From: Streptomyces phaeolivaceus
GTDB lineage: Bacteria; Actinomycetota; Actinomycetes; Streptomycetales; Streptomycetaceae
Assembly (NCBI RefSeq): GCF_009184865.1
Contig: NZ_CP045096.1
Location: 5,704,001-5,768,000, forward strand
Length of the DNA stretch: 64,000 nt
Direction of reading: 5' to 3'
Part shown: positions 1 to 64,000 of the stretch, piece by piece
How the letters are laid out: the number at the start of each line of letters is the position of its first letter
How positions within the stretch are numbered: position 1 is the stretch's first letter
The notes under the pieces: generated by a model
Databases searched by the model: none
The model's input: the letters and a program-made list of their open reading frames with translations, nothing else
Told to the model about the DNA's origin: nothing
Position numbers and translations under genes: made by a program

Positions 1-414
1 CGGGTGGGCGCGGAGTCGCCGTACCGCTTCCCCGTGGCCTACGCGATGGGGGAGATGACCCAGACCCTGCGGGCCCGCGACGCCGATCCGGTCGTCACAC
101 TGTGGGGTCCCAAGGGCGGGGAGTGGGAGCGCCACGATCCGCCGGCCGCCGCCCCGCCGACCCCGCCGCCTCCACCGGCCGGGGAGGCCGGGGCGCCCGG
201 CGGTGCACCCAGCAGGTTCGAGGAGCGGCTGACCGACCGCCGACAACAGGTGCTGATGGCCGGCCTGGGCAAGGCGGGGCTCTACGACCTGGCGCCGGAC
301 GATCTCGCCGCCGTCCAGGCCGTCGTGGACGGACTCGACGAGACGGCGGTCCGCAGGATCGCCCACTGGCTCACGGTGGCGGGCGGTGACCGGGCGGGGG
401 CGTCGCAGGCATGA
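1..414 (+). CDS. Hypothetical protein, 5' end outside window
   Basis: The frame is open from the first base and ends with TGA at 412-414. A GTG at position 4 could be a start, but no ribosome binding site can be seen because the window begins there, so the gene is treated as 5'-partial. The 137 visible residues have a Pro/Ala-rich linker (about residues 48-72) followed by a short helical C-terminal domain rich in Asp, Leu and Val. I do not recognise the family. A strong hairpin follows 4 bases after the stop, supporting a real gene end. Confidence 0.6.
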   Translation, partial: RVGAESPYRFPVAYAMGEMTQTLRARDADPVVTLWGPKGGEWERHDPPAAAPPTPPPPPAGEAGAPGGAPSRFEERLTDRRQQVLMAGLGKAGLYDLAPDDLAAVQAVVDGLDETAVRRIAHWLTVAGGDRAGASQA

Positions 415-418
415 AAGG

Positions 419-458
419 GCCCGGTCGCTGGCGACGGGGGATGCACCAGCGACCGGGC
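419..458 (+). terminator. Hairpin terminator
   Basis: Perfect 13-bp stem (419-431 with 446-458, GCCCGGTCGCTGG and its complement) and a 14-base loop, directly after the stop codon of the first gene. There is no T tract, as is usual in Streptomyces. Confidence 0.7.
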
Positions 459-554
459 TATGGCCAAGGCTAACAAGGCTGCTGGCAGGACGGGAGCCGA
501 CTGCTCGACTGCGTTGACGAGTTGTGATCGGGATCACGTGGGGTGGGCGATCGC

Positions 555-717
555 CCAAACGTTTGTTAGATGGCGTCCAAACGTTTGTTAGGTCACGTCC
601 AAACGTTTGTCAGGCGCCGCCCAAACGTTTGTCAGGCAGCCCAAACGTTAGTTAGGCAGCCCAAACGTTAGTTAGGCGACCCAAACGTTTGTTAGGCGCC
701 GCCCAAACGTTTGTCAG
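555..717. repeat. Eight phased copies of CCAAACGTTTGTTAG
   Basis: Copies start at 555, 577, 599, 621, 641, 661, 681 and 703, so the period is 22, 22, 22, 20, 20, 20 and 22 bases, about two helical turns. The centre CAAACGTTTG is a perfect 10-bp palindrome; copies 5 and 6 carry CAAACGTTAG. The last copy ends two bases before the reverse-strand stop codon of the nSTAND gene. Such phasing suggests cooperative binding by one DNA-binding protein. Spacers of 5-7 bases exclude a CRISPR array. Function is unknown. Confidence 0.85.
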
Positions 718-718
718 G

Positions 719-3700
719 TCAGCCCCCCGCGCACGGCGGCTCGTACGACAGCCGAGGCAGGTACTCCTCCCACTTGTCCCGGGTGAGAACCCCGCGTGTC
801 GTCGAGCAGATCCGCCGTACGGCGTCGTCCACGTCCAGATTCCACAGCCGTACGGTGTCGGCGCCGCTGGACACCCCGAGCATGTGGCTGTCGGGGCTGA
901 AGGACAGGAACTGGCCGGTCTTGGCGTTGGGGCTCATCGCCTGGCCGATGGGGGAGGCGTCGGCGGGGCGGGCGACGTCCCAGAGGTGGACGGTGCTGTC
1001 GTTGCCGCCGCTGGCCAGGGTCCGGCCGTCCGGGCTGAAGGTCAGCGACACGACCGCCTCGGTGTGGCCGACGAGCGGGGAGCCCAGCCGGGTCGCCGCG
1101 CCGGGGTCGGAGACGTCCCAGAGCCGTACGGTGTCGTCGCCGCCCCCGCTGGCCAGGGTCTCGCCGTCGGGGCTGTAGACGAGGTCGCTGACCGCGCCCC
1201 GGTGCGCGGTGAGGGGCTTGCCGAGCCGGGTGGACCGGGCCGGGTCGGCCACGTTCCACAGCCGGATCGTGCCGTCCGCGCTGCCGCTGGCGAGCGTACG
1301 GCCGTCGGGACCGAACGCCAGGGCGAGGATGTAGCCCTTGTGGCCGGTGAGGCGCTTGCCGAGCGGGACGACGCGGGACGGGTCGCGGACGTCCCACAGC
1401 TGGACGTCGTGGTCGCCGTAGGAGGTGGCGAGGACCCGCCCGTCGGGGCTGTAGGCCTGCGCGTCGGTGTATCGGATCCGCAGCGCCAGGGGCGATCCCC
1501 GCAGGACCGGGCGGGCCGGGTCGCTGACGTCCCACATGTACAGCGCCCGGTTTCCGGCCACGATCGAGAGCGTGCGGCCGTCGGGTGAGAACGACAGGGA
1601 GCGATTGCCGCCGTCCATGAGCGTGAACGCCTTGCCCAGCAGCACCGGACGGCCGGGCTCCGCCACGTTCCACAGCCGGATCCGGCCGTCGCGCCCGGCC
1701 GTGGCCAGCACCCGCCCGTCCGGCCGGAACACGCCGTTCCTGCCGACCATGTCCGAGGTCGGCACCGACCACAGCCGGACCTTGCTGTCCCCGCTCCCGG
1801 TGGCGAGGTTCCGGCCGTCCGGGCTGAAACCCAGGGCGAACATCTCCCCGCTGGCCCCGGAGAGAGGCTCACCGACCTGCGACGGATACGCCGGGTCGTC
1901 GACGTTCCACAGACTCGCCGTGCTGTCCGCGCTGGCGGCGGCGAGCAGCTTCCCGTCGGGGCTGAACGCCACGGACCAGATGGGGCCGGTGTGCCCGGTG
2001 AGCGGCGCCCCCAGCGCGCTCGCCCGCCGTGGCTCGGCCACGTCCCAGAGCCGGACCGTGTTGTCCGAACTGCCGCTGGCCAGCGTCCTCCCGTCCGGGC
2101 TGAAGGCCAGCGAGTGGACCAGGCTCGTATGGCCCTTGAGCACGGTGCCGAGGGGTGCGGGATCGCGTGGATCGGCAACGTCCCACAGCCTGATGGTGTT
2201 GTCGTCGCCCCCGGTGGCCAGCGTCCTCCCGTCCGGGCTGAACGCGACGGCGCGCACGGGGGCGCTGTGCCCGGTGAGCGGAGCGCCGAGCGCCGTCGCG
2301 TGCGCCGGTTCGCTCATGTCCCACAGCCGTACGGTCCGGTCCTCGCCCACGGACACCAGCGTCTTCCCGTCGGGGCTGAAGGCGATCAGGAAGATGGTCC
2401 CGTCGTGCCCGGTCAGCGGCGTGCCCAGCTTCCGGGGCGCGCGCGGATCGCGGACGTCCCACAGCCGGATCGTGCCGTCGTCGCCGGCGCTGGCGAGCGT
2501 GCGGCCGTCCGGTGCGAAGACCGCGCTGCTCACCCAACTGCCGTGCCCGGTGAGGGGTTTGCCCAGGACCTCGGGCCGGGACGGGTCCGCCACGTCCCAC
2601 AGCCGTACGGTCCGGTCGTAGCTGGCGGTGGCCAGATACTTCCCGTCGGGGCTGAACGAGGTGAGGTAGACGGCGCCGCCGTGGCCGAGCGCCGGGGTGG
2701 CCAGGGGCGCGTTGACGATCGAGACGAGCCGGTTGTCGGTGCCCTCGTCGTCGGGCCGCAGATCGTGCGCCACCAGGTCGAGTTGGGCGGAGAGCGAGGG
2801 ATCCGAGTACTGCACGCGATCCGCCTGCGCGACCACCTGTTCGAAGACCGCGTCGTTGCGCTGCTGCCAGGCCACCACCGCCGAACCCACGGCCACCAGC
2901 GCGAACGCCACCAGCGCCGCCACCGCGCTCCGCCTGATCCGGACCGTACGCCGGCGCAGGCGCACCGAGGCGGCCAGGAACTCCACCGCGCTCCGGGTCA
3001 GGAAGGTGTCCCCGGCGTCCTTGGTGGCCTTCGCCCAGCCGTGTGCCTGTTCGAGCCGCGAGCCCCGGTAGAGGAGCGAGGAGTCGCGTTCGGAGTCCTC
3101 CCAGGCGCGGCCGTCCTCCTCCAGGCGCTGGCGGAGGAGGTGGTCGTTGCGGCCCTCGTCGATCCATCCCCGCAGCCGGGGCCAGGCGTGCAGCAGCGCC
3201 TCATGGGTGATCTCCACGGTCTCCGCGTCGAGCGTCAGCAGCCGGGCGCGGGCCATCGCCTCCAGCGACTCCTCGGTCTTCACCGGGTCCGCCGACCCGT
3301 CCGCGAGCTGCCGGCGGGTGCCCCGGCGCCGGGTGGCCTGGGTGTCCTCGTTCAGCCGGACCAGCCGCAGCAGCACCAGGCGCGCGGCGGTACGGGCCGC
3401 CGGGTCCAGCCCCGACCAGGCCCGCTCGGCGGTCGCCGCCACCGCGCCCTGGATACCGCCCGCCGCCCGATAGCCGGCCACCGTCAGCCGCCCCGCCTTG
3501 CGCCGCTGCCAGGTCACCAGCAGGGCGTGCGACAGCAGGGGGAGCACGCCCGCGTCGTGCGCCCCGCGCGGACCGTCCGCGCTCACCTCCCGCACGATCA
3601 GCTCCGCGAGCCCCGGTTCCAGCTCCAGGCCCACGGCCTTGGCGGGACCGGTCACCGCCTCCCGCAGCTCCGCCGTCGTCAACGGGCCCAGCACCATGTG

Positions 3701-4984
3701 CCGGTGCTGCAACGCGTCCGCCAGCTCCGGATGCCCGAGGCACTGTTCGTAGAAGTCCGCCCGCACCCCGAGCACCACGACCACGGGCGCCGCCCCGCCC
3801 TCCGCCCCGGGGGTGCACGCCGCACTGAGCAACTGCACGAAGGTCCGCCGGTCGGCTTCGTCGGAGGAGAGGGTGAACGCTTCTTCGAACTGGTCGACGA
3901 TCAGGACGGGGCGGGTGGGGGTGTGGGGGGTGCTGGCGCCGGGCACGCCGGATGCGCCGGGGCTGTCGGGGGAGGGGGCGCCCTTGGATGAGGGCGTGCC
4001 CTTGGGGGTGGCGGAGGTGGCGTCGCCGTCGTCGTCGGCGCTCTCGCACCGCCGCGCCCATGCCGCCACGGCCTCCCGTACCGCCTCGGCGAACATCGGC
4101 GTTCCGGGCTCATCGGCGGCGGACACGACCCGCCCCAACTCCGGTATCCGCCGGGTCAGCTCCCCGACCGGATCGGCACCCGGTACGAGTCGCAGCACCT
4201 GCCCGGCCCGCCGCCCGCCCGCGGGCCCCGTACCCACGAGTCCCGGGCCTGCGTGCCCCGTACCCACGTGCCCCGGGCCTGCGGGCCCTGTCCCCGGGGG
4301 GCTGTCGTCGTCGCCGTCCAGTGCGCCGCCGCGCACCGCCGGCACCAGGCCCGCGTGCAAAAGGGAGGACTTCCCGGCGCCCGAGGCGCCCACCAGCATC
4401 ACGAGCCCGCCCGTGCGCCCCGCCGCGCGCAACAGCTCGACGAGCGCGCCGGTGCTCCGCTCCCGCCCGAAGAACCAGCGGGCGTCCTGCTGCCGGTACG
4501 AGGCCAGCCCCCGATAGGGGCAGACCCCGCCGGGCAGGGGCGAGCCCTCGCCGGGAGGCTGCTCGCCGCCCTGGGACTCGGCGCCGGTGGCCGCGCCCGT
4601 GGCCGTGCCGGAAGCGGAATCCGTGTCCGCCGGGCGCTCCCCGACGGGATCGGCGAGGGCCCGCTCCCACAGCCGCTGCCACTGGGCCATGTCGTACAGC
4701 CCCTTGGACACCGGCACGGGCCGCGCCCGCCGGGCCTCGGGGATCAGCACATGCAGTACGGCGGCGAGGGCGGCGAACTGCGCGGGCACGTTCCTGGCCC
4801 GCCGCCAGTCACTGATCCGCTGGGCGGACACCCGCACGGGCCGCCCGCGTTCATCGGTCCGCTGGAGCCGGACGACCGACTCGGAAACACTCTTGAGAGG
4901 TGGATTGCCCGCTTCCTTGTACAGCAACGCGAGACGTTCCGCGAAGGCCGTGCGTGCCCCTGAGCCGTGACTCAAGGCATCCAC
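719..4984 (-). CDS. nSTAND NTPase with C-terminal WD40 propeller
   Basis: The protein has 1421 residues. An N-terminal helix-turn-helix-like region (about 1-95) is followed by a Ser/Gly-rich linker, an nSTAND NTPase with a P-loop GASGAGKSS near residue 200 and a Walker B-like LIVDQFEE near 350, a single hydrophobic helix near 695-715, and about fourteen WD40 repeats with SFSPDGRTLA and VRLWDV signatures to the C-terminus. STAND proteins are ATP-driven signalling switches; the WD40 part senses a ligand and the N-terminal part passes on the signal. Actinobacterial members are often orphan sensors, and related STAND proteins act in phage defence (family knowledge). No dedicated effector domain such as nuclease or TIR is visible, so the output is unclear. 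The gene stands alone, and its 3' end abuts an eight-copy repeat array. Confidence 0.9.
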   Translation of the reverse strand: MDALSHGSGARTAFAERLALLYKEAGNPPLKSVSESVVRLQRTDERGRPVRVSAQRISDWRRARNVPAQFAALAAVLHVLIPEARRARPVPVSKGLYDMAQWQRLWERALADPVGERPADTDSASGTATGAATGAESQGGEQPPGEGSPLPGGVCPYRGLASYRQQDARWFFGRERSTGALVELLRAAGRTGGLVMLVGASGAGKSSLLHAGLVPAVRGGALDGDDDSPPGTGPAGPGHVGTGHAGPGLVGTGPAGGRRAGQVLRLVPGADPVGELTRRIPELGRVVSAADEPGTPMFAEAVREAVAAWARRCESADDDGDATSATPKGTPSSKGAPSPDSPGASGVPGASTPHTPTRPVLIVDQFEEAFTLSSDEADRRTFVQLLSAACTPGAEGGAAPVVVVLGVRADFYEQCLGHPELADALQHRHMVLGPLTTAELREAVTGPAKAVGLELEPGLAELIVREVSADGPRGAHDAGVLPLLSHALLVTWQRRKAGRLTVAGYRAAGGIQGAVAATAERAWSGLDPAARTAARLVLLRLVRLNEDTQATRRRGTRRQLADGSADPVKTEESLEAMARARLLTLDAETVEITHEALLHAWPRLRGWIDEGRNDHLLRQRLEEDGRAWEDSERDSSLLYRGSRLEQAHGWAKATKDAGDTFLTRSAVEFLAASVRLRRRTVRIRRSAVAALVAFALVAVGSAVVAWQQRNDAVFEQVVAQADRVQYSDPSLSAQLDLVAHDLRPDDEGTDNRLVSIVNAPLATPALGHGGAVYLTSFSPDGKYLATASYDRTVRLWDVADPSRPEVLGKPLTGHGSWVSSAVFAPDGRTLASAGDDGTIRLWDVRDPRAPRKLGTPLTGHDGTIFLIAFSPDGKTLVSVGEDRTVRLWDMSEPAHATALGAPLTGHSAPVRAVAFSPDGRTLATGGDDNTIRLWDVADPRDPAPLGTVLKGHTSLVHSLAFSPDGRTLASGSSDNTVRLWDVAEPRRASALGAPLTGHTGPIWSVAFSPDGKLLAAASADSTASLWNVDDPAYPSQVGEPLSGASGEMFALGFSPDGRNLATGSGDSKVRLWSVPTSDMVGRNGVFRPDGRVLATAGRDGRIRLWNVAEPGRPVLLGKAFTLMDGGNRSLSFSPDGRTLSIVAGNRALYMWDVSDPARPVLRGSPLALRIRYTDAQAYSPDGRVLATSYGDHDVQLWDVRDPSRVVPLGKRLTGHKGYILALAFGPDGRTLASGSADGTIRLWNVADPARSTRLGKPLTAHRGAVSDLVYSPDGETLASGGGDDTVRLWDVSDPGAATRLGSPLVGHTEAVVSLTFSPDGRTLASGGNDSTVHLWDVARPADASPIGQAMSPNAKTGQFLSFSPDSHMLGVSSGADTVRLWNLDVDDAVRRICSTTRGVLTRDKWEEYLPRLSYEPPCAGG

Positions 4985-5577
4985 CCCTTACCTTCCCCCG
5001 CTACCTGGACATCCGGACCGGAAAACTCACCTTATATGCCTGACCTGCGGAAACGCCGTCACCGGGCGACCGGACCCTCCTTCCCGTCACCCCCCGACTG
5101 GCAGGATCGGGCCCAGGCCGCCCCACACCGGTGCACAGGCCACCGGCGTAGCGCCCGCAAATCCGCCCCATCATGCCGCACACCCCCGGCGGGCCCCCGC
5201 GACGCCCCCACCCCCACGCACCTCCACACAGACCTCGATCCCTGTCCCCCTGACACGGATCGACACCCCCGCGACGTTCGGCACCGGTCCCCACGTGGGG
5301 AGGGACCGGTGCCGGACGAAGCGGGGTCCGGTACGTGGTCGGCGGGCGTGGATCCGCGCCCGCCGTGGTCAGGAATTCGTGATCGATTCGCCCGCACGCC
5401 CGCACGCCCGCACGCCTGTCGGCTCGCGTGGCCGCGTAGTGGCGTGGCCGGGCCCACCCCCGTGGAACCCGGCCACCCATCCGATCGGGTTGTCCGTCGT
5501 GGCCCCGGGTGTCGAAGGCGGCCGGTCAGAGTCGTGGAACACTCTGGTGTGCGGAACCCTCCGCAGAACGTACACCG
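4985..5577. other. Intergenic region without a convincing gene
   Basis: About 600 bases between the divergent nSTAND gene and the XRE gene. Reading frames here are arginine/proline-rich shadows without a ribosome binding site. The only structure seen is a short tandem repeat of CGCCCGCA at 5389-5412 (three copies plus part of a fourth). The promoter of the nSTAND gene must lie near 4985-5050 but no clear hexamers are visible. Confidence 0.5.
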
Positions 5578-5606
5578 TAGTTGTGGGCGACCGTCAACTA
5601 GAGTTG
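5578..5606 (+). promoter_or_regulatory. Overlapping inverted repeats upstream of XRE gene
   Basis: TAGTTG (5578-5583) pairs with CAACTA (5595-5600), and CAACT-AG-AGTTG forms a 10-bp inverted repeat at 5595-5606. These lie about 80 bases before the start of the XRE regulator and are a plausible autoregulatory operator. The TAGAGT within it could serve as a -10 box; no good -35 is seen. Confidence 0.4.
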
Positions 5607-5682
5607 TGCGTAAGCCACCGATTTCCGTGCTCTCACGCACCAGAGTGGACGCAGCGGCGATCATGACAAGGACGTACCGACC

Positions 5683-6138
5683 GTGACAGACGACGAGCCG
5701 CGCACCTTCGCGCAGTTGCTGGACCACCTCTTCCAAGAGGTCCACCCGGCAGGTCGCGGGCCCTACACGTACGCCGAGGTCGCCGAGGGCATCCGAGCCG
5801 CCTCGGGGGACGAGGGCAAGGGGCTCACCGCGAGCGCCATCCAGCAACTGCGTACGGGCGCCAAGAAGAACCCCACGAGGCACACCATCAAGGCTCTCGC
5901 CGATTTCTTCGGCGTGCCCGCCGGCTACTTCGTCGACGAGGAGGCCGCCCGGCGCACCCGGGCGGAGATCGCCGTACTCGCCGCGATGCGGGACCAGAAC
6001 GTCCGTACCGTCGCCCTGCGCGCCAACGGCCTGAGCGCGGAGACCCTCCAGATGGTGACAGCGGTGATCGAACAGGCCCGCATCCTGGAGGGCCTCCCCG
6101 GCGAGCCCCCGTCCCACGACCTCAACCTGGACGACTGA
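5683..6138 (+). CDS. XRE-family transcriptional regulator
   Basis: 151 residues. A helix-turn-helix domain covers about residues 10-85 (TYAEVAEGI, SASAIQQL-like recognition region and TIKALADFFGVPAGYF), followed by a short helical C-terminal part. It begins with GTG, preceded by AAGGA about 11 bases upstream. It is the first gene of a set with an ImmA/IrrE-like protein, a seven-helix membrane protein and a cytochrome P450, an arrangement seen often in Streptomyces (family knowledge). The paired-repeat site just upstream suggests autoregulation. In related XRE-ImmA pairs the metallopeptidase cleaves the repressor; whether that happens here is inference. Confidence 0.85.
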   Translation: MTDDEPRTFAQLLDHLFQEVHPAGRGPYTYAEVAEGIRAASGDEGKGLTASAIQQLRTGAKKNPTRHTIKALADFFGVPAGYFVDEEAARRTRAEIAVLAAMRDQNVRTVALRANGLSAETLQMVTAVIEQARILEGLPGEPPSHDLNLDD

Positions 6139-6262
6139 CGTCTGACGACTGACGACTGACGACTGACGTCTGACGTCTGACGACAGGAGGTCCGGCTGCC
6201 GCGCCGATCGCAGATCGCCGACCGATGATCGCCGACCGCAGATCGCCGACCGCCGACCGATG
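6135..6262. repeat. Two short tandem repeat tracts
   Basis: The first tract (6135-6185) repeats the 7-mer CTGACGA/CTGACGT seven times and begins at the stop codon of the XRE gene. The second (about 6213-6262) repeats GATCGCCGACCG with small variations. Both lie in the 300-base gap before the ImmA-like gene and look like slippage-generated minisatellites. Confidence 0.8.
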
Positions 6263-6439
6263 ATCGGCAACTCTCGATATTCGGCCATTCGGCCAGAGGA
6301 CAGAGATTCTCTTGGACCGGCCTGGGGATTCGCCTAAGCTTTCGAGCGATTCGGTGCCGGGGATTCCGGATCGCACTCCGGCCTTACGGGGTCACGCCAA
6401 GCCTTCGGCGGTCAGACCCGAGCAACGTCAGGACCGGGC

Positions 6440-6967
6440 ATGGACCTTGAGCGGTTACGCCGCGCGTGCGAGGCACGCGTGGACGCCCTTCGGCTCCCCC
6501 ACCGCTTCAACACCCGTGACCTCTGCGACGCCGTGGCGCAGATGCGCGGCCGTCCCATCGTCCTCAGACCTCTGAGCACACTCGGCGCGATCGACGCACC
6601 CTGCGGAATCCGCCTGGAGACCCCCGACGCCGACCTCCTCTTCTACGAGGAGGGGACATCGGCCCTGCACCAGAACCACATCCTGGCGCACGAGGTCAGC
6701 CACATCATCTGCGACCATCCCGGCACCCTGGAGCTGGACGCCGACGCCTTCCACGCCCTCGGCTTCAACCCCACGCTGGTCCAGCGGATGAACGGACGTA
6801 CGAGCTATTCCACGGACGACGAGCGCGAGGCCGAGATGATGGCCACCGTCATCCGCCAGCACATCTACCGAGGACGTGAACTGCCTCCCCGTGAGCCCGA
6901 GAAGGGCGCCGAGCGCTGGGAGGCCCTGTTCGCCAAACCCATCAGGAAGGGCCGTCGGCGCCGATGA
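6440..6967 (+). CDS. ImmA/IrrE-like zinc metallopeptidase domain protein
   Basis: 175 residues. The zinc-binding HExxH motif is HEVSH near residue 83, followed by an acidic residue-rich helix (DDEREAEMMATVI) that would supply the third ligand. Members of this family are proteases that cut partner XRE repressors, or degenerate regulatory versions. The upstream neighbour is an XRE repressor-like gene. The stop codon overlaps the start of the next gene by four bases (ATGA), so translation is coupled to the membrane protein. Confidence 0.85.
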   Translation: MDLERLRRACEARVDALRLPHRFNTRDLCDAVAQMRGRPIVLRPLSTLGAIDAPCGIRLETPDADLLFYEEGTSALHQNHILAHEVSHIICDHPGTLELDADAFHALGFNPTLVQRMNGRTSYSTDDEREAEMMATVIRQHIYRGRELPPREPEKGAERWEALFAKPIRKGRRRR

Positions 6968-8256
6968 TCGACCTCTTGTTCGCGGGCGTGGCCGTCGTGC
7001 TGCTCCTGGCCGCCGGATACTGGGTCCGCGGACGCGGCGGCCACCGGCCCACCGGCACCTGGGCCATGGCCGGGCTGCTCGTGTCGTTCGCTCTCGCCTT
7101 CGGCTCGTACGTCTCCGTCGTGGAGAACGCCGTCGAGAGCGTCGTCCCCGAGGTCGGGCGCCTGCTCAGCAATTCGTTCACGCTGGCCGCCGCGACCTCC
7201 GTGCTGGCGTTCATGCTCCAGCTCGATCTGGAACCGGCCGAGGCCGCCCGGCGCATCCGCCGCCGCGTGCTCTTCCTCGGTGTCTCCGTCGCCGCCATGA
7301 CGGTTCTCTTCACGGCCAGTCGGCTCAACGACGACTCACCGCAGCTGTACGCGCTCTATGTACTGATCTACATCACCTATCTCGGTGTCACGGCGAAGGA
7401 CTTCGGCAGACAGACCTGGAAACAGGCCGGCCACTCACGGCGCAGAAGCCAGCGCGTCGGACTGCGCGTCACCGCCGTCGGCTGCGCCTTCGCCCTGCTG
7501 TACGCCGCGTACAAGGTGTTCGGCCTGATCTCCATCGGGCTCGAACTGAACCTCCTGCCGCACGGCGTCCGTTGCTCGACGCCGGTCAGTCCCGTCCGCT
7601 GCGTGTTCAGCGTGACGGCACCGGCGCTGGCGGTCCTCCTCATCACCCTGGGGCTCACGCTGCCGGCGGTCGTCTGGCCGTTCAGCCAGTTCCTGCGCCG
7701 CAGATGGGAGGCGCGGTCGTTCACCGCGCTCGCCATCCTGTGGAAGGACATCACCGACGCGACCCCGGAAGTCGTCCTGACCTCACCGGGACCGCACGGC
7801 TCCGCCGCGTACTCCGAGGAACAACCCGCTGAGGACTCCGACTTCGTTCTCCACCGCCGGGTGATCGAGATCAACGACGGCGTGCTCGCGCTTCGCCCCC
7901 ACCGTTCCGCGCGCGTCCAGGGCAGCGCCGCGCGGGCCGTTGCCGCACGCGGCCTGGCAGGGACCCCGGAAGGCGACGCGATCGTGGAGGCCGCGATCCT
8001 GCGAGCGGCCGTCCACGCGAAGATGAGCGGGAGCGAACCGAGGACGCAGGCCGCACCACCGGCCTCCAGGACAGCCTCCCGAGCGGGTGACCTCCGGGCC
8101 GAGACCGAGTGGCTGCTCCTCGTCGCCGAGGCCTACGCGCAGAACGGGATCGCCCACGCGCCGACCGACCCCATCCCCTCGGCCCCCATCCCCTCGGCCC
8201 CCGACGAACCAGCCCTCGACGAACTGACACCCTCCGGAACGGACCCGCACGCGTGA
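6964..8256 (+). CDS. MAB_1171c-type (DUF6545) seven-helix membrane protein
   Basis: 430 residues. Seven hydrophobic segments occur in the first 270 residues (near 1-20, 30-50, 65-85, 95-115, 120-140, 165-185 and 215-240), followed by a long cytoplasmic tail rich in Ala, Pro and Glu. The pattern matches the MAB_1171c family of putative transporters or sensors found in actinobacteria, whose substrate is unknown. The ATG overlaps the ImmA-like gene by four bases and the stop overlaps the P450 start by four bases, so these genes form one translation-coupled operon. Confidence 0.8.
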   Translation: MIDLLFAGVAVVLLLAAGYWVRGRGGHRPTGTWAMAGLLVSFALAFGSYVSVVENAVESVVPEVGRLLSNSFTLAAATSVLAFMLQLDLEPAEAARRIRRRVLFLGVSVAAMTVLFTASRLNDDSPQLYALYVLIYITYLGVTAKDFGRQTWKQAGHSRRRSQRVGLRVTAVGCAFALLYAAYKVFGLISIGLELNLLPHGVRCSTPVSPVRCVFSVTAPALAVLLITLGLTLPAVVWPFSQFLRRRWEARSFTALAILWKDITDATPEVVLTSPGPHGSAAYSEEQPAEDSDFVLHRRVIEINDGVLALRPHRSARVQGSAARAVAARGLAGTPEGDAIVEAAILRAAVHAKMSGSEPRTQAAPPASRTASRAGDLRAETEWLLLVAEAYAQNGIAHAPTDPIPSAPIPSAPDEPALDELTPSGTDPHA

Positions 8257-9584
8257 CCGACCCGACAGCCACGCCCCACCCGACCGCCACACCCGACCCG
8301 ACCGCCACGCCCCACCCGACCACCCCGACCGCCACGCCCCACCCGACCACCCCGGCGGCCCCGACCACCTCTGCCGCCCCGCCTACTTCCGCCACCTCTG
8401 CCGCGTCGGCCGACCCGCTGCGGGACCCGAAATTCTTCGCGGACCCCTACCCCACATACGCCCGGCTGCGGGACGCGGCACCGGTACGCGAGGTGCCCGC
8501 CGGTTCAGGAGCCCGCCCCAGCTACCTGGTCACGGGCTACGCGGAGGCCCGGGAGGCGTTCGCCGACCCCCGGCTCTCGAAGGACACCACGCGGTTCTTC
8601 GCCGGCCGGCCCTCGCGGCGCGATCTCCATCCGGCCGTCTCCCGGAACATGCTCGCCACCGACCCCCCGCAGCACGCACGGCTACGGGCCCTGGCGACCA
8701 GGGCGTTCACCACCGGGGCCGTCGCGCGGCTGCGCCCCTACATCTCCACCCTGGTCGACGAGTTGCTCGACGCCTGGCCGGACCACGGCACGGTCGACCT
8801 CGTCGCGGACCTCGCGATCCCGCTGCCCGTCACCGTCATCTGCGAGATGCTCGGGGTGCCCGAGTCCGACCGCGGAGCCGTACGCACCTGGTCGAGCGAC
8901 CTGTTCGATGCCGGGGACCCCCGGCGGATCGACGCCGCCTCGCACGCCGTCGGCGAGTACATGACCGACCTCGTCGCCGCCAAGCGCGCCGCGCCCGGCG
9001 ACAGCCTGCTGGACGACCTCATCGCCGTACGGGACGGCCAGGACCGTCTGACCGAGGACGAACTCGTCTCGCTCGCCGTCCTCCTGCTCGTGGCCGGCCA
9101 CGAGACCACCACCAACCTCATCGGCAACGCGGCCCTGGCCCTGCTGCGGCACCCGGAGTCGCTCGCGCGGCTGCGGGCCGAGCCTCGGCTGCTCGGCGGC
9201 GCGCTGGACGAGTTGCTGCGCTTCGACTCACCGGTCGGGATCGCCACGTTCCGCTACAGCACCGAGGCGTTGACGCTCGGCGGCACCGAGATCCCCGAGG
9301 GCGTCCCGGTCCTGATCGCACCCGGCGCCGCCAACCGCGACCCCGAGCGGTTCCCCGATCCCGACCGCCTCGACCTCACCCGCAACGCATCCGGGCATCT
9401 GGCCTTCGGCCACGGCATCCACCGCTGCCTGGGAGCCCCCCTGGCCCGAGCCGAAGCCGAACTCGCCCTCCACGCCCTGATCACCCGCTACCCCGACGCC
9501 CGCCTGGCGGCCCCGACCGAACCCCTCCCCTGGCGCCACACCCGCCTGTTACGCGGCCTCACCTCCCTACCCCTCACCCTCTGA
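8253..9584 (+). CDS. Cytochrome P450 (class I bacterial type)
   Basis: 443 residues from GTG 8253, chosen because it overlaps the previous stop (GTGA). A low-complexity Thr/Pro/Ala segment covers residues 3-45. The core has the I-helix motif AGHETTT, the ExxR region and the haem loop FGHGIHRCLG with its cysteine ligand. It closely follows the CYP105/CYP107-like size and layout. Bacterial P450s oxidise small molecules using ferredoxin and a reductase; neither partner is encoded nearby. The substrate cannot be told from sequence. The Thr/Pro tail is encoded by a near-perfect DNA repeat (ACCGCCACGCCCCACCCG-like units at 8262-8350). Confidence 0.95.
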   Translation: MTDPTATPHPTATPDPTATPHPTTPTATPHPTTPAAPTTSAAPPTSATSAASADPLRDPKFFADPYPTYARLRDAAPVREVPAGSGARPSYLVTGYAEAREAFADPRLSKDTTRFFAGRPSRRDLHPAVSRNMLATDPPQHARLRALATRAFTTGAVARLRPYISTLVDELLDAWPDHGTVDLVADLAIPLPVTVICEMLGVPESDRGAVRTWSSDLFDAGDPRRIDAASHAVGEYMTDLVAAKRAAPGDSLLDDLIAVRDGQDRLTEDELVSLAVLLLVAGHETTTNLIGNAALALLRHPESLARLRAEPRLLGGALDELLRFDSPVGIATFRYSTEALTLGGTEIPEGVPVLIAPGAANRDPERFPDPDRLDLTRNASGHLAFGHGIHRCLGAPLARAEAELALHALITRYPDARLAAPTEPLPWRHTRLLRGLTSLPLTL

Positions 9585-9641
9585 CCGGACAGATGCCCGG
9601 GGCAGCACGCCTCCTCCGCCTCCGGTCGTGACAGCGTTGAA

Positions 9642-9720
9642 AGGGACAACGAGGGACGACGAGGGACGACGAGGGACGACGAGGGACGACGAGGGACGAC
9701 GAGGGATGACGAGGGACGGT
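9642..9720. repeat. 10-bp tandem repeat GGGACGACGA
   Basis: Eight nearly identical copies of the 10-mer between the P450 gene and the HNH gene. Its length is not a multiple of three and it is not inside a credible gene. A variable-number repeat is likely. Confidence 0.85.
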
Positions 9721-9826
9721 TGGTGACGCCGCCCGCTCTTCGCCGACGGGCTCTGGCGCTGCTTCAGGGACTGGCGGCCGAAGCCGTACGACGGGATCAG
9801 CTTGCCGACGGGCGGGCACAACGACG

Positions 9827-10720
9827 TCACGCGGCGCCGGGACGTGGGGAGCCCTTGAAGACCTGGCTGGTGTGCCAGGTGCGGTGGGTCGCCGCGACGG
9901 GGCGGATACCGGGCTGAGGACCGATGACGCGGCGGCCGGCGAGTGCGGTGACGTGGTCGCGGGCGGCGGGGCTGCGGCCGATGAAGAGCTGGGAGACCAT
10001 GACGACGTGGCCGTCGCCCATGCCGAGGACGCCCTTGTCGAAAAGCTTGTGGTGCAAGGAGCACAGGCACAGCCCGTTGTCGACGTCGTCCGGGCCGTCG
10101 TAGGCCCACCAGCGCACGTGTGCGGCCTCCAGCGCGACAGGCGTGGTGCCGATCATGCCGTCGTAGCCGCAGAACGCGCACTGATACTCGTAGGCCGTCA
10201 GTACCAACTCCCGCATACGACGGTCACGTAGACGTCGTTCGGGGACGGGATGGGCGCCGGTCTCCGCCAGTTCCAGTTCCAGGCCGACCGCCTCGCACAG
10301 GTCCGGGTGGAGCGAGGGCGGGAAATGCAGGTCCAGCAGGACCCTTGCCATGCGGCCGAGGAGGGAGGGTTCGCGGCGCAGTGCCGCGCGCAGATCGGGG
10401 GCCAGACGTCCCGTGGCGCCGCTGGCCCGCAGTGTCGTGACGGCCGTGCCGGGGCTACCGGGGCCGCGGTCGGTGCGTACCTCCCACACCTCGTCGTTGG
10501 CCAGGTGGTGGAAAGGATAGGCGGGGGTGGTCACGCGAGCGGGGCCGTACTCCGCCAGCAGCCGCTTCAGATCGGCCTCCACCGAGCTGTAGCGCAACTC
10601 GTCCTCGGCGTCGGCCTGGAAACGACCCAGCGCGTACAACAGCAGCAGCGGTTTGTGCGGTGCCCGTACCCCGTCCCGGCTCCACTGCCTCAGACTCGTG
10701 GCGCGCTCCAGCCAATCCAT
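9827..10720 (-). CDS. ScoMcrA-like phosphorothioate-binding HNH restriction endonuclease
   Basis: 297 residues from the ATG at 10720 (MDWLERATSL). The N-terminal half, starting with APHKPLLLLYALGRF, matches the sulfur-binding domain of ScoMcrA/SprMcrA-type enzymes, and the C-terminal half is an HNH nuclease (YQCAFCGYDG, LEAAHVRWW, GLCLCSLHHKLFD, with two CxxC-like pairs and the HNH histidines). Known members cut DNA carrying dnd phosphorothioate modification or methylated sites. No dnd genes are seen in the window. The reading frame runs on upstream to 11100 without a stop, but that sequence belongs to a decayed gene, so the later start is preferred. Confidence 0.85.
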   Translation of the reverse strand: MDWLERATSLRQWSRDGVRAPHKPLLLLYALGRFQADAEDELRYSSVEADLKRLLAEYGPARVTTPAYPFHHLANDEVWEVRTDRGPGSPGTAVTTLRASGATGRLAPDLRAALRREPSLLGRMARVLLDLHFPPSLHPDLCEAVGLELELAETGAHPVPERRLRDRRMRELVLTAYEYQCAFCGYDGMIGTTPVALEAAHVRWWAYDGPDDVDNGLCLCSLHHKLFDKGVLGMGDGHVVMVSQLFIGRSPAARDHVTALAGRRVIGPQPGIRPVAATHRTWHTSQVFKGSPRPGAA

Positions 10721-10783
10721 GGCCCGTGATCGTACCGACGCGTTCTCCCGCCGCTGGTTCCAGGGCGACCCGTAACGGTGCGG

Positions 10784-11145
10784 CGCCGTACCCGGAGATC
10801 GCGGAGGCCTGGCATCCGGAGCCTTCTTGTACCACTCCGTGATGACCTTGGTCAGGTGCACAACGTTCTGCTGACGCATGATGGGGGCGGAGGCGTTCGG
10901 CTCGAAGTCCTCGTTCGCGGCCGAGGTGAGGTACTGGCCGAATCCCTTGGCGTGGTTGATGTCCACCTTGCGGTTGTCCGGGTCCGGCTTCGCCGGGTCA
11001 GGGATGGTGAGGACGACCGAGGGGTCGGCGAGCGGGATACGCGTCGTATAGACGGTCCGACCGCCCTGCTGGTGCGGATCGCCGAGTAGGCGAACTCCTC
11101 ACGCACGGGAGACAGGCGCGACGAGTCGCCGGTGATGCTTTGTCA
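10784..11145 (-). pseudogene. Frameshifted remnant of an unknown gene
   Basis: On the minus strand one frame reads TGDSSRLSPVREEFAYSAIR down to about 11060; a shift then gives GGRTVYTTRIPLADPSVVLT and continues through NRKVDINHAKGFGQYL to about 10800, where it merges in frame with the HNH gene. The two halves look like one protein interrupted by a frameshift near 11050, without a start codon in reach. The NR...HA..F..YL pattern faintly recalls DGQHR/DndB-type proteins, which would fit next to a phosphorothioate-dependent nuclease, but this is only a weak resemblance. Confidence 0.5.
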
Positions 11146-11148
11146 GCC

Positions 11149-11580
11149 ACGCACCTGCTACGCCGCCATGAACCGCACGCCCAGCGCGATCGGTGCGCGA
11201 CACGAAGGCACACCGGCGGCGCTTTCGCCGTGACGCGTTCTCCCGGGCGATCGTGGGCCGGTCCGCCGTCCACCGGCAAGAGGACCAAGCGCGCCCTCGA
11301 CGCCCGCGGCATGGCCGAATGCGCGCGTCCGTCGCCTGTGCCGCGCGCCCTCCGCGACGCCTCGTGAGCCTCAGGGCCTACAGGTTGCACCCGAGGACGG
11401 TGGCAGGAGACGCAAGGGCGCCTGTACGGGGCCTTCGATTGAGCAGCCGCCTCGCGCTGTACCGCACCAACAGCCCCGCGTGTGATCGACCGCCTCAGCG
11501 CGATGGACCCGCTGCTTTCGGTGAGAGGGATGCGTTGGCAGCCGACTCCCGAACCCGGCCCCCAAGAAGACCAGAAAACC
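11149..11580. other. Intergenic region, no gene seen
   Basis: About 430 bases between the gene remnant and the left end of the mobile element. Frames on both strands have poor codon bias for this genome and no ribosome binding site. I see nothing else in it. Confidence 0.5.
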
Positions 11581-11677
11581 ACTCAGGGACCCGACCCGCT
11601 AAGCGGATCAGGCCCCTGACCTGGTGATACAGCTGTCGGGGTGGCGGGATTTGAACCCACGACCTCTTCGTCCCGAA
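11581..11677. repeat. attL: left end repeat with 3' part of tRNA-Pro
   Basis: 97 bases match 61060-61156 without gaps and with four mismatches; 11630-11677 is an exact 48-bp match. Bases 11636-11677 equal the tRNA-Pro gene from its anticodon loop to its 3' end, and 11585-11617 is the downstream terminator hairpin. Integration therefore cut the tRNA gene in the anticodon arm, the classic target of tyrosine integrases. This copy joins the chromosomal left flank. Confidence 0.92.
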
Positions 11678-12075
11678 TTAGGTCCGATCATGTTGCCCAC
11701 CAGCTGCGAAGGATGTATGCCCAGGTCAGGCTGTTGGTGGCCGTTGGTCTCGGGTGGTGTCGCGAGGGCTCTGGGAGAAGATCTTCTCCCAGATTTCTCC
11801 CAAGCGGTGGGGTGACAGCGTGACAGTTGCTTCAGGATGTCGCGTTACGAAGGCGAATTTGCATGCTGCGGTACGCCGTCAGCTGCAGCACGGCGCATGG
11901 CGTGCCACCGTCTATGCATTGCTCGCGCAGAGGATCGGTTGAACCGTCCTTTCAAGTACCTCGACGTCTCTCTGCTCTGGCTGAGGGAGTTGGCCGAACC
12001 CGCGGGTGCACCTGCACGTTTGGAGCAAGAATGGCGGCCTGGTAGATCAACAAGGCGCAGGGGGCGAAGTTCTGT
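11678..12075. other. Left terminal region of the element with integrase arm-site repeat
   Basis: No convincing gene. A 28-bp sequence at 11778-11805 (containing TCTCCCAGATTTCTCCCAAG) is repeated exactly at 61018-61045, just inside the right end, in the same orientation. On the left copy it extends into a palindrome GGGAGAAGATCTTCTCCC (11773-11790). Distances from the core are about 100 bases here and about 63 bases at the right, typical for integrase or accessory-factor arm sites. Confidence 0.7.
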
Positions 12076-12468
12076 ATGACGAGCCAGGTGGAAGTAGGCG
12101 GCCTGAGGATCGCCAAGGCGCTGTCGTACGTGTGTGGGCATCGGGACGAACTCGCCGCGCTGCTTGACGAGGACGACGCCGCCTTGCGTGCTGTCGAAGC
12201 CGCAGTCGGCAGGCCGCCCGCAGACGTCTCGCTCACTACCCTTCTGGACGCCTTGCACGCAGCAGTTCGATGCGCAGGCGATCCATCGGGGGTGTATGGG
12301 GGAATGGGCCGCAGCGTGATGTCGGCCGGTGTTGCTGGTTTGGACGTCGTGTACCGGTGTCCCTTGCAGCTGTGTATCGGTCGATCCGGTCAGGAAGTGG
12401 ACGGCGACGTGCCACGCTGCCAGTTCGCCCCCGGCGCGACGGCACTGATCCGGGAGAGGCTCCCGTAG
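12076..12468 (+). CDS. Small Cys-containing protein of the CHAT operon
   Basis: 130 residues of unknown family. The N-terminal half is helical and acidic (ELAALLDEDDAALRAVEAAVG). The C-terminal half holds CPLQLC and a further PRC, a possible small metal-binding knuckle, and ends with GATALIRERL. Its TAG stop overlaps the GTG start of the membrane protein by one base, and the CHAT protease gene follows 79 bases after that, so the three genes form an operon. In CHAT-linked systems small partner proteins are often substrates or adaptors; assigning that role here is inference. The ribosome binding site is weak. Confidence 0.65.
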   Translation: MTSQVEVGGLRIAKALSYVCGHRDELAALLDEDDAALRAVEAAVGRPPADVSLTTLLDALHAAVRCAGDPSGVYGGMGRSVMSAGVAGLDVVYRCPLQLCIGRSGQEVDGDVPRCQFAPGATALIRERLP

Positions 12469-13403
12469 TGGGAGGGCTGCTCAGTGAACTCAGCAAGAAG
12501 CTCGCCGAGCGGTGGCTGACTCTCCTCGTACTCCCAGGCGCGCTCTATTTGGCGGTCGCCGCAGCCGGACACACTCTCGGGCAGAGCGCTGCGCTCGACG
12601 TGGGGCGGCTTACTCACGCGATCTCGGACGCTGCCCGGGCTCCCGTGGCGACTGCGGTAGGCGGCCAGGTCGTGCTGCTTGCTGCCATCTTGGCCGGTGC
12701 GGCCGCCGCTGGTCTTGCTGCCCAGTCCCTCGGCTCCGTTGTCGAGCGTGTGACCCTGGCTGCCGGCTGGGGTGCATGGCCGTGGTTGTTCGGTGAGTTG
12801 GCTGAGCGGTACGTGGCACGCCGGCAGCGTTGCTGGGACGCGGCACGGGCGGAGTACGAAGCTCTAAGGCTTCTGGAACGCGCTCCGCGACCGGCTGACC
12901 GTCCCAGGCCCCGGGAGCGTCACCGCGCTGCCCGCAGGTATGAACGTATCTCCGTGGAGCGGCCTGAACGGCCGACTTGGAGTGGTGACCGGATCCACGC
13001 CACGGCGGTTCGGCTGGACCGAGATGCACATATCAATCTCCTCATCCTCTGGCCACACCTTTGGCTAGTGCTGCCGGAAGAGATACGTGGCGAGATCAGC
13101 AGGTCCCGCGCCGCGTTGGCGCGAGCTGCCGTCCTCGGTGGATGGGCCCTGCTCTATCTGCCTCTGGCCTGGTGGTGGTGGCCTGCAGCGCCGCTGGCCG
13201 CCACGATGGTGGTCGTCTCGGCACGTCGCCTCCGTGCTGCGTCGGACACCTACGCCACATTGCTGGAGGCATCTGTGCGCCTTCACCTGGCGGACCTGGC
13301 CGACAAGCTGCGCATCGAGGAACAGCCGATGGGTCCTCTGCTCGGTGGCGCGGTCATGCGACGGCTGAGCAGCCCGGTGCCTGCGGCGGAACCGGCTTCG
13401 TGA
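12468..13403 (+). CDS. Membrane protein of the CHAT operon
   Basis: 311 residues from GTG 12468, whose G is the last base of the preceding TAG stop. Hydrophobic segments lie near residues 14-35, 55-80, 230-245 and 250-265 (the last includes a WWWW stretch), separated by a highly basic cytoplasmic region (about 110-190, many Arg). I do not recognise the family. Placement between a small Cys protein and a CHAT protease suggests a membrane effector or sensor that the protease cleaves or activates; this is inference from operon layout. Confidence 0.75.
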   Translation: MGGLLSELSKKLAERWLTLLVLPGALYLAVAAAGHTLGQSAALDVGRLTHAISDAARAPVATAVGGQVVLLAAILAGAAAAGLAAQSLGSVVERVTLAAGWGAWPWLFGELAERYVARRQRCWDAARAEYEALRLLERAPRPADRPRPRERHRAARRYERISVERPERPTWSGDRIHATAVRLDRDAHINLLILWPHLWLVLPEEIRGEISRSRAALARAAVLGGWALLYLPLAWWWWPAAPLAATMVVVSARRLRAASDTYATLLEASVRLHLADLADKLRIEEQPMGPLLGGAVMRRLSSPVPAAEPAS

Positions 13404-13482
13404 GCTCCGTCGAATTCAGAGGCTCGCCTCGGCAGTCCTGGGCGGTGCGGCAATCAGATCTACCGGAGACGGAGATGGGGAA

Positions 13483-16400
13483 GTGACAGGACGGTTTATG
13501 CAGGAGCGTGAGCAGGATTTCGCAAGGAAAAGCGAAGTGGAGAAGCGCATTGGCGTAGTGGAGTTACGGCTGGCCCGGCTCGCCCGCGAACAAGATCCTC
13601 GGGTGGTGCTGGAGCCGGAAGCACTGGTCGAAGCCCGTCAGCTTGCCTCGATACTCCACGATGACGAGTCCGACCTGGAAGGTTACTACCTCCTCGGTTG
13701 GTTGCATGTCTCCAGGTACAAGGCACTTCCCGAAGGGGCTGGGCAGCGGGACAGAGAGGAAGCCGTCGCGAAGTTCACGCCCTGCTTCGTGTTCGGCGCA
13801 GATGAGGAGGATCTGCCGGACGAACTCCTTCCAGATGTGGCCCAGCGCGCGCTCGGCTTCGTCTGGAGGATCCAGCAAGGGATGAGTGCTTCGCCGAGCC
13901 CGGCTTTGCGCGCAAGAGTGACCGATCTCCTGCGCCGTATCGCGGCCGCTATCCCCCGTGGAAAAAGCGAGTACGCGGAAACGCTGTCCAATCTTTCCGT
14001 CATCCTGAGTTCCCACTTTGACGCGGGTGGCGAACTGGCGGATCTGGACGCGGCTATCGACGCGGCCCTGGGCGCAGTGGAAAGCACGGCAACAGGGCAT
14101 CCGAAACAGCCGGGCATGCTGTCCAACTTGTCAGGTGTGCTGATGTCGCGCTTCACTCATACAGGTGCCGCGGCGGACCTGGACGGTGCGATCGAGACCG
14201 GCCGATTGGCAGTCCAAGCTTCTGTGGGCTCCGCTGTCGGCAGTGCTGGCGGGCTCAACAACCTGGGTACCGCGCTGAAGACCAGGTTCACCGAGAGCGG
14301 CATCCTGTCGGACGTGGACGCGGCGATCGAAGCCTTCCAGGAAGCCTCAGCCCTCTGTACCGAGGACCACGAGAAGGCGGGAGTTCTTCACAATCTGGGG
14401 ACCGCCTGGCACGGCCGATATGAAAGCACCGGCGCGCTGGCGGATCTCGACAACGCGATCGAGTTCTGCCAGGCCGCAGTCGAGGCGGCTCCCGAGGAAC
14501 ATCCTGCGCGCTCCATGTTCCTGTCTGGGCTCGGCACCGTCACGCTGACTCGATTCCAACGCACTGGTGAAACAGCCTATTTGGGCCGATCCGTTATTGC
14601 GTTCCGGGAAGCTCTGGAGATACTCCCGTCGGGGCACCGGGCTCGTGGGCTTCGTCTCTCCGGCCTGGGGCAGGCTCTCCTGGCGCGATACCGCATCGGC
14701 GGCGACAGGTCCGATCTCGATACGGCGATCGAGATGAACCGCGCTGCCTCCCGGGAAATTACCCCGCATCAGACCGAGTTCAACGCGGTTCTCAACAACC
14801 TGGCCATCTCCCTCGGGCAGCGTTTCGAATGCACTGGTGACATGGACGACCTGGACGAGGCGATCAGTGCCAGTCGTGCTTCCGCTCAGACCACCGCGGA
14901 CGGTCACGTCGACCGGCCGACCCGTCTGTCCAACGTCGGTCTGATGCTGTGGACTCGGTTCAAGCACACCGGGGCGTTGTCGGACTTGAACGCCGCGATC
15001 GAGTTCGCGCACGGAGCCGTGAAGACGGCACCCCGTGAACACTCCGCCTTGGCGGCGATGCTGTCCAATCTCGGCACAGTGTTGTTGCAACGTTACGAGC
15101 GGAACGGGGACCCTCAAGACATCGACGAGGTGGTCCGAAGAAACCGCGAGGTTCTCGACATTACGGATGCAAGCAGTCCTGACCGTCCTCGCTTTCTCGC
15201 GAATCTGTGCACCGCCCTGCACACCCGTTTCCAGTGCACTGGAGGCTTTGAGGACCTGGACGGCGCGGTCGCAGCGGGACATGACGCGACCGCCACCGTT
15301 CCGTCCCACCACCCTGAGCGCCCCAGGTACTTGTCCTTGCTGGGAGGTGTGCTGACCGTCAGGTTCGAGAGGACCGGGTCCATAGCGGATCTGGATGACG
15401 CGGTGGTTGCGTGCCAGGCCGCGCTCGACATCTCGTCCGCGGAACATCCGGAGCGCGCCGACTACCTGTTCCAGCTCGGGGCAGCCCTGTATCGCCGGTA
15501 TCAGCGGACTCACACGCGGCACGACTTTGATCGCGCACTGGCCGCCCATATGGAAGGCGCGCGAGCCGACGGGGCCAGGCCCTCGATTCGTATTCGGGCC
15601 GCTCAGGCAGCGGCCTCAATGACCGGACGGTCGGATCCTGATCTCGCAGCCGATCTCTTGGCCAGCGCCGTACACTTGCTGCCCGAAGTGGCAGACCGCC
15701 GCCTGAGCCGTGGTGACCAGCAGCACGCCATGGGCAAGTGGTCCGGGCTGGCCGGAGATGCGGCGGCACTGGCTCTTGCTTCTCGCGAAGGCACACCCGC
15801 TGATCGAGCAGCGCGAGCACTGCAGCTGATCGAGGTGGGCCGCGGCGTCCTCCACAGCCAGGCGCTGGACATGCGGAGCGACCTCGCAGAGCTTCGCGAG
15901 CGCCATCCCGACCTGGCCCATCGCTTCGAGGTACTTCGTGACGAGCTGGACCGGCCGATGGAATTGGCTTCCCTCACGGAACCCGACGGACAAGTCAGCG
16001 CCGCCGTACGTGCGGTCGATGCCGAGGAGCAACGACGCAGCCGCGCCGACCAACTTCAGGCCACGCTGGGCAATATCCGAGCGCAGGACGGATTCGCCAG
16101 CTTCGCTCGTCCCCCCGCCGTCAGTGAGCTCCTGGCACAAGCCACCTCCGGCCCGGTGGTGAGCTTCAACGTCAGCCGCTACCGCAGCGACGCACTGCTG
16201 TTGACGTCCGATGGCATCGAGTCCCTGAACCTGCCCGACCTCACGTACGACCTCGTCATCGAGCAGATACAGACCTTCCATAGGGCCCTGGAAACCGTTG
16301 CGGATCCGCGCATGTCGCCCCTCACGCGAAAGGAGGCGCAAGCGACGCTTCACGCTGTCTTGGAGTGGCTGTGGGACGCGGCGGCCGAACCGGTCTTGCG

Positions 16401-17298
16401 CAGCCTTGGTTTCACTGGTGAGCCCTCTCCCGGACAGTCGTGGCCCCGCGTCTGGTGGGCGCCTGGCGGGCTCCTCTCGCTGCTACCTCTGCACGCTGCC
16501 GGCCATCACTCCGAGTCGCTCCGGGCGGACTTGAGAGACGGGGAACCGCCGACAGTCATGGACCGTGTCGTCTCCTCGTACACCACCACGATCCGCGCAC
16601 TGCACCACGCGCGCCGTCGTCACACCTCCGCGCCGTCCGTGAGCCGGTCACTGATCGTGGCCATGCCCACAACTCCGGGCGTTCAAGGTCGCCTGGACCA
16701 CGTCTCGGAAGAAGCCGCACTGCTGTGCGGCCTGCTGCCCGAGCCGACGCTCCTCATGGCGCCGGGGGCAGAAGCTGACGGCATGACCGTCCCCGGGCCG
16801 GAGACACGACCGACCAAGGCTCGGGTCCTGAAGGCCCTCTCCGATTCCGGGATCGTTCATTTCGCGTGCCACGGTGCCCACGACCCCGACGACCCGTCCC
16901 AGAGCCTGTTGCTTCTGCACGACCACGAACGTGATCCGCTCACGGTGGCGAGCCTTGCAGGAATGAAGATGGACTCGGCCCAACTGGCCTACCTGTCAGC
17001 GTGCCGAACAGCGTTCATGGAATCCGTGGAGCTGATCGACGAGGCCATCCATCTCACATCTGCCTTTCAGCTCGCGGGTTTTCCCCACGTCATCGGCACC
17101 CTCTGGGAGATAAACGACGAGGTTGCCTCGCACATGGCAGCTGACTTCTATGCTGAGCTCGGCGGGGTCACCGACCAGCATGGTGGCCTCGACACGGACG
17201 TGGCGGCCCGTGCTTTGCACCACACTGTGCGCAAGGTCCGTGATCGCTATCCCAAGGCCCCCTACCTCTGGGCGGCCCACCTGCACGCCGGGATCTGA
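13483..17298 (+). CDS. TPR-CHAT caspase-like protease
   Basis: 1271 residues from GTG 13483 (ATG 13498 also possible). Residues about 150-740 are made of roughly eleven TPR-like units of 46-50 residues, each with a core such as LSNLGTVLLQRYERNGDPQDIDEV. A coiled linker follows, then a C-terminal CHAT peptidase domain with the catalytic His1130 in HFACHG and Cys1174 in YLSACRT, plus the FQLAGFPHVIGTLWEI helix. CHAT proteases are clan CD cysteine peptidases; TPR-CHAT proteins act in immunity, for example in type III-E CRISPR and gasdermin systems (family knowledge). Here there are no cas genes and no gasdermin that I recognise; the partners are the two preceding genes. It is the largest gene of this operon and the end is convergent with the PLD gene. 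Confidence 0.9.
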   Translation: MTGRFMQEREQDFARKSEVEKRIGVVELRLARLAREQDPRVVLEPEALVEARQLASILHDDESDLEGYYLLGWLHVSRYKALPEGAGQRDREEAVAKFTPCFVFGADEEDLPDELLPDVAQRALGFVWRIQQGMSASPSPALRARVTDLLRRIAAAIPRGKSEYAETLSNLSVILSSHFDAGGELADLDAAIDAALGAVESTATGHPKQPGMLSNLSGVLMSRFTHTGAAADLDGAIETGRLAVQASVGSAVGSAGGLNNLGTALKTRFTESGILSDVDAAIEAFQEASALCTEDHEKAGVLHNLGTAWHGRYESTGALADLDNAIEFCQAAVEAAPEEHPARSMFLSGLGTVTLTRFQRTGETAYLGRSVIAFREALEILPSGHRARGLRLSGLGQALLARYRIGGDRSDLDTAIEMNRAASREITPHQTEFNAVLNNLAISLGQRFECTGDMDDLDEAISASRASAQTTADGHVDRPTRLSNVGLMLWTRFKHTGALSDLNAAIEFAHGAVKTAPREHSALAAMLSNLGTVLLQRYERNGDPQDIDEVVRRNREVLDITDASSPDRPRFLANLCTALHTRFQCTGGFEDLDGAVAAGHDATATVPSHHPERPRYLSLLGGVLTVRFERTGSIADLDDAVVACQAALDISSAEHPERADYLFQLGAALYRRYQRTHTRHDFDRALAAHMEGARADGARPSIRIRAAQAAASMTGRSDPDLAADLLASAVHLLPEVADRRLSRGDQQHAMGKWSGLAGDAAALALASREGTPADRAARALQLIEVGRGVLHSQALDMRSDLAELRERHPDLAHRFEVLRDELDRPMELASLTEPDGQVSAAVRAVDAEEQRRSRADQLQATLGNIRAQDGFASFARPPAVSELLAQATSGPVVSFNVSRYRSDALLLTSDGIESLNLPDLTYDLVIEQIQTFHRALETVADPRMSPLTRKEAQATLHAVLEWLWDAAAEPVLRSLGFTGEPSPGQSWPRVWWAPGGLLSLLPLHAAGHHSESLRADLRDGEPPTVMDRVVSSYTTTIRALHHARRRHTSAPSVSRSLIVAMPTTPGVQGRLDHVSEEAALLCGLLPEPTLLMAPGAEADGMTVPGPETRPTKARVLKALSDSGIVHFACHGAHDPDDPSQSLLLLHDHERDPLTVASLAGMKMDSAQLAYLSACRTAFMESVELIDEAIHLTSAFQLAGFPHVIGTLWEINDEVASHMAADFYAELGGVTDQHGGLDTDVAARALHHTVRKVRDRYPKAPYLWAAHLHAGI

Positions 17299-17448
17299 AC
17301 GCGGGCGGTGTCGCCGCTGAGACGCGGCACCGACATGCATACTGCTGTCGATGCCGCTTGCACCTTGGTCTCGACTGATCGTGAGTGCGCGGTGATCGGG
17401 TGTCCGTGACGCGGATCTTCCGCGATGGACATGTAGAAACTCCCCAGC

Positions 17449-20115
17449 CTATGGCTCACATTGTGGTGGACGGGGTCCGACCAGGCCGAGATCCGACAGG
17501 ACTTGGTGAGCCAGTTCAAAGGGCTGGTTGCGGGGGCCGTGGGGTACGGAGGTGGCGGATTCGAAGCCGCGCTGTGCGGCGAGGGCTCTGGGGCCTACCA
17601 GTCCGGTGAGCCGGTAATGCCGCCAGAGGGGAATCGGCCGGCGGGCATCGACCACGATGAGGTCGGGCCGACGCCAGACGACCAGCGCCCAGGCTCCTCT
17701 GCCGGAGCCCGAGTCGGCCCAGGCCCCGACGAGGGGCGCATCCTCGGCGGCGCCGACTGCTTCGAGTGCCACCAGCGCGGGGTTGCTGAAGCGGCCGGTG
17801 ACATGGAGCAGGAGTCGTCCGTTGCGATGTACGTCGCGCCCTTTCTCGGCGAGGGACCATACGGCATCGGCGAGGGGATCGTCCTGGACGACGTCCGACG
17901 CGACATCGAGCACGGCGGCTTGGTCGACGGCCGGGCCGAAGGCTGTGTCGAGCAGCGCCGTGTACTCCGCGACGTACGCAGAGTCCACTGCGGGAAGCAG
18001 GTGGCCGACTGCCTGGGAGGCTTCGTTGAAGGCGATGGTCTCCGGTGTGATCTCGTAGCGCGGAGCGTGGCTGCGGAGCACGGCGAGGGCGACTGCGGCG
18101 AGGCTACCGACCTGGGGCTCGATCCGCTCGGGAAGATCGTTTCGGTTCAGTGCGCGGACGGCCCGGGAGAGCAGCGGGAGCCAGTCGGTGTGTGCCGGAG
18201 GCCAAGCGCCAGCCGCGACGGTCCACAGGGTCAGCCGGACGACGAGCATGCGCTCGGGAGGACCCAGGTGGGGAGCGAGGGCGACGAGGCGCTCCACCCA
18301 GCGCCGGTATCTACGGCGGACTTCCTGGTCGGCCTGCCGGAGGTCGGGCAGGGTGGCGGTGCCGCTCGCTTCGGCACCGGCTGCCTCGGGGTCGTGCTCT
18401 GCTGCCACGGCCTCGGCATCGTCATCGTCGAGGGCGGCTTCGATGTCATCGATGAACCGCTCGTCCCAGGAAACGGGCAGCAGGTCCTGAAAGGGCGTGC
18501 TGATGTCGGTGGGCAGGGGGAGCCCCAGCGCGAAGCGCGTGAGCGGATGTCCGACGCGTCCGGCGCATTCGTCCAGATAGCGCTCCCAGCCGTCCTCGTC
18601 GCCGTCCAGCGGGGCCGTCGTGACCGCACCGCCAGTGCTGCTGCTTGCGGATACGCCCGCTGGGGTGGGGGTCAGTCCCGTACGGAGGGTTTCCAGGTCG
18701 CCCAGGAATCGTTCGGCGAGCCGGGGATCCGCGAACAGGTCGGGAGGCCGTGTCGTGGGGGCCTGGGACTGGGCCGGGGTCATTCGGCGCAGGGCACGGT
18801 CAGGGTCGACGACGAACACGATGTTGCCGAAGCTCGGTACGCCGTCGCTGTCGACTACGACCAGGCGCACACGGCTGCCCGCATCGGCCGGAGCCGTCAC
18901 CGTCAGCGTGGCCTGTCCGGGCGGGATGTCGGCGATGCGCTCCCACGCCTCCGGCGGCGCTGCGGCCTGAGACAACTCCAGGTGAGCGGTGTCGGTGAGA
19001 GGCCGGGCCACGCTGATCTCCAGGCCGTCCGGTACGCGTAGGGCCCCGAGCAGCAGCGGCCCACTGCCAGCGATGGGGCGGGGAAGGGGCGGCACTGTGT
19101 GCAGCCGGGCGGCGGGCTCGTCGGTGCCGTCCGGAAGGAGGGTGGCCGTGATGGGGGCGATGATGCCGAGTTCGCAGTTGCCGCCGTCGCTCTGGGAAAG
19201 CAGCAGGGCCGCAGCGGAGAGGTTCGGGCTGCCGGTCAGGGCCCACCGCTGCCCCTCGGAGGCCCACTCGACGAGTTTCCCGTGGCGGTACCGCTGGTCG
19301 TTGTCGCTGATGACGCGTCCGTCGTACTCCTTCACCAGGGCGGCGACCGACGGACCGTCGAGATCGCTGAGTCCGGGCTGGTAGGCGAGGGTGAACTGGC
19401 TCGGACGGAAGCGTTCGAGCAGCCGCCGCAGTGCCATCGAGCGCCGGTCGTAGAAGGGCGCGGACACGGCCAGTTCGTCGACAGGCCCCTGCGGCAGCTG
19501 ATCGATGATCGGGGAACGCAGACTGCTGACGACGCGGACCCGTGGCGCCGTGGGCGTCCTGTCGCGGTGGAGCCGGTCCAGCAGTGCTGCGACCCGACCC
19601 AGCGCCTGTGGCACTCCGGCGGAGAACCTCACCTTTTCCGGGAGGCCGCGCAGCCATGCCGACAGCTCCGAAACTGCGGTGGGACTCTGCTCGCCGTCCA
19701 CCCGCAGAACCGTCCACAGTTCGGCGTTGGCCTGCCAGCCGGCCAGCGTGGTGTTGCCGGAGCCGAGGGCGATGGTGGCGTGCTCCGGTCCGGCGAGGAC
19801 CATCAGCTTGGGATGGAACGCTGCACCCTGGGCGTAGGCCAGACCGGCGAGGTAGCTGCGGCCAGCCCGCCGGACGGATCGGGGATCGTTGCGGGTCATG
19901 GAGACGTCTCCCGCCATCGTGACGCGTGCGCCGGTGGCCTGAGTGACGCCGAGGGCGACCTCCTCGAAGAAGCCGAGATCGGCGGTGAAGCTGAGGAAGA
20001 GCGCTTCTTCCAGACCCCGCCCGCCCGTGCGCTCCTCGTCGAGGATGAGAGTCAGAGGCGAGGCGAACGCGGTCGGTGGCTCCACCACTCCCGATGCCGG
20101 TGCGGTCTCAGTCAA
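17449..20115 (-). CDS. Phospholipase D-like protein with two HKD motifs
   Basis: 888 residues. The N-terminal 320 residues contain two PLD-superfamily active-site motifs: FHPKLMV with GSGN (His101, Lys103) and RHGKLVEW with GSPN (His278, Lys280). The remaining part is mixed: an immunoglobulin-like stretch (about 350-440), a Ser/Thr/Gly-rich linker near 500, then a long helical acidic C-terminal region of unknown fold. PLD-type proteins of this kind are usually nucleases, as in DISARM DrmC or Bfil. The gene overlaps the preceding gene by 8 bases, so both are translated together. No helicase is nearby, unlike the usual PLD defence operons. Confidence 0.85.
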   Translation of the reverse strand: MTETAPASGVVEPPTAFASPLTLILDEERTGGRGLEEALFLSFTADLGFFEEVALGVTQATGARVTMAGDVSMTRNDPRSVRRAGRSYLAGLAYAQGAAFHPKLMVLAGPEHATIALGSGNTTLAGWQANAELWTVLRVDGEQSPTAVSELSAWLRGLPEKVRFSAGVPQALGRVAALLDRLHRDRTPTAPRVRVVSSLRSPIIDQLPQGPVDELAVSAPFYDRRSMALRRLLERFRPSQFTLAYQPGLSDLDGPSVAALVKEYDGRVISDNDQRYRHGKLVEWASEGQRWALTGSPNLSAAALLLSQSDGGNCELGIIAPITATLLPDGTDEPAARLHTVPPLPRPIAGSGPLLLGALRVPDGLEISVARPLTDTAHLELSQAAAPPEAWERIADIPPGQATLTVTAPADAGSRVRLVVVDSDGVPSFGNIVFVVDPDRALRRMTPAQSQAPTTRPPDLFADPRLAERFLGDLETLRTGLTPTPAGVSASSSTGGAVTTAPLDGDEDGWERYLDECAGRVGHPLTRFALGLPLPTDISTPFQDLLPVSWDERFIDDIEAALDDDDAEAVAAEHDPEAAGAEASGTATLPDLRQADQEVRRRYRRWVERLVALAPHLGPPERMLVVRLTLWTVAAGAWPPAHTDWLPLLSRAVRALNRNDLPERIEPQVGSLAAVALAVLRSHAPRYEITPETIAFNEASQAVGHLLPAVDSAYVAEYTALLDTAFGPAVDQAAVLDVASDVVQDDPLADAVWSLAEKGRDVHRNGRLLLHVTGRFSNPALVALEAVGAAEDAPLVGAWADSGSGRGAWALVVWRRPDLIVVDARRPIPLWRHYRLTGLVGPRALAAQRGFESATSVPHGPRNQPFELAHQVLSDLGLVGPRPPQCEP

Positions 20116-21682
20116 CGAGAGCCCTCCCGCTACTGGTCACCGACCAGTGCTGGTCGTGGTAGCGCAGTACCCCACAGGTGGCCAGGACGGTCCCGAGCTG
20201 GTCCAGCCGTAGCCCGACATCACCGCGCCCCTCCTGGCTCGTCCGGTACAGCAGCCCGCCCCGTTCGTGCAGCCGGGTTGGTAACCACAGCGTGCCGTCA
20301 GCACGTCGGCGGGCCTTGGCCAGCGCGATCCTCTGCGACCGCGCTACCAGGTCATAGGTGAGTCGGCGGGCGACATCGCGCAGTTTCATGGGCCGGGCTT
20401 CGTCAAGCCGCCGCTGGACCCATTCCGGGCCGAGTTCGACACCGCGTTGGCCGAGGAACGCGTCCCGGGCCCGACCGGTGAGTTCGTCCACCCGACGGGC
20501 ACTGGCGGCGAGCACTCGCAACTCGGCGACAGGCAAGGGATCACCCGCCGACCGCAGGTCGTGCTCGGCGGGCAACGGCGCTCCGGTCGTGCTCTGCGTC
20601 GCGGGAAGGGAGGACAGGAAGGCGTCCACCGTCATGTCGGGAAGCTCCGCGGCGAAGCGGTCGGCCACTTCCTCGATCGGCACCAGCCCGTCGACCTGCT
20701 CCACGAGCCAGGACCACAGGCGGCGCCACGCTCCGACGGAGTAGTTCCGCAGCACCACTCCGCGCCAGGCCCCGGCCGCGTCGATGCCGCTGGTCACGGG
20801 ATCGGTGGTCAGGAAGTCACCGAAAGCGAGCACATGGCCGATGTCGCGGGTGAAATATCGGACGGGATGTGTGGCGACCACACGAGTCAGAAGCTGAATC
20901 GTCTGTCGCCGTGTTGCCGAGCGGGAGCCTGCTTCGGCCGGTGCACCGGGCTCGCACATGAGGTTCGCCAGCCACGCCCCGTCAGGATGCTCCCCGCCCA
21001 CGCACACGCAGAGCCGGTCCCCGAAAGGGGCGAGATCATCCACGTTCAGCGTGTCCTCGGCAGCCAGATCGAGCAACCCGCCCAGTCCGGCTCGTAGTGC
21101 TGCGGTCTCAAGCCGCGGTCCGGGAACCGGCATGGGCCCTGCACCGAGGATGCCGAGCGCGACCTCGGATCCGGCGTACGGTGCCCAGAACCCCCACGAG
21201 TTGCCCACGTACCCGTTCTTGCCCGGGGCCTCGGCTTCGGACATGGTGACCGTCCCGGAGTGCAGCCGCCGGGCAAGGGCATCGACCCCATGAGCACGCG
21301 GCAGCCACTCCAGAGCCTGCGGATGGTGCGCGAACGACACGGCGGCCAACGCCACTTCCGCGCGGCGCAGCAGAGTCTGGGCGGCCGGGACCGTCAGGTC
21401 TTCCGCATCGGCTTGCGCCGCGACCAGCCCGTGCAGAGCGTAGTAACGCGCGTGCGGGGTCAACGTGGTCACCCCTGGCGCCAGGTGATCGACCATGCGC
21501 CCCACATGCCGCTCCACCGAGAGTGGATAACGGCCCGCGGCGACGTCCAGTCCGGGGCGGCTCCAGCCGGGTCCGTCCACGAGGTCCGGTGTCTGCCCCT
21601 TGCCGCTGACGGTGACCATGCCCTCGGCCATCTCCCGCTGCCACCCCCTTAGCGCTACCCAGCCGGGAAACTGATCCGTCAT
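20108..21682 (-). CDS. Unrecognised 524-aa partner of the PLD-like protein
   Basis: The start at ATG 21682 (MTDQFPGWVALRGWQ) has GAGAG about 11 bases upstream; longer forms up to 22450 run into the divergent gene and are rejected. The protein is soluble and helical. A segment near residues 60-90 reads APGVTTLTPHARYYALHG, which recalls the TxRARYxxF stretch of DUF6361-type proteins, a family also found beside large PLD proteins; the resemblance is weak. The C-terminal 120 residues, rich in Arg and with LYDLVARSQRIALAK-like helices, look like a winged-helix region. It is the first gene of the two-gene minus-strand operon and lies 93 bases from a shared palindrome. Confidence 0.7.
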   Translation of the reverse strand: MTDQFPGWVALRGWQREMAEGMVTVSGKGQTPDLVDGPGWSRPGLDVAAGRYPLSVERHVGRMVDHLAPGVTTLTPHARYYALHGLVAAQADAEDLTVPAAQTLLRRAEVALAAVSFAHHPQALEWLPRAHGVDALARRLHSGTVTMSEAEAPGKNGYVGNSWGFWAPYAGSEVALGILGAGPMPVPGPRLETAALRAGLGGLLDLAAEDTLNVDDLAPFGDRLCVCVGGEHPDGAWLANLMCEPGAPAEAGSRSATRRQTIQLLTRVVATHPVRYFTRDIGHVLAFGDFLTTDPVTSGIDAAGAWRGVVLRNYSVGAWRRLWSWLVEQVDGLVPIEEVADRFAAELPDMTVDAFLSSLPATQSTTGAPLPAEHDLRSAGDPLPVAELRVLAASARRVDELTGRARDAFLGQRGVELGPEWVQRRLDEARPMKLRDVARRLTYDLVARSQRIALAKARRRADGTLWLPTRLHERGGLLYRTSQEGRGDVGLRLDQLGTVLATCGVLRYHDQHWSVTSSGRALVD

Positions 21683-21774
21683 TCTGGCGCATCTCTCGGG
21701 AGGCAGCGGTACTTCGGATGTGAATCGCCTAGCCGGATGAGACAGCCCGATGGGGTGAATATGCATCCATGTCT

Positions 21775-21790
21775 GATAACCATCATTATC
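21775..21790. promoter_or_regulatory. Operator-like palindrome GATAACCATCATTATC
   Basis: GATAA-N6-TTATC, extending to TGATAA-N6-TTATCA, in the middle of the divergent promoter between the PLD operon and the methylase/type I operon. The surrounding 100 bases are unusually AT-rich for this genome. A second copy differing only at three central bases is at 31538-31553, upstream of the SMC-ATPase operon. Confidence 0.65.
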
Positions 21791-21944
21791 AAATGAAGGC
21801 GCACTCGCGTGACCGGGGTCGGCGTATCGTCTTGTGGCGTCGGCGAGAATCCGCTGCAAGCGGAACCGTGACGCAAGACAAGGCCCGGCCTGAGGGCCGA
21901 AGCAGCTGATGTGACGATAGATGAGCGGGGGAGGGATGCGCACC

Positions 21945-24122
21945 GTGATCACTGGTCTGCCGGACCCGGCACTCCGCTCCCCCAGGCCGCTACCTCTCCT
22001 GGTATCGATGTCCGATATCGCGACGTTCGCCCGAGTGAAGCGCCCTGTCGTGTCCACCTGGCGCCGACGCCACCCGGACTTCCCAGCAGCGGTGTCCGAG
22101 AACTCGGGACGCCCCCTGTTCGACGGCGCACAGGTGACGGGCTGGCTGATCGCCTCCGGCCTGGGCAACGCCGCCCCGCAGGAGCTCCGATCCGAGCTGG
22201 CCCTTTTCGGCATCATCGCGCTGCGGGACCGCTTCACGCCGTGGCAGCTGGTCGAGACGCTGGGCAGCCTCCTGTGCCTACGCCGGCTCGGCGGCCGGCC
22301 ACTGGCCGACGACGGCGCGAACGCCTCCCCAATCTCCCCGCCCGACGCCGAAGCGGACGAGGCCCTCTGGTCCGCGCTGCTGCGCCGAGCCGAACGGATC
22401 GACGCCGAGGACGATTTCGTACTCCGCGAGCTTCGCTCGATCGACGCCACGGCGGCCCCGCTCGCCCGCCTCGCCGAGGACCTGGTCGAATCCGCCTACG
22501 ACGAGCGCGGCGCGTACGAGTGGCTGCTCGCCGCCCGCTCCCGGCTCGGACTGGACTCCCTCGCTGCCGACGCGGTCGCCCCGGAGCTGCGGAGTCTGCT
22601 CACCCAGCTCACCGACCTCCGTGTCCGTCTTGAGCGAGGCGAGTCCCTCACCCTCGCCGACCCGCACGCCCGCGCCGGCGACCTGCTCGCCGCGCTCCTC
22701 GACGACACGGAGGACCGCGATCGCGTCACCGTCCTCGCCGCCGACCTCGACGACCGGCTCACCCGCATCACCCGCCGCCGCTTCCTGCTGGCGGGCGTAA
22801 GCGAACTCGACCTGGACGTGCAAACCGGCTCCGACCTGGAGGAACGCTTCGCGGACCCGGACATCGTCGTCACCCAGCTCCCATACCGCCCGGGCGAGGA
22901 CCGCTCGGTACTCGCCGCCCTGACGGAGCTCGAACGCGTCGCCTACCTCCTCCGCCCCGGCTGCACGGCACTCGTCCTCGGACCGGCCGACGCGCTCGTC
23001 GATGAACTGAAGAGCACCGAGGCCGCCCAGCTCCGCTCGGCCCTCCTCCGCGAGAACTTCGTCGAGTCGGTCATCGCGCTTCCCGGCGGGGTCCTTCCCT
23101 TCCGCCCCGGCTACCGTCCCGCGCTGTGGACGCTCAAACGCGGTCCCGTCCGGGAGGCGGAGGGCTTGGTCTTACTGGCCGACATCAGCTCGGAACAGCT
23201 CACGCCGGGTGTGCGCATGCGGCTCGCCGAGGACGTCCTCCTCTGGCGGGCGGAAGGCTTCCGAGGACTCGACGGTCACGACCCGCGCTACGGCCGTGTG
23301 GTCCCCATCGCCGACCTAGACCGGGCCTTCGGCGGTCCCCTAACCCCGCCCGCGCCGCCCGCCTCCGCCATCTGGTCCGACAAGGTCACCGAACGCCCCG
23401 CCCTGATCGCCGAGGCCGAGGCCCGCCTGGAGCGCGCGACGGCGGACACCCGCATGTACGAGGACGAGCGAGGCCCTTACCGAGGGGCCGTAATGCGCAG
23501 GGTCGGTCGCCTGCCCAAGCGCACCACCCTCGGCAAGCTGATCACCGCACGCAGGGTGACACGGCTCCCCGGCCACCGTATCGACGAGAAGCACCTCACC
23601 CTGGAGGGCCACCACACCGTCCTGGGCCCCGAGGAAATCACCGGCGAACGACCTGCGGGCGATCGCCGCATCGACCGCCTGCTGCTGGCGACAGCGTACG
23701 AACGGGCGGCGCTCACCGAGCCCGGTGACGTCGTCTACACCCTCGCGCCCCGTCTCGGCGTGTACGTCGACCACGACGGCTTCTCGGTCGTCGCGTTCCC
23801 GGCCCGCGTGCTCCGCGTCAACGCCGACGCCACCCGGCCGCTCACCCCCCGGGTCCTCGCGGCCCTGCTCGGCGCGGCCCGTGGCACCGCCCGCAGCCCC
23901 AGCGCGGTACGCCCTTCCCGCCGTATCGAGGACTACCAGCTCCCCGACCTCGACCCGGACGAGGTCCTACGCTTCGACGCCCTGCTGGCCGAGACCGAAC
24001 GCAGGGAACGCCTGCTGCGAGCCCAGGGCGACGCCCTCGCCGAGGCCCGCCGCCTTACGATCGCGGGCCTGGCCGACGGCACCCTCACCCTCGGTGAAGC
24101 CCGAACCAACAACCGTACGTAG
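21945..24122 (+). CDS. Degenerate HsdM-like protein with N-terminal helix-turn-helix
   Basis: 725 residues from GTG 21945, chosen because GGAGG lies ten bases upstream; ATG 21921 and 21936 are alternatives. A MerR/excisionase-like helix-turn-helix covers about residues 20-70 (MSDIATFARVKRPVVSTWRRR). The middle has the layout of an N6-adenine methylase, but motif I reads DPHARAGDLL instead of DPxCGxG and motif IV reads TQLPYRP instead of NPPY, so catalysis is doubtful. The C-terminal part (about 500-700) resembles an HsdS-like target region with a coiled coil at the end. It precedes hsdM by 50 bases in the same direction. Comparable proteins accompany restriction loci in actinobacteria; a regulatory or DNA-recognition role is inference. 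Confidence 0.75.
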   Translation: MITGLPDPALRSPRPLPLLVSMSDIATFARVKRPVVSTWRRRHPDFPAAVSENSGRPLFDGAQVTGWLIASGLGNAAPQELRSELALFGIIALRDRFTPWQLVETLGSLLCLRRLGGRPLADDGANASPISPPDAEADEALWSALLRRAERIDAEDDFVLRELRSIDATAAPLARLAEDLVESAYDERGAYEWLLAARSRLGLDSLAADAVAPELRSLLTQLTDLRVRLERGESLTLADPHARAGDLLAALLDDTEDRDRVTVLAADLDDRLTRITRRRFLLAGVSELDLDVQTGSDLEERFADPDIVVTQLPYRPGEDRSVLAALTELERVAYLLRPGCTALVLGPADALVDELKSTEAAQLRSALLRENFVESVIALPGGVLPFRPGYRPALWTLKRGPVREAEGLVLLADISSEQLTPGVRMRLAEDVLLWRAEGFRGLDGHDPRYGRVVPIADLDRAFGGPLTPPAPPASAIWSDKVTERPALIAEAEARLERATADTRMYEDERGPYRGAVMRRVGRLPKRTTLGKLITARRVTRLPGHRIDEKHLTLEGHHTVLGPEEITGERPAGDRRIDRLLLATAYERAALTEPGDVVYTLAPRLGVYVDHDGFSVVAFPARVLRVNADATRPLTPRVLAALLGAARGTARSPSAVRPSRRIEDYQLPDLDPDEVLRFDALLAETERRERLLRAQGDALAEARRLTIAGLADGTLTLGEARTNNRT

Positions 24123-24172
24123 CCGAATCCACCGTATGTGACCCACCCACCGACAAGTCGGAAGAAGGAACG

Positions 24173-25805
<1,633 letters not shown>

Positions 25806-25813
<8 letters not shown>

Positions 25814-27041
25814 CTGGCGTAGCGTCAAGATCGAGGATCTCGCTGCCCCTGGTAAGAACTCTCTGGCTACAGGTCCCTTTGGATCAGCGATTGGTTCCCG
25901 ATTCTTCCGAGAAGAGGGTGTTCCTGTCATTCGAGGGAGCAATCTGAGTCTCAAGGTGGGAGACCGACTGCTTGACGATGAGATCGTCTTCGTGGATGAA
26001 TCCAAGGCTGACGAATTCTCGCGTAGCGTGGCCCGCCAAGGAGATCTGGTATTTACATGCTGGGGCACTGTTGGCCAAATTGGGCTGGTGGACAGCCGTG
26101 CCCGGTTCGACCGCTACATCGTCTCTAACAAACAGATGAAGCTTACTCCGGATCCAAAACACACTGATTCGCTTTTTCTGTACTATGCCCTATCGTCTCC
26201 AGAGGCTGTGGCTCAAGTGCAGGGAGTGGCTATTGGTAGCTCGGTGCCAGGGTTCAACCTGACTCAACTTCGCCAGGTGGTAATTTCCTGTCCGCCACTC
26301 TACGAACAGAAGGCCATCGCTGAAGCGCTCGGGGCGCTAGATGACAAGATCGTGGGCAATGAGCGCATCGCGACTGTGGCTATTGAGCTTGCAGACGCTC
26401 ATTATGCTCGTGCCGTCCGAGAGTTGGATTTCGGGCCCGAGACGTTCGCTTCGACAGCGACCGTTGCCGGCGGAGGGACGCCCAGTACGAAGGTAGAGGG
26501 TTACTGGGGTGGGGAGATCGCTTGGAGCACTCCAACAGACGTAACCGCTCTGACTGCGCCGTATCTCTTTGAAACCGGCAGGACCATCACGGCCAAGGGG
26601 CTGGAGAACTGTGCATCACAGCTTTATCCAGCGCAGTCCATCCTCATGACTTCTCGGGCAACCATTGGGGCTTTTGCTCTGCCGCAGATGCCTGCTGCGG
26701 TAAACCAGGGATTCATCGTTGTGCTGCCGCCAACCGAGGAGCTGCGATGGTGGCTGTTTCATGAAATGCGCTCGCGCGTGGAAGAAATGATCAGCCTGGC
26801 TAACGGGTCGACCTTCCTTGAGCTGAGTCGCAAGAATTTTAAGGCCATGCCGATCCGCCTGGCGAGTGATCAGAACATTGCCGAGTTTGCGCGGGCTGTT
26901 TCACCGCTGCATCGCAGGGCTGCTCAAGCCGCGGCCGAATCGCGCACCCTGGCCACCCTCCGCGACACCCTCCTCCCCCAACTGATGTCCGGCAAGCTCC
27001 GAGTTCGCGACGCCGAGAAGATCGTGGAGGACGCCGTATGA
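25806..27041 (+). CDS. hsdS: Type I restriction-modification specificity subunit
   Basis: 411 residues from GTG 25806 with GGGGAGGA upstream. It has two target recognition domains (about 5-160 and 205-350), each followed by a conserved helix; the first ends in PPLYEQKAIAEALGALDDKI and the second in LATLRDTLLPQLMSGKLRV. Together these set a bipartite DNA target that cannot be read from sequence. The target recognition domains are clearly lower in G+C and use more A/T-ending codons than hsdM and hsdR, a sign of exchange of recognition domains by recombination. It overlaps hsdR by four bases (ATGA). Confidence 0.96.
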
Positions 27042-30000
27042 CCACGGAAAGCGGCAGCGAGTCAACTCACATCCCCGCCCACCTCGACGCCAAAATGACC
27101 GAGTCCACCTGGGAGCACCTCGCCCTCGACGAACTCGCCCAACTCGCCTGGGAAACCAAGCCTGGCAAGGACCTGGCCCCCGGCACCGGCCACCGCCGAG
27201 ACTGGGACGACCTGATCCTCCATGACGAGCTCCAGGCAGCCATCGAGAAGCTGAACCCGGAGCTGACCTCAACCGCCGTCCACGAAGCCCTCCGAATCGC
27301 CACCGACCCTGCCTCCCGCGAGGCGTACCCGGAGAACAAGCAGGCCCACGAGTTCCTGACCACCGGCATTCGCCTCACCTACACCGACGAGTTCGGCGCT
27401 GAGCAGACCCCCACCGTCCGCCTCGTCGACTTCACGGACCCCGACGCGAACAGCTACCTCACCGTCAACCAGGTCACCGTCAGGGACACCGACGGCAGTC
27501 ACCGCCGCTTCGACATCGTCCTGTACGTCAACGGCCTGCCCCTCGCCGTCATCGAGCTGAAGAGCGCCTCCGACGAGAACGCGACCCTCAAGTCGGCTCA
27601 CGCCCAACTCCAGACGTACGTCTCGGAGTTCCCGATCGCGTTCCGCTACAACGTCCTCTGTCTGGTCTCGGACGGCATAACCGCCAAGTACGGCACAGCG
27701 TTCACGCCGTACGAGCACTTCGCCCCCTGGAACGTCGACCACGAGGGCGAGCGCGTCGACACCAACGAGCCCGGCTACGACGGCCTCGACGCACTGAACC
27801 TGGCCCTGCACGGCCTGTTCACGCAGGACCGGTTTCTCTCTCTCACCCGCAACTTCGTCAACTTCCCCCCGCCCAAGCCGGGCGAGCCCCTCTCCGGCAA
27901 GCGCATCGCGAAGCCGCACCAGTACTTCGCGGTGAACAAGGCGGTGGACGCTGTGGTCGAGGCGTCGCGGACGAACGGCCAAGCCGGCGTCGTCTGGCAC
28001 ACGCAAGGCGCGGGAAAGTCGGAGGAGATGGTGGAGACGGCGGCGCTCGTCGCCCGCCACCCGGCCCTCAACAACCCCACCATCGTCGTCATCACCGACC
28101 GCAACGACCTCGACGACCAGCTCTACGACACCTTCCTCGACAGCGAGACCCTGCTCGGGCAGAAGGCTCACCAGATCGACACGCGGGAAGAGCTGCGCAC
28201 CGAGCTGACGCGGCGCAACGTCGGCGGGATCGTCTTCACCACCCTCCAGAAGTTCGGCCTGAGCAAGGAGGAGAAGGACGCCGGCAAGTCCCACCCCCTC
28301 CTCTCCGAGCGCCGCAACATCCTGGTGATCGTCGACGAGGCCCACCGCTCGCACTACGACAGCCTCGACGGCTACGCCCGTCACCTGCGCGACGCCCTGC
28401 CGTACGCCACCCTGCTCGCCTTCACCGGTACGCCGATCTCGAAGGCCGAGGCTGACACCCGTGCCGTCTTCGGCGAGTACATCGACATCTACGACCTGAA
28501 GCGCGCCGTAGACGACGGGGCCACGGTCCGCGTCTTCCACGAGCCGCGTGTCATCAAGGTCGACCTGCCCAAGGGTGTCGACCCGAACACTCTCGACGAG
28601 CAGGCCAACACGCTCACCGAGGGCATGGACGACGCCGAACGCCGCCGCGCCATCCAGTACGCCACGACGATGAACACCATCTACGGCTCCGAGGACCGCA
28701 TAGCGAAGCTCGCCGACGACCTGATCGCCCACTGGGAGCAGCGCCGCGAGCTGGTCAAGCCCGACATCGGCGCCCCCGGCAAGGCGATGATCGTGTGCGC
28801 GACCCGCGAGATCTGCGTACGGGTCTTCGACGCGCTGGCCGAGCGGCGGCCCGGCTGGGTCAGCGACGAGGTCGACAAGGGCGTCATGAAGATCGTCTTC
28901 CACGGCGACCGCTCCGACCCCGAGCACATGCGCAAGCACTCGCTGCGCAAGTCCCAGCAGAAGGTCGTCCAGAAGCGCGCCAAGGACCCCGACGACGAGC
29001 TGGAACTGCTCATCGTCCATTCCATGCTGCTCACCGGCTACGACGCCCCGCCCATCCACACCCTGTACATGGACCGCCCGATGCAGGGTGCCAACCTGAT
29101 GCAGGCGCTCGCCCGCGTCAACCGCCGTTTCCGCGGCAAGCAGGACGGCCTGCTCGTCGGCTACGCGCCGCTCACCGACAACCTCACCAAGGCCCTGCGC
29201 GAGTACTCAGACCAGGACCGCGAGGACCAGACCCTCGGCGCGGACATCGAACGGGCCGTCACCGAGGTCAAGAACGAGCTGGCCACCATCAAGGGGCTGC
29301 TGGCCGGGAGCCGTTGGAAGGAATGGCTTGCCGACACGAGCCGGCCCGACACCCGCAAGCGCGCGCTGCGCCTGACCGCCGACTTCCTGCGCGACCCGAA
29401 GAACCCGGGCAACAAGGTCGAGCCCCCCGCCAAGCCACTCTCCGTCCGCTTCAAGGACAGCGCGGCCCGGCTGGACCGTTTCTACCGTGTCTGTGCGATG
29501 AGCAAGGAGATCGCCGAGCGCTGCGAGGACCTGGACGACTGGCGTCGGGACATCTCGTTCTTCAGCGAGGTCCGGGCCTGGATGATCAAGCTCGACGCCG
29601 CCCAGCGCGAGGCGAGCGGGGAGCCGCTCAGCGCCGAGGTCCAGCGTTACCTGCAGGCCCTCGCGGCCTCGGTCGTCGACGCCGACGAGATCACCGACCT
29701 GTATGCGGAGGCCGGAATCGGCCGGCTGGACATCACCCGCCTCAACGAGGCGCAACTGCGCAATCTGGAGAACTCGGAGACCCCGCACCTGGTCACCGAG
29801 GCCCTGCGCCGCATGATCCAGCAGAAGATGCGCGAGGTGACCAAGCACAACGTCGTCCGCAACGAGAGCTTCACCGAGCGCCTGAACGACCTGATGAAGC
29901 GGTACATGCTCCAGCAGCTCACCAGCGCCCAGGTCATCGCCGAACTCGCCGCCCTGGCGCGGGAGGTGTCGGCGGAGGCCCGCCGCGGCGAGCGGTTCGA

Positions 30001-30304
30001 CCCGCCGCTGACCCACGCCGAGCTGGCTTTCTACGACGCCGTAGCGCACCGTGACATGGCCGAGGTGGTGGAAGGCGGCGATGACACCCTCGCCAAGATC
30101 GCCCGTGCCCTAGTCAAGGACATCCAGAAGAACCTCTCCGTCGACTGGCTCTCCCGTGAGCCCGTCCGTGCGAAGCTCCGTACCCGCATCCGCCGCGTGC
30201 TGGCGATGTTCGACTATCCGCCGGAAGAGGAGCGCGAGGCGATCGACCTGGTCCTCAAGCAGATGGAGATCGTGGCCGCCCTGTGGGCGCCCGCTGCGAA
30301 GTAG
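27038..30304 (+). CDS. hsdR: Type I restriction endonuclease/translocase subunit
   Basis: 1088 residues. The N-terminal nuclease domain has the D...ExK signature in FDIVLYV and AVIELKSAS near residue 173. The SF2 motor follows with Walker A TQGAGKS near 325, DEAH-type box VDEAHRS near 433 and motif VI-like QALARVNRRFRGKQDG near 690; the C-terminal helical part (about 750-1088) binds the methylase core. It cuts unmodified DNA after ATP-driven translocation. All three hsd genes are complete with four- or eight-base overlaps, so the system looks functional. Confidence 0.97.
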   Translation: MTTESGSESTHIPAHLDAKMTESTWEHLALDELAQLAWETKPGKDLAPGTGHRRDWDDLILHDELQAAIEKLNPELTSTAVHEALRIATDPASREAYPENKQAHEFLTTGIRLTYTDEFGAEQTPTVRLVDFTDPDANSYLTVNQVTVRDTDGSHRRFDIVLYVNGLPLAVIELKSASDENATLKSAHAQLQTYVSEFPIAFRYNVLCLVSDGITAKYGTAFTPYEHFAPWNVDHEGERVDTNEPGYDGLDALNLALHGLFTQDRFLSLTRNFVNFPPPKPGEPLSGKRIAKPHQYFAVNKAVDAVVEASRTNGQAGVVWHTQGAGKSEEMVETAALVARHPALNNPTIVVITDRNDLDDQLYDTFLDSETLLGQKAHQIDTREELRTELTRRNVGGIVFTTLQKFGLSKEEKDAGKSHPLLSERRNILVIVDEAHRSHYDSLDGYARHLRDALPYATLLAFTGTPISKAEADTRAVFGEYIDIYDLKRAVDDGATVRVFHEPRVIKVDLPKGVDPNTLDEQANTLTEGMDDAERRRAIQYATTMNTIYGSEDRIAKLADDLIAHWEQRRELVKPDIGAPGKAMIVCATREICVRVFDALAERRPGWVSDEVDKGVMKIVFHGDRSDPEHMRKHSLRKSQQKVVQKRAKDPDDELELLIVHSMLLTGYDAPPIHTLYMDRPMQGANLMQALARVNRRFRGKQDGLLVGYAPLTDNLTKALREYSDQDREDQTLGADIERAVTEVKNELATIKGLLAGSRWKEWLADTSRPDTRKRALRLTADFLRDPKNPGNKVEPPAKPLSVRFKDSAARLDRFYRVCAMSKEIAERCEDLDDWRRDISFFSEVRAWMIKLDAAQREASGEPLSAEVQRYLQALAASVVDADEITDLYAEAGIGRLDITRLNEAQLRNLENSETPHLVTEALRRMIQQKMREVTKHNVVRNESFTERLNDLMKRYMLQQLTSAQVIAELAALAREVSAEARRGERFDPPLTHAELAFYDAVAHRDMAEVVEGGDDTLAKIARALVKDIQKNLSVDWLSREPVRAKLRTRIRRVLAMFDYPPEEEREAIDLVLKQMEIVAALWAPAAK

Positions 30305-30314
30305 CAACGCATGC

Positions 30315-30342
30315 GGGAGGGCGCCACCAGGGGCGCCTGCCC
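30315..30342. terminator. Hairpin between convergent hsdR and toxin genes
   Basis: Imperfect GC-rich stem of about ten base pairs (315-325 with 332-342 of the 30 kb line, centred on two GGCGCC copies) with a six-base loop. It sits in the 40 bases between two convergent gene ends and could serve both strands. Confidence 0.4.
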
Positions 30343-30344
30343 GG

Positions 30345-30731
30345 TCACGGCCACGTGCGCTCAACCCGGTCGTGCCGCACGGCGTAGGCCGCCGGGCCGC
30401 CCTTCTCGACGGCCCGGTGGATGGCGTCACGACGTGCGACGAGACGCTCGACCATCTCAGGGCTTCGAAGCTGCTGGTTGTCCAGGTAGAACAGCACCGC
30501 CTCGCGCTCCAGGACGGGCTGGATCTCAAGATCCCGGGTCTTGATCCGCCCGTCCTTCGACAGCGGGACCCAGGACCGGTCGAGACCGTAAGTGATCCAC
30601 TCCTCGTCCGGAACGTCCTGCCCGTCGTCAGGAAAGACGTCCCCGATGCGGTGAACCGTCCACCCGCAGGCTCTCAGTCCTTCCGCGACACGGCGACCGA
30701 GGTTCCGGTCGAGGAAGAACTCAGGCGGCAA
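30345..30731 (-). CDS. PIN-like toxin of a VapBC-type pair
   Basis: 128 residues. The N-terminus FFLDRNLGRRVAEGLR and the later DEEWI and VPLSKDGRI stretches carry the acidic residues of the short PIN-like (VapC45/DUF5615-like) fold, expected to coordinate a metal for RNA cleavage. Length fits the family. The start overlaps the end of the upstream antitoxin gene by eleven bases. It is the second gene of a two-gene operon, the reverse of many TA pairs only in that the antitoxin is the longer protein. Confidence 0.75.
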   Translation of the reverse strand: MPPEFFLDRNLGRRVAEGLRACGWTVHRIGDVFPDDGQDVPDEEWITYGLDRSWVPLSKDGRIKTRDLEIQPVLEREAVLFYLDNQQLRSPEMVERLVARRDAIHRAVEKGGPAAYAVRHDRVERTWP

Positions 30732-31377
30732 GGTGCACCACGGCCCGGCAGAGCGCGTCCACCTGTGCAGGCGTCATGTCGTAGTCGTACGCGATGTCCT
30801 CGACGGTCTCCCCGGCCTCCCACAGGTCGGTGATGGCCTGGACCGTGACGCGGTTGGCGGCCACCACGGGGAGACCGTGGCCGAACCTCGGATCGATCAC
30901 GACGGGGACGGAGTCCGGGTACTGCCTCAGCCGCAGGCTGGAGGGGAAGTCGTCGCCCGGCTCCCAGGTGAGGTATCGGAGATAGTCGGAGACCACTTCG
31001 TGGATGGGGACCTGGCCGTCGCGGGCTCTGCGGAGGTCTCCCCAACCGTGCTCGATGAAGATGTCCACGCCGTCCGTGGCGATCCGCTTCGACACGAGGC
31101 CATAGGGGGTGTCGAAGGCGTCCCGTACGGCGGCGGCGGCCTCCCTGATCTCGCTCATGCGAAGCCCAAGGGAACGCAGAGAACGAAGGACGTGTGCCTC
31201 GGCCACCGCGATGAACGGCACCGAAGGCTGCCCCCTCCGTACCGGCTCGACCTGGTGGACCAGTGGCGCTCCGGCGGCCTTTCCCTTCAGCCACGAGGTC
31301 ATGGTCGACTGCGGAATCTCAAGGTAGGAGGCGGTCTCTGCGGGCGTCAGCAGCCCGTCGTTGAACCTGTCGACCAT
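30721..31377 (-). CDS. DUF433-type antitoxin with N-terminal helix-turn-helix
   Basis: 218 residues from ATG 31377, which has AGGAGG six bases upstream; the longer frame to 31458 lacks one. Residues 8-40 (LTPAETASYLEIPQSTMTSWLKG) form a MerR-like helix-turn-helix, and the C-terminus (VTVQAITDLWEAGETVEDIAYDYDMTPAQVDALC) is a DUF433 module, both typical of VapB45-like antitoxins. It should bind the PIN-like toxin and repress its own operon; the perfect palindrome at 31428-31441 is a likely operator. Confidence 0.8.
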   Translation of the reverse strand: MVDRFNDGLLTPAETASYLEIPQSTMTSWLKGKAAGAPLVHQVEPVRRGQPSVPFIAVAEAHVLRSLRSLGLRMSEIREAAAAVRDAFDTPYGLVSKRIATDGVDIFIEHGWGDLRRARDGQVPIHEVVSDYLRYLTWEPGDDFPSSLRLRQYPDSVPVVIDPRFGHGLPVVAANRVTVQAITDLWEAGETVEDIAYDYDMTPAQVDALCRAVVHLAA

Positions 31378-31427
31378 GCCCCACCTCCTCTTGGCACCGG
31401 ATTTCGCATCGTGCCACATCAAGCCTC

Positions 31428-31441
31428 CCACCTGCAGGTGG
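31428..31441. promoter_or_regulatory. Palindrome CCACCTGCAGGTGG upstream of antitoxin gene
   Basis: A perfect 14-bp palindrome 51 bases before the antitoxin start codon, in the position expected for an autorepressor operator overlapping the promoter of the toxin-antitoxin operon. Confidence 0.55.
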
Positions 31442-31537
31442 ACCGCACACCCAGTCATCAGCTCAGTCAGCCGCAGTGAGTCGGTCTTTGGCTTGGCAGT
31501 CCCGGCAGCGCGTGGCTCATTTTTGAGCGGAATTCTC

Positions 31538-31553
31538 GATAACCAGGGTTATC
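31538..31553. promoter_or_regulatory. Operator-like palindrome GATAACCAGGGTTATC
   Basis: GATAA-N6-TTATC, here a full 7-bp inverted repeat (GATAACC/GGTTATC) around AG. It lies 141 bases before the SMC-ATPase gene in an AT-rich patch (TTTTGAG to AATAACTT). It shares GATAACCA and TTATC with 21775-21790 in the PLD/methylase divergent promoter. Confidence 0.65.
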
Positions 31554-31693
31554 ACTGAAATCTTGGATTCAATAACTTCTCCGCCTCTACCGTCGGTTCT
31601 GTCACACCGGGCTCGCGCAAAGCGAGAGACTCACTCCTCTCGCCCACCGCACGAGCCCGGCCCCGGAACCGACCACGGAGGGCGGAGAGCACC

Positions 31694-34168
31694 ATGACGG
31701 AACACCCCGCACAGAACGAGCCGAACGCATCCGATCATCAGGTCGATCACCGCCGAGGCTCCTCCTCGACGCTCTCCCGCCTGACCGCCCGCCTCGAAAG
31801 CTCGGCGCTCGCCGAGGCACCCCGGGAACTCCTGCGAGAGGCACTGAGCGCCACCGCGACGGAGTCCTCCGGCACCCCCGCCGCTCCGCACCCGGACCAG
31901 CGGGTGTTCCTCGACTCCATCAGCGTCAACGGCTTTCGCGGCATCGGCCGCAAGGCGCGTCTGCCGCTGACCGCGAAGCCCGGCGTCACCCTCGTCGTGG
32001 GACGTAACGGCTCGGGGAAGTCCAGCTTCGCCGAGGGCGCCGAGACGGCGCTCACGGGCCGGACCGCCCGCCTGGACAAGCAGCGGGGCGAGGTGTGGCG
32101 CCGGCACTGGCGCAACCTGCACGACGGTGCCGACCCGAAGGTCGAGGTCCGCCTCGCCATCGCGGGTGACCCCCGGCTGTCCACTCTGACGTGCACCTGG
32201 CCCGGCGACGATGTCACCGCCCCCGAGGTCGAGTTCAGACGGCCGGGCCATGGCCGTCGGCCCTTCGTCGGCGTCGGTTGGGAGCGGGCTCTGAACGACT
32301 ACAGCCCCTTTCTGTCGTACGCGGATCTCGACAAGGTCCTCAACGGCAGGCCCAGCGAACAGTACGACTCGGTCGCCGCCATCCTCGGACTCCGCGAACT
32401 GACCGACGCGGACGAGCGGCTCCAGGGCATCGAGAAGGCGCTCGACTCCGCGCTGAAGCAGGCCGAGGCTGAACGGCCCGTACTCGCCGAGGCGTTGTCC
32501 GTGCTGGACGACCCGCGGGCGGTACGCGCGCTCGCGGTCGTCGGCAAGGCGGGCGACCCCGACTTCGTCGAGCTCGATGCCCTCGTGACCTCGCTGCCCG
32601 ACGCGGACGAGGGTCGTCTCCGGGAACTGCGGACGACCGCCGCCCTGGCCGGACCGGACCTCGGCGTGGTCGGCGCGGCCGTGGACCGGCTGCGCGAGGC
32701 CGTCGCCGTACTCGACGACGTACGCGCCTCGGGCGCCGAGGACGCCCACCAGCGCGCGGAACTGCTGGCCAAGGCCCTGGAGCACAGCCGTCGGTACGAG
32801 GGCGAGGACACCTGCCCGGTGTGCGGGTCCGACCGGGCGCTCGACGAGGCGTGGGCCGAGCGGGCAGCCGAGCAGGTGGCGACCCTGCGACGGGAGGCCG
32901 CGACCGCGCGGGAGGCCCGCACCGGGCTGCGGGACGCGGTGGACGCTGTCCGCTACCTCGTCACGCCGGTCCCTGCGTGGCTGCCCGCCCCGCTTGTGGA
33001 CCCGTGGGAGGAGTGGCAGGCGTGCCGGGCGATCGACGACGCCGAGCGGCTCGCCGCCCGCGCCGAGACTGCCGCGCTCGTCCTCGCCGACGCCTGCGCC
33101 GCGCTGCGCGAGGAGGCGCTGCGGGAGCTGGAGAAGCTCGATGAGGAGTGGCGTTCCTGTGTCACCCGCCTCGCTGGCTGGCTCGACCGGGCCCGGCCCG
33201 CGTACGCCGGCAGGCCCCGGCTGTGCCAGGTCAGGGCGGCCCGTAAGTGGCTGAAGGAGGCGCGTGCCGAGCTGCGCGAGGAGCGGCTGCGGCCGTTCGA
33301 GGACCACTCGCAGCGGATCTGGGAGGAGCTGCGCCAGCAGAGCTACGTGGACCTGCGTTCCGTGCGCCTGACCGGCAGTGAGAAGGCCACCGTGCGCAAG
33401 CTGGTGATGGACGTGTCCGTCGACGGCACCGAGGCGGCGGCCCTCGGCGTGATGAGCCAGGGCGAACTGCACTCCCTCGCGCTCTCGCTCTTCCTGCCGC
33501 GTGCCGCCGCGCCGGACAGTCCCTTCGGGTTCGTCGTCATCGACGACCCGGTGCAGTCCATGGATCCCGCCAAGGTCCACGGCCTCGCGAAGGTGCTGCA
33601 CGACCTCGGGGAGACCCGGCAGGTCGTGGTCTTCACTCACGACACGCGACTCCAGCGGGCCTTCACCAACCAGGAACTCCCGGTGACCGTACTGGAGGTG
33701 GAGCGGGCGGGCAGGTCCGTGGTGTCCGTGAACCGGGTGACCGATCCGGTCGGTCAGGCACTGGCCGACGCACGCGCTCTCATCCGCACGCGAAACCTCC
33801 CGCCGGTCGCGATGACCCATGTGCTGCCCAGCCTCTGCCGCGCCGTCCTGGAACGGGCCTTCTCCGAGGCCGCGTGGCTGCGGCTGCACCGGGCGGGGGT
33901 GGCCGAACACGAGGCGGAGAAGGCCGTCGCGGGGGCCGTCACGCTGATGGACATCGCCGCCCTGGGGCTCTTCGGAGACCCGACGAAGAGGGCCAGTGAC
34001 GTCTACTGCGAGCTGCGCAGGCGGTGCGGCTCCAAGGCGGTGGACGTTGTCCGGCAGTGCCAGGAGGGCGCCCACCCGTCGGGCACCTCGATGCCGGACC
34101 CCCAGCGGTTCGTGGACGACGTCAAGGCCGTCGCCCTGACGGTACGCAAGCCCGAGGAGGGGCCGTGA
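31694..34168 (+). CDS. SMC/Rad50-like AAA ATPase with zinc hook
   Basis: 824 residues; GGAGGG upstream of the ATG. A disordered N-terminal 70 residues precede the ATP-binding half with the P-loop VVGRNGSGKSSF near 103. The helical middle carries a zinc-hook motif CPVCGSD near 375, and the C-terminal half has the ABC signature SQGELHSLAL, Walker B FVVIDDPVQSMD near 616 and the H-loop FTHD. Such ATPases dimerise on DNA and act as sensors or loaders in several phage-defence systems (family knowledge). A long helical tail (about 700-824) is extra. The stop overlaps the next gene by four bases. Confidence 0.9.
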   Translation: MTEHPAQNEPNASDHQVDHRRGSSSTLSRLTARLESSALAEAPRELLREALSATATESSGTPAAPHPDQRVFLDSISVNGFRGIGRKARLPLTAKPGVTLVVGRNGSGKSSFAEGAETALTGRTARLDKQRGEVWRRHWRNLHDGADPKVEVRLAIAGDPRLSTLTCTWPGDDVTAPEVEFRRPGHGRRPFVGVGWERALNDYSPFLSYADLDKVLNGRPSEQYDSVAAILGLRELTDADERLQGIEKALDSALKQAEAERPVLAEALSVLDDPRAVRALAVVGKAGDPDFVELDALVTSLPDADEGRLRELRTTAALAGPDLGVVGAAVDRLREAVAVLDDVRASGAEDAHQRAELLAKALEHSRRYEGEDTCPVCGSDRALDEAWAERAAEQVATLRREAATAREARTGLRDAVDAVRYLVTPVPAWLPAPLVDPWEEWQACRAIDDAERLAARAETAALVLADACAALREEALRELEKLDEEWRSCVTRLAGWLDRARPAYAGRPRLCQVRAARKWLKEARAELREERLRPFEDHSQRIWEELRQQSYVDLRSVRLTGSEKATVRKLVMDVSVDGTEAAALGVMSQGELHSLALSLFLPRAAAPDSPFGFVVIDDPVQSMDPAKVHGLAKVLHDLGETRQVVVFTHDTRLQRAFTNQELPVTVLEVERAGRSVVSVNRVTDPVGQALADARALIRTRNLPPVAMTHVLPSLCRAVLERAFSEAAWLRLHRAGVAEHEAEKAVAGAVTLMDIAALGLFGDPTKRASDVYCELRRRCGSKAVDVVRQCQEGAHPSGTSMPDPQRFVDDVKAVALTVRKPEEGP

Positions 34169-34545
34169 ACCAGACGATTCGCCAGCTGCTCGACACCGCT
34201 GACCTGCTGCTCACGGACACCGACGAGCCCGCCACGTCCACTGCCGCCACGGCGAGCCGGTGTCGAGGTGCAGCCTTCGCCCTCCGGGTCGCGCTGGAGA
34301 GCGCGGTCGCCGACCGCCTCACCGCCCACCGGGCGCCTCGCGCGATCCGGGAGGGCACCCAGCGGGCCGCGTTCCTCTGGCTCCGCGGTTGCGCCGAAGC
34401 AGGAGCGGCCCGCCGCGCGAAGGCCGTGTGGAGCCAGCTCTGCCTGGGATGCCACTACCACCAGTACGAGATCGGTCCCACGGAGGACCAGGTCCGCGCG
34501 TGGCACACCGAAGTCGCGGCGCTCGTCGCCCTGTTGGCCCACTGA
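34165..34545 (+). CDS. Small helical partner of the SMC-like ATPase
   Basis: 126 residues from GTG 34165, overlapping the previous stop as GTGA. It is helical with an Arg-rich centre and ends in a distinctive stretch LCLGCHYHQYEIGPTEDQVRAWHTEV, of which the CHYH cluster may bind metal or form an active site. I do not recognise the family. Translation coupling to the ATPase implies that the two act together. It could be a HEPN-like or adaptor protein, but there is no clear RxxxxH motif. Confidence 0.7.
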   Translation: MNQTIRQLLDTADLLLTDTDEPATSTAATASRCRGAAFALRVALESAVADRLTAHRAPRAIREGTQRAAFLWLRGCAEAGAARRAKAVWSQLCLGCHYHQYEIGPTEDQVRAWHTEVAALVALLAH

Positions 34546-34654
34546 TCCGCATTGGCCCCAGGAGAGGCACTGCCGGGAGGAGACACGCATGAGAACGAAA
34601 CCACGAGGGCGGTTATCGCCGCCGTCCACAAAGAGCGGAACGAGGAACAGCACC

Positions 34655-36340
34655 ATGACGGCCCGTACGTCCAAGCGAACCCTGTACCGACTCAGGGGTG
34701 TGCCTCCCACTGCCGACGCGATGTTCGACGCCCTGGACGCGGACCAGTTGGAAAGGGTCCACGCGGACTTCGACGTCCCCGAGAACCTCGGTGTACCGGC
34801 GGTCCTGGTCACCGGCAGTTTCGAGCAGCCCGTGGCGAGCTGGTGCGACGAGATCTTCCGTACGACGGGTATCGAGGTGTCACGTCCCGTCAACCGCTCG
34901 GCCGGCCTGCTGATGCTGGCCGTCGACGGTGAGGTGTACGCGATCGGCTACGACCAGGGCTTCCGCCTGGTGCCCGACCGTCTGAAGGACCATCGCTTCG
35001 GGCTGAGTTTCGCGTCCCGCCGGGTGGACCCCGCGAAGATCCGGGACCTGGTGTCGCACACCCCGGGCGGAGGGCGCACCGACATCACCCTGATCCCGAG
35101 CGGGGCCTCGGTGTGGAGCCTGGGCATCGTCGAGCACGCGCAGATCGTACGCCGCCTCGGCGGCCACCTGGACAACATCCCGCTCACCATCTCCCGGGAC
35201 AACCCGGGAAAGATCTCCAGTGCCGAGGGCGGCACCGGCCTGCGTATGCGGCTCGGCGTGGAGGGCGTCGACCTGATCGCCGACATCCGTGCGATCGCCC
35301 GCGTGTTGCGCGAAGAGAAGCCGAGTCCGGAGCTGGAGTTCGTCGAACACGTCGTGCCCGTCGACGATCTCAGCCTTGTCGCCCGTCTGGAGGCCGTCCT
35401 CGACGACCTTCTGGGACAGGAGCCCGACGGGAGAATCAGCGTCGCTGTCCCCGCCGACCGTTGGGACGACTACATGGCCGCCAGAGCGTTCAGGGCCAGG
35501 ATCAACAGCGACGTGGCCGGCCGGTCGACCGACGACTTCGACCTTGAGTACGTCCTCTGCCGAGCGCGCATCCAGCGTGCGGGCCGCCGCGTGGCCGCGC
35601 TCCGGGAGGGAACCGTCACCCTCTATCGGCATGGCCGCGCCGACCGGGCCGACGAAATCTGGACGTCCAGCGCGCTCCGGTGGATCGAGGCGGAGGTGTT
35701 TCTCGACTCCCGCCGGTTCTTCCTGATGGACGAGCACTGGTACGAGATCGACCAGGAGTATCTGAAGGCGATCCGCTCGCACGCCGAGCGGCTGATCACC
35801 GACACCCCGTCCCTCGACTTGCCTCCATGGGTCCTCGGGGAAAAGGAACGCACCTACAACGCGTCCGTGCCGGACCAGCGGCCCGGGTACGTCTGCTTCG
35901 ACCGCGACAACGTACAGACCTCGATGCACCGCGGGAACGGCGTGGAGATCTGCGACCTGCTGAGCCCGGACGATGTCCTGGTCATGGTGAAGCGAGCCAA
36001 GGGCTCCGACGCCCTGAGCCATCTCTTCAGTCAGGCGCTCGTCGCCGTACAGACGCTACGGAACTCCCCGGAGGGCAGGGAACGGTTCGCCGAGAAGGTG
36101 GCGGCGGCCCGGCAAGGGCACGGTCTGCCGGAAGACTTCCGGCCTTCGAAGGTCGTCTTCGCGATCCTGCTGAAGGATGGCACCGACCTCACCGCGGACA
36201 CCCTGTTCCCGTTCTCGCAGGTCACTTTGGTGCAGACGGCGAGGACGCTCGAAACATGGGGCGTCCAGGTCGAGGTCATCGGCATCGCCTCCACTCCGTC
36301 CGCCACCACCTCGACTGGGACTCGGCGGTTGGCGGCGTAG
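34655..36340 (+). CDS. TIGR04141/DUF6119-type protein
   Basis: 561 residues from ATG 34655 (GAGGAA eight bases upstream); ATG 34589, with a better GGAGGAG site, would add 22 basic residues. The N-terminus TLYRLRGVPPTADAMFDAL, the GYDQGFRLVPDR stretch and the C-terminal LSHLFSQALVAVQTL with VVFAILLKDG agree with the sporadically distributed TIGR04141 (DUF6119) family, whose normal length is about 550. The biochemical function is unknown; the family occurs sporadically in defence islands. It follows the ATPase and 126-aa genes by 109 bases in the same direction. Confidence 0.8.
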   Translation: MTARTSKRTLYRLRGVPPTADAMFDALDADQLERVHADFDVPENLGVPAVLVTGSFEQPVASWCDEIFRTTGIEVSRPVNRSAGLLMLAVDGEVYAIGYDQGFRLVPDRLKDHRFGLSFASRRVDPAKIRDLVSHTPGGGRTDITLIPSGASVWSLGIVEHAQIVRRLGGHLDNIPLTISRDNPGKISSAEGGTGLRMRLGVEGVDLIADIRAIARVLREEKPSPELEFVEHVVPVDDLSLVARLEAVLDDLLGQEPDGRISVAVPADRWDDYMAARAFRARINSDVAGRSTDDFDLEYVLCRARIQRAGRRVAALREGTVTLYRHGRADRADEIWTSSALRWIEAEVFLDSRRFFLMDEHWYEIDQEYLKAIRSHAERLITDTPSLDLPPWVLGEKERTYNASVPDQRPGYVCFDRDNVQTSMHRGNGVEICDLLSPDDVLVMVKRAKGSDALSHLFSQALVAVQTLRNSPEGRERFAEKVAAARQGHGLPEDFRPSKVVFAILLKDGTDLTADTLFPFSQVTLVQTARTLETWGVQVEVIGIASTPSATTSTGTRRLAA

Positions 36341-36418
36341 CCGCCGCGCACCGTAACGACGTACACCGACGTGGCTGGCGAGCCGTTCCGGATCTCGGGG
36401 CCACAGCGATGCCAGCTG

Positions 36419-37591
36419 TTACGCCAGCGACTTTCGCACCGCGTCGACCAGTGACGTCGCACGCAGGTCGTCGAGGCCCCCGATGATGTTGTTCATCGCA
36501 TAGCCGAAGGCGATGCCCTGCTCCGGGTCGGCGAAACCAAGTGAGCCGCCTCTGCCTGTGTGACCGAAAGAGTTCGGCCCGATCATGGGGTTGGTCTCGG
36601 TAGGCAGCATGTACCCGGAGCTGAACCGGCTCGGGATCAGCATCACCTGGTCCTTCCCACTGGCCTGCTCCTTGGCCGCCGAGGCCAGGGTCTCCGAGGT
36701 CAGCAGGCGCACGCCGTCCACCTCGCCGATCAGCGCGGCGTACATGCGCGCCAGTGCGTGTGCGGTGCCGATGCCGTTGGAGGCCGGGAGTTCCGCGGCC
36801 TGCACCTCGGGCGAGTCGAAGTCGATCGCGGCGGGGTCGGTGACCGCGTACGCCCGGTTGCTGAGTGACTCCGGATCCCGCCAGGCGGCGACCTGTTCGC
36901 GGAGTTCTTCGGGAACCGACTCGGCGGGCACGGTGGTGAGGTCGATGGCCGGTCGCTGGTACACCATGCGGCTGACCCGGTCGCGTTGATCCGCTGGGAG
37001 TCCGATGAAGAAGTCGAGCCCGAGGGGGGCGGCGATCTCGTCGGCGAAGAAGCGGCCCGGTGTCCGGCCGGATACCCGGCGGATCACTTCGCCGACGAGC
37101 CAGCCCCAGGTCCGGCCGTGGTAGCCGTGCGCCGTGCCCGGAGTCCACTGGGGACGCTGAGCGGCAAGCGCGGCTGCCATCGGGTGCCAGGCCAACGCCT
37201 CGTTCAGCGGGACGGGTTGGTCCAGTGTGATCAGGCCAGCCTGGTGGGACAGCAGCCAGCGCACCGGGATGTCCGCCTTGCCGTTCGCGGCGAACTCTGG
37301 CCAGTACTTTGCCACCGGCGCGTCCAGGCCCAGCGCACCGCGCTCGGCCAGCATGTGTGCCGCGGTCGCGGTCGCCCCCTTGGTCGCCGAGTAGACGAGT
37401 TGCAGCGTGTCTCGTGTCCACGAACGATCGGTCTCGGGGTCGGCGACACCGCCCCACAGGTCCACTACCGGTCGGCCGTACTGGTAGACGCACACCGCCG
37501 CGCCGATGTCCCCGTGCTGGGCGAAGTTCGCCGCGAACGCCTCACGCACCGGTTCGAACCCAGCCGCGACCTCACCGTAGATCGTCGTCAT
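36419..37591 (-). CDS. Serine hydrolase, beta-lactamase/EstB-like
   Basis: 390 residues from ATG 37591 (an ATG nine bases earlier is possible). Class C beta-lactamase fold with the nucleophile in SATK (Ser68, Lys71), the Tyr motif in HGYHGRTWG and HTGRGG as the KTG equivalent. No signal peptide, so it is cytoplasmic; family members are usually esterases rather than beta-lactamases. It is convergent with the TIGR04141 gene and lies 72 bases from the XRE-TPR gene with the same orientation. A role in defence is not apparent. Confidence 0.92.
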   Translation of the reverse strand: MTTIYGEVAAGFEPVREAFAANFAQHGDIGAAVCVYQYGRPVVDLWGGVADPETDRSWTRDTLQLVYSATKGATATAAHMLAERGALGLDAPVAKYWPEFAANGKADIPVRWLLSHQAGLITLDQPVPLNEALAWHPMAAALAAQRPQWTPGTAHGYHGRTWGWLVGEVIRRVSGRTPGRFFADEIAAPLGLDFFIGLPADQRDRVSRMVYQRPAIDLTTVPAESVPEELREQVAAWRDPESLSNRAYAVTDPAAIDFDSPEVQAAELPASNGIGTAHALARMYAALIGEVDGVRLLTSETLASAAKEQASGKDQVMLIPSRFSSGYMLPTETNPMIGPNSFGHTGRGGSLGFADPEQGIAFGYAMNNIIGGLDDLRATSLVDAVRKSLA

Positions 37592-37663
37592 GCCGTCCAT
37601 CCTGGCATTACGACAGCCTGCTCTGAGGGTGCGGGCTCGGCCTCTCAACCCGAGAGGTGACGG

Positions 37664-39007
37664 TCACGCCGCGACGGGCACGGCCTGAAGCCGCTCGCGG
37701 AACTCACGGACAGCGGGGACGGACTTGCGCGGTTCGAGGTGTGCGGAGAACTCCTTCAGGCGGTCCAGAGCCCTTACGGAGCTGACACTGCTCTCCAGGA
37801 GTTCGGTGCCGTAGTTCGCGGCGTCAAGCGCCCCGTCCAGGTCGCCGCCGGCGAGCCGGGCTTCGGCCAAGCGGCTGGAGCGTACGGCCTTATCCCGAGG
37901 AGCCGCGCTCTTCACCGAAGTCTCCAGGGAACCGGTCGCGCGCTCCACCTGCCCGGACCGCAGCAGGACCTTGCCCTCGGTTGACTTCAGCTGCGCCTCG
38001 CCGAACCAGTTGAGCCAGTCCGGGTTTTCCTCCGTCGTGTGGTGCTCCCAGTGGGACAATGCGCGGTTGAGCGCTGTACCGGCATTCGCATGGTCGCCGT
38101 CGCGGGACAGCGCCTCGGCCTTGTGCAGGTAGAGGAAGGACTGGGTGTAAGGCGACAGCGTTCGAGGGGCGTTGTCGATGGCAGTGGAGATGAGAGCGAC
38201 GCGCTCGGCGGTCCGTCCGGCCTCGGAGACGTGAACGCCCATCTCCGCGAGGATGAAGGCGCCGAACGCGTCGTCTCCGGCGGTACGGGCGCTGCGCAGG
38301 GCGCCGACGTAGTAGCGCTGGCCGACGGACCGCAGACCGGCGTCGTAGGCCATCCAGCCGGTCAGGTGCGACACCCGGGCGGCCAGGGCGTAGAGGCGGG
38401 TTCGGATGCTCTCCGTGTACCTGCCGGTGCTGAGGAGTCCGGTAACGAGGGCGAGATCGCCGCGTGCCTGCTCCAGGAGTGTGGCGCCGCCGAGTTGGTC
38501 GTCGAGGGTACGGAGCGTGCTGATGCGCTGCTCGATCGTCGAGACCATCGTGTCCGTGACCTGATCCCCGCCCAGAGCCGAGGCGAAGGCGGACGGCGCG
38601 TCCACCCAGCTCGCCGCGAGGCCCGTCAAGGCGGCGCCGGTGATGGTGAGAAAGCCCCGGCGATCCATGCGGCCACTCCCCACGAGTTCGGACAACGCCT
38701 CAACGGTACCGGCCTCGGTCCACGGGGCGGTGAGTCCCGTGACCTCCCAGACCGGCAGCCACCGGGGCCAACCTTCCCTCCGGGCCTGCTCGTACGGGAC
38801 GCGCAGCAGGTCGGCGAGTACGCGCTGGGCGTCCGCGTCCGGCTCCTGCCCCTGCTCCCACTTCCATACGGTGGTCCGGTTGGTCGCGAGCGGGATTCCG
38901 AGCGACCGCCCGTGCGCCTGCATGAGCCGGGCGAACTCGGCCTTCCCCCAGCCGTGTGTCTGGCGGAGGAAGCTCAGCGGGTGGACCGCCAACGGCTCAC
39001 CAGGCAT
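37664..39007 (-). CDS. XRE regulator with TPR-like sensor domain
   Basis: 447 residues. The N-terminal helix-turn-helix (about 10-65) includes WGKAEFARLMQAHG and NRTTVWKWEQGQEPD. A Ser/Ala segment near 130-150 resembles a twin-arginine-like patch (DRRGFLTITGAALTG), common in this Streptomyces family, and the rest is TPR-like helices (about 160-440). GGGAG precedes the ATG by nine bases. The divergent neighbour is a small GHKL ATPase; such pairs are frequent in Streptomyces and control nearby gene clusters. Here the cluster would be the peptide/JmjC/aldo-keto set; that is inference. Confidence 0.88.
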   Translation of the reverse strand: MPGEPLAVHPLSFLRQTHGWGKAEFARLMQAHGRSLGIPLATNRTTVWKWEQGQEPDADAQRVLADLLRVPYEQARREGWPRWLPVWEVTGLTAPWTEAGTVEALSELVGSGRMDRRGFLTITGAALTGLAASWVDAPSAFASALGGDQVTDTMVSTIEQRISTLRTLDDQLGGATLLEQARGDLALVTGLLSTGRYTESIRTRLYALAARVSHLTGWMAYDAGLRSVGQRYYVGALRSARTAGDDAFGAFILAEMGVHVSEAGRTAERVALISTAIDNAPRTLSPYTQSFLYLHKAEALSRDGDHANAGTALNRALSHWEHHTTEENPDWLNWFGEAQLKSTEGKVLLRSGQVERATGSLETSVKSAAPRDKAVRSSRLAEARLAGGDLDGALDAANYGTELLESSVSSVRALDRLKEFSAHLEPRKSVPAVREFRERLQAVPVAA

Positions 39008-39260
39008 GTCATCACTCCCGTCATCCCCTCAAGGCGTAGTGGGGAGGTTACTTCGCGTGGCCGCGTACGGGGAGGGCGTCCCCATGAGGAACCCCCTAGA
39101 AACGTTCCGCCTTGCTCGCTCGGGCCGTTGACTGAGTATCAGCCATCCACGGAGCCCGCGCAGGGCGACCGCTCCCGGAACGGTTCCTCAGATCGGCGGC
39201 TCCGCCCTTGTTTCCCCCTCGGGGACGGAGCCGCTCTCCAACCCTTCGGAGGCGTCAGTC

Positions 39261-39752
39261 ATGCCCATGCTCGTCCAACGGTTCGTCCTCGCGGGTGAGG
39301 AAAGGGAAGTTTCCCTCGCCCGGCGCACGGTCGTCGACAAGGTGCGTTCGTGGGGCGTGCCGTTGGACGACGACACGGCTGACGCCATCCGTCTTGTCGC
39401 CTCCGAGCTCATCAGCAACGCCGTGGTTCATGGGGAGGGGCCCGTCACCGTCACGCTGTACCACCGGCCCGGCCGCCTCGTGATCGACGTCCTCGACGAC
39501 AATCCCGCAGCTCCACAGATGAGTTGTGCCCAGGCCGACGACGAGAGCGGGCGCGGCCTGGCAATGGTCGAGTTCCTCGCTTCGCGGTGTGCCTGGGAAC
39601 CCGCCGGTCGTGGGAAGCGCGTATGGGCGGAGGTCGCGCTTCCCACGGTGGCGCCCGCCATCCGAGCCGCTGTTCTGCGCAGATTATTCGCACTACGGCC
39701 GAAGCTCGGGAGCGTAGTTGAGCCTGAGTCCCTCACCCTGACGGTCGCGTGA
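39261..39752 (+). CDS. Anti-sigma-factor-like ATP-binding protein (GHKL fold)
   Basis: 163 residues with GGAGG eight bases before the ATG. GHKL N-box ASELISNAVVH and G1-like VLDDNP, then GRGLAMVEFLA, match the HATPase_c_2 family of RsbW-like kinases. These bind anti-sigma antagonists or act as regulatory kinases. The C-terminal 35 residues are an Arg/Leu-rich extension. It is divergent from the XRE-TPR gene and its stop overlaps the next ATG (TGATG). Confidence 0.9.
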   Translation: MPMLVQRFVLAGEEREVSLARRTVVDKVRSWGVPLDDDTADAIRLVASELISNAVVHGEGPVTVTLYHRPGRLVIDVLDDNPAAPQMSCAQADDESGRGLAMVEFLASRCAWEPAGRGKRVWAEVALPTVAPAIRAAVLRRLFALRPKLGSVVEPESLTLTVA

Positions 39753-40090
39753 TGGGACGGCACGCACTGCGTACGACTCCGCTTCCTGACCCTGATGTCG
39801 TCTTCCGTCCTACTCGCCGCGATATCGACCCCGTCACCAGGGAGCCCACTGAGTACGCGCTGTGGGATCGCCACGAATGGCAGGCGCGCGGCGAGTGCTG
39901 GCTGTGGTGTGGACGTGACGACGTCGAGGTGACGTGGATCGGACCCGTCCGGTCGAGCGGCATACACGCGGCCCTCTACGCCTGCCGTGCGTGTCTGTAT
40001 GAGCTGGACCAGCGCGTTCTGGAGACCAGCATGCGCCAGGACGTAGGCGTGCTGCCGATGAATCGCGGACCTGCCCGGTCGCTGGTGTAG
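39752..40090 (+). CDS. Hypothetical protein of the XRE-TPR/ATPase locus
   Basis: 112 residues from ATG 39752, overlapping the stop of the ATPase gene. It has CWLWC and ACRAC cysteine pairs spaced like a small zinc-binding fold, and aromatic residues around them (EYALWDRHEWQARGE). I do not recognise the family. Coupled translation implies shared function with the ATPase. Confidence 0.7.
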   Translation: MGRHALRTTPLPDPDVVFRPTRRDIDPVTREPTEYALWDRHEWQARGECWLWCGRDDVEVTWIGPVRSSGIHAALYACRACLYELDQRVLETSMRQDVGVLPMNRGPARSLV

Positions 40091-40216
40091 GACCGCGGCT
40101 CTTCGCGACCCTCAATGACCGCCGCTCCACGGCAACCCCTTCTCTCAATGCTGTGGGGCGGCCACCGACCTCCCGCCGGAGCCCTGGCGGGAGAACCGAA
40201 GAGGAAGGAGTACGAG

Positions 40217-40384
40217 GTGGCAGAGCCCACGACACCGCCTCCGGCCCGTAGCGGCCTCCTGGTGGCGGTGCAAGAGCTGACCGCCGTCCACGACCGGTAC
40301 GACAGCCTCCGGTCGGACAACCAGGGAAGTTCCGGCGACGCGCCGTGGCCGGGTGGCGACGGCAACCTGCACGACAGCGAGTAG
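40217..40384 (+). CDS. 55-aa peptide, possible modified-peptide precursor
   Basis: Begins at GTG 40217 with AAGGAG seven bases upstream. The N-terminal part (AEPTTPPPARSGLLVAVQEL) could be a leader and the C-terminal 25 residues (rich in Ser, Asp, Asn, Gly, with DAPWPGGDGN) a core. The next gene, 87 bases on in the same direction, is a JmjC-type oxygenase, and an aldo/keto reductase overlaps that. The peptide is short and hydrophilic with no secretion signal. Assigning it as a precursor is inference from size and context. Confidence 0.55.
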   Translation: MAEPTTPPPARSGLLVAVQELTAVHDRYDSLRSDNQGSSGDAPWPGGDGNLHDSE

Positions 40385-40471
40385 GCACCAAGCGGTGGGG
40401 GCCGGCGCGCTCGGCCGTGTCGGCCCCCACCGCGTCCGAATCACGTGGTCGACCCCATGGAGGACGTAACG

Positions 40472-41668
40472 ATGGAACATCGGTTGATCAGCGCCATCGA
40501 GACTGCGCTCGGATGGAACGGGGCGGAGGAGCTGGGCAAGGACTTCGTATGCGGGAGCATGGACGACCCCGCACTCGTCTCCCGCATCATGACCCCGAAC
40601 CGTCTGCTCGACATCGCGATGCGCAGGAGCCTGAACCGCCCGCAGTTCCGGTGCTTCCAGAAGGGCGAGGAGGTCCATCCGGCCATCTACTACACCGACA
40701 GCGTCAGCCCTCGGGGCCAGAGCATCCCCATGGCCAACATGCGCAGCCTGGGCAAGATCCTGGGACAAGGCGCGACGGTGATCATGGACCAGGCCAACGT
40801 CTTCGATCCGACGATGGAGGTCGCCTGCCGGGCCCTGCAGTGGTGGTCCCACGAGCGAGTCCAGGTCAACGCGTACCTGACGACGAACGACGCCTCCGGC
40901 TTCCCCTTGCACTGGGACGACCACGATGTCGTCATCGTCCAACTCGCCGGCGAGAAGGAGTGGGAGGTCCGCGCGACCTCCCGCGCAGTCCCCATGTACC
41001 GGGACGCCGACCCCAACAACACCCCGAGCGACGAGATCATCTGGTCCGGCACCATGCGGACCGGTGACGTCATGCACATCCCCCGGGGCCACTGGCACCA
41101 GGCGACACGGACCGGCAGCGGCTCCGGCAAGAGCCTGCACGTCACCTTCGGCATCACCAAGCGCACGGGAGCAAGCTGGCTCGCATGGCTGGCCGACTGG
41201 TGCCGCGAGCATGAGATCTTCCGCCACGACCTCGACCGCTGGCACGGAACCGGCGGCGAGGCACTGAGCGCGGCTGCCGCCCAGCTTGTCGGTGAACGCT
41301 CCCCGGCCGACTTCCTCGCCGCGTACGAGCAAGAGACGACGCTGCCTCGGCACGTGCCCTTCCTCGACATATTCGGGCCGCTCGCCGCCGTGGTGTGCAC
41401 CACCCACTTCCCGCCCCGCATCGAGGAAAGCGGGGAGACCGTCCACGTCGTGGCCTCCGGGAAGAAGCTCACCCTCACGGCCAAGGCCCTACCCGCACTG
41501 CGTCTGCTGCTCAGCGGCCAGCCGGTCGCGCTGGAGCGATCCGCGGCCGTCGTCGGAGCCGAAGTGACTGAGGTCGCCGAGATCCTGGTGGAGGAGGAAC
41601 TGTGCGCGGTGCTCACCCCCGAGTTGTCCTTGGGCTACACCGATCTCGTCACGAACGCCGTCTCCTGA
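40472..41668 (+). CDS. JmjC/cupin-type 2-oxoglutarate oxygenase
   Basis: 398 residues from ATG 40472 with GGAGG eight bases upstream. The JmjC core lies at about 100-220 with the iron ligands His147 and Asp149 in FPLHWDDHD and His209 in RGHWHQA, and a winged-helix-like C-terminus (about 310-398) as in ribosomal oxygenases of the MINA53/YcfD group. These enzymes hydroxylate residues of proteins or peptides using Fe(II) and 2-oxoglutarate. Here the natural candidate substrate is the preceding 55-aa peptide. The 3' end overlaps the reductase gene by 67 bases. Confidence 0.88.
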   Translation: MEHRLISAIETALGWNGAEELGKDFVCGSMDDPALVSRIMTPNRLLDIAMRRSLNRPQFRCFQKGEEVHPAIYYTDSVSPRGQSIPMANMRSLGKILGQGATVIMDQANVFDPTMEVACRALQWWSHERVQVNAYLTTNDASGFPLHWDDHDVVIVQLAGEKEWEVRATSRAVPMYRDADPNNTPSDEIIWSGTMRTGDVMHIPRGHWHQATRTGSGSGKSLHVTFGITKRTGASWLAWLADWCREHEIFRHDLDRWHGTGGEALSAAAAQLVGERSPADFLAAYEQETTLPRHVPFLDIFGPLAAVVCTTHFPPRIEESGETVHVVASGKKLTLTAKALPALRLLLSGQPVALERSAAVVGAEVTEVAEILVEEELCAVLTPELSLGYTDLVTNAVS

Positions 41669-42459
41669 CCGGTGCGTTGGACCTCGGTGTCACCGCACTC
41701 GACACCAGCAGCAACTATCTCGGCTTCCGCTCGCATGAGGTCCTGGCGCGGACAGCAGGTGACCTGCTGCCGAAGTTCACGGTCTCCACCAAGGTCGGCT
41801 ATTTCCCGGGGCCGGACGGGGCGGAGCATTCCCTGGACCCCGTACGTCTGCACGCGGCCGTGGAACAGGCCGCCCAGGACCTCGGGCGGGAGCCGGACCT
41901 GGTGTTCCTGCACAACCCGGAGCATTCGCTCCGTGAAGCCGCCCCTCACAACCAGGACGCGCTGATACAGGCGTGCGCCACTCTCGACGCGGCCGTAGCG
42001 AAGGGACTCTGCGCCGCCTGGGGCGTCGCGTCCTGGGACCCGTTACCGCTGCTGAGCCTCATCGACATGACCGTACCGAAGCCGACGGTCCTCATGGTCC
42101 GCGCCGGTTTGCTGGTCGGAGCCAGAACGCTGGATGCCGCGGATGCCATCACCAAGGCGTGGGGTCTGGAGGGCGCCAAGGTGTGGGGGATGAGCCCTTT
42201 CGGGGGCAGTACCAGCACTCCTGTGTGGGACAGGATCGATCCACGCGTCTTCCTCCGGGACGGCAGCCAACTCTCCTGCGTACAGGCGGCGTTCAGAGTC
42301 GCCTATCACCTCCCGCGGGTCGGCACCGTCGCCGTGGGCACCGATGAGCCCGCCCATCTCGGCGAACTCGTCGGAACCCTGGCGGGCGGGGTCGACGAGC
42401 GGACCGTCCAGGAATATCGGAGTCTCCTCCGAGACCGCTCGCGCGCTCAGCCCGCTTGA
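41602..42459 (+). CDS. Aldo/keto reductase
   Basis: 285 residues from GTG 41602, with GAGGAGGAA just upstream; the N-terminal VVLGLHRSRHERRLL is the usual first strand of the family, so the long overlap with the oxygenase gene is real. The catalytic tetrad is visible as Asp34, Tyr39, Lys64 and His104. It should be an NADPH-dependent (beta/alpha)8 reductase. The protein is slightly short, with a compact C-terminus. Sixty-seven bases are read in two frames, and translation is probably coupled to the oxygenase. It is convergent with the phosphotransferase gene, sharing 13 bases at the stops. Confidence 0.9.
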   Translation: MRGAHPRVVLGLHRSRHERRLLTGALDLGVTALDTSSNYLGFRSHEVLARTAGDLLPKFTVSTKVGYFPGPDGAEHSLDPVRLHAAVEQAAQDLGREPDLVFLHNPEHSLREAAPHNQDALIQACATLDAAVAKGLCAAWGVASWDPLPLLSLIDMTVPKPTVLMVRAGLLVGARTLDAADAITKAWGLEGAKVWGMSPFGGSTSTPVWDRIDPRVFLRDGSQLSCVQAAFRVAYHLPRVGTVAVGTDEPAHLGELVGTLAGGVDERTVQEYRSLLRDRSRAQPA

Positions 42460-43304
42460 AGCTGCTCGATGACCCGCTCAGCCATGCGCCGGGCGGGTTC
42501 CAGCCGAGGGTCCTCCGGGTGCGCGTACGGTCCGAGGATCTTCGAACAGGCGAACAACGTCATCAACTTGCCGTCCCGGCTCTCGAAGTCCGACCGGCGC
42601 TCGAGCCTTACGCGATCGGCCAGAGCCGGGACCGCAATGGAACTCGCCCACAGGGAGGACGAATCCAGCCCCAGCGGCGCGCTACCCCAGTCCTCCCAGT
42701 CGAAGAGGCTGAACGTCGGAGCCGTCATGTTCGCCCAGTTCAGGTCCGCGTGGGCCGGCACCCACCGCTCCACGGTCGTATCGAAGTCACCCGAGAAGAC
42801 ACCGCGGATGGACTCGGTGACGAGGGCCTGGGTGATGGTGACGGTGTCCGGTGTGGCGATCCGCCCGGTGTCCTGTGCCGCCAGAGCGTCCAATGAGGCG
42901 TTCAACGCCTCCCACCAGGCGTCCGTCATCTCCGGGGCCTCACTCAAGATGGCGCTTCCGACGGGAGCCCCCGGCAGGAGCCCGGTTTCGTCGGCCCGCC
43001 ACATCACCGGCTCGTCTGTGTCCCGCCAGACCACACATCCGCGCCACTCAGGCTGGGCGATGCCCTCCAGGCGCGCGGCACTTTCGGTGCCGTTCCATCC
43101 CTGATCGGGGATCTTTTCGAGCGAGCGCCGCTCGATCCGCACCCAGGTGTCGCGGATCGTCCTGGCTCCCACAGATCGGCGTTTGCGCACCACGGTGTCC
43201 GGGAGCAAGCGCACCTGCAGAGACCGCTCGACACGATCAAGAACCTCGTCAACCTGCTGCACCCGTAGATCAACAGCCTGACCCATGGAGACGGAGAGAG
43301 CCAT
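42447..43304 (-). CDS. Aminoglycoside phosphotransferase (APH)-like kinase
   Basis: 285 residues from ATG 43304; ATG 43286 is an alternative and neither has a strong ribosome binding site. The catalytic loop HADLNWANM and the metal-binding FDWEDWG define the APH/choline kinase fold. The N-lobe is reduced and Arg-rich. Members phosphorylate small molecules or antibiotics; the substrate cannot be deduced. The 3' end overlaps that of the aldo/keto reductase by 13 bases. Confidence 0.85.
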   Translation of the reverse strand: MALSVSMGQAVDLRVQQVDEVLDRVERSLQVRLLPDTVVRKRRSVGARTIRDTWVRIERRSLEKIPDQGWNGTESAARLEGIAQPEWRGCVVWRDTDEPVMWRADETGLLPGAPVGSAILSEAPEMTDAWWEALNASLDALAAQDTGRIATPDTVTITQALVTESIRGVFSGDFDTTVERWVPAHADLNWANMTAPTFSLFDWEDWGSAPLGLDSSSLWASSIAVPALADRVRLERRSDFESRDGKLMTLFACSKILGPYAHPEDPRLEPARRMAERVIEQLQAG

Positions 43305-43494
43305 GGAGGCGACCGTAGCAGTGGTGCGGCGGGAGGTGCCCGGCGCCGAGGCACGGGCGGTAGCCGTCAGCCACATCCAGATCCGACTGTATGGAGGGCG
43401 ATGTGAGCCTGTGCACCGGAGCTGCCGCCTGCTCCAGGCATCTCCAGCCCGGTCGCGGTCACGCTTGCTGATCGGCTCCGGTTGCCGGGCCTGC

Positions 43495-44202
43495 TCATGG
43501 CATTCTGCCCCCGCGCGTGTAGCCAACCCACAACCGGCCGCCGGCTTGCCCGAGTACCTCGTCCACCACACCGATGAGGGGCTCGACCTGGCCCTCCAGC
43601 ACCTCACGGACCGCCTGGTGCAGGCGCATGCTGAGCCCTGGTGCCGTGGTATCGAGGCGGCGTGCCAGCCACTTCCCGCCTCCGTTCCAGGACCCGCCGA
43701 TGGCCAGTGCCAACTCGCCCGTTCTCCGCGCCAGTTCAGTGGCGATGAACAGCCGCTCGCCCTGGTCGGTGCTTCCCGAAAGATCATCGAGGAGGTCGGT
43801 GATCGCGTAGCGACGGTCATCGATTTCCTCGGCTGACACACTGGGTGGTCCCGCGGCGGTCAGCTTCCGGGCTTCGGCGGCGACACGCGCACCGACTCCG
43901 TCGGTGTCGAAGAGCAGCAGCCCGTCGGCGCACATCCAGAGCAGCGGTGACCGGCGCTTGCGTACTTCCCGCTCGACATACGCGTGCCAGGTCGTCTCGG
44001 TGTGCACGAACAGCTCCACCGGCCAGTCGCCGTGCCGGATGCTCGCCCGGTACGGGGCTGGGGCTCCATTGAGCAGCACGACGATGTCGAGGTCGGACAT
44101 CGCTGTGCGGCGGCCCGTCACGACGCTGCCTCCCAGGAACGCCGCCCGGGCGTCAGGATGGTGTTCCTCGACAACGGCGCATGCGGAGTCAATCGCGTCC
44201 AT
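43495..44202 (-). CDS. Nucleotidyltransferase-fold protein
   Basis: 235 residues. FLGGSVVTGRRTAMSDLDIVV near residues 22-42 is the GGS...DxD motif of the nucleotidyltransferase superfamily, as in aminoglycoside adenylyltransferases and MNT antitoxins. A C-terminal helical domain (about 120-235) resembles the KNTase C-terminal bundle. It precedes the APH-like gene in the same direction by 190 bases, so kinase and nucleotidyltransferase may form a pair. Whether this acts on drugs or as a conflict system is open. Confidence 0.88.
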   Translation of the reverse strand: MDAIDSACAVVEEHHPDARAAFLGGSVVTGRRTAMSDLDIVVLLNGAPAPYRASIRHGDWPVELFVHTETTWHAYVEREVRKRRSPLLWMCADGLLLFDTDGVGARVAAEARKLTAAGPPSVSAEEIDDRRYAITDLLDDLSGSTDQGERLFIATELARRTGELALAIGGSWNGGGKWLARRLDTTAPGLSMRLHQAVREVLEGQVEPLIGVVDEVLGQAGGRLWVGYTRGGRMP

Positions 44203-44418
44203 GCCTCAACTATCGGCACCTTGTGCGCACCGCGCACGGGGTTTTGCGCCCGCGCCATCGATGGCGCCCAGGTGCTCTGTTCCTGTCGCCTGCCCTGTCG
44301 CCAGGGGGCCACCGCATTGGTTCGCCGAGGGCAGACAGGAAACATCCCGCGATGACTGTCATACCGCGCCACGGCATGTCAACGTACAACGCTCCGCTGG
44401 AAGATCTGCCCTGAGCCC

Positions 44419-45168
44419 ATGGAGGCGCCCCTGCACCCGCACCACCCCACCGACCCTTCCCTCCCCTCCCCGACGGACCCGGTGTACTGGGTCACCCCGC
44501 GTCACCTCGCCGGTGACGACGGCGCTCTCGCCGAGCGGATCGGCGACATCCTGGCCGGCCTCGGCTGGCGCATGTGGCCCACGGCCCGCCACACCCTGCT
44601 GTACGTGAGCCCGGACGGGCTGCGCGGCGCCGAGTGGATCCTCGCGGCCTACCCGTTCGAGCTGGGCGGACTGCCCGTTGCCTGGCAGCTGAGTGCCCGC
44701 CCGCATGCCACGTCCGCGATGACGGAGTGGAACGCGTACTTCACCACCGGCGTCCCCTACGAGGTGCTCGCCGACCTCCTCCTGGCGATCGACGCACGTG
44801 AGACGCCCGACGTCGGCCTGGACGGGCCGGAGAGGGTCGTCGACGGGCTCAGCGCCCAAGGCTGGGTGCGCGACGTGGACCGGCCTTGGACCACCGCCAT
44901 GGATCCCGGGTTCTCCGCCAGCGTGTCCCTGGAGATGCTGCCGCCGCTCATCCAGGACGCCGATCCTCGCCCTGACCTACTGGGCTGGCAAGCGTGGGCG
45001 GAACCCCTCCCTGGCGCCGCGTACCTGTGGTGCGCCAGCTTCAGCGCCAGTTTTCCTCATGATCTGGTCGCGGCGTTCGCCACATCGCTCGCCTCACCGG
45101 TTCCGGTATCCCGCCGCACGGTGCCCGAGAGCGCCGAGGGTCGGGTGACCGTCATCCGCCGTGGCTGA
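44419..45168 (+). CDS. DUF317 protein
   Basis: 249 residues. It has two DUF317-type modules, beginning YWVTPRHLAGDDG (about 22) and again near 130, with the conserved WxxPLPG-like and FSASFPHDLVAAFATSL stretches. DUF317 proteins are abundant in Streptomyces, often on plasmids and integrative elements, and have no known biochemical role. No good ribosome binding site precedes the ATG. Confidence 0.85.
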   Translation: MEAPLHPHHPTDPSLPSPTDPVYWVTPRHLAGDDGALAERIGDILAGLGWRMWPTARHTLLYVSPDGLRGAEWILAAYPFELGGLPVAWQLSARPHATSAMTEWNAYFTTGVPYEVLADLLLAIDARETPDVGLDGPERVVDGLSAQGWVRDVDRPWTTAMDPGFSASVSLEMLPPLIQDADPRPDLLGWQAWAEPLPGAAYLWCASFSASFPHDLVAAFATSLASPVPVSRRTVPESAEGRVTVIRRG

Positions 45169-45380
45169 CGACTTCTCCCGAGGAGCCTCTGTGGAGCGGC
45201 TTGCCGCCGTTCTCCCCGAGCGGCAGCGGGCCGGATACCTGAGGAGCGCTCCTCGCGCCCATCAATAGCAAGAGAGGGAGAAGGTCTTGTTCTTGTTCCG
45301 AAGCGTTGGCGAGAAACGTGCATTCGTGAAGTCCAGCGCGCGGGCAACGAGTTGCTCCAGAAGCTGCGGGCCACGCAGCC

Positions 45381-45730
45381 GTGGCCAGATGCTCCCACTC
45401 CGACCATCCGGCTCCGCCGGTGCCGGATGGGGTAGCGCACACCTTCCTGCCACCGGAGTTGCGGATACCGTCGCGCCAGGCGGCGGGGTTCATGATGCGC
45501 TGGCAGCAGCCGCTCGTCGTCGACGGCGAAGTTCGTACGCGTCCATGCAGCGGTGGGCACCGGGACTGGATCGTCTCGGCCTGCGCGACGACTCGGTGTG
45601 GCTGCGCTGCCGGTGCGGCCACGAGACGAAGGACCCCGGCCTGGACGCCGCCTGATACACCCGCAACTCCGGTCCGGTCGACCGGTTCCACTCCACCCTC
45701 GAAGAGAGCCTGCGTCACTTCGGCCGCTGA
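45381..45730 (+). pseudogene. Decayed small DUF317-associated protein gene
   Basis: An open frame from 45381 (MARCSHSDHPAPPV) reads well through FMMRWQQPLVVDGEVRT and HRDWIVSA, then shifts near 45580 to the frame giving DDSVWLRCRCGHETKDPGLD, which is stopped at 45652-45654 but continues as NSGPVDRFHSTLEESLRHFG to a TGA at 45728. One frameshift plus one nonsense change would explain this. The intact protein would have about 115 residues with a CxC/CH-type metal-binding site. It lies 212 bases after the DUF317 gene. Confidence 0.6.
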
Positions 45731-45837
45731 ACGCCCGCCCACTGTGACGCTGTCGCCTTGGTACCCGTTTCACGGAATGCCGCGAACTACCAGCGGTGAC
45801 GTGCGCTGCACCTAACCCCGTGTAGCTTGGGTGTGCC

Positions 45838-45858
45838 ACAAGTTGTAGGCCAACTTGT
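45838..45858. promoter_or_regulatory. Inverted repeat ACAAGTT-N7-AACTTGT
   Basis: 7-bp arms with a 7-base spacer, followed by a further half-site CAACTTG at 45863-45869. The form resembles operators of GntR-type regulators of Streptomyces plasmid transfer, but no such gene is present. No gene start follows closely, so it may be a leftover control region. Confidence 0.4.
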
Positions 45859-45996
45859 AGTTCAACTTGAATCTGTGATCCGAGCGGCGCATCTCGCGAA
45901 GACGGCTCCCGGACACGGTCCGGCCTGGTCGTACCCAGACCGGACCATTGCCCGCGGAGCGGCGGTCGAGTCCGGCCGTCTAGTTCACGGCCGGAC

Positions 45997-46122
45997 TCAC
46001 CGCGTTACTTGCTCCACGAGAGCAACGACCGCCACGAGAAGGCTGAGTGCCGACAGGATTACCTGCCAGCGGTCCGGGCCAGGCCAGCGCTTCCCGGCCT
46101 TCCTGAACGATCGATCCCTCAT
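45997..46122 (-). CDS. Small single-helix membrane protein
   Basis: 41 residues: a basic N-terminus (MRDRSFRKAGKRWPG) followed by one hydrophobic helix (QVILSALSLLVAVVALVEQ). GAGGGG stands seven bases before the ATG. The basic-then-hydrophobic layout and good ribosome binding site support a real gene. Function is unknown; it may be a type I-toxin-like or plasmid-borne small membrane peptide. Confidence 0.5.
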   Translation of the reverse strand: MRDRSFRKAGKRWPGPDRWQVILSALSLLVAVVALVEQVTR

Positions 46123-46560
46123 TGCTGCCCCTCTCTTCCCAGGGCACCCCATGTTGGGGAGCTCCGACCGACCCGGCTGTCGGCCGGGACATCGCGGAGG
46201 GAGATGAGCAGCGCCATGAGCTTAGCTCCCTAACTGGCTACCCCGTGCGGTGACTTGGGCGCTGCTTGGCCCGTCGCGCAATATCGGCAGTACTTATGCG
46301 CGTACTAACCGGGAACCTCTCGGCATCCAGGGGTCGTTTTTGGCCTCTGGGCATCAGAGAGGCCGTCAGATGGGCACACAGCATTTGAGCGCGAGCAGAC
46401 AAGGCGGCGAGAGTAGGCTCGCGATGCTGCCGAGATTTCGATGTGACGTCGGTCACGCGCCGAGTGATGGATGTCGCTGCCGCCGAGAGCGGGGCTGGGA
46501 CTCGGGGGGTGTTGCAAGGCATATGCGTGCCTGAGCGGTCGACGCTGGTGTAGGTGCATG
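46123..46560. other. Intergenic region, no gene seen
   Basis: About 440 bases of lower G+C sequence. It contains a short inverted repeat AGTAC-N8-GTACT near 46289-46306 but no reading frame with Streptomyces-like codon bias. Confidence 0.45.
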
Positions 46561-46599
46561 ACGACGGGCCCGACCGGGAGAACCGGTCGGGCCCGTCGT
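46561..46599. terminator. Strong 17-bp hairpin terminator
   Basis: Perfect stem 46561-46577 with 46583-46599 (starting ACGACGGGCCCGACCGG) and a five-base loop. It lies 56 bases beyond the stop of the relaxase gene and probably ends the mobC-relaxase transcript. Confidence 0.8.
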
Positions 46600-46654
46600 G
46601 CAACGCGCAGCCGGTGTCGTCAGCGGCGTGGTCGGCTACGGACCCGTGCCGGGA

Positions 46655-48382
46655 TCAGCGGCGCGGTGCGCGTGGTGCCGAAGGCGCTGCGATGTGCGGA
46701 GTCGCGGCCTGGCCGGCCGGGAGGCGGCTGGCCTGGGTGGGTTCCGGGGTCGACGGCGCGTAGGCGGGAAGGCCAGCCAGGTGACGCAGGCGCCAGACCA
46801 GGACGTCGCTGATGGAATCGGCGGTGCCCAGTTCCCTGCGGGCGGCGGCCTCGGCGAGTAGGGCCTGCGGGTTGTGGCCTGCCTTTGTGGCGTCGGCGAG
46901 GGTGGCAGCCAGGGCGTCCCAGCCGGGCTCGGCCAGGACGGTCTCGGCGAGCTCGGGCAGGGCGGCGCGCACGGTGGTGGCGTGGTGGTGGCGCAGGGAC
47001 GGGGCGATACGGCGGCCACGTTCGCGCAGCACCGTGAGGGGTTCGGCGGCTGCCTGCTGGTAGGCGGCCCGCAGGTGCTCGGCGGCCCGGCGGGCGGCCT
47101 CGGCCTGCTGGGCGTGCTGACGCTGGGCGTGCCAGTGGGAGGCGGCGATGGCGAGGAAGATCAGCGTGTCCAGGACCATCGCGGTGCCGGCCCCGTCCTC
47201 GCCCCGGCCGAACGCGGGCCCGCCGTAGACAAGGTCGCGTGCCGCGCGACGCAGGTCCTGCGCGTGGCGGAACTCGGCTCGGGTGTGGGAGCGGGAGGCC
47301 CGCTCGAACTCCCAGGCCGCTTGGCGCAGTTCGTTGCGGGTGTGGAGGGCGGAGGTCTTGGCGAGGGCGTCGAGGACCTCGCCGGTGGCGGCGATCTGGG
47401 CGGCAGCCGCGCCGTCGTCGCCACTGTGGTCGAGGACGAGCAGTGCCGCCCAGGCCGCGTGGGCGGTGGTGCGCCGAGCCGCAGCGGGTGCCGAGGGCGC
47501 GGTAGGGCGTTCCGGCCGCTCGCTGTCGGCGGCCTCCGCTGGGACGGAGTCGGTGGTGAAGCGTTTCTGGATACGGGGCAGCGACAGGTCGGGGGCGAGG
47601 GTGGATCCGGCGTAGTAGATCGGCTCCTTGTCCTCGTTACGGTCGTCGGGCAAGGCGACCTTGTAGCCCTTCAGGTCACCGGAGGGCATGACCTTGACGC
47701 GGACGAGAAGCCCGGCGTCCTTGAGGCGGCCGAGGAACTCATCCGTGGAAGCGGCACCGGCCACCGCGCGGCGGACGGTCTCACGCAGTTCCTCGCGGGA
47801 GGCACGCTCCTTGCCCAGACGTTCGGCCTTGTGCCGCTCGGCGCTGGTGGTGCACTTGGCGGCAGTGCCGTCGCCGGGGGCGACGCGGTGGAGGCCGTAG
47901 TCGGCTTCGATGAGGCGCGCTTCGGCCTGGGCGCGTTTGCCGGAACGGTGATGGTCGGGGCGGCGGCCGTCTTCGCGTACGAGGGTGGCGACGATGTGGA
48001 TGTGGTCGTCCGCGTGGCGGACGGCAGCCCAGCGGCAGCCCGCACCGTCGCCGGGGTCGATGCCGGTGGCCGCGACGATGCGGCGGGCGATGTCGGCCCA
48101 CTGTTCGTCGGTCAGGATCGGGTCGTCGGGAGCGGCGCGCACCGAACAGTGCCACACGTGCTTCTCGGGTCGCTGGTCGGCGTCGAGCAGATGGAGGGGC
48201 TGGTCGAGGAGCTGCTTGAGGTCCTCCATCGTGGCCGAGGGGTCGCGGCCGGGGTCGGGCGCCATGTGGTCGAAGGAGGCGACCAGGTGGGGGTCGATGT
48301 GCTCCTCGTGCGTGCCCTTGCCGTAGAGGTAGCGGAGCAGGCCGAGGGTGCGGCTGCCCTGTTTGTGGATGCTGGGGATCAA
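46655..48382 (-). CDS. MOBP-like relaxase
   Basis: 575 residues. The N-terminal 250 residues form a relaxase domain with the metal-binding histidines His123, His127 and His129 in RHADDHIHIV and candidate catalytic tyrosines Tyr18/Tyr20 in LLRYLYGKG. The C-terminal part is a long Ala/Arg-rich helical region. The enzyme nicks one strand at oriT and pilots it into the recipient. It overlaps mobC by four bases (ATGA). This makes the element mobilizable; no coupling protein or secretion genes are seen, so transfer probably relies on another element. Confidence 0.93.
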   Translation of the reverse strand: MIPSIHKQGSRTLGLLRYLYGKGTHEEHIDPHLVASFDHMAPDPGRDPSATMEDLKQLLDQPLHLLDADQRPEKHVWHCSVRAAPDDPILTDEQWADIARRIVAATGIDPGDGAGCRWAAVRHADDHIHIVATLVREDGRRPDHHRSGKRAQAEARLIEADYGLHRVAPGDGTAAKCTTSAERHKAERLGKERASREELRETVRRAVAGAASTDEFLGRLKDAGLLVRVKVMPSGDLKGYKVALPDDRNEDKEPIYYAGSTLAPDLSLPRIQKRFTTDSVPAEAADSERPERPTAPSAPAAARRTTAHAAWAALLVLDHSGDDGAAAAQIAATGEVLDALAKTSALHTRNELRQAAWEFERASRSHTRAEFRHAQDLRRAARDLVYGGPAFGRGEDGAGTAMVLDTLIFLAIAASHWHAQRQHAQQAEAARRAAEHLRAAYQQAAAEPLTVLRERGRRIAPSLRHHHATTVRAALPELAETVLAEPGWDALAATLADATKAGHNPQALLAEAAARRELGTADSISDVLVWRLRHLAGLPAYAPSTPEPTQASRLPAGQAATPHIAAPSAPRAPRR

Positions 48383-49008
48383 GCCGCCTCACCTTCTTGC
48401 TCCTGGCGGTGGGTGACACGGTCGGCGGCCTTCTTGACGGCGTTGGCCGCGCGGTGGATGTCGGCGAGTACCTCCTTGAGGTGGGGTACATCGCTGCCGG
48501 AGTTGAGGGTCTTGGCCACCTGGTTGAGGTTACTGCCGGCCCAGCCGAGCTGACGGCGCATGGCGAACAGCTCGGTGAGCACATCGCGTTCGGTGGCAAT
48601 GGTGGCGGCGGTGCGGGACTGGTCACGGGCGGCAGCCAGCGCGGAGTGGGCGAGGAAGCCGGCCAGACTCATGCCGACGGCATCGGCGCCGGCCTGGATG
48701 ATGGCGTGCTCTCGATCGCTGAGGCGGACACTCTGGGCGGGACGCTGCTTCTTGTCGCGCGGACGCGCCTTCCCTCTGATCTTGGTCCGGCGCTTGCGGC
48801 CGGCCTTCCCTGGCTGCGATCCGCCCTCGGTCGCAGCCTTCCCGTCCGGCGCCCCCTGGCGCCGGACGGACCCCGCCACCCCCGGGGCGGGGTCGGGCTC
48901 GGGCGCTCCCCCTGCGGGGGAGTGTCCGAACCTCCAACTTGCTGTGCGGTTGTCTGGGGCGATGGGTGTCTCCTGCCAGTTGGTGTGTTCGTGGTGTCGG
49001 TCGTGCAC
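48379..49008 (-). CDS. mobC: MobC-like relaxosome accessory protein
   Basis: 209 residues from GTG 49008, which has GGAG about nine bases upstream; an earlier frame to 49149 would run into the repeat array and is not needed. A disordered basic N-terminal half (KAGRKRRTKIRGKARPRDKK) precedes a ribbon-helix-helix-like segment (SVRLSDREHAIIQAGADAVG) and the MobC signature LGWAGSNLNQVAKTLN. MobC proteins bind oriT and help the relaxase melt the nick region. The operon promoter and presumably oriT lie in the GGGGACCG repeat region just upstream. Confidence 0.88.
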   Translation of the reverse strand: MHDRHHEHTNWQETPIAPDNRTASWRFGHSPAGGAPEPDPAPGVAGSVRRQGAPDGKAATEGGSQPGKAGRKRRTKIRGKARPRDKKQRPAQSVRLSDREHAIIQAGADAVGMSLAGFLAHSALAAARDQSRTAATIATERDVLTELFAMRRQLGWAGSNLNQVAKTLNSGSDVPHLKEVLADIHRAANAVKKAADRVTHRQEQEGEAA

Positions 49009-49150
49009 GTGCGGCTCTCCGGGGGTGTGGTCGGTAGGGGGATGAGGCGCCGAGCGATGGCAGATGAGGCCAGCGGTCGGGGCGATTCGACGGTCGTGGG
49101 AGTTGCGGTAGCCGCAGTCAGGGCGGGGCTGTCGTTGCGAGGAGAGCAAG

Positions 49151-49469
49151 GGGGACCGGTCCCCAAAGCGCTGCGGTGCACGGTCCCCAGACGCTTGGGG
49201 ACCGGGACACGAGGCTCATCGGGGACGGTCCCCCTGACACGCCGTCACGGGGACCGTCCCCCTTTCACTGCATGGTCCTGTCCCCAAGGGGACCGAACTG
49301 GCTGCTGTGGGGACGGTCCCCGTTGCTGTGGCCGTTCTGGGGACCGGCATGAAAGGCCCTCTGAGCTGCGGTTTCAAAGGGGACCGGTCCCCGGAAATCG
49401 TCGGCACGGTCCCCGGGACGCGGTCCCCGAGGTGCTCATCGGGACCGTTGTATGACCGGTTCGGGACCG
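49151..49469. repeat. Cluster of about 13 GGGGACCG/CGGTCCCC sites
   Basis: Full palindromes GGGGACCGGTCCCC occur at 49151-49164 and 49379-49392; close variants GGGGACSGTCCCC at 49221-49233, 49249-49261 and 49309-49321; single half-sites at 49181, 49197, 49288, 49339, 49407, 49421, 49440 and 49462. They fill the 320 bases between mobC and the zinc-finger gene. This is a binding-site array for one protein and a likely oriT, origin or partition-like site. No coding region accounts for it. Confidence 0.85.
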
Positions 49470-49517
49470 ACGGTCGTAGCCCCACGCAGCTGCCGCGAGG
49501 AGTGACGCCGAGCTGTG

Positions 49518-50207
49518 TCACGCAACTCGGTGTCGGTCCATCCGGGCAGCGGCGAGGTCGACGCGCGACGGGTGGGGAGTCGCACGTACGACATTGCCCC
49601 GGGCAGCTCCGTCAGGGCTCGCCCTCCGCTGACGGCACGGGGAGCCCACAGGCGCGTGGCACCAGTCGCAGCGGACACCGAGCGTATCGGGGACACCGTC
49701 GGCTACGGCTGCCTCGCGCGCGGCGCGGGTCGGGCGGTAGCGGGCCAGCTCGGTGCGTACGGCCGGCGGGATGCACGACCCGATCTCGCGCAGCCGCTCC
49801 TCGACGTCGCGAGGCTGGCCACCGCTGGTGATCTGGTGGTGTGTCGAAGGGGCGGCAATGCCGGCGGCGACCGCGTTCCGGGACCGGAGCAGCTCGGCAC
49901 GCCAGGCAGTCGGATCGTCGGGGTCGGCGGCCGGGGTGGGGTCGGTGTGCCGGTCGAGGCGGTCGCGTCGGTGGGCACGCCATCTGCGGGCGACGTCCAC
50001 GGGCAGGATCGGGTACGGGGAGTCGAGGACGTGCGACCGTATCGCCTGGCGGACGTCCCAGCCGTGGTCGGTGGCGAAGGGCACGTCAGCGAGCAGATCC
50101 TGCCACTGGGCGATCTGGTCACGTGCGTCGCCCGTGCCGGTGCGGACGGTGCGGGGGTCGAGGTGCCCGATGTAGGCGAGGACGGCGGCGACTTCGCGTC
50201 GGTCCAA
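49518..50207 (-). CDS. Zinc-finger protein of the mobilization region
   Basis: 229 residues. The C-terminus has CDWCHAPVGSPCRQ followed by HPSR, a Cys-rich motif typical of small DNA-associated zinc-finger proteins on Streptomyces plasmids and phages. The N-terminal 140 residues are helical with many Arg and Asp (YIGHLDPRTVRTGTGDARDQIAQW) and may be a replication-related helical domain. It ends at the edge of the GGGGACCG array and begins 7 bases after the stop of the winged-helix gene, so both form one operon. Confidence 0.75.
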   Translation of the reverse strand: MDRREVAAVLAYIGHLDPRTVRTGTGDARDQIAQWQDLLADVPFATDHGWDVRQAIRSHVLDSPYPILPVDVARRWRAHRRDRLDRHTDPTPAADPDDPTAWRAELLRSRNAVAAGIAAPSTHHQITSGGQPRDVEERLREIGSCIPPAVRTELARYRPTRAAREAAVADGVPDTLGVRCDWCHAPVGSPCRQRRASPDGAARGNVVRATPHPSRVDLAAARMDRHRVA

Positions 50208-50214
50208 AGACGGG

Positions 50215-51057
50215 TTACTCCGTTCCAGTCGGCTCGTCGAGGGCGGCGAGCAGGGCGGCCATGTGCGCCTCGGATCGCGTCATGCCGGTGGTCGGGGCGG
50301 GGGTACCGCCGGGCAGGGCGTAGAGGTTCGGGCGACCAGGGGCGGGGGTGTGTTCCCGGGCGATCCACGCGCGCCAGTCGGCGGCCCACGCGTCGGCGGT
50401 GCGGGGCGCCCACGAGCTCCGGTAGGTGCGCCACTTCTCGTCGGCGGTGTGCAGGGCGTTTTCGCCGAGTCGGTCGAGGTGGCCGTGCTGCTGCAGCCAG
50501 GCACGGGCGTTGTCGTCGATCTGCCACTCGATGGCGGAGATGAGTGGGGCAGAGCTGCTGCTCTTACCGTTCACCTTCGGTTCTCTTCTGTTCTGGGGGT
50601 CGGAATCTGCACCCCCTTCGGGTCGGAATCCGTACTCCCTGAGGGCCGGATGCCGTTCCCCGGGGCCGGAATCCGGCCCCTCTTCAAAGGGGTTAGCAGG
50701 GTCGGATTCTGGCCCCCAGGGGGTCGAAATCTGATCCCCTGGGAGGGGCGGATTCCGATCCCCCTCCCTGGCTTGTTCGGCAAGGTAGAGGGCGGCGATC
50801 GGGAGGCAGTAGTAGGTCTCTCCGCGTGGTCCCTTGCGGTCGGGGAACTGCACCAGTTCACCGTCGGCGATCAGTTTCGCCAGGGCGTCGCGCACGGCGG
50901 TGCGGGAGGCGTTGGCGCGTTTCATCAGGGTGGGCACGGACGCATACGCGACGCAGTGCCGGTCGCGGCACCGGTCGGCGATCAGGGCGAGGACCATGCG
51001 GGCGGTGCCCTTGCTGTGGCTGTGGTCCCACACCCATTCACGGGCGTCGTAGCTCAT
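50215..51057 (-). CDS. Winged-helix protein, candidate replication initiator
   Basis: 280 residues. The N-terminal winged helix (about 1-90; ARMVLALIADRC, SVPTLMKRANASRTAVRDALAKLIADGEL) resembles helix-turn-helix proteins of actinobacterial plasmids and the N-terminal domain of RepA_N initiators. A disordered, Pro/Gly/Asp-rich linker (about 100-155) is encoded by seven iteron-like repeats (50598-50757). The C-terminal part (about 165-280, EWQIDDNARAWLQQHGHLDRLG) is a second helical domain. Rep genes with iterons inside the coding region are known from RepA_N plasmids, where the origin lies within rep. The assignment rests on that analogy. Confidence 0.65.
   Translation of the reverse strand: MSYDAREWVWDHSHSKGTARMVLALIADRCRDRHCVAYASVPTLMKRANASRTAVRDALAKLIADGELVQFPDRKGPRGETYYCLPIAALYLAEQAREGDRNPPLPGDQISTPWGPESDPANPFEEGPDSGPGERHPALREYGFRPEGGADSDPQNRREPKVNGKSSSSAPLISAIEWQIDDNARAWLQQHGHLDRLGENALHTADEKWRTYRSSWAPRTADAWAADWRAWIAREHTPAPGRPNLYALPGGTPAPTTGMTRSEAHMAALLAALDEPTGTE
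50598..50757. repeat. Seven iterons GGTCGGAATCYG inside the winged-helix gene
   Basis: Copies begin at 50598, 50621, 50644, 50664, 50700, 50722 and 50746, with spacings 23, 23, 20, 36, 22 and 24, mostly about two helical turns. The consensus is GG(T/C)CGGAATC(C/T)G with one or two changes per copy. They encode the low-complexity linker of the protein, where repeats do not serve an obvious protein role. Confidence 0.8.
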
Positions 51058-51455
51058 CGGGCGGCGGCTCCTAGGTCAGGGCGTGGAGGTGCAGTGAGCC
51101 CTTGTCGGGCGATGCACGGGGGAGGGGTGGTGGCGTCGTATAGCCAAGACAGCCACATCCATGCCGCACAAGTCCAGCATTCCGTCAGGAAATCAGACAG
51201 CCGACGGCGAACGGATGCTGCGCGGCATCACCAAAACCATAAACCCGAATCGGCCGTTGCGGAAATAGTGCACCGTTAGATGAAGCCAGAAGCATCACGT
51301 CGAGAACCCATTGACTCCGCTGCGAGCGCAAGCTACAACACAACACCCCACGTCAGAGCATGCCTTCGAGCTGGCGAAGACACGGCCGACCGGACACTCG
51401 GAACCCAGCCGAGAGGTAAGCCCCAGCCGTTCGCCGGGCGCAACATAGCCGACGA
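51058..51455. other. Divergent intergenic region
   Basis: About 400 bases between the winged-helix gene (minus) and the XRE gene (plus). Sequence at 51150-51300 is lower in G+C and should hold both promoters. No gene is seen; the open frame that crosses it is a shadow. Confidence 0.5.
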
Positions 51456-51478
51456 TCGCCGGTTAACCAAACCGGCGA
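51456..51478. promoter_or_regulatory. Inverted repeat TCGCCGGTT-N5-AACCGGCGA
   Basis: Perfect 9-bp arms (51456-51464, 51470-51478) placed 21 bases before the chosen start of the XRE gene. A likely operator for that repressor-like protein. Confidence 0.5.
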
Positions 51479-51499
51479 ATGGAAGCTACAAATGGAGTC

Positions 51500-51781
51500 A
51501 TGGCAGCACGATCCCTGGAAATCGGACCGGCCGGAATACGGACCGCCCGCACTATCGAAATCCTCCGCACCGAACGCGGCCTCGCCCAGCGCGAGCTCGC
51601 CGCCCGCGTCAGCGCCCTCGGCCGTCCGATGACCAACACGATGCTGTCCCGCATCGAACGCGCCCAACGCCGCTGCGACATCGACGACCTCGTCGCCCTC
51701 GCCCAAGCCCTCCTTGTCTCGCCCCTCGTGCTGCTGCAGGAGGCCGAGGGCCCCGTGACGAGTTTCGTTCAGCGCCGCTGA
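51500..51781 (+). CDS. Small XRE-family repressor
   Basis: 93 residues from ATG 51500; ATG 51479 would abut the inverted repeat. A single helix-turn-helix domain: IEILRTERGLAQRELAARVSALG and TMLSRIERAQRRCDIDDLVALAQAL. Location next to the excisionase-like and integrase genes suggests control of excision or of the mobilization genes, as with small repressors of other actinobacterial elements. The inverted repeat just upstream fits autoregulation. Confidence 0.8.
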   Translation: MAARSLEIGPAGIRTARTIEILRTERGLAQRELAARVSALGRPMTNTMLSRIERAQRRCDIDDLVALAQALLVSPLVLLQEAEGPVTSFVQRR

Positions 51782-51885
51782 CCGAGTACGCCCACCACAG
51801 AGTTAGGAACCCACCCCTCTTGCGCCACACCGCAACACCCCCTGCTCTCACACGCCCGCTTCCCCGCACCGAGGGCAAAGCAGCC

Positions 51886-52212
51886 TTGCCCCGCCTCTAC
51901 CGCCCCGAGGAGATCGCCGAGACGCTCGGCTGCTCTGTCTGGTGGGTCAAGGACCGGGCGCGCAGGCGCCTGATACCGCACACGCGGGTCGGTCGCGCAT
52001 ACCGCTTCACCGCCGGACACCTCGCCGAGATCATCCGCATCCACGAAGAGCCGGCCACGTGGTCCGCGCAGCGCACCCATCCCCGGACACCTCAGCCTGC
52101 GCCGACAACTACGTCATCGCGTACGGGGCGACTGCCCCAGCCCCCGATGCCCTCCGCGCAACGCCTCCAGGCCCGACCGCCCCGCAGGTCCCAGTACGGC
52201 ACTGCGGCCTAG
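51886..52212 (+). CDS. xis: Excisionase-like helix-turn-helix protein
   Basis: 108 residues if translated from TTG 51886 (GAGGG eleven bases upstream); TTG 51820 is possible. The first 50 residues (LYRPEEIAETLGCSVWWVKDRARRRLIPHTRVGRAYRFTA, cut here at the motif ends) form a MerR/Xis-type winged helix; the C-terminal half is a Pro/Arg/Ser-rich tail. It lies 39 bases before the integrase gene in the same direction, the usual place of xis. Confidence 0.75.
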   Translation: MPRLYRPEEIAETLGCSVWWVKDRARRRLIPHTRVGRAYRFTAGHLAEIIRIHEEPATWSAQRTHPRTPQPAPTTTSSRTGRLPQPPMPSAQRLQARPPRRSQYGTAA

Positions 52213-52251
52213 CACGACACAGCAGACCACAGGAAGGAGGGAGCACGAGGC

Positions 52252-53769
52252 ATGGGATTCGCCGAGAAACGCGGCAGTTACTGGCGCGGCAGGTACAAGG
52301 TCAGCGAAGGCAAGTACGGCACCGTCGCCGACCCGACGGGTGTGGTGGTCAAGTTCGCCACGAAGCGCGAGGCGAAGCAGGCCGCAGACGAGGAAGAGGC
52401 CAGGGTCCGGCGCGGCACCTGGCGCGACCCTGCCGCCGGACAGGAGACCTTCGGCGAGTACGCCAGCCGCTGGTACGACGCCCAGGACCTGGCCGCATCC
52501 ACCATGCAGAACTACCGGCGCCACATCGAGGAGCACCTGCTCCCCGAGTTCCAGGACAAGGCCCTCGCTGGCATCCTCCGCACAGACGTGGACACCTGGG
52601 AGAAGCGGGAGAAGTCCGTCTACGCCGCATCCAGCGTCAAGACCTGGCGCTCGACGCTCCACCTCATCCTGGCCGACGCCGTGGACGAGGGCCTAATCGC
52701 CGCCAACCCGGCCACCAAACGACGCGGACGCGGTAAGCGCGCCGGCCGTTCCCGTGACCGGGGACCTGAGAAGGTGATCACCGATCCGCTCGGTCTGCTG
52801 CTCATCGCCGAACGCGCGGCCCTGCTGTCTGGGCGCGACGACGAGTTCGTCGCCGTGATCCTCAAGGGATACACGGGCATGCGGTGGGGCGAAATCGTCG
52901 GCCTGGAAACAGAGTTCGCGCGACCGTACGCCGTACGGGTGGAGTATCAGCTGTACGAACTGGACTCGGGCGAGCTGATCCGCTGCCCGCCCAAGGACGA
53001 CAGCTACCGCACCATCGACGCGACGGACTGGCTGTCGGCCCTGGTCGCCCACCACATCGCCCGTACGAAGCCGACGCCGTGCGCCTGCCACGGCAAGAGG
53101 TACGTGTTCCGTGGCCAGGGCACCGCTCGCACCGGTGGGCACGCGGGCGCAAAGCTCGTGGACGTCGCTCGCCGCGCGGAAGTTTCCAGCGGTACCGTGT
53201 CCAATTTCCTCAACCACCCCGAGCGGGTACGGGAGGACACCCGCGTACGTGTTGAACGCGCCATAGCCGAGCTGAAGTTCGTCCGAGGCGGCGTCCCGAC
53301 GGAGAACGCCGCCCACTGGCGCCGCAACGGCTTCGCCACCTGGCTGTTCGCGCCGGCCACCTCCGGGTGGTACCCGAAGAAGGCACCTCAGGAGGCCCGC
53401 CCGGTCCCGGTGCTCGGCGAGCCGTGGCCCGGTGTCCCGGTCCGCGGCCGCAACGCCCAAGGCCGGGCCGACGCCTGCTGGCTGCCGGTTGCCAGAGGGC
53501 TCACCCCGCACGGCCTGCGCCACTCCCACCGCACGCACATGGAGGATCTCGGCACCGAGAAGGTGCTGATGGACGAGCGTATGGGCCACATCGACGGCTC
53601 GGTCTCGGCCCGCTACGCCCACGTGACCCCCGGCATGCGCGAGCGTCTCAAGGTCGGCCTGACTGAGCAGTGGGAGGCAGCGCTCGATGCCCGGCGGGGC
53701 CTGCATCCGCGCTCACCGGTCGCCGTACTCGATCGGCTGCTGCGCGCTCGCGCCACGACGATGGCCTGA
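52252..53769 (+). CDS. int: Tyrosine integrase with embedded LacI-type helix-turn-helix
   Basis: 505 residues; AAGGAGGGAG precedes the ATG. An N-terminal arm-binding region (about 1-60) and core-binding SAM-like domain (about 65-165) precede the catalytic domain with Arg211 in GYTGMRWGE, HGLRH (His420, Arg423), MGHID and the nucleophile Tyr near 455 in RYAHVTP. Between the Arg box and HxxR, about residues 299-349 read LVDVARRAEVSSGTVSNFLN and RVERAIAELKFV, a complete LacI-family headpiece. The enzyme integrates the element into tRNA-Pro. The gene is 7.3 kb from the right end, not adjacent to attP as is common, so the right part may have been acquired later. Confidence 0.93.
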   Translation: MGFAEKRGSYWRGRYKVSEGKYGTVADPTGVVVKFATKREAKQAADEEEARVRRGTWRDPAAGQETFGEYASRWYDAQDLAASTMQNYRRHIEEHLLPEFQDKALAGILRTDVDTWEKREKSVYAASSVKTWRSTLHLILADAVDEGLIAANPATKRRGRGKRAGRSRDRGPEKVITDPLGLLLIAERAALLSGRDDEFVAVILKGYTGMRWGEIVGLETEFARPYAVRVEYQLYELDSGELIRCPPKDDSYRTIDATDWLSALVAHHIARTKPTPCACHGKRYVFRGQGTARTGGHAGAKLVDVARRAEVSSGTVSNFLNHPERVREDTRVRVERAIAELKFVRGGVPTENAAHWRRNGFATWLFAPATSGWYPKKAPQEARPVPVLGEPWPGVPVRGRNAQGRADACWLPVARGLTPHGLRHSHRTHMEDLGTEKVLMDERMGHIDGSVSARYAHVTPGMRERLKVGLTEQWEAALDARRGLHPRSPVAVLDRLLRARATTMA

Positions 53770-53799
53770 TGGTCGGGAGACGGCATCCGGTTACCTCGA

Positions 53800-53914
53800 A
53801 TGGTGCGTGGCGGTGAGCCGGTCATCGAAGGAACCCGGATTCCCGCTGCCGAGGTAGCAGCCCTGGTCAGGGACGGTGTACCCCCGGACCGGGGCAGCGG
53901 CTTCTATCCAGGGG
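53800..53914 (+). pseudogene. Truncated DUF433 domain gene
   Basis: About 38 residues (VRGGEPVIEGTRIPAAEVAALV, then DGVPPDRGSGFYPG) match the start of a DUF433 antitoxin module and then break off at the repeated sequence beginning at 53920. It is a fragment of a VapB45-like antitoxin gene, cut by an insertion or recombination event. Confidence 0.55.
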
Positions 53915-53919
53915 CTAGT

Positions 53920-54110
53920 GCAGCGCGTCGCAGGTTAACTGCTGGTCGGGATCGTGTGATTCAGCCACCTGGTGTAGTCGGCGAGGTGGATGAGGGCGGC
54001 GGTGGCCAAGACGTGGAGGAGCCCCAATGGTTCGACCAGGCCGCATGCCCCTCACCCACCGTCACCGCCAGCTGGAAGGGACTTGCGGCGCGCTGTAGCG
54101 CCAGGTCTGC
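53920..54110. mobile_element. Relic of an insertion element
   Basis: CAGCGCGTCGCAGGTT near 53921-53936 is matched by an imperfect inverted copy near 54092-54107 (ACTTGCGGCGCGCTG). A longer relative of the right copy, in opposite orientation, is at 55700-55755, sharing TCACCCACCGTCAC and the CGCGCTG end. The minus-strand frame between the repeats is short and unrecognised. Decayed ends of one insertion-sequence family are the simplest reading. Confidence 0.4.
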
Positions 54111-54131
54111 GCGTGGCAATGACTTCGGGAC

Positions 54132-55355
54132 TCAGACGAGCGACTTGATGGTTTTGTCCGCGTACCGCAGCGTCTCGTCGATGGCCTTGTCCATCTCGGG
54201 CAAAGCGTCGGGCTCTGCAGTGAGGAGAGCGCTGACGTTGATGCTGCTCACGGCGAGGAGACATCCCGCCACGGTCAGGAACTCCTTGTACCGTTCCTGC
54301 CCCTCATGCCCGAGCGATTCCCAGTCCCGGGGCTCCGGCGGCAGACTTACCCTCCATTTCTCAAGGGCGTGGGTGCCGTGGACGCTGACGTACTCCATGA
54401 TGGCCGGGGCACGATCAAGTACGTCGATCATCGCGTCGAAGCCTTGCTGTGACTGATCCAGAGCCGCCTCCGCAGCCTCTACCTCAGTTCGGAGACGCTC
54501 CTCCTCCTTCTTGTTCCGGCGTTGCCTCAAGACGTAGAAGCCAGCGGCCGCCAGGGCTGCCGCCGGGGCGGCGACCATGCCTGTGAGCAGCAGAGTTCCA
54601 CCAGCCATGCCCGCACCGCCTGCAGCCAGCGTGCCTCCTCCCAGGAGGGCCAGAGTCGCGTTGGTCGCGGCGACCCCGGACAGCGTCGAAATAGCTGCTC
54701 CAGTGGAGGCGGTCCCGAACAACGCGGCGGCAGTGAACGCACCGTAGGCCGCGGCGCCGCCGGCTGCTACCCCGGCCGCACCTCCAGCGGCGGCACCGCG
54801 GATCGCGTTGGCGATCCCGACGGACATGGCCTCGATGCGTATCGCGGTAGGCATCTCGCCCGTGCGCTCGATCTCCTCCTCACTCGGCCTCTCTGGCTCG
54901 GGCGCCCCGCCGATGCTTTCGGCCAGCTCCACAAACCTGAGGAAAAACTCGTCACGGGCAACATCATGGACATGGTTGAAGGCTTCCCCGTGTTCTTGGG
55001 TGATCTTCGACCGCTGGGCCGCCTTCTCGTTGATCTCGGCGTGACGTCTTTTCGTCTCTGCGACTTGGTCGCGCAACTTCACCGGCCGCTGGCCCCGCTG
55101 CCGAGCGAGAGACCTGGTTCGGTCCTCCGCCTCCTGCTTGAGTTGCTCGGGTGTCAGTTGGAACGCGAGGGCGATGGCGGCCAGACGGTGCTCCCCGGGG
55201 CTTACGAGCCCACGCTCGATCCGGGAGATCGAGACCGCGCCACCCTTCCCGTAATCGGCCCGCTCAGCCAACTCTTCCTGGGTCATAGAGGGACTCTGGG
55301 CCTGGCGGTGCTCGCGGATCACGAGACCCATCGCCTCTGCGCTGAAGTCATTCAT
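54132..55355 (-). CDS. XRE helix-turn-helix protein with glycine-rich membrane segment
   Basis: 407 residues from ATG 55355. Residues about 8-75 are an XRE domain (MTQEELAERADYGKGGAVSISRIERG). A charged coiled-coil region (about 85-190) follows, then a long hydrophobic Gly/Ala segment (about 200-300) with repeated GGAAGVAAGG and GGAGMAGG patterns like glycine zippers, and a basic then acidic helical C-terminus (RRNKKEEERLR). A DNA-binding domain fused to a glycine-zipper membrane region is unusual; a membrane-targeting effector controlled by DNA binding is possible. It overlaps a 71-aa gene by eight bases. Confidence 0.75.
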   Translation of the reverse strand: MNDFSAEAMGLVIREHRQAQSPSMTQEELAERADYGKGGAVSISRIERGLVSPGEHRLAAIALAFQLTPEQLKQEAEDRTRSLARQRGQRPVKLRDQVAETKRRHAEINEKAAQRSKITQEHGEAFNHVHDVARDEFFLRFVELAESIGGAPEPERPSEEEIERTGEMPTAIRIEAMSVGIANAIRGAAAGGAAGVAAGGAAAYGAFTAAALFGTASTGAAISTLSGVAATNATLALLGGGTLAAGGAGMAGGTLLLTGMVAAPAAALAAAGFYVLRQRRNKKEEERLRTEVEAAEAALDQSQQGFDAMIDVLDRAPAIMEYVSVHGTHALEKWRVSLPPEPRDWESLGHEGQERYKEFLTVAGCLLAVSSINVSALLTAEPDALPEMDKAIDETLRYADKTIKSLV

Positions 55356-55563
55356 CGGTTCCGGTCCCTTTGGCCAGCGGGCTGTGGCGACGCCAGGAGG
55401 ACTGAGCCTCACGTGCTAGCGCACCACCGGAGCGAAGAGCCTGGGCGCTGTCCTCCGCGAACCGCTTGGCCGCCTTGACAACGGCCGGGTCACGACGGAC
55501 TTCGTCGGCGGCGTGGATCCGGGCGGCAGCGAGGGCCAGGTGGTCGAGGTTGAGGCGAGACAT
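55348..55563 (-). CDS. 71-aa partner of the XRE-membrane protein
   Basis: A helical, charged protein (LDHLALAAARIHAADEVRRDP, then KAAKRFAEDSAQALRSGGAL, shown in part). The stop overlaps the start of the XRE-membrane gene by eight bases, so the two are translated together. Size and coupling fit an antitoxin or adaptor; no family is recognised. Confidence 0.65.
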   Translation of the reverse strand: MSRLNLDHLALAAARIHAADEVRRDPAVVKAAKRFAEDSAQALRSGGALAREAQSSWRRHSPLAKGTGTDE

Positions 55564-55753
55564 GGCAGTGGACCTTTCGTCGCTGATGGTGCTTGCGCGT
55601 GTGCAACATAGCGTCACTTAGTGTGTGGTGTCCGCACTATGGCGACATTGACGGCAACGGCGACACGCTCAGCTTCTGGGACCGCCTGAGTCGCAGGGGC
55701 TGGCGCAGCGCGTCGCAGGTTCTTCGGCGGTTGCCTGTGACGGTGGGTGAGAG

Positions 55754-56035
55754 TCATACGGCTCGGTCGAAGGCGTCGGGGCGGCACGGGTGTTGAGTGT
55801 GGCGTTCGAGGTAGCGGGCGTGTTCGGCGTCGGCGTCATAGCGCCACCGGTAGGCGCGGGCCGTTCGTTTGTAGCGGACGGTGTAAGCGGTGATCTGTGT
55901 TTTCGATCGTCGCGGGAGGCGAAGCCGGAGTACGGCCTGTACGTCGGCTTCGTTGCCGACATCAGCCGGGCCGACTGCCTGGCTCAATGCGTAGTACTCG
56001 TGATTGAGCGGATTCCTCCCCGTCGTGCGGCATAT
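55754..56035 (-). CDS. Hypothetical protein or fragment
   Basis: A minus-strand frame with normal codon bias reads EYYALSQAVGPADVGNEADV and RYKRTARAYRWRYDADAEHA, ending at 55754. No good start codon or ribosome binding site is seen below 56050, where the divergent gene begins, so the 5' end is uncertain. It may be the C-terminal remnant of a gene cut by the insertion relic whose end lies at 55700-55755. Confidence 0.4.
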   Translation of the reverse strand: MCRTTGRNPLNHEYYALSQAVGPADVGNEADVQAVLRLRLPRRSKTQITAYTVRYKRTARAYRWRYDADAEHARYLERHTQHPCRPDAFDRAV

Positions 56036-56054
56036 CCCTGCCAGGATCGGACGC

Positions 56055-57197
56055 GTGACATACGTAGTGACTGTGGACGCCCACATCCCGGAGGGCACTC
56101 CGGAGATGGACCCACTTCAGCGCACTGGCGCCGTGGCGCTCATCGAGGACGGATTCGACTCGGTCGGGGCTATCGAGGGACCCGACGGCATGGAAGTCGA
56201 TCTCCTCGACAGCATCGTGGCCGTCTACCCGGGCGGAGCGCTTCTGAAGGTTTTCGTGGATGCTCCGGCTCTGGAGTTCGCCGAGGAGGCCGTGCGCTCG
56301 GTCGTGGGTGAACTGCTGGAACGGTCCGAGCTGTTGGCTGACTGGCAGATCGAGCGATGTGAGGTCGAACTGCACCCGGAGCTCGCCCAGGAGAGTCTCG
56401 CCGCCGCCGACGGTCCCGATGCCCCGCCCGATGATGTGGCAGACCGTAAGGCTCGGCATACCGAGCGCCTCACGGCCGAGGACGACAGCGAGGGCTACGA
56501 CGCCGAGGCGAAAGCTGAGGCGGTACGCGGCCAGATGCTGGCACTGGCAGATGAACTACGTTCCTTCTCGCCCGTGATATTCGGCGTCCTGGACGACGAA
56601 GACGACGAGGAGGAAGACGGCGACACCGAGTTCGCTGTCTCGCCGGAGGACGCCAAACTCGCTGCCGGTGCCTTGGTGTACGCGACGGACATCCTGGTGG
56701 ACGAGCTGTTCCAAGACGTGCAGACTCTGACGGAGGAGGACACCACCGCTGCGGAATGCGACGGTCCCCTGTGGCACTTCGAGGACCTTCCCGAGCGGTA
56801 CGCCCTCCAGTACGACGCCCGTTTCGCCCGCCGCTTCCTTGTGACGGTGATCGCCATGACCACCCGCTTCACGGATGGCAGCTTCCAGCAGCTGAGCTGC
56901 GTCGCCGAGGAGCTCGCGCTGAAGCTGTTGTTGAACGAGACGAACGTGAGCCTGGAGACTTTCGGGCTGCTCGACGACGGTGTCTCGGCCGCGCTCGACT
57001 CGTTCGCCGACAACGTCTACGAGGACATGGACCACGAGTGGCTCTATGACGACTCCATGGACGGCATCGACGAGAGCGCCGTCGGAGCGGCTCTTGGTGT
57101 CGCGCCGATGGCGTTCAAGGCGTGGTTCACTCCGTTCAACGAGGGAAGGTACGTCCATCCGTCCGCGGCTGATGAGCCAGAGGGGGCGGCGCAGTGA
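56055..57197 (+). CDS. Acidic hypothetical protein
   Basis: 380 residues from GTG 56055, with AGGA nine bases upstream. The N-terminal 100 residues are a ferredoxin-like alpha/beta region (TYVVTVDAHIPEGTP, VVGELLERSELLADWQIERC). A charged linker (about 120-150) follows, then a helical domain with a strongly acidic patch DDEDDEEEDGD near 190 and a conserved-looking FTDGSFQQLSCVAEELALKL. I do not recognise it. It is convergent with the type ISP enzyme gene, 84 bases apart. Confidence 0.7.
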   Translation: MTYVVTVDAHIPEGTPEMDPLQRTGAVALIEDGFDSVGAIEGPDGMEVDLLDSIVAVYPGGALLKVFVDAPALEFAEEAVRSVVGELLERSELLADWQIERCEVELHPELAQESLAAADGPDAPPDDVADRKARHTERLTAEDDSEGYDAEAKAEAVRGQMLALADELRSFSPVIFGVLDDEDDEEEDGDTEFAVSPEDAKLAAGALVYATDILVDELFQDVQTLTEEDTTAAECDGPLWHFEDLPERYALQYDARFARRFLVTVIAMTTRFTDGSFQQLSCVAEELALKLLLNETNVSLETFGLLDDGVSAALDSFADNVYEDMDHEWLYDDSMDGIDESAVGAALGVAPMAFKAWFTPFNEGRYVHPSAADEPEGAAQ

Positions 57198-57281
57198 GTT
57201 GTCCCGCTTCCTGAGGCTCCTTACGCAGGCTGGTTCTGCCGGAGCGACGGGCCCGACAGTAGAAACGAGCTGCTGTTTCGC

Positions 57282-60200
57282 TCACAGGTCGAATAGTGCG
57301 TCGCCCGCGTCCGATGTCGCCTTCAGTGCCTTGGTCGCCTCTGTGGGCACGGGAAGGACGCCCGCCGTGGTCAGATCTGCCACCGTGATCAGTTGGCCCG
57401 CGCACACCTCATTGAAGAGGTCGGCCTGTGCCGGCCCCCCCTGCACGAGCAGGCCGAGGACGTTCAGCAGCTCCAGCAGTTCCGTGGTCCATGAGGGAAG
57501 CCAGCGCCGAGCGAACTCATGGTCCAGTTCGAGGCGTCGCTTGCCGGCGGGGTTCCTTCGGCGGTAGCCAAACCACTTGTCGAGAACGTTCATCCCGGAC
57601 ACTTCGTATTCCCGGACCGCGAGAGGCACCGGACTGATCCGTCCACTGCCGACCCACAGGTCCTGTGTCACGGGGTCGTACGCCAACTTCTCCGGCATGG
57701 CTTCCGTATCGTCCGGAATCTCCGCGACGCATCGGGGGCGGTCGCGTGGCAGCAATACCCTGCCGTACGGCCTCCCGGCTGTCTCGTCGGCATACCGCTC
57801 GCCGTAGGTGTGCAGCCACAGGACCCGCTGGCCGATGGCAACCGCCTGCTCCCACAGACAGAGGTCAGCGGTGAGGGGTATGCGCGGGCCAGGGACTTCG
57901 AGGTCTTCCTGGAATCGGGCCGTGTACTCCGGATGGGACGCGAGTGCGGCAATGTAGGCCAGGAGGTCTTCAGCGACGACCGGTACTCCGAACCGCCTGG
58001 CGAGCAGGGGGAGTAGACCGGGCGTGACGTTGGGCAGCGTGCCGGCGGCGTTGCGGTAGAGAGGACGGGCGCAACCGCTGCGGTTGTTGAAGTAGTGCAT
58101 GTCGGGAATGAGGGCACTGAAGACCAGCGCCGGCCCGTTGACCAGCGGGTGGGCATTCTGCTCGATGGTGTAGACCTGTCGGTCGCTCCGGACTCGCCAG
58201 AGGTCTGCTCTGCCGCGTTCCATCAATCGGCTGTCCGGCAGGACGTACTGCCGGTCGAACGACCGGAATCCTATGCGCACCGTTTGAGTGTTTGTCCTGT
58301 GCTCGGTGGCGAGCGTTGTCCGTCCATGCGATTCCACCCCAGGCAGGGGCGGGACACTGTCATCGGGCGTTCGCTCTCCCGAGTCTCCGAGCATCTTGGC
58401 GCGCCTCTCGGTGTCCGCAGCGACGAAGCGCCGCCACCGTTCATGGAGCGTGTCCTCGTCCGGCGCATAGACCCACATGCGCCCCGGAGTGACGCCACGT
58501 GACGACCACGGCATCAGATCTCTCAGCTGCGGGCAGGACTCCCACAGGTCGCTGCCGGGCGGCAGGAAAGCATCCGTCTTGCCCGTGGCGCACTCGCGCC
58601 ATTCGGAGTCGTCGAGCCTGAGGGCCGCCAGACGTTCGATCTTCTCGTCGCGGCGCCCGGCGACCTTGAGGTGCCTTACTTTTGCGGTCTGCTGCGCTGT
58701 CCGCGGCCTGGGGCTGTTCCGCCATCGTACGAAGATCGCGATGCACAGCTCCTGCGCGACCTCGGGGAATATGCGGGTCGCGACATCAGCTCGGTGGCCC
58801 TCCGGCGACAGGTCGATGATCCAGCCCTCGTCGGCGGTTTCACGCAGATAGCGCCGCATTCCGGCGAACGCCCGCCCTTTGAGCCATGCCTTAGGAGTGA
58901 TCAGCGCGACCACGCCGAAAGGTACGTCGTCGTGTGCGTCGAAGACCTTCCAGGTGGCCCAGCGCCAGAAGTAGACGTAGAGGTTGGCGATCTTCGACTC
59001 GTACCTGCCGTTACCGGGTTGCCGGAAGGCCCCCAGCGGGGCAGGGATGTCCGCCTCGGGTTCCCCTCGCTCCACCCACTTGCCCGCACCCCGTTTCACG
59101 GCGTCGTGGGGCGGGTTGCCCATGACGACCATGACACGCTCGTCTCTCTTTACCTGGTTGGCCTGGCGGCGGGATTCTGCGAGTGCTCGGTAGGTGTGGG
59201 GGATCCAGTTGAACTCAGCTGTCGGGCTGTCCAGGGCATCGGCCACCAACAGCCTGAGTCCCTGGGCGGGGGCCGCGGACCCGTACTTCTTGAGCATGGC
59301 GTGCATGCGCAGTTCTGCGACGGCGAACGGGCCGACCTGCATCTCGAAACCGACCAGTCGACGCCCCACCATCTCTCGCAGGCGAGGGCCCACCGCGCCT
59401 GGTCCCTCTTCTTCAGCGATGGTCTCGGCAGCGAGCTCCAGTGCCGACAGCAGGAAGGTGCCGGTGCCCATGGCCGGATCGACAAGGACCACATCAGGGG
59501 AGGCGAAGCCGGAAGGAATATGGAAGCCCTCCCGCCTCAGGACGTCCTCGACCAGCCGGGCCATGGCCGAGACGACGCCATGTGGTGTGTAGTACGAGCC
59601 TGTACGTATCCGCAGCTCAGGGTCGTAAATCTGAAGGAAGTGTTCGTAGAGCAGGAAGTAGGCATCGCCTGTTCCGTCGTCCAGCACGTCCCATCTGACC
59701 GCCCCGATGACACGGAGCAGTGTGTTGAGCGTGGTGGAGAGTCCCGCGACCGAGTCTCCGGCGAGGACATCCAGCGCCTGGCCCATAAGTGAGTGCTTCT
59801 TGCCCAGCTTCGTGGCGATACTGTGCATGGTCTCGCCCTCGAAGGTGATCTCCTCCACCCGAGCGAGCAGAAGCGCGAACACGACGGCTTGACCGTACTG
59901 TTCGATGAATTCGGCGTCGGTCGCCTCCGGGAACAGCAAGTGTCGCCAGTCCTTGGCCAGCTTTGTAAAGGCTGGCAGACGGCGTCGGCTCTTTTCCTGC
60001 GCGATCGCCTCACCGACCTCTTCCGACAGCAGTTGGCACAGTCCTGCGACTGCTCGGATGAGCTGGCTCGTGGTGCGGGGCGTCTGCGGCTCCCAGGTCA
60101 GGAAGTCGTACAACACCCGCGCAAGCGCCCCGTCGGCGGGAGCAAGCCGGGCGCCGGAGGTGAGGACCGAGCCGCGCAGGTAGGCCACTTCTCCAACCTG

Positions 60201-60602
60201 TTGGCCCTGCTGGTGGACAGAAAACTCGTTGCCGTCACAGAGCAGTACGTTGTTGAGCAGCCGTAGTTTCGCCCACTGCCCGGCGTTGCGGCCTGTGTAG
60301 ACGGACGGGTCGGCCTGGGTGCCCGGCTTCTTGAGCTCGATGTAACCGACGAGAGCGCCGCCGACCTCAACCGCATAGTCAGGGCGGGCTCCCATGTCGA
60401 CGAGCGGTACCTCGCCGATGAGGGTGACGCCCAGACCGAGGCCACGGCATACAGACCGGATCATGTTCTCCAGCGGTCCCCGGAGCTGGTCCTCCTGCCA
60501 CCCGCTGCCTCTCAGCTTCGGCGTGACCTCCGCTCCAAACGCGGACACAGCGGCCTGGACTGCCTGTTCGAAGCTGTCATGGATCCTGCGTCGGGCACTC
60601 AT
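57282..60602 (-). CDS. Single-chain type ISP/IIG-like restriction-methylation enzyme
   Basis: 1106 residues from ATG 60602. The N-terminal PD-(D/E)xK nuclease shows Asp75 in RPDYAV and Glu89-x-Lys91 in GYIELKKPG. A helical connector (about 110-330) leads to the N6-adenine methylase with motif I DPAMGTGTF near 375 and catalytic NPPH near 494. The C-terminal 450 residues match the type ISP C-terminal specificity domain (for example GFRSFDRQYVLPDSRLM, and NRSGCARPLY). There is no helicase, so it is closer to type IIG/IIL than to true type ISP. One polypeptide could modify and cut its target by itself. It is the last gene before the right end. Confidence 0.9.
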   Translation of the reverse strand: MSARRRIHDSFEQAVQAAVSAFGAEVTPKLRGSGWQEDQLRGPLENMIRSVCRGLGLGVTLIGEVPLVDMGARPDYAVEVGGALVGYIELKKPGTQADPSVYTGRNAGQWAKLRLLNNVLLCDGNEFSVHQQGQQVGEVAYLRGSVLTSGARLAPADGALARVLYDFLTWEPQTPRTTSQLIRAVAGLCQLLSEEVGEAIAQEKSRRRLPAFTKLAKDWRHLLFPEATDAEFIEQYGQAVVFALLLARVEEITFEGETMHSIATKLGKKHSLMGQALDVLAGDSVAGLSTTLNTLLRVIGAVRWDVLDDGTGDAYFLLYEHFLQIYDPELRIRTGSYYTPHGVVSAMARLVEDVLRREGFHIPSGFASPDVVLVDPAMGTGTFLLSALELAAETIAEEEGPGAVGPRLREMVGRRLVGFEMQVGPFAVAELRMHAMLKKYGSAAPAQGLRLLVADALDSPTAEFNWIPHTYRALAESRRQANQVKRDERVMVVMGNPPHDAVKRGAGKWVERGEPEADIPAPLGAFRQPGNGRYESKIANLYVYFWRWATWKVFDAHDDVPFGVVALITPKAWLKGRAFAGMRRYLRETADEGWIIDLSPEGHRADVATRIFPEVAQELCIAIFVRWRNSPRPRTAQQTAKVRHLKVAGRRDEKIERLAALRLDDSEWRECATGKTDAFLPPGSDLWESCPQLRDLMPWSSRGVTPGRMWVYAPDEDTLHERWRRFVAADTERRAKMLGDSGERTPDDSVPPLPGVESHGRTTLATEHRTNTQTVRIGFRSFDRQYVLPDSRLMERGRADLWRVRSDRQVYTIEQNAHPLVNGPALVFSALIPDMHYFNNRSGCARPLYRNAAGTLPNVTPGLLPLLARRFGVPVVAEDLLAYIAALASHPEYTARFQEDLEVPGPRIPLTADLCLWEQAVAIGQRVLWLHTYGERYADETAGRPYGRVLLPRDRPRCVAEIPDDTEAMPEKLAYDPVTQDLWVGSGRISPVPLAVREYEVSGMNVLDKWFGYRRRNPAGKRRLELDHEFARRWLPSWTTELLELLNVLGLLVQGGPAQADLFNEVCAGQLITVADLTTAGVLPVPTEATKALKATSDAGDALFDL

Positions 60603-61017
60603 ACCGCCCCATCCCCCAAGGCGGGCAGATCCGGCCGACGTCAGGTCGGTGCGGCTATCTGCCGCACCTTGCTCCCGTCGGGGTCGGACTTCATTCCGGC
60701 CCTCGCTGTTCCATGACCGTAGGAGGGGAGCGCGGGGCGCAAGGAGGGTGCATGCGAGGGCGCATGGAGGCGCGTATCCGCGCAATATGCGCCGATGCCG
60801 GACTGGCACTGAGGCGTTGGATGCGCCCGGTCAAGACGTCGCGAGGCGGCGGGCGGTTGTCCAGGGAGGTCGTCTGGTGTTCAGCCGGATTGCCGAGACG
60901 AATCAGAAGCACGACTCCCGAGCGCATGGCGCCCAGTTCACGAACGCGCACATGAGAGGGGTGTAGGGATGTGGTGGTCAGGTGGGTGCGGCTGCTGCTC
61001 GCTGGGAGACCCGGACC
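60603..61017. other. Right terminal region of the element, no gene seen
   Basis: About 415 bases upstream of the type ISP enzyme gene. It should hold that promoter. No reading frame is convincing. Confidence 0.5.
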
Positions 61018-61045
61018 AAGATCTTCTCCCAGATTTCTCCCAAGC
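61018..61045. repeat. Right copy of the 28-bp integrase arm repeat
   Basis: Identical to 11778-11805, in direct orientation, 63 bases from the exact core of attR. The TCTCCCAGATTTCTCCC portion contains two TTCTCCC-like units about eleven bases apart. Confidence 0.7.
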
Positions 61046-61059
61046 CATCTCCAGGAACG

Positions 61060-61156
61060 ACTCAGGGGCCCGACCCGCTAAGCGGATCAGGCCCCTGACC
61101 TGGTATTTCAGCTGTCGGGGTGGCGGGATTTGAACCCACGACCTCTTCGTCCCGAA
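61060..61156. repeat. attR: right end repeat overlapping tRNA-Pro
   Basis: Matches 11581-11677 over 97 bases with four mismatches; 61109-61156 is the exact 48-bp core. The element supplies the 3' half of the tRNA and its terminator, so the tRNA stays functional. Core-to-core distance is 49,479 bases, the size of the element. Confidence 0.92.
61064..61096 (-). terminator. Terminator of the tRNA-Pro gene
   Basis: Stem AGGGGCC/GGCCCCT with an inner CCGC/GCGG pair, about 20 bases after the tRNA 3' end. The left repeat has the same hairpin with one mismatch at 11585-11617. Confidence 0.7.
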
Positions 61157-61188
61157 CGAAGCGCGCTGCCAAGCTGCGCTACACCCCG
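61115..61188 (-). tRNA. tRNA-Pro(CGG)
   Basis: 74 bases. The acceptor stem CGGGGTG pairs with CACCCCG, the anticodon stem CTTCG/CGAAG encloses TTCGGGA with anticodon CGG, and the T arm has GGTTCAAATCC. No CCA is encoded. The 5' part is chromosomal and the 3' part (61115-61156) comes from the element. Confidence 0.95.
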
Positions 61189-61217
61189 ATTGTCGCTGCT
61201 CGTCGCGGCGACGTCGT

Positions 61218-62051
61218 TTACTTTAGCCCACCGTTGGCCGGAGACGAAATCCGGTTTTCGGGGCGTCGGTCGTGGCGGCTGGGGCGCCCCCGGCGGGGGT
61301 GTACGAGGTCGGGGCGGAGGTGGTCGACGACGATGAGGAGGAGCGCGAGGGCGTAGGAGGCGAGGCCCAGGAGGAGGGCGTTGCCGAGGGTGCTCTTGTA
61401 GCCGTGCTGGTCGACGTCCAGGAACGGGTAGAGGTACGGGGCCGGCCAGTCGGGGGTCACCAGCGCGGCCCGGCCGAGTGTGAACACCAGGTACGCCAGC
61501 GGGTAGATCAGCCACGCCGCCGCATGGCTCAGGCGTGGCGGCGACGGGCGGGTCAGCAGCAGCCAGTCCGCCACCACCGCGAGGGGGATCGCCGTGTGGA
61601 AGGCCGCGTTCGTCACCGCGAGCCAGCCGGTGGGGTCGACCGGGGCGCCCGTCGGCGTCGTCGTCATGGAGAACGTCGCCGGGTCCCGCATCAGGATCAG
61701 GTGGTACACCAGCGCCGCGATCACGGCGTAGAGAACCGTGCCGCCGGTCACCCAGGACGGCAGGGGGCGGCTGGCCGACCACGCGCGGCGGGCCGAGACG
61801 GCGAAGACCAGCGCCACCAGGGCCGTGCTCTGGACCGAGAAATGGCTGAAGGCGCGCAGCGGGCTGCCCAGCACCATCTCGGTCACCACGGCCCCGGCCG
61901 CCGCCAGCGCGACCAGGGCGCGGCACACCGCCGCCAGTGGGCGTCGGGCCGGTGCCACCACCGCCGTCGCGGGCACGACGGATGTCACCGGTGCGGGAAT
62001 GCCCGAGATCGCGGGCAGGTCGGGGATGTCCCTCGGTATCGGTGCGGTCAT
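61218..62051 (-). CDS. Pr6Pr family membrane protein
   Basis: 277 residues from ATG 62051 (GTG 62060 possible). After a 45-residue Pro/Ala/Val-rich N-terminus there are six to seven membrane helices with the family features FSHFSVQST, AFHTAIPLAVVADWLL and FLDVDQHG. This FAR-17a/AIG1-like family is common in actinobacteria and has no proven function in bacteria. The C-terminus is Arg-rich and cytoplasmic. It is the first chromosomal gene after the tRNA. Confidence 0.88.
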   Translation of the reverse strand: MTAPIPRDIPDLPAISGIPAPVTSVVPATAVVAPARRPLAAVCRALVALAAAGAVVTEMVLGSPLRAFSHFSVQSTALVALVFAVSARRAWSASRPLPSWVTGGTVLYAVIAALVYHLILMRDPATFSMTTTPTGAPVDPTGWLAVTNAAFHTAIPLAVVADWLLLTRPSPPRLSHAAAWLIYPLAYLVFTLGRAALVTPDWPAPYLYPFLDVDQHGYKSTLGNALLLGLASYALALLLIVVDHLRPDLVHPRRGRPSRHDRRPENRISSPANGGLK

Positions 62052-62118
62052 GCGGCTCACGCTAGGACGCCCCGATGAAACGGGCTATTCGGGGCGATCC
62101 GTACGGGTCAACATTCCC

Positions 62119-62173
62119 GGGTGCCGGGTGCCGGGTGCCGGGTGCCGGGTGCCGGGTGCCGGGTGCCGGGTGC
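62119..62173. repeat. 7-bp tandem repeat GTGCCGG
   Basis: Seven to eight nearly perfect copies in the gap between the Pr6Pr and phosphoesterase genes. Probably a variable-number repeat. Confidence 0.85.
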
Positions 62174-62335
62174 GGCCGGTGAGGGCGGCGCCATTGGCGG
62201 CACTCTCGCCACCGCCCCCCTTCCCCGGCAGCCCCCGAAGGCCCTCCGTGCATGCCCCTCCGTGCATGCCCCGTCCGTGCATGCCCCCTCCGTGGAGGCG
62301 ACCTCCCCGCCGCCCCCTCCCGCCCGGCCCGCGCC

Positions 62336-63274
62336 TCACCCAGCCGAGTCCTCCCGCCCGACCAACGTCAGCAACGAAGCCTCCGGCGGGCAGGCGAACC
62401 GCACCGGGGTGTAGCGGTTCGTGCCGCAGCCGGCCGAGACGTGCATGTACGCGGTGCGGCCGTCGGCCGTGTGCGTGGAGAGGCCCTTCACTCGCTCCGT
62501 GTCGAGGTCGCAGTTGGTGACGAGGGCGCCGTAGAAGGGGATGCAGAGCTGCCCGCCGTGTGTGTGGCCGGCCAGGATCAGGGGGTAGCCGTCGGCGGTG
62601 AAGGCGTCGAGGGTGCGGAGGTACGGGGCGTGGACCACGCCCAGGGAGAGATCGGCGTAGTCGGACGGGCCGCCGGCCACCCGGGCGTAGCGGTCCCGCT
62701 TGATGTGCGGGTCGTCGAGACCGGTCAGCTCGACCGACATGCCCTCGACCTTCAGCGTGCCGCGGGTGTTGGTGAGGTTGAGCCAGCCCGCCCCGTCGAA
62801 GCCGTCGCGCAGGTCCTCCCACGGGTTGTGGATGGCGCCGACCACCGGCTTGTTGCCGTTCAGACCGTGGCGGCCCTGGGCCTTTTCCAGGAGGTAACGG
62901 GCGGGGTTGCGCAGCTTGGGGCCGTAGTAGTCGTTCGAGCCGAAGACGTACGCGCCCGGGAACTCCATCAGCGGGCCCAGCGCGTCCAGCACCTCGGGGA
63001 CGCCCTCGGGGTCGGAGAGGTTGTCCCCGGTGTTGAGCACGAAATCGGGGCGCAGCCCGGCCAGGGAACGCAGCCAGCGCTGCTTCTTGCGCTGCCCGCT
63101 CACCATGTGGATGTCGGAGACCTGAAGTATCCGCAGTGGCCGCATGCCCGGTGGCAGCACCGGTACCGTCACCCGCCGCAGTCGGAAGGAGCGGGCCTCG
63201 AAACCCGCCGCGTACACCACACCGGCGGCACCGACCGCCGCGATCCCCAGAGGTACTCCGTATCGCGCTCGCAT
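62336..63274 (-). CDS. Membrane-anchored metallophosphoesterase
   Basis: 312 residues. One N-terminal hydrophobic helix (about 7-25) anchors the protein or is an uncleaved signal. The calcineurin-like core has VSDIHMV, NTGDNLSD, GSNDYYGP and AGHTHGGQ, which supply the two-metal site. Family members hydrolyse phosphoesters such as UDP-diacylglucosamine or phospholipids; the substrate is not known here. The gene is divergent from gatB/yqeY-like and is chromosomal core. Confidence 0.93.
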   Translation of the reverse strand: MRARYGVPLGIAAVGAAGVVYAAGFEARSFRLRRVTVPVLPPGMRPLRILQVSDIHMVSGQRKKQRWLRSLAGLRPDFVLNTGDNLSDPEGVPEVLDALGPLMEFPGAYVFGSNDYYGPKLRNPARYLLEKAQGRHGLNGNKPVVGAIHNPWEDLRDGFDGAGWLNLTNTRGTLKVEGMSVELTGLDDPHIKRDRYARVAGGPSDYADLSLGVVHAPYLRTLDAFTADGYPLILAGHTHGGQLCIPFYGALVTNCDLDTERVKGLSTHTADGRTAYMHVSAGCGTNRYTPVRFACPPEASLLTLVGREDSAG

Positions 63275-63461
63275 GTGTCCATCGTGTCAGACCCCGCCGG
63301 ATCCGAACGTCGGCCTGTGGATAACCGCCGACCACCACCGCCGAACGTCACCGCTCGCCAACTCCCCCTGTGGACAACCCACTCCGCCTTTGTCCCCACA
63401 TCCGCACACGCCAGCGAAATCAGGGCGCGCCGCCCGCACCACACCTGCGACAATCGACCCC

Positions 63462-63929
63462 ATGACCACGCTCAAGTCGAAGCTGCAGGCAGACCTCAAC
63501 GCCGCCATCAAGGAGCGCGACGAGCTCCGCTCCTCGACGCTCCGGCTGACCCTCACCGCGATCACCAAGGAAGAGGTCGCGGGCAAGGAGAAGCGCGAGC
63601 TCTCCGACGACGAGGTGCTCAAGGTGATCACCAAGGAGGCGAAGAAGCGCCGCGAGGCCGCGGACGCCTTCGCCCAGGGCGGTCGTACGGAGTCGGCCGA
63701 GCGGGAGAAGGCGGAGGGCGAACTGCTCGCCGAGTACCTGCCCAAGCAGCTGTCCGACGAGGAGCTGAACCAGATCGTCGTGCAGGCCGTCGAGGAGGCC
63801 AAGGCCGCCGGTGCCGAGGGCCCGCGCGCGATGGGCCAGGTCATGAAGATCGTCAATCCGAAGGTGGCCGGCCTCGCCGAGGGAGGCCGGGTCGCCGCCC
63901 TCGTCAAGCGGCAGCTGACGGGCAGCTGA
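63462..63929 (+). CDS. GatB/YqeY domain protein
   Basis: 155 residues from ATG 63462. The whole protein is the YqeY domain (LKSKLQADLNAAIKERDELR, ALVKRQL at the end), which resembles the tRNA-binding tail of the amidotransferase subunit GatB. Free-standing YqeY proteins are thought to act in tRNA-dependent amidation or tRNA quality control, without direct proof. The gene is chromosomal. Confidence 0.95.
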   Translation: MTTLKSKLQADLNAAIKERDELRSSTLRLTLTAITKEEVAGKEKRELSDDEVLKVITKEAKKRREAADAFAQGGRTESAEREKAEGELLAEYLPKQLSDEELNQIVVQAVEEAKAAGAEGPRAMGQVMKIVNPKVAGLAEGGRVAALVKRQLTGS

Positions 63930-63976
63930 CCGGACCGCGCGACCGACTGACGCGCGTCACAGCAGAACGGCGGTGG

Positions 63977-64000
63977 GGGCGCCCCTTTCCAGGGACGCCC
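63977..64000 (+). terminator. Terminator after the GatB/YqeY gene
   Basis: GGGCGCCCCT (63977-63986) pairs with AGGGACGCCC (63991-64000) around TTCC, with one G-T pair. The window ends at its last base. Confidence 0.6.

Follow-up and report, generated by a model that had tools for sequence, protein, structure and literature searches.

A translationally coupled RloC-like zinc-hook ATPase and HEPN-like small protein in Streptomyces: a predicted DNA-sensing module often located beside restriction genes

Among the described systems closest to the locus analyzed here, RloC is a single, self-contained defense protein that cuts tRNA, a Rad50-like zinc-hook ATPase whose C-terminal domain is a HEPN anticodon nuclease. 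The available text of PMC2610378 and PMC3874168 ascribes to it an Arg-x3-Glu-x36-52-His triad and activation by linear DNA. PrrC, according to the same partial text of PMC2610378, is devoid of the zinc-hook insert. In Lamassu, which consists of the SMC-like ATPase LmuB together with LmuC and the effector LmuA, the replacement of the Walker B Glu by Gln is general for LmuB, as far as the accessible portion of PMC10586767 tells. Here, we compare these systems with a locus in a 64,000-nucleotide stretch of the Streptomyces phaeolivaceus genome (the window, to which all positions refer), where a zinc-hook ATPase and a small protein are encoded in a two-gene, translationally coupled module (31694-34545). 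On balance, we favor the prediction that, in this module, a HEPN RNase split over two proteins is under the control of an RloC-like ATPase that senses DNA.

Gene 1 (31694..34168, forward strand, ATG at 31694) encodes a Rad50/RloC-like zinc-hook ABC ATPase of 824 amino acids, assigned by Pfam matches, and gene 2 (34165..34545, forward strand, GTG start) encodes a HEPN-like partner of 126 amino acids that carries R41-x3-E45 ... C96-H97-Y98-H99. The two genes overlap by four bases, with GTGA common to the stop of gene 1 and the start of gene 2. After a gap of 109 bases comes gene 3 (34655..36340, forward strand, ATG at 34655), which encodes a TIGR04141/DUF6119 protein of 561 amino acids and is an optional neighbor outside the conserved pair; the open reading frame listed for it from 34268 is over-extended. 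The initial annotation had placed the three genes in this way and had described the 126-residue CHYH protein coupled to the ATPase, and in these respects, it holds. Two neighboring sets of genes were absent from it. Directly 5' of the region with genes 1 to 3 lies a forward-strand hsdM-hsdS-hsdR set (24173-30304), which comprises a type I HsdM methyltransferase (24173..25813; N6_Mtase 357.5 bits, HsdM_N 99.9 bits, and 176.6 bits against TIGR00497, under the cut-off of 242.75) as well as the HsdS specificity subunit (25806..27041) and the HsdR restriction subunit (27038..30304), both identified by profile matches. The ATPase pair is separated from hsdR by a divergent, reverse-strand pair (30345-31458) of profile-matched genes for a PIN_10 protein (30345..30731), likely the toxin of a toxin-antitoxin pair, and a DUF433/HTH_66 protein (30721..31458), likely the antitoxin. 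A promoter and terminator scan returned no promoter-like site and one terminator-like site, against 1.5 expected.

The identification of the gene 1 product as a zinc-hook SMC-like ATPase is borne out. It matches the Pfam families SMC_N (50.6 bits, cut-off 40), AAA_23 (42.4, cut-off 27) and AAA_21 (39.9, cut-off 27), and its profile, when compared with solved structures, retrieved 42 sequences at E<=0.01, which comprise Rad50/SMC heads and a small number of other ATPases. Walker A occupies residues 103-110, the signature MSQGE 587-591 and the Walker B/D-loop IDDPVQSMD 616-624, followed by the switch H649; the CPVC motif (374-377) sits between the two ATPase halves, consistent with a zinc hook. 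Both hook cysteines, 374 and 377, are kept in 125/125 distinct ATPase-small protein pairs, G103 and K109 of Walker A in 78/81 sequences, and D617 and D618 of Walker B in 81/81. The remainder of the protein, from about residue 680 to 824, forms the HEPN-like C-terminal domain, with R716-x3-E720 ... H794.

The case for HEPN domains comes from HHalign profile comparison, with 85 background windows and reversed-profile decoys as controls. Of the profiles tested, the HEPN domains of DUF4145 (PF13643) were the closest to the small protein, with a score of 30.6, compared to a background maximum of 18.2 (mean 11.6), 10.1 and 10.3 for reversed profiles, and 35.2 for the positive control, the HEPN family PF05168 against DUF4145. 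The ATPase C-terminal domain scored 22.9 against DUF4145, a modest margin over its background maximum of 19.4 (reversed 13.2), and 25.2 against the small protein itself (reversed 13.0 and 13.6). Judged by these profiles, the small protein clearly appears to be HEPN-like, and the likeness of the ATPase C-terminal domain is weaker. In both alignments with DUF4145, R-x3-E falls on RRTLE, and the His coincides with that of GAH. The R-x3-E ... H triplet, which in both proteins seems to resemble that of PrrC and RloC, is invariant or nearly so: R716 is present in 125/125 distinct pairs, E720 in 117/125 and H794 in 123/125, and, in the small protein, R41 in 124/125, E or D45 in 125/125 and H97 in 117/125 (75/81 in the set of 81 sequences). 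The Rx4-6H motif of HEPN proteins has no conserved Arg at that spacing in the 81 small proteins, position 94 being Arg in 27/81; in the DUF4145 alignment, W89 is aligned with the arginine of the motif. Direct searches gave little: at E<=0.1, neither Pfam nor NCBIfam nor PADLOC yielded a match for gene 2, and hmmscan of 58 small proteins yielded no HEPN-family match at E<=1. The 15 stray Pfam families found in these 58 proteins, none in more than three members (best E 0.017), were rejected, and the best match of the small protein to a solved structure (E 0.12) was discarded. In 8 of the 125 pairs, E720 is missing and K97 is found in place of H97. Although the covariation is complete (8/8 among 125 pairs; Fisher test on 81), we do not accept it as proof in the statistical sense, since each residue changed only once on the tree; such a joint change in one clade would nonetheless fit a shared site.

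The small gene lies directly 3' of the ATPase gene in all 80 loci from species-representative genomes, with a start codon available at the 4-base overlap in 58 of them, and among 392 genomes of the genus, 55/55 ATPases have the small gene and 55/58 intact small genes have the ATPase. This pairing is far above chance: gene order, overlap and invariant residues recur across scores of genomes. It is these two genes that are conserved as a unit, and the set of three is not. A small homologue was missing in three of the 24 ATPase regions examined, namely, L075, where the ATPase match stops at residue 677, and L079 and L080, where a 27% identical ATPase is coupled to a different small protein; for a relative on a Nitrosospira plasmid (31.5% identical ATPase), no partner is annotated downstream. 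The pair was found in 53/392 genomes of the genus and also on plasmids, and at least 571 ATPase relatives were confirmed among at least 592 pattern matches, with none found in phage records. Among the literature matches listed, by title and abstract opening, none describes this pair, and an earlier account in surveys of ABC ATPases is possible.

The genome comparison shows that the ATPase pair is frequently located beside type I or McrBC restriction genes. There is an hsdR near the ATPase in 28/80 loci, McrC in 11/80 and either in 39/80; for comparison, 61 whole genomes contain 41 HSDR_N and 22 McrBC places. Where the ATPase is at least 54% identical, hsdR is present in 21/23 loci. Counts for the HsdM-like neighbor cluster 2 were excluded because it was chained to the window ORF 21921-24122, for which no family match was found. 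Together with hsdMSR upstream in the window, these 39 loci agree with the defense setting that had been proposed. Neither hsdR nor McrC occurs in 41/80 loci, of which 25 belong to a Nocardia-rich group with a carboxylesterase and a DUF5691/SWIM protein as neighbors, and the identity and orientation of hsdR vary between clades.

How might such a module work? In the scenario that we favor, an ATPase dimer would sense DNA ends or breaks, as in RloC, arising from phage or host DNA degradation or from cuts by a neighboring restriction enzyme; ATP-driven movement would then switch on the HEPN ribonuclease, which would cut tRNA or other RNA, halting translation, so that the population would be protected when restriction fails. 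HEPN enzymes are usually dimeric, and both the C-terminal domain of the ATPase and its small partner therefore probably contribute to the nuclease site. This HEPN-like pair, missed by the initial annotation, is the predicted effector. The more specific version, in which the module is a split RloC relative with a HEPN-heterodimer RNase site and backs up type I and McrBC restriction across actinobacteria, we put forward only tentatively. If true, this reading supplies a testable function for an unnamed pair that is widespread, mainly in actinobacteria.

The initial annotation had suggested a different effector, the gene 3 product, within a three-component sensor-effector system. The family assignment is firm (DUF6119 393.9 bits, cut-off 27; TIGR04141 420.5 bits, cut-off 35), genes 1 to 3 share a strand with only the 109-base gap, and TIGR04141 is found at the same place beside the ATPase in 6/80 loci, all close relatives, as well as in the window and in G107 (L057). 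However, it is missing from 74/80 ATPase loci and from the 93% identical locus of G136 (L058), and some of its copies are broken: the L098 copy is split over two ORFs, the G049 copy has a stop and G025 retains only fragments. The proposed survey from the side of TIGR04141 mostly found no link, with the ATPase present in the examined flanks of only two of 14 carrier genomes, our own included (G000 and G032), and not in those of the other 12. What survives of the association is its recurrence on two Streptomyces plasmids, where the ATPase (57-58% identical), accompanied by its small gene, has a DUF6119 gene on the other side, about 3-5 kb upstream; co-location thus recurs, though it is optional. 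In 9/10 same-genus carrier genomes, TIGR04141 has an HSDR_N or McrBC match no more than about 8 kb away. It is best read as a separate, optional module or accessory of the same defense island, itself located beside restriction genes, a view in which TIGR04141/DUF6119 becomes an accessory to restriction loci. The three-component system is very improbable. The best match of the protein to a solved structure (E 0.4) was discarded, and among the papers searched, the two family names occurred in one, a wheat MADS-box study with a single mention.

With the effector sought in the pair itself, the small protein could conceivably be a HEPN-fold inhibitor or adaptor, antitoxin-like rather than a nuclease, with the RNase on the ATPase C-terminal domain. 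Translational coupling suits a stoichiometric partner, and the Rx4-6H arginine is unconserved in the small protein, but the retention of R41, E/D45 and H97 at the frequencies given above is unlike a decayed site, and the small protein is a better HEPN match than the ATPase domain, so that we consider this role unlikely. A comparably low probability attaches to a PrrC-like guard, that is, a pair kept silent by the neighboring HsdMSR until a phage anti-restriction protein inactivates this type I enzyme and thereby frees the pair. PrrC itself provides the precedent (PMC2610378, PMC3710099, in the text available), and hsdMSR directly 5' in the window and hsdR in 21 of the 23 closest loci conform to it; another clade, however, pairs with McrC, about half of the loci (41/80) have neither, hsdR differs in identity and orientation from clade to clade, and PrrC, as described, is without the zinc hook. 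Less probable still is a chromosomal DNA-end or repair factor of the SbcC/Rad50 kind with a structural partner and no defense role: the Rad50/SMC similarity of the ATPase and the Nocardia-group neighbors would be compatible with it, whereas the presence of the pair in just 53/392 genomes and on plasmids, along with its enrichment beside restriction genes, argues against it.

The favored reading, a DNA-sensing ATPase that controls a split HEPN RNase, has to be set against several known systems. The Lamassu analogy drawn initially is loose: what is shared is a short SMC/Rad50-like ATPase with a zinc hook, encoded together with a small protein (LmuC compared by description), but here the order is ATPase then small gene, Walker B is DD in 81/81 and not Gln, and PADLOC found no LmuA. 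In that library, which may lack LmuA models, no family was returned for the gene 2, TIGR04141, PIN_10 or DUF433 proteins, none of the 11 families for HsdR is named LmuA, and HsdS was assessed on the best 25 of 122. The best PADLOC match of the ATPase is to MADS mad3 (74 bits), a 374-position model, with Lamassu second (6e-18), and the HsdS of the locus matches mad5 (110 bits); by the NCBIfam MADS models, however, HsdS and HsdM score only 50.2 and 49.5 as single proteins, against cut-offs of 400 and 720. An ATPase is similarly joined to HEPN in PrrC, which goes with a type Ic enzyme, and in other ABC-HEPN fusions, often near restriction-modification genes, according to the available part of PMC3710099, by whose descriptions the APECO1_4465 and ERFG_01251 ABC-HEPN groups are set apart. 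These fusions carry HEPN within the ATPase protein, whereas our locus encodes a second HEPN-like protein as well; compared to PrrC, there is also a zinc hook, and the accompanying restriction system is variable or missing.

RloC comes closest. The ABC head, the CxxC hook and the C-terminal R-x3-E ... H recur in our ATPase, the length is 824 amino acids versus 826 in A. baylyi RloC, and the IDDPxxSxD form of the Walker B/D-loop is shared with LDDPMTSLD of locus L081, for three relatives of which JGI gives the name wobble nucleotide-excising tRNase (blastn of L081 against plasmids gave no match). The differences are equally tangible: a second, co-encoded HEPN-like protein; 73 residues from E720 to H794 versus 36-52 in RloC; AAA_13 at 23.6 bits, under the cut-off of 36; and common linkage to restriction genes, which for RloC is rare in the portion of PMC2610378 available. 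A direct match of the C-terminal domain to the RloC nuclease domain was rejected (HHalign 12.9, not above the reversed 12.6 and 11.7). We do not claim membership in RloC; by its motifs, the pair looks like a two-part relative. If so, the principle of RloC, in which a sensor of DNA breaks is coupled to a HEPN RNase, would also exist in the form of two proteins, often encoded beside restriction systems.

All three genes that the initial annotation had joined into one candidate operon are real. The conserved unit among them, however, is the pair formed by the first two, namely, a zinc-hook Rad50/RloC-like ABC ATPase of 824 aa (window 31694..34168, forward strand) and a 126-aa partner (34165..34545, forward strand), which has a GTG start and shares GTGA with the ATPase stop. 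The TIGR04141/DUF6119 gene (561 aa; 34655..36340, forward strand) lies downstream of the small gene, across a 109-base gap. Upstream of the ATPase in this 10.2 Mb, two-contig genome are hsdM (24173-25813), hsdS (25806-27041) and hsdR (27038-30304) and, between hsdR and the ATPase, on the reverse strand and divergent (30345-31458), genes for PIN_10 and DUF433/HTH proteins, likely a toxin-antitoxin pair, that are present in only part of the close clade. The same region encodes a TPR-CHAT protein of 1271 aa (13483-17298, forward strand); beside hsdM, at 17449-24122, are long open reading frames (888, 780 and 733 aa) whose family matches are marginal or absent and which overlap in part on opposite strands.

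The ATPase was matched in 24 of 199 genomes (E<=1e-20), and a homologue of the small gene was detected in 21 of the 24 further ATPase regions (L057-L080; tblastn E<=0.01). At that threshold, none was found in L075, where the ATPase match stops at residue 677, and in L079 and L080, where the ATPase is 27% identical, another small protein is coupled with the same 4-base overlap; this protein carries RASDILH (R-x5-H). A scan of species-representative genomes confirmed at least 571 ATPase relatives among at least 592 pattern matches, and in the best 80 loci, which were kept, the small gene is directly downstream of the ATPase in every case. A start codon permitting the exact 4-base overlap exists in 58 of these 80 loci and one permitting a 1-base overlap in 7, these being possible starts whose use is not proven. 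The two surveys overlap (L092 = G032, L101 = G136, L119 = G100, L141 = G029). Across 392 genomes of the genus, with at most two candidates scored per genome, 55 ATPase places (E<=1e-100) were found in 53 genomes, all with the small gene; of the 58 small-gene places passing their own cut-off (E<=1e-30, leaving out 15 weaker, mostly partial ones), 55 have the ATPase. In the other three (G605, G146 and G708; L280, L281 and L282), the small gene is intact but stands behind a C-terminal remnant of the ATPase only, with about 126, 40 and 116 residues matched, respectively.

The source genome contains a second such pair (L060, G000:C2:5329330-5331768), 58% identical, with a match to HSDR_N roughly 6 kb away. 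Two Streptomyces plasmids bear the pair, with a DUF6119 gene ahead and a helicase or AAA ATPase behind, and the phage records yielded no match. A Nitrosospira plasmid relative (L260 6001-8454, 31.5%) has R-x3-E in its C-terminal part, with no downstream small partner annotated.

The proposed extension of the unit to TIGR04141 was not supported. This family (PF19614) was found in 14 of 100 genomes, the source genome counted, and only the source genome and G032 have the ATPase nearby (window and 13 larger regions, tblastn E<=0.01). Among the ATPase regions, TIGR04141 is present in one of the 24 further ones (L057) and in 6 of the best 80 of at least 571, a count that a profile search for distant copies reproduced; in these six, it is always just behind the small gene, and the ATPases are at least 80% identical. 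TIGR04141 appears to have a restriction link of its own: of the 10 same-genus genomes that carry it, 9 have a match to HSDR_N (G000, G024, G025, G028, G032, G033, G044) or McrBC (G013, G049) no farther than about 8 kb away, the exception, with neither inside that distance, being G020. A sequence search of solved structures found no solved relative.

The pair itself also keeps company with restriction genes. An hsdR gene, recognised by a BLASTP match to HsdR of the window or to that protein's cluster, occurs in the fetched flanks of 28 of the 80 loci. McrC, identified as a single cluster with a McrBC score of 188 bits for its L132 representative, occurs in those of 11; at least one of the two is present at 39 loci and neither at 41. 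Where ATPase identity is at least 54%, hsdR is present in 21 of 23 loci. Whole-genome searches of 61 genomes put the background at 41 places for HSDR_N and 22 for McrBC; from this, by our own estimate, chance alone would place such a neighbour inside a locus of no more than 22.5 kb in well below 1% of cases. The 80 loci are not independent, one hsd operon having been inherited in the close clade. Because hsdR identities and orientations differ and McrC occurs in another clade, these neighbourhoods suggest that the association with restriction genes arose several separate times. In 12 loci, the small gene is followed by a helicase-like gene (cluster 16; median 1162 aa), whose representative, the sole member scanned (L104 13109-16597), is UvrD-type helicase-like. 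In the Nocardia-rich group (L143-L171), 4 of 29 loci have hsdR or McrC, and the recurrent neighbours include an esterase and a DUF5691/SWIM protein.

The ATPase head is Rad50/SMC-like, with Walker A, a CPVC hook, the MSQGE signature, a DDP Walker B and the H649 switch. Conservation was assessed in 125 distinct pairs, which come from the window, the best 80 loci and a further 73 loci, of which 66 were used, with identical ATPases removed. Of the seven left out, L067 and L076-L078 lack the long ATPase frame, and L075, L079 and L080 lack the small match. The C-terminal domain of the ATPase (residues about 680-824) conserves R716 (125/125), E720 (117/125) and H794 (123/125), and the small protein R41 (124/125), E or D45 (125/125), W89 (125/125) and H97 (117/125). 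No library searched names the small protein, and its relatives, among the 120 matches listed, are hypothetical or uncharacterized wherever named.

In HHalign comparisons of profiles built from 132 C-terminal domains, 138 small proteins and 22 DUF4145 domains, the small protein scored 30.6 against DUF4145 (probability 66%) and the C-terminal domain 22.9 (11%), compared with 35.2 (83%) when HEPN PF05168 served as positive control, 18.8 when RloC-like nuclease domains were used, 9.5-13.5 for reversed decoys and background maxima of 18.2 (small protein) and 19.4 (C-terminal domain) over 85 windows cut from neighbour families assumed to be unrelated. Compared with each other, the C-terminal domain and the small protein scored 25.2 (19%). 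In both alignments to DUF4145, R-x3-E is matched with RRTLE, and the conserved His with GAH. From sequence comparison, the assignment of the small protein to HEPN appears well supported and that of the C-terminal domain likely. The small protein does not keep the Rx4-6H arginine, which counts against full HEPN conservation, and the C-terminal domain aligned directly to RloC-like nuclease domains at decoy level (12.9). In one clade (8/125; L115, L116, L118-L120, L127, L232, L233), E720 is replaced by A, G or T, with E at 717, together with H97 to K in the partner; on the tree, a single change accounts for each replacement, so that their joint occurrence only suggests contact.

Among the matches listed in the literature search, there was no account of the pair; a survey of ABC ATPases, reportedly from 2020, lay outside its scope. 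The proposed mechanism is that a zinc-hook ATPase dimer sits on DNA ends and ATP drives activation of a HEPN site, which would then cut RNA, perhaps tRNA, and cause growth arrest, with the small protein either sharing the HEPN site or acting as a regulator. R-x3-E...H is the PrrC/RloC triad (PMC2610378), both nucleases were assigned to HEPN in a survey that also described ABC-HEPN fusions, frequently in restriction-modification neighbourhoods (PMC3710099), and RloC nuclease is switched on by a process requiring linear DNA and the RloC ATPase, with double-strand-break inducers activating RloC, restriction-modification mutants included (PMC3874168). The pair shares its sensor build with RloC and differs from it in that the HEPN-like complement is doubled. 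It would represent a new two-gene version of the ABC-HEPN theme, its parts ordinary and their combination unusual.
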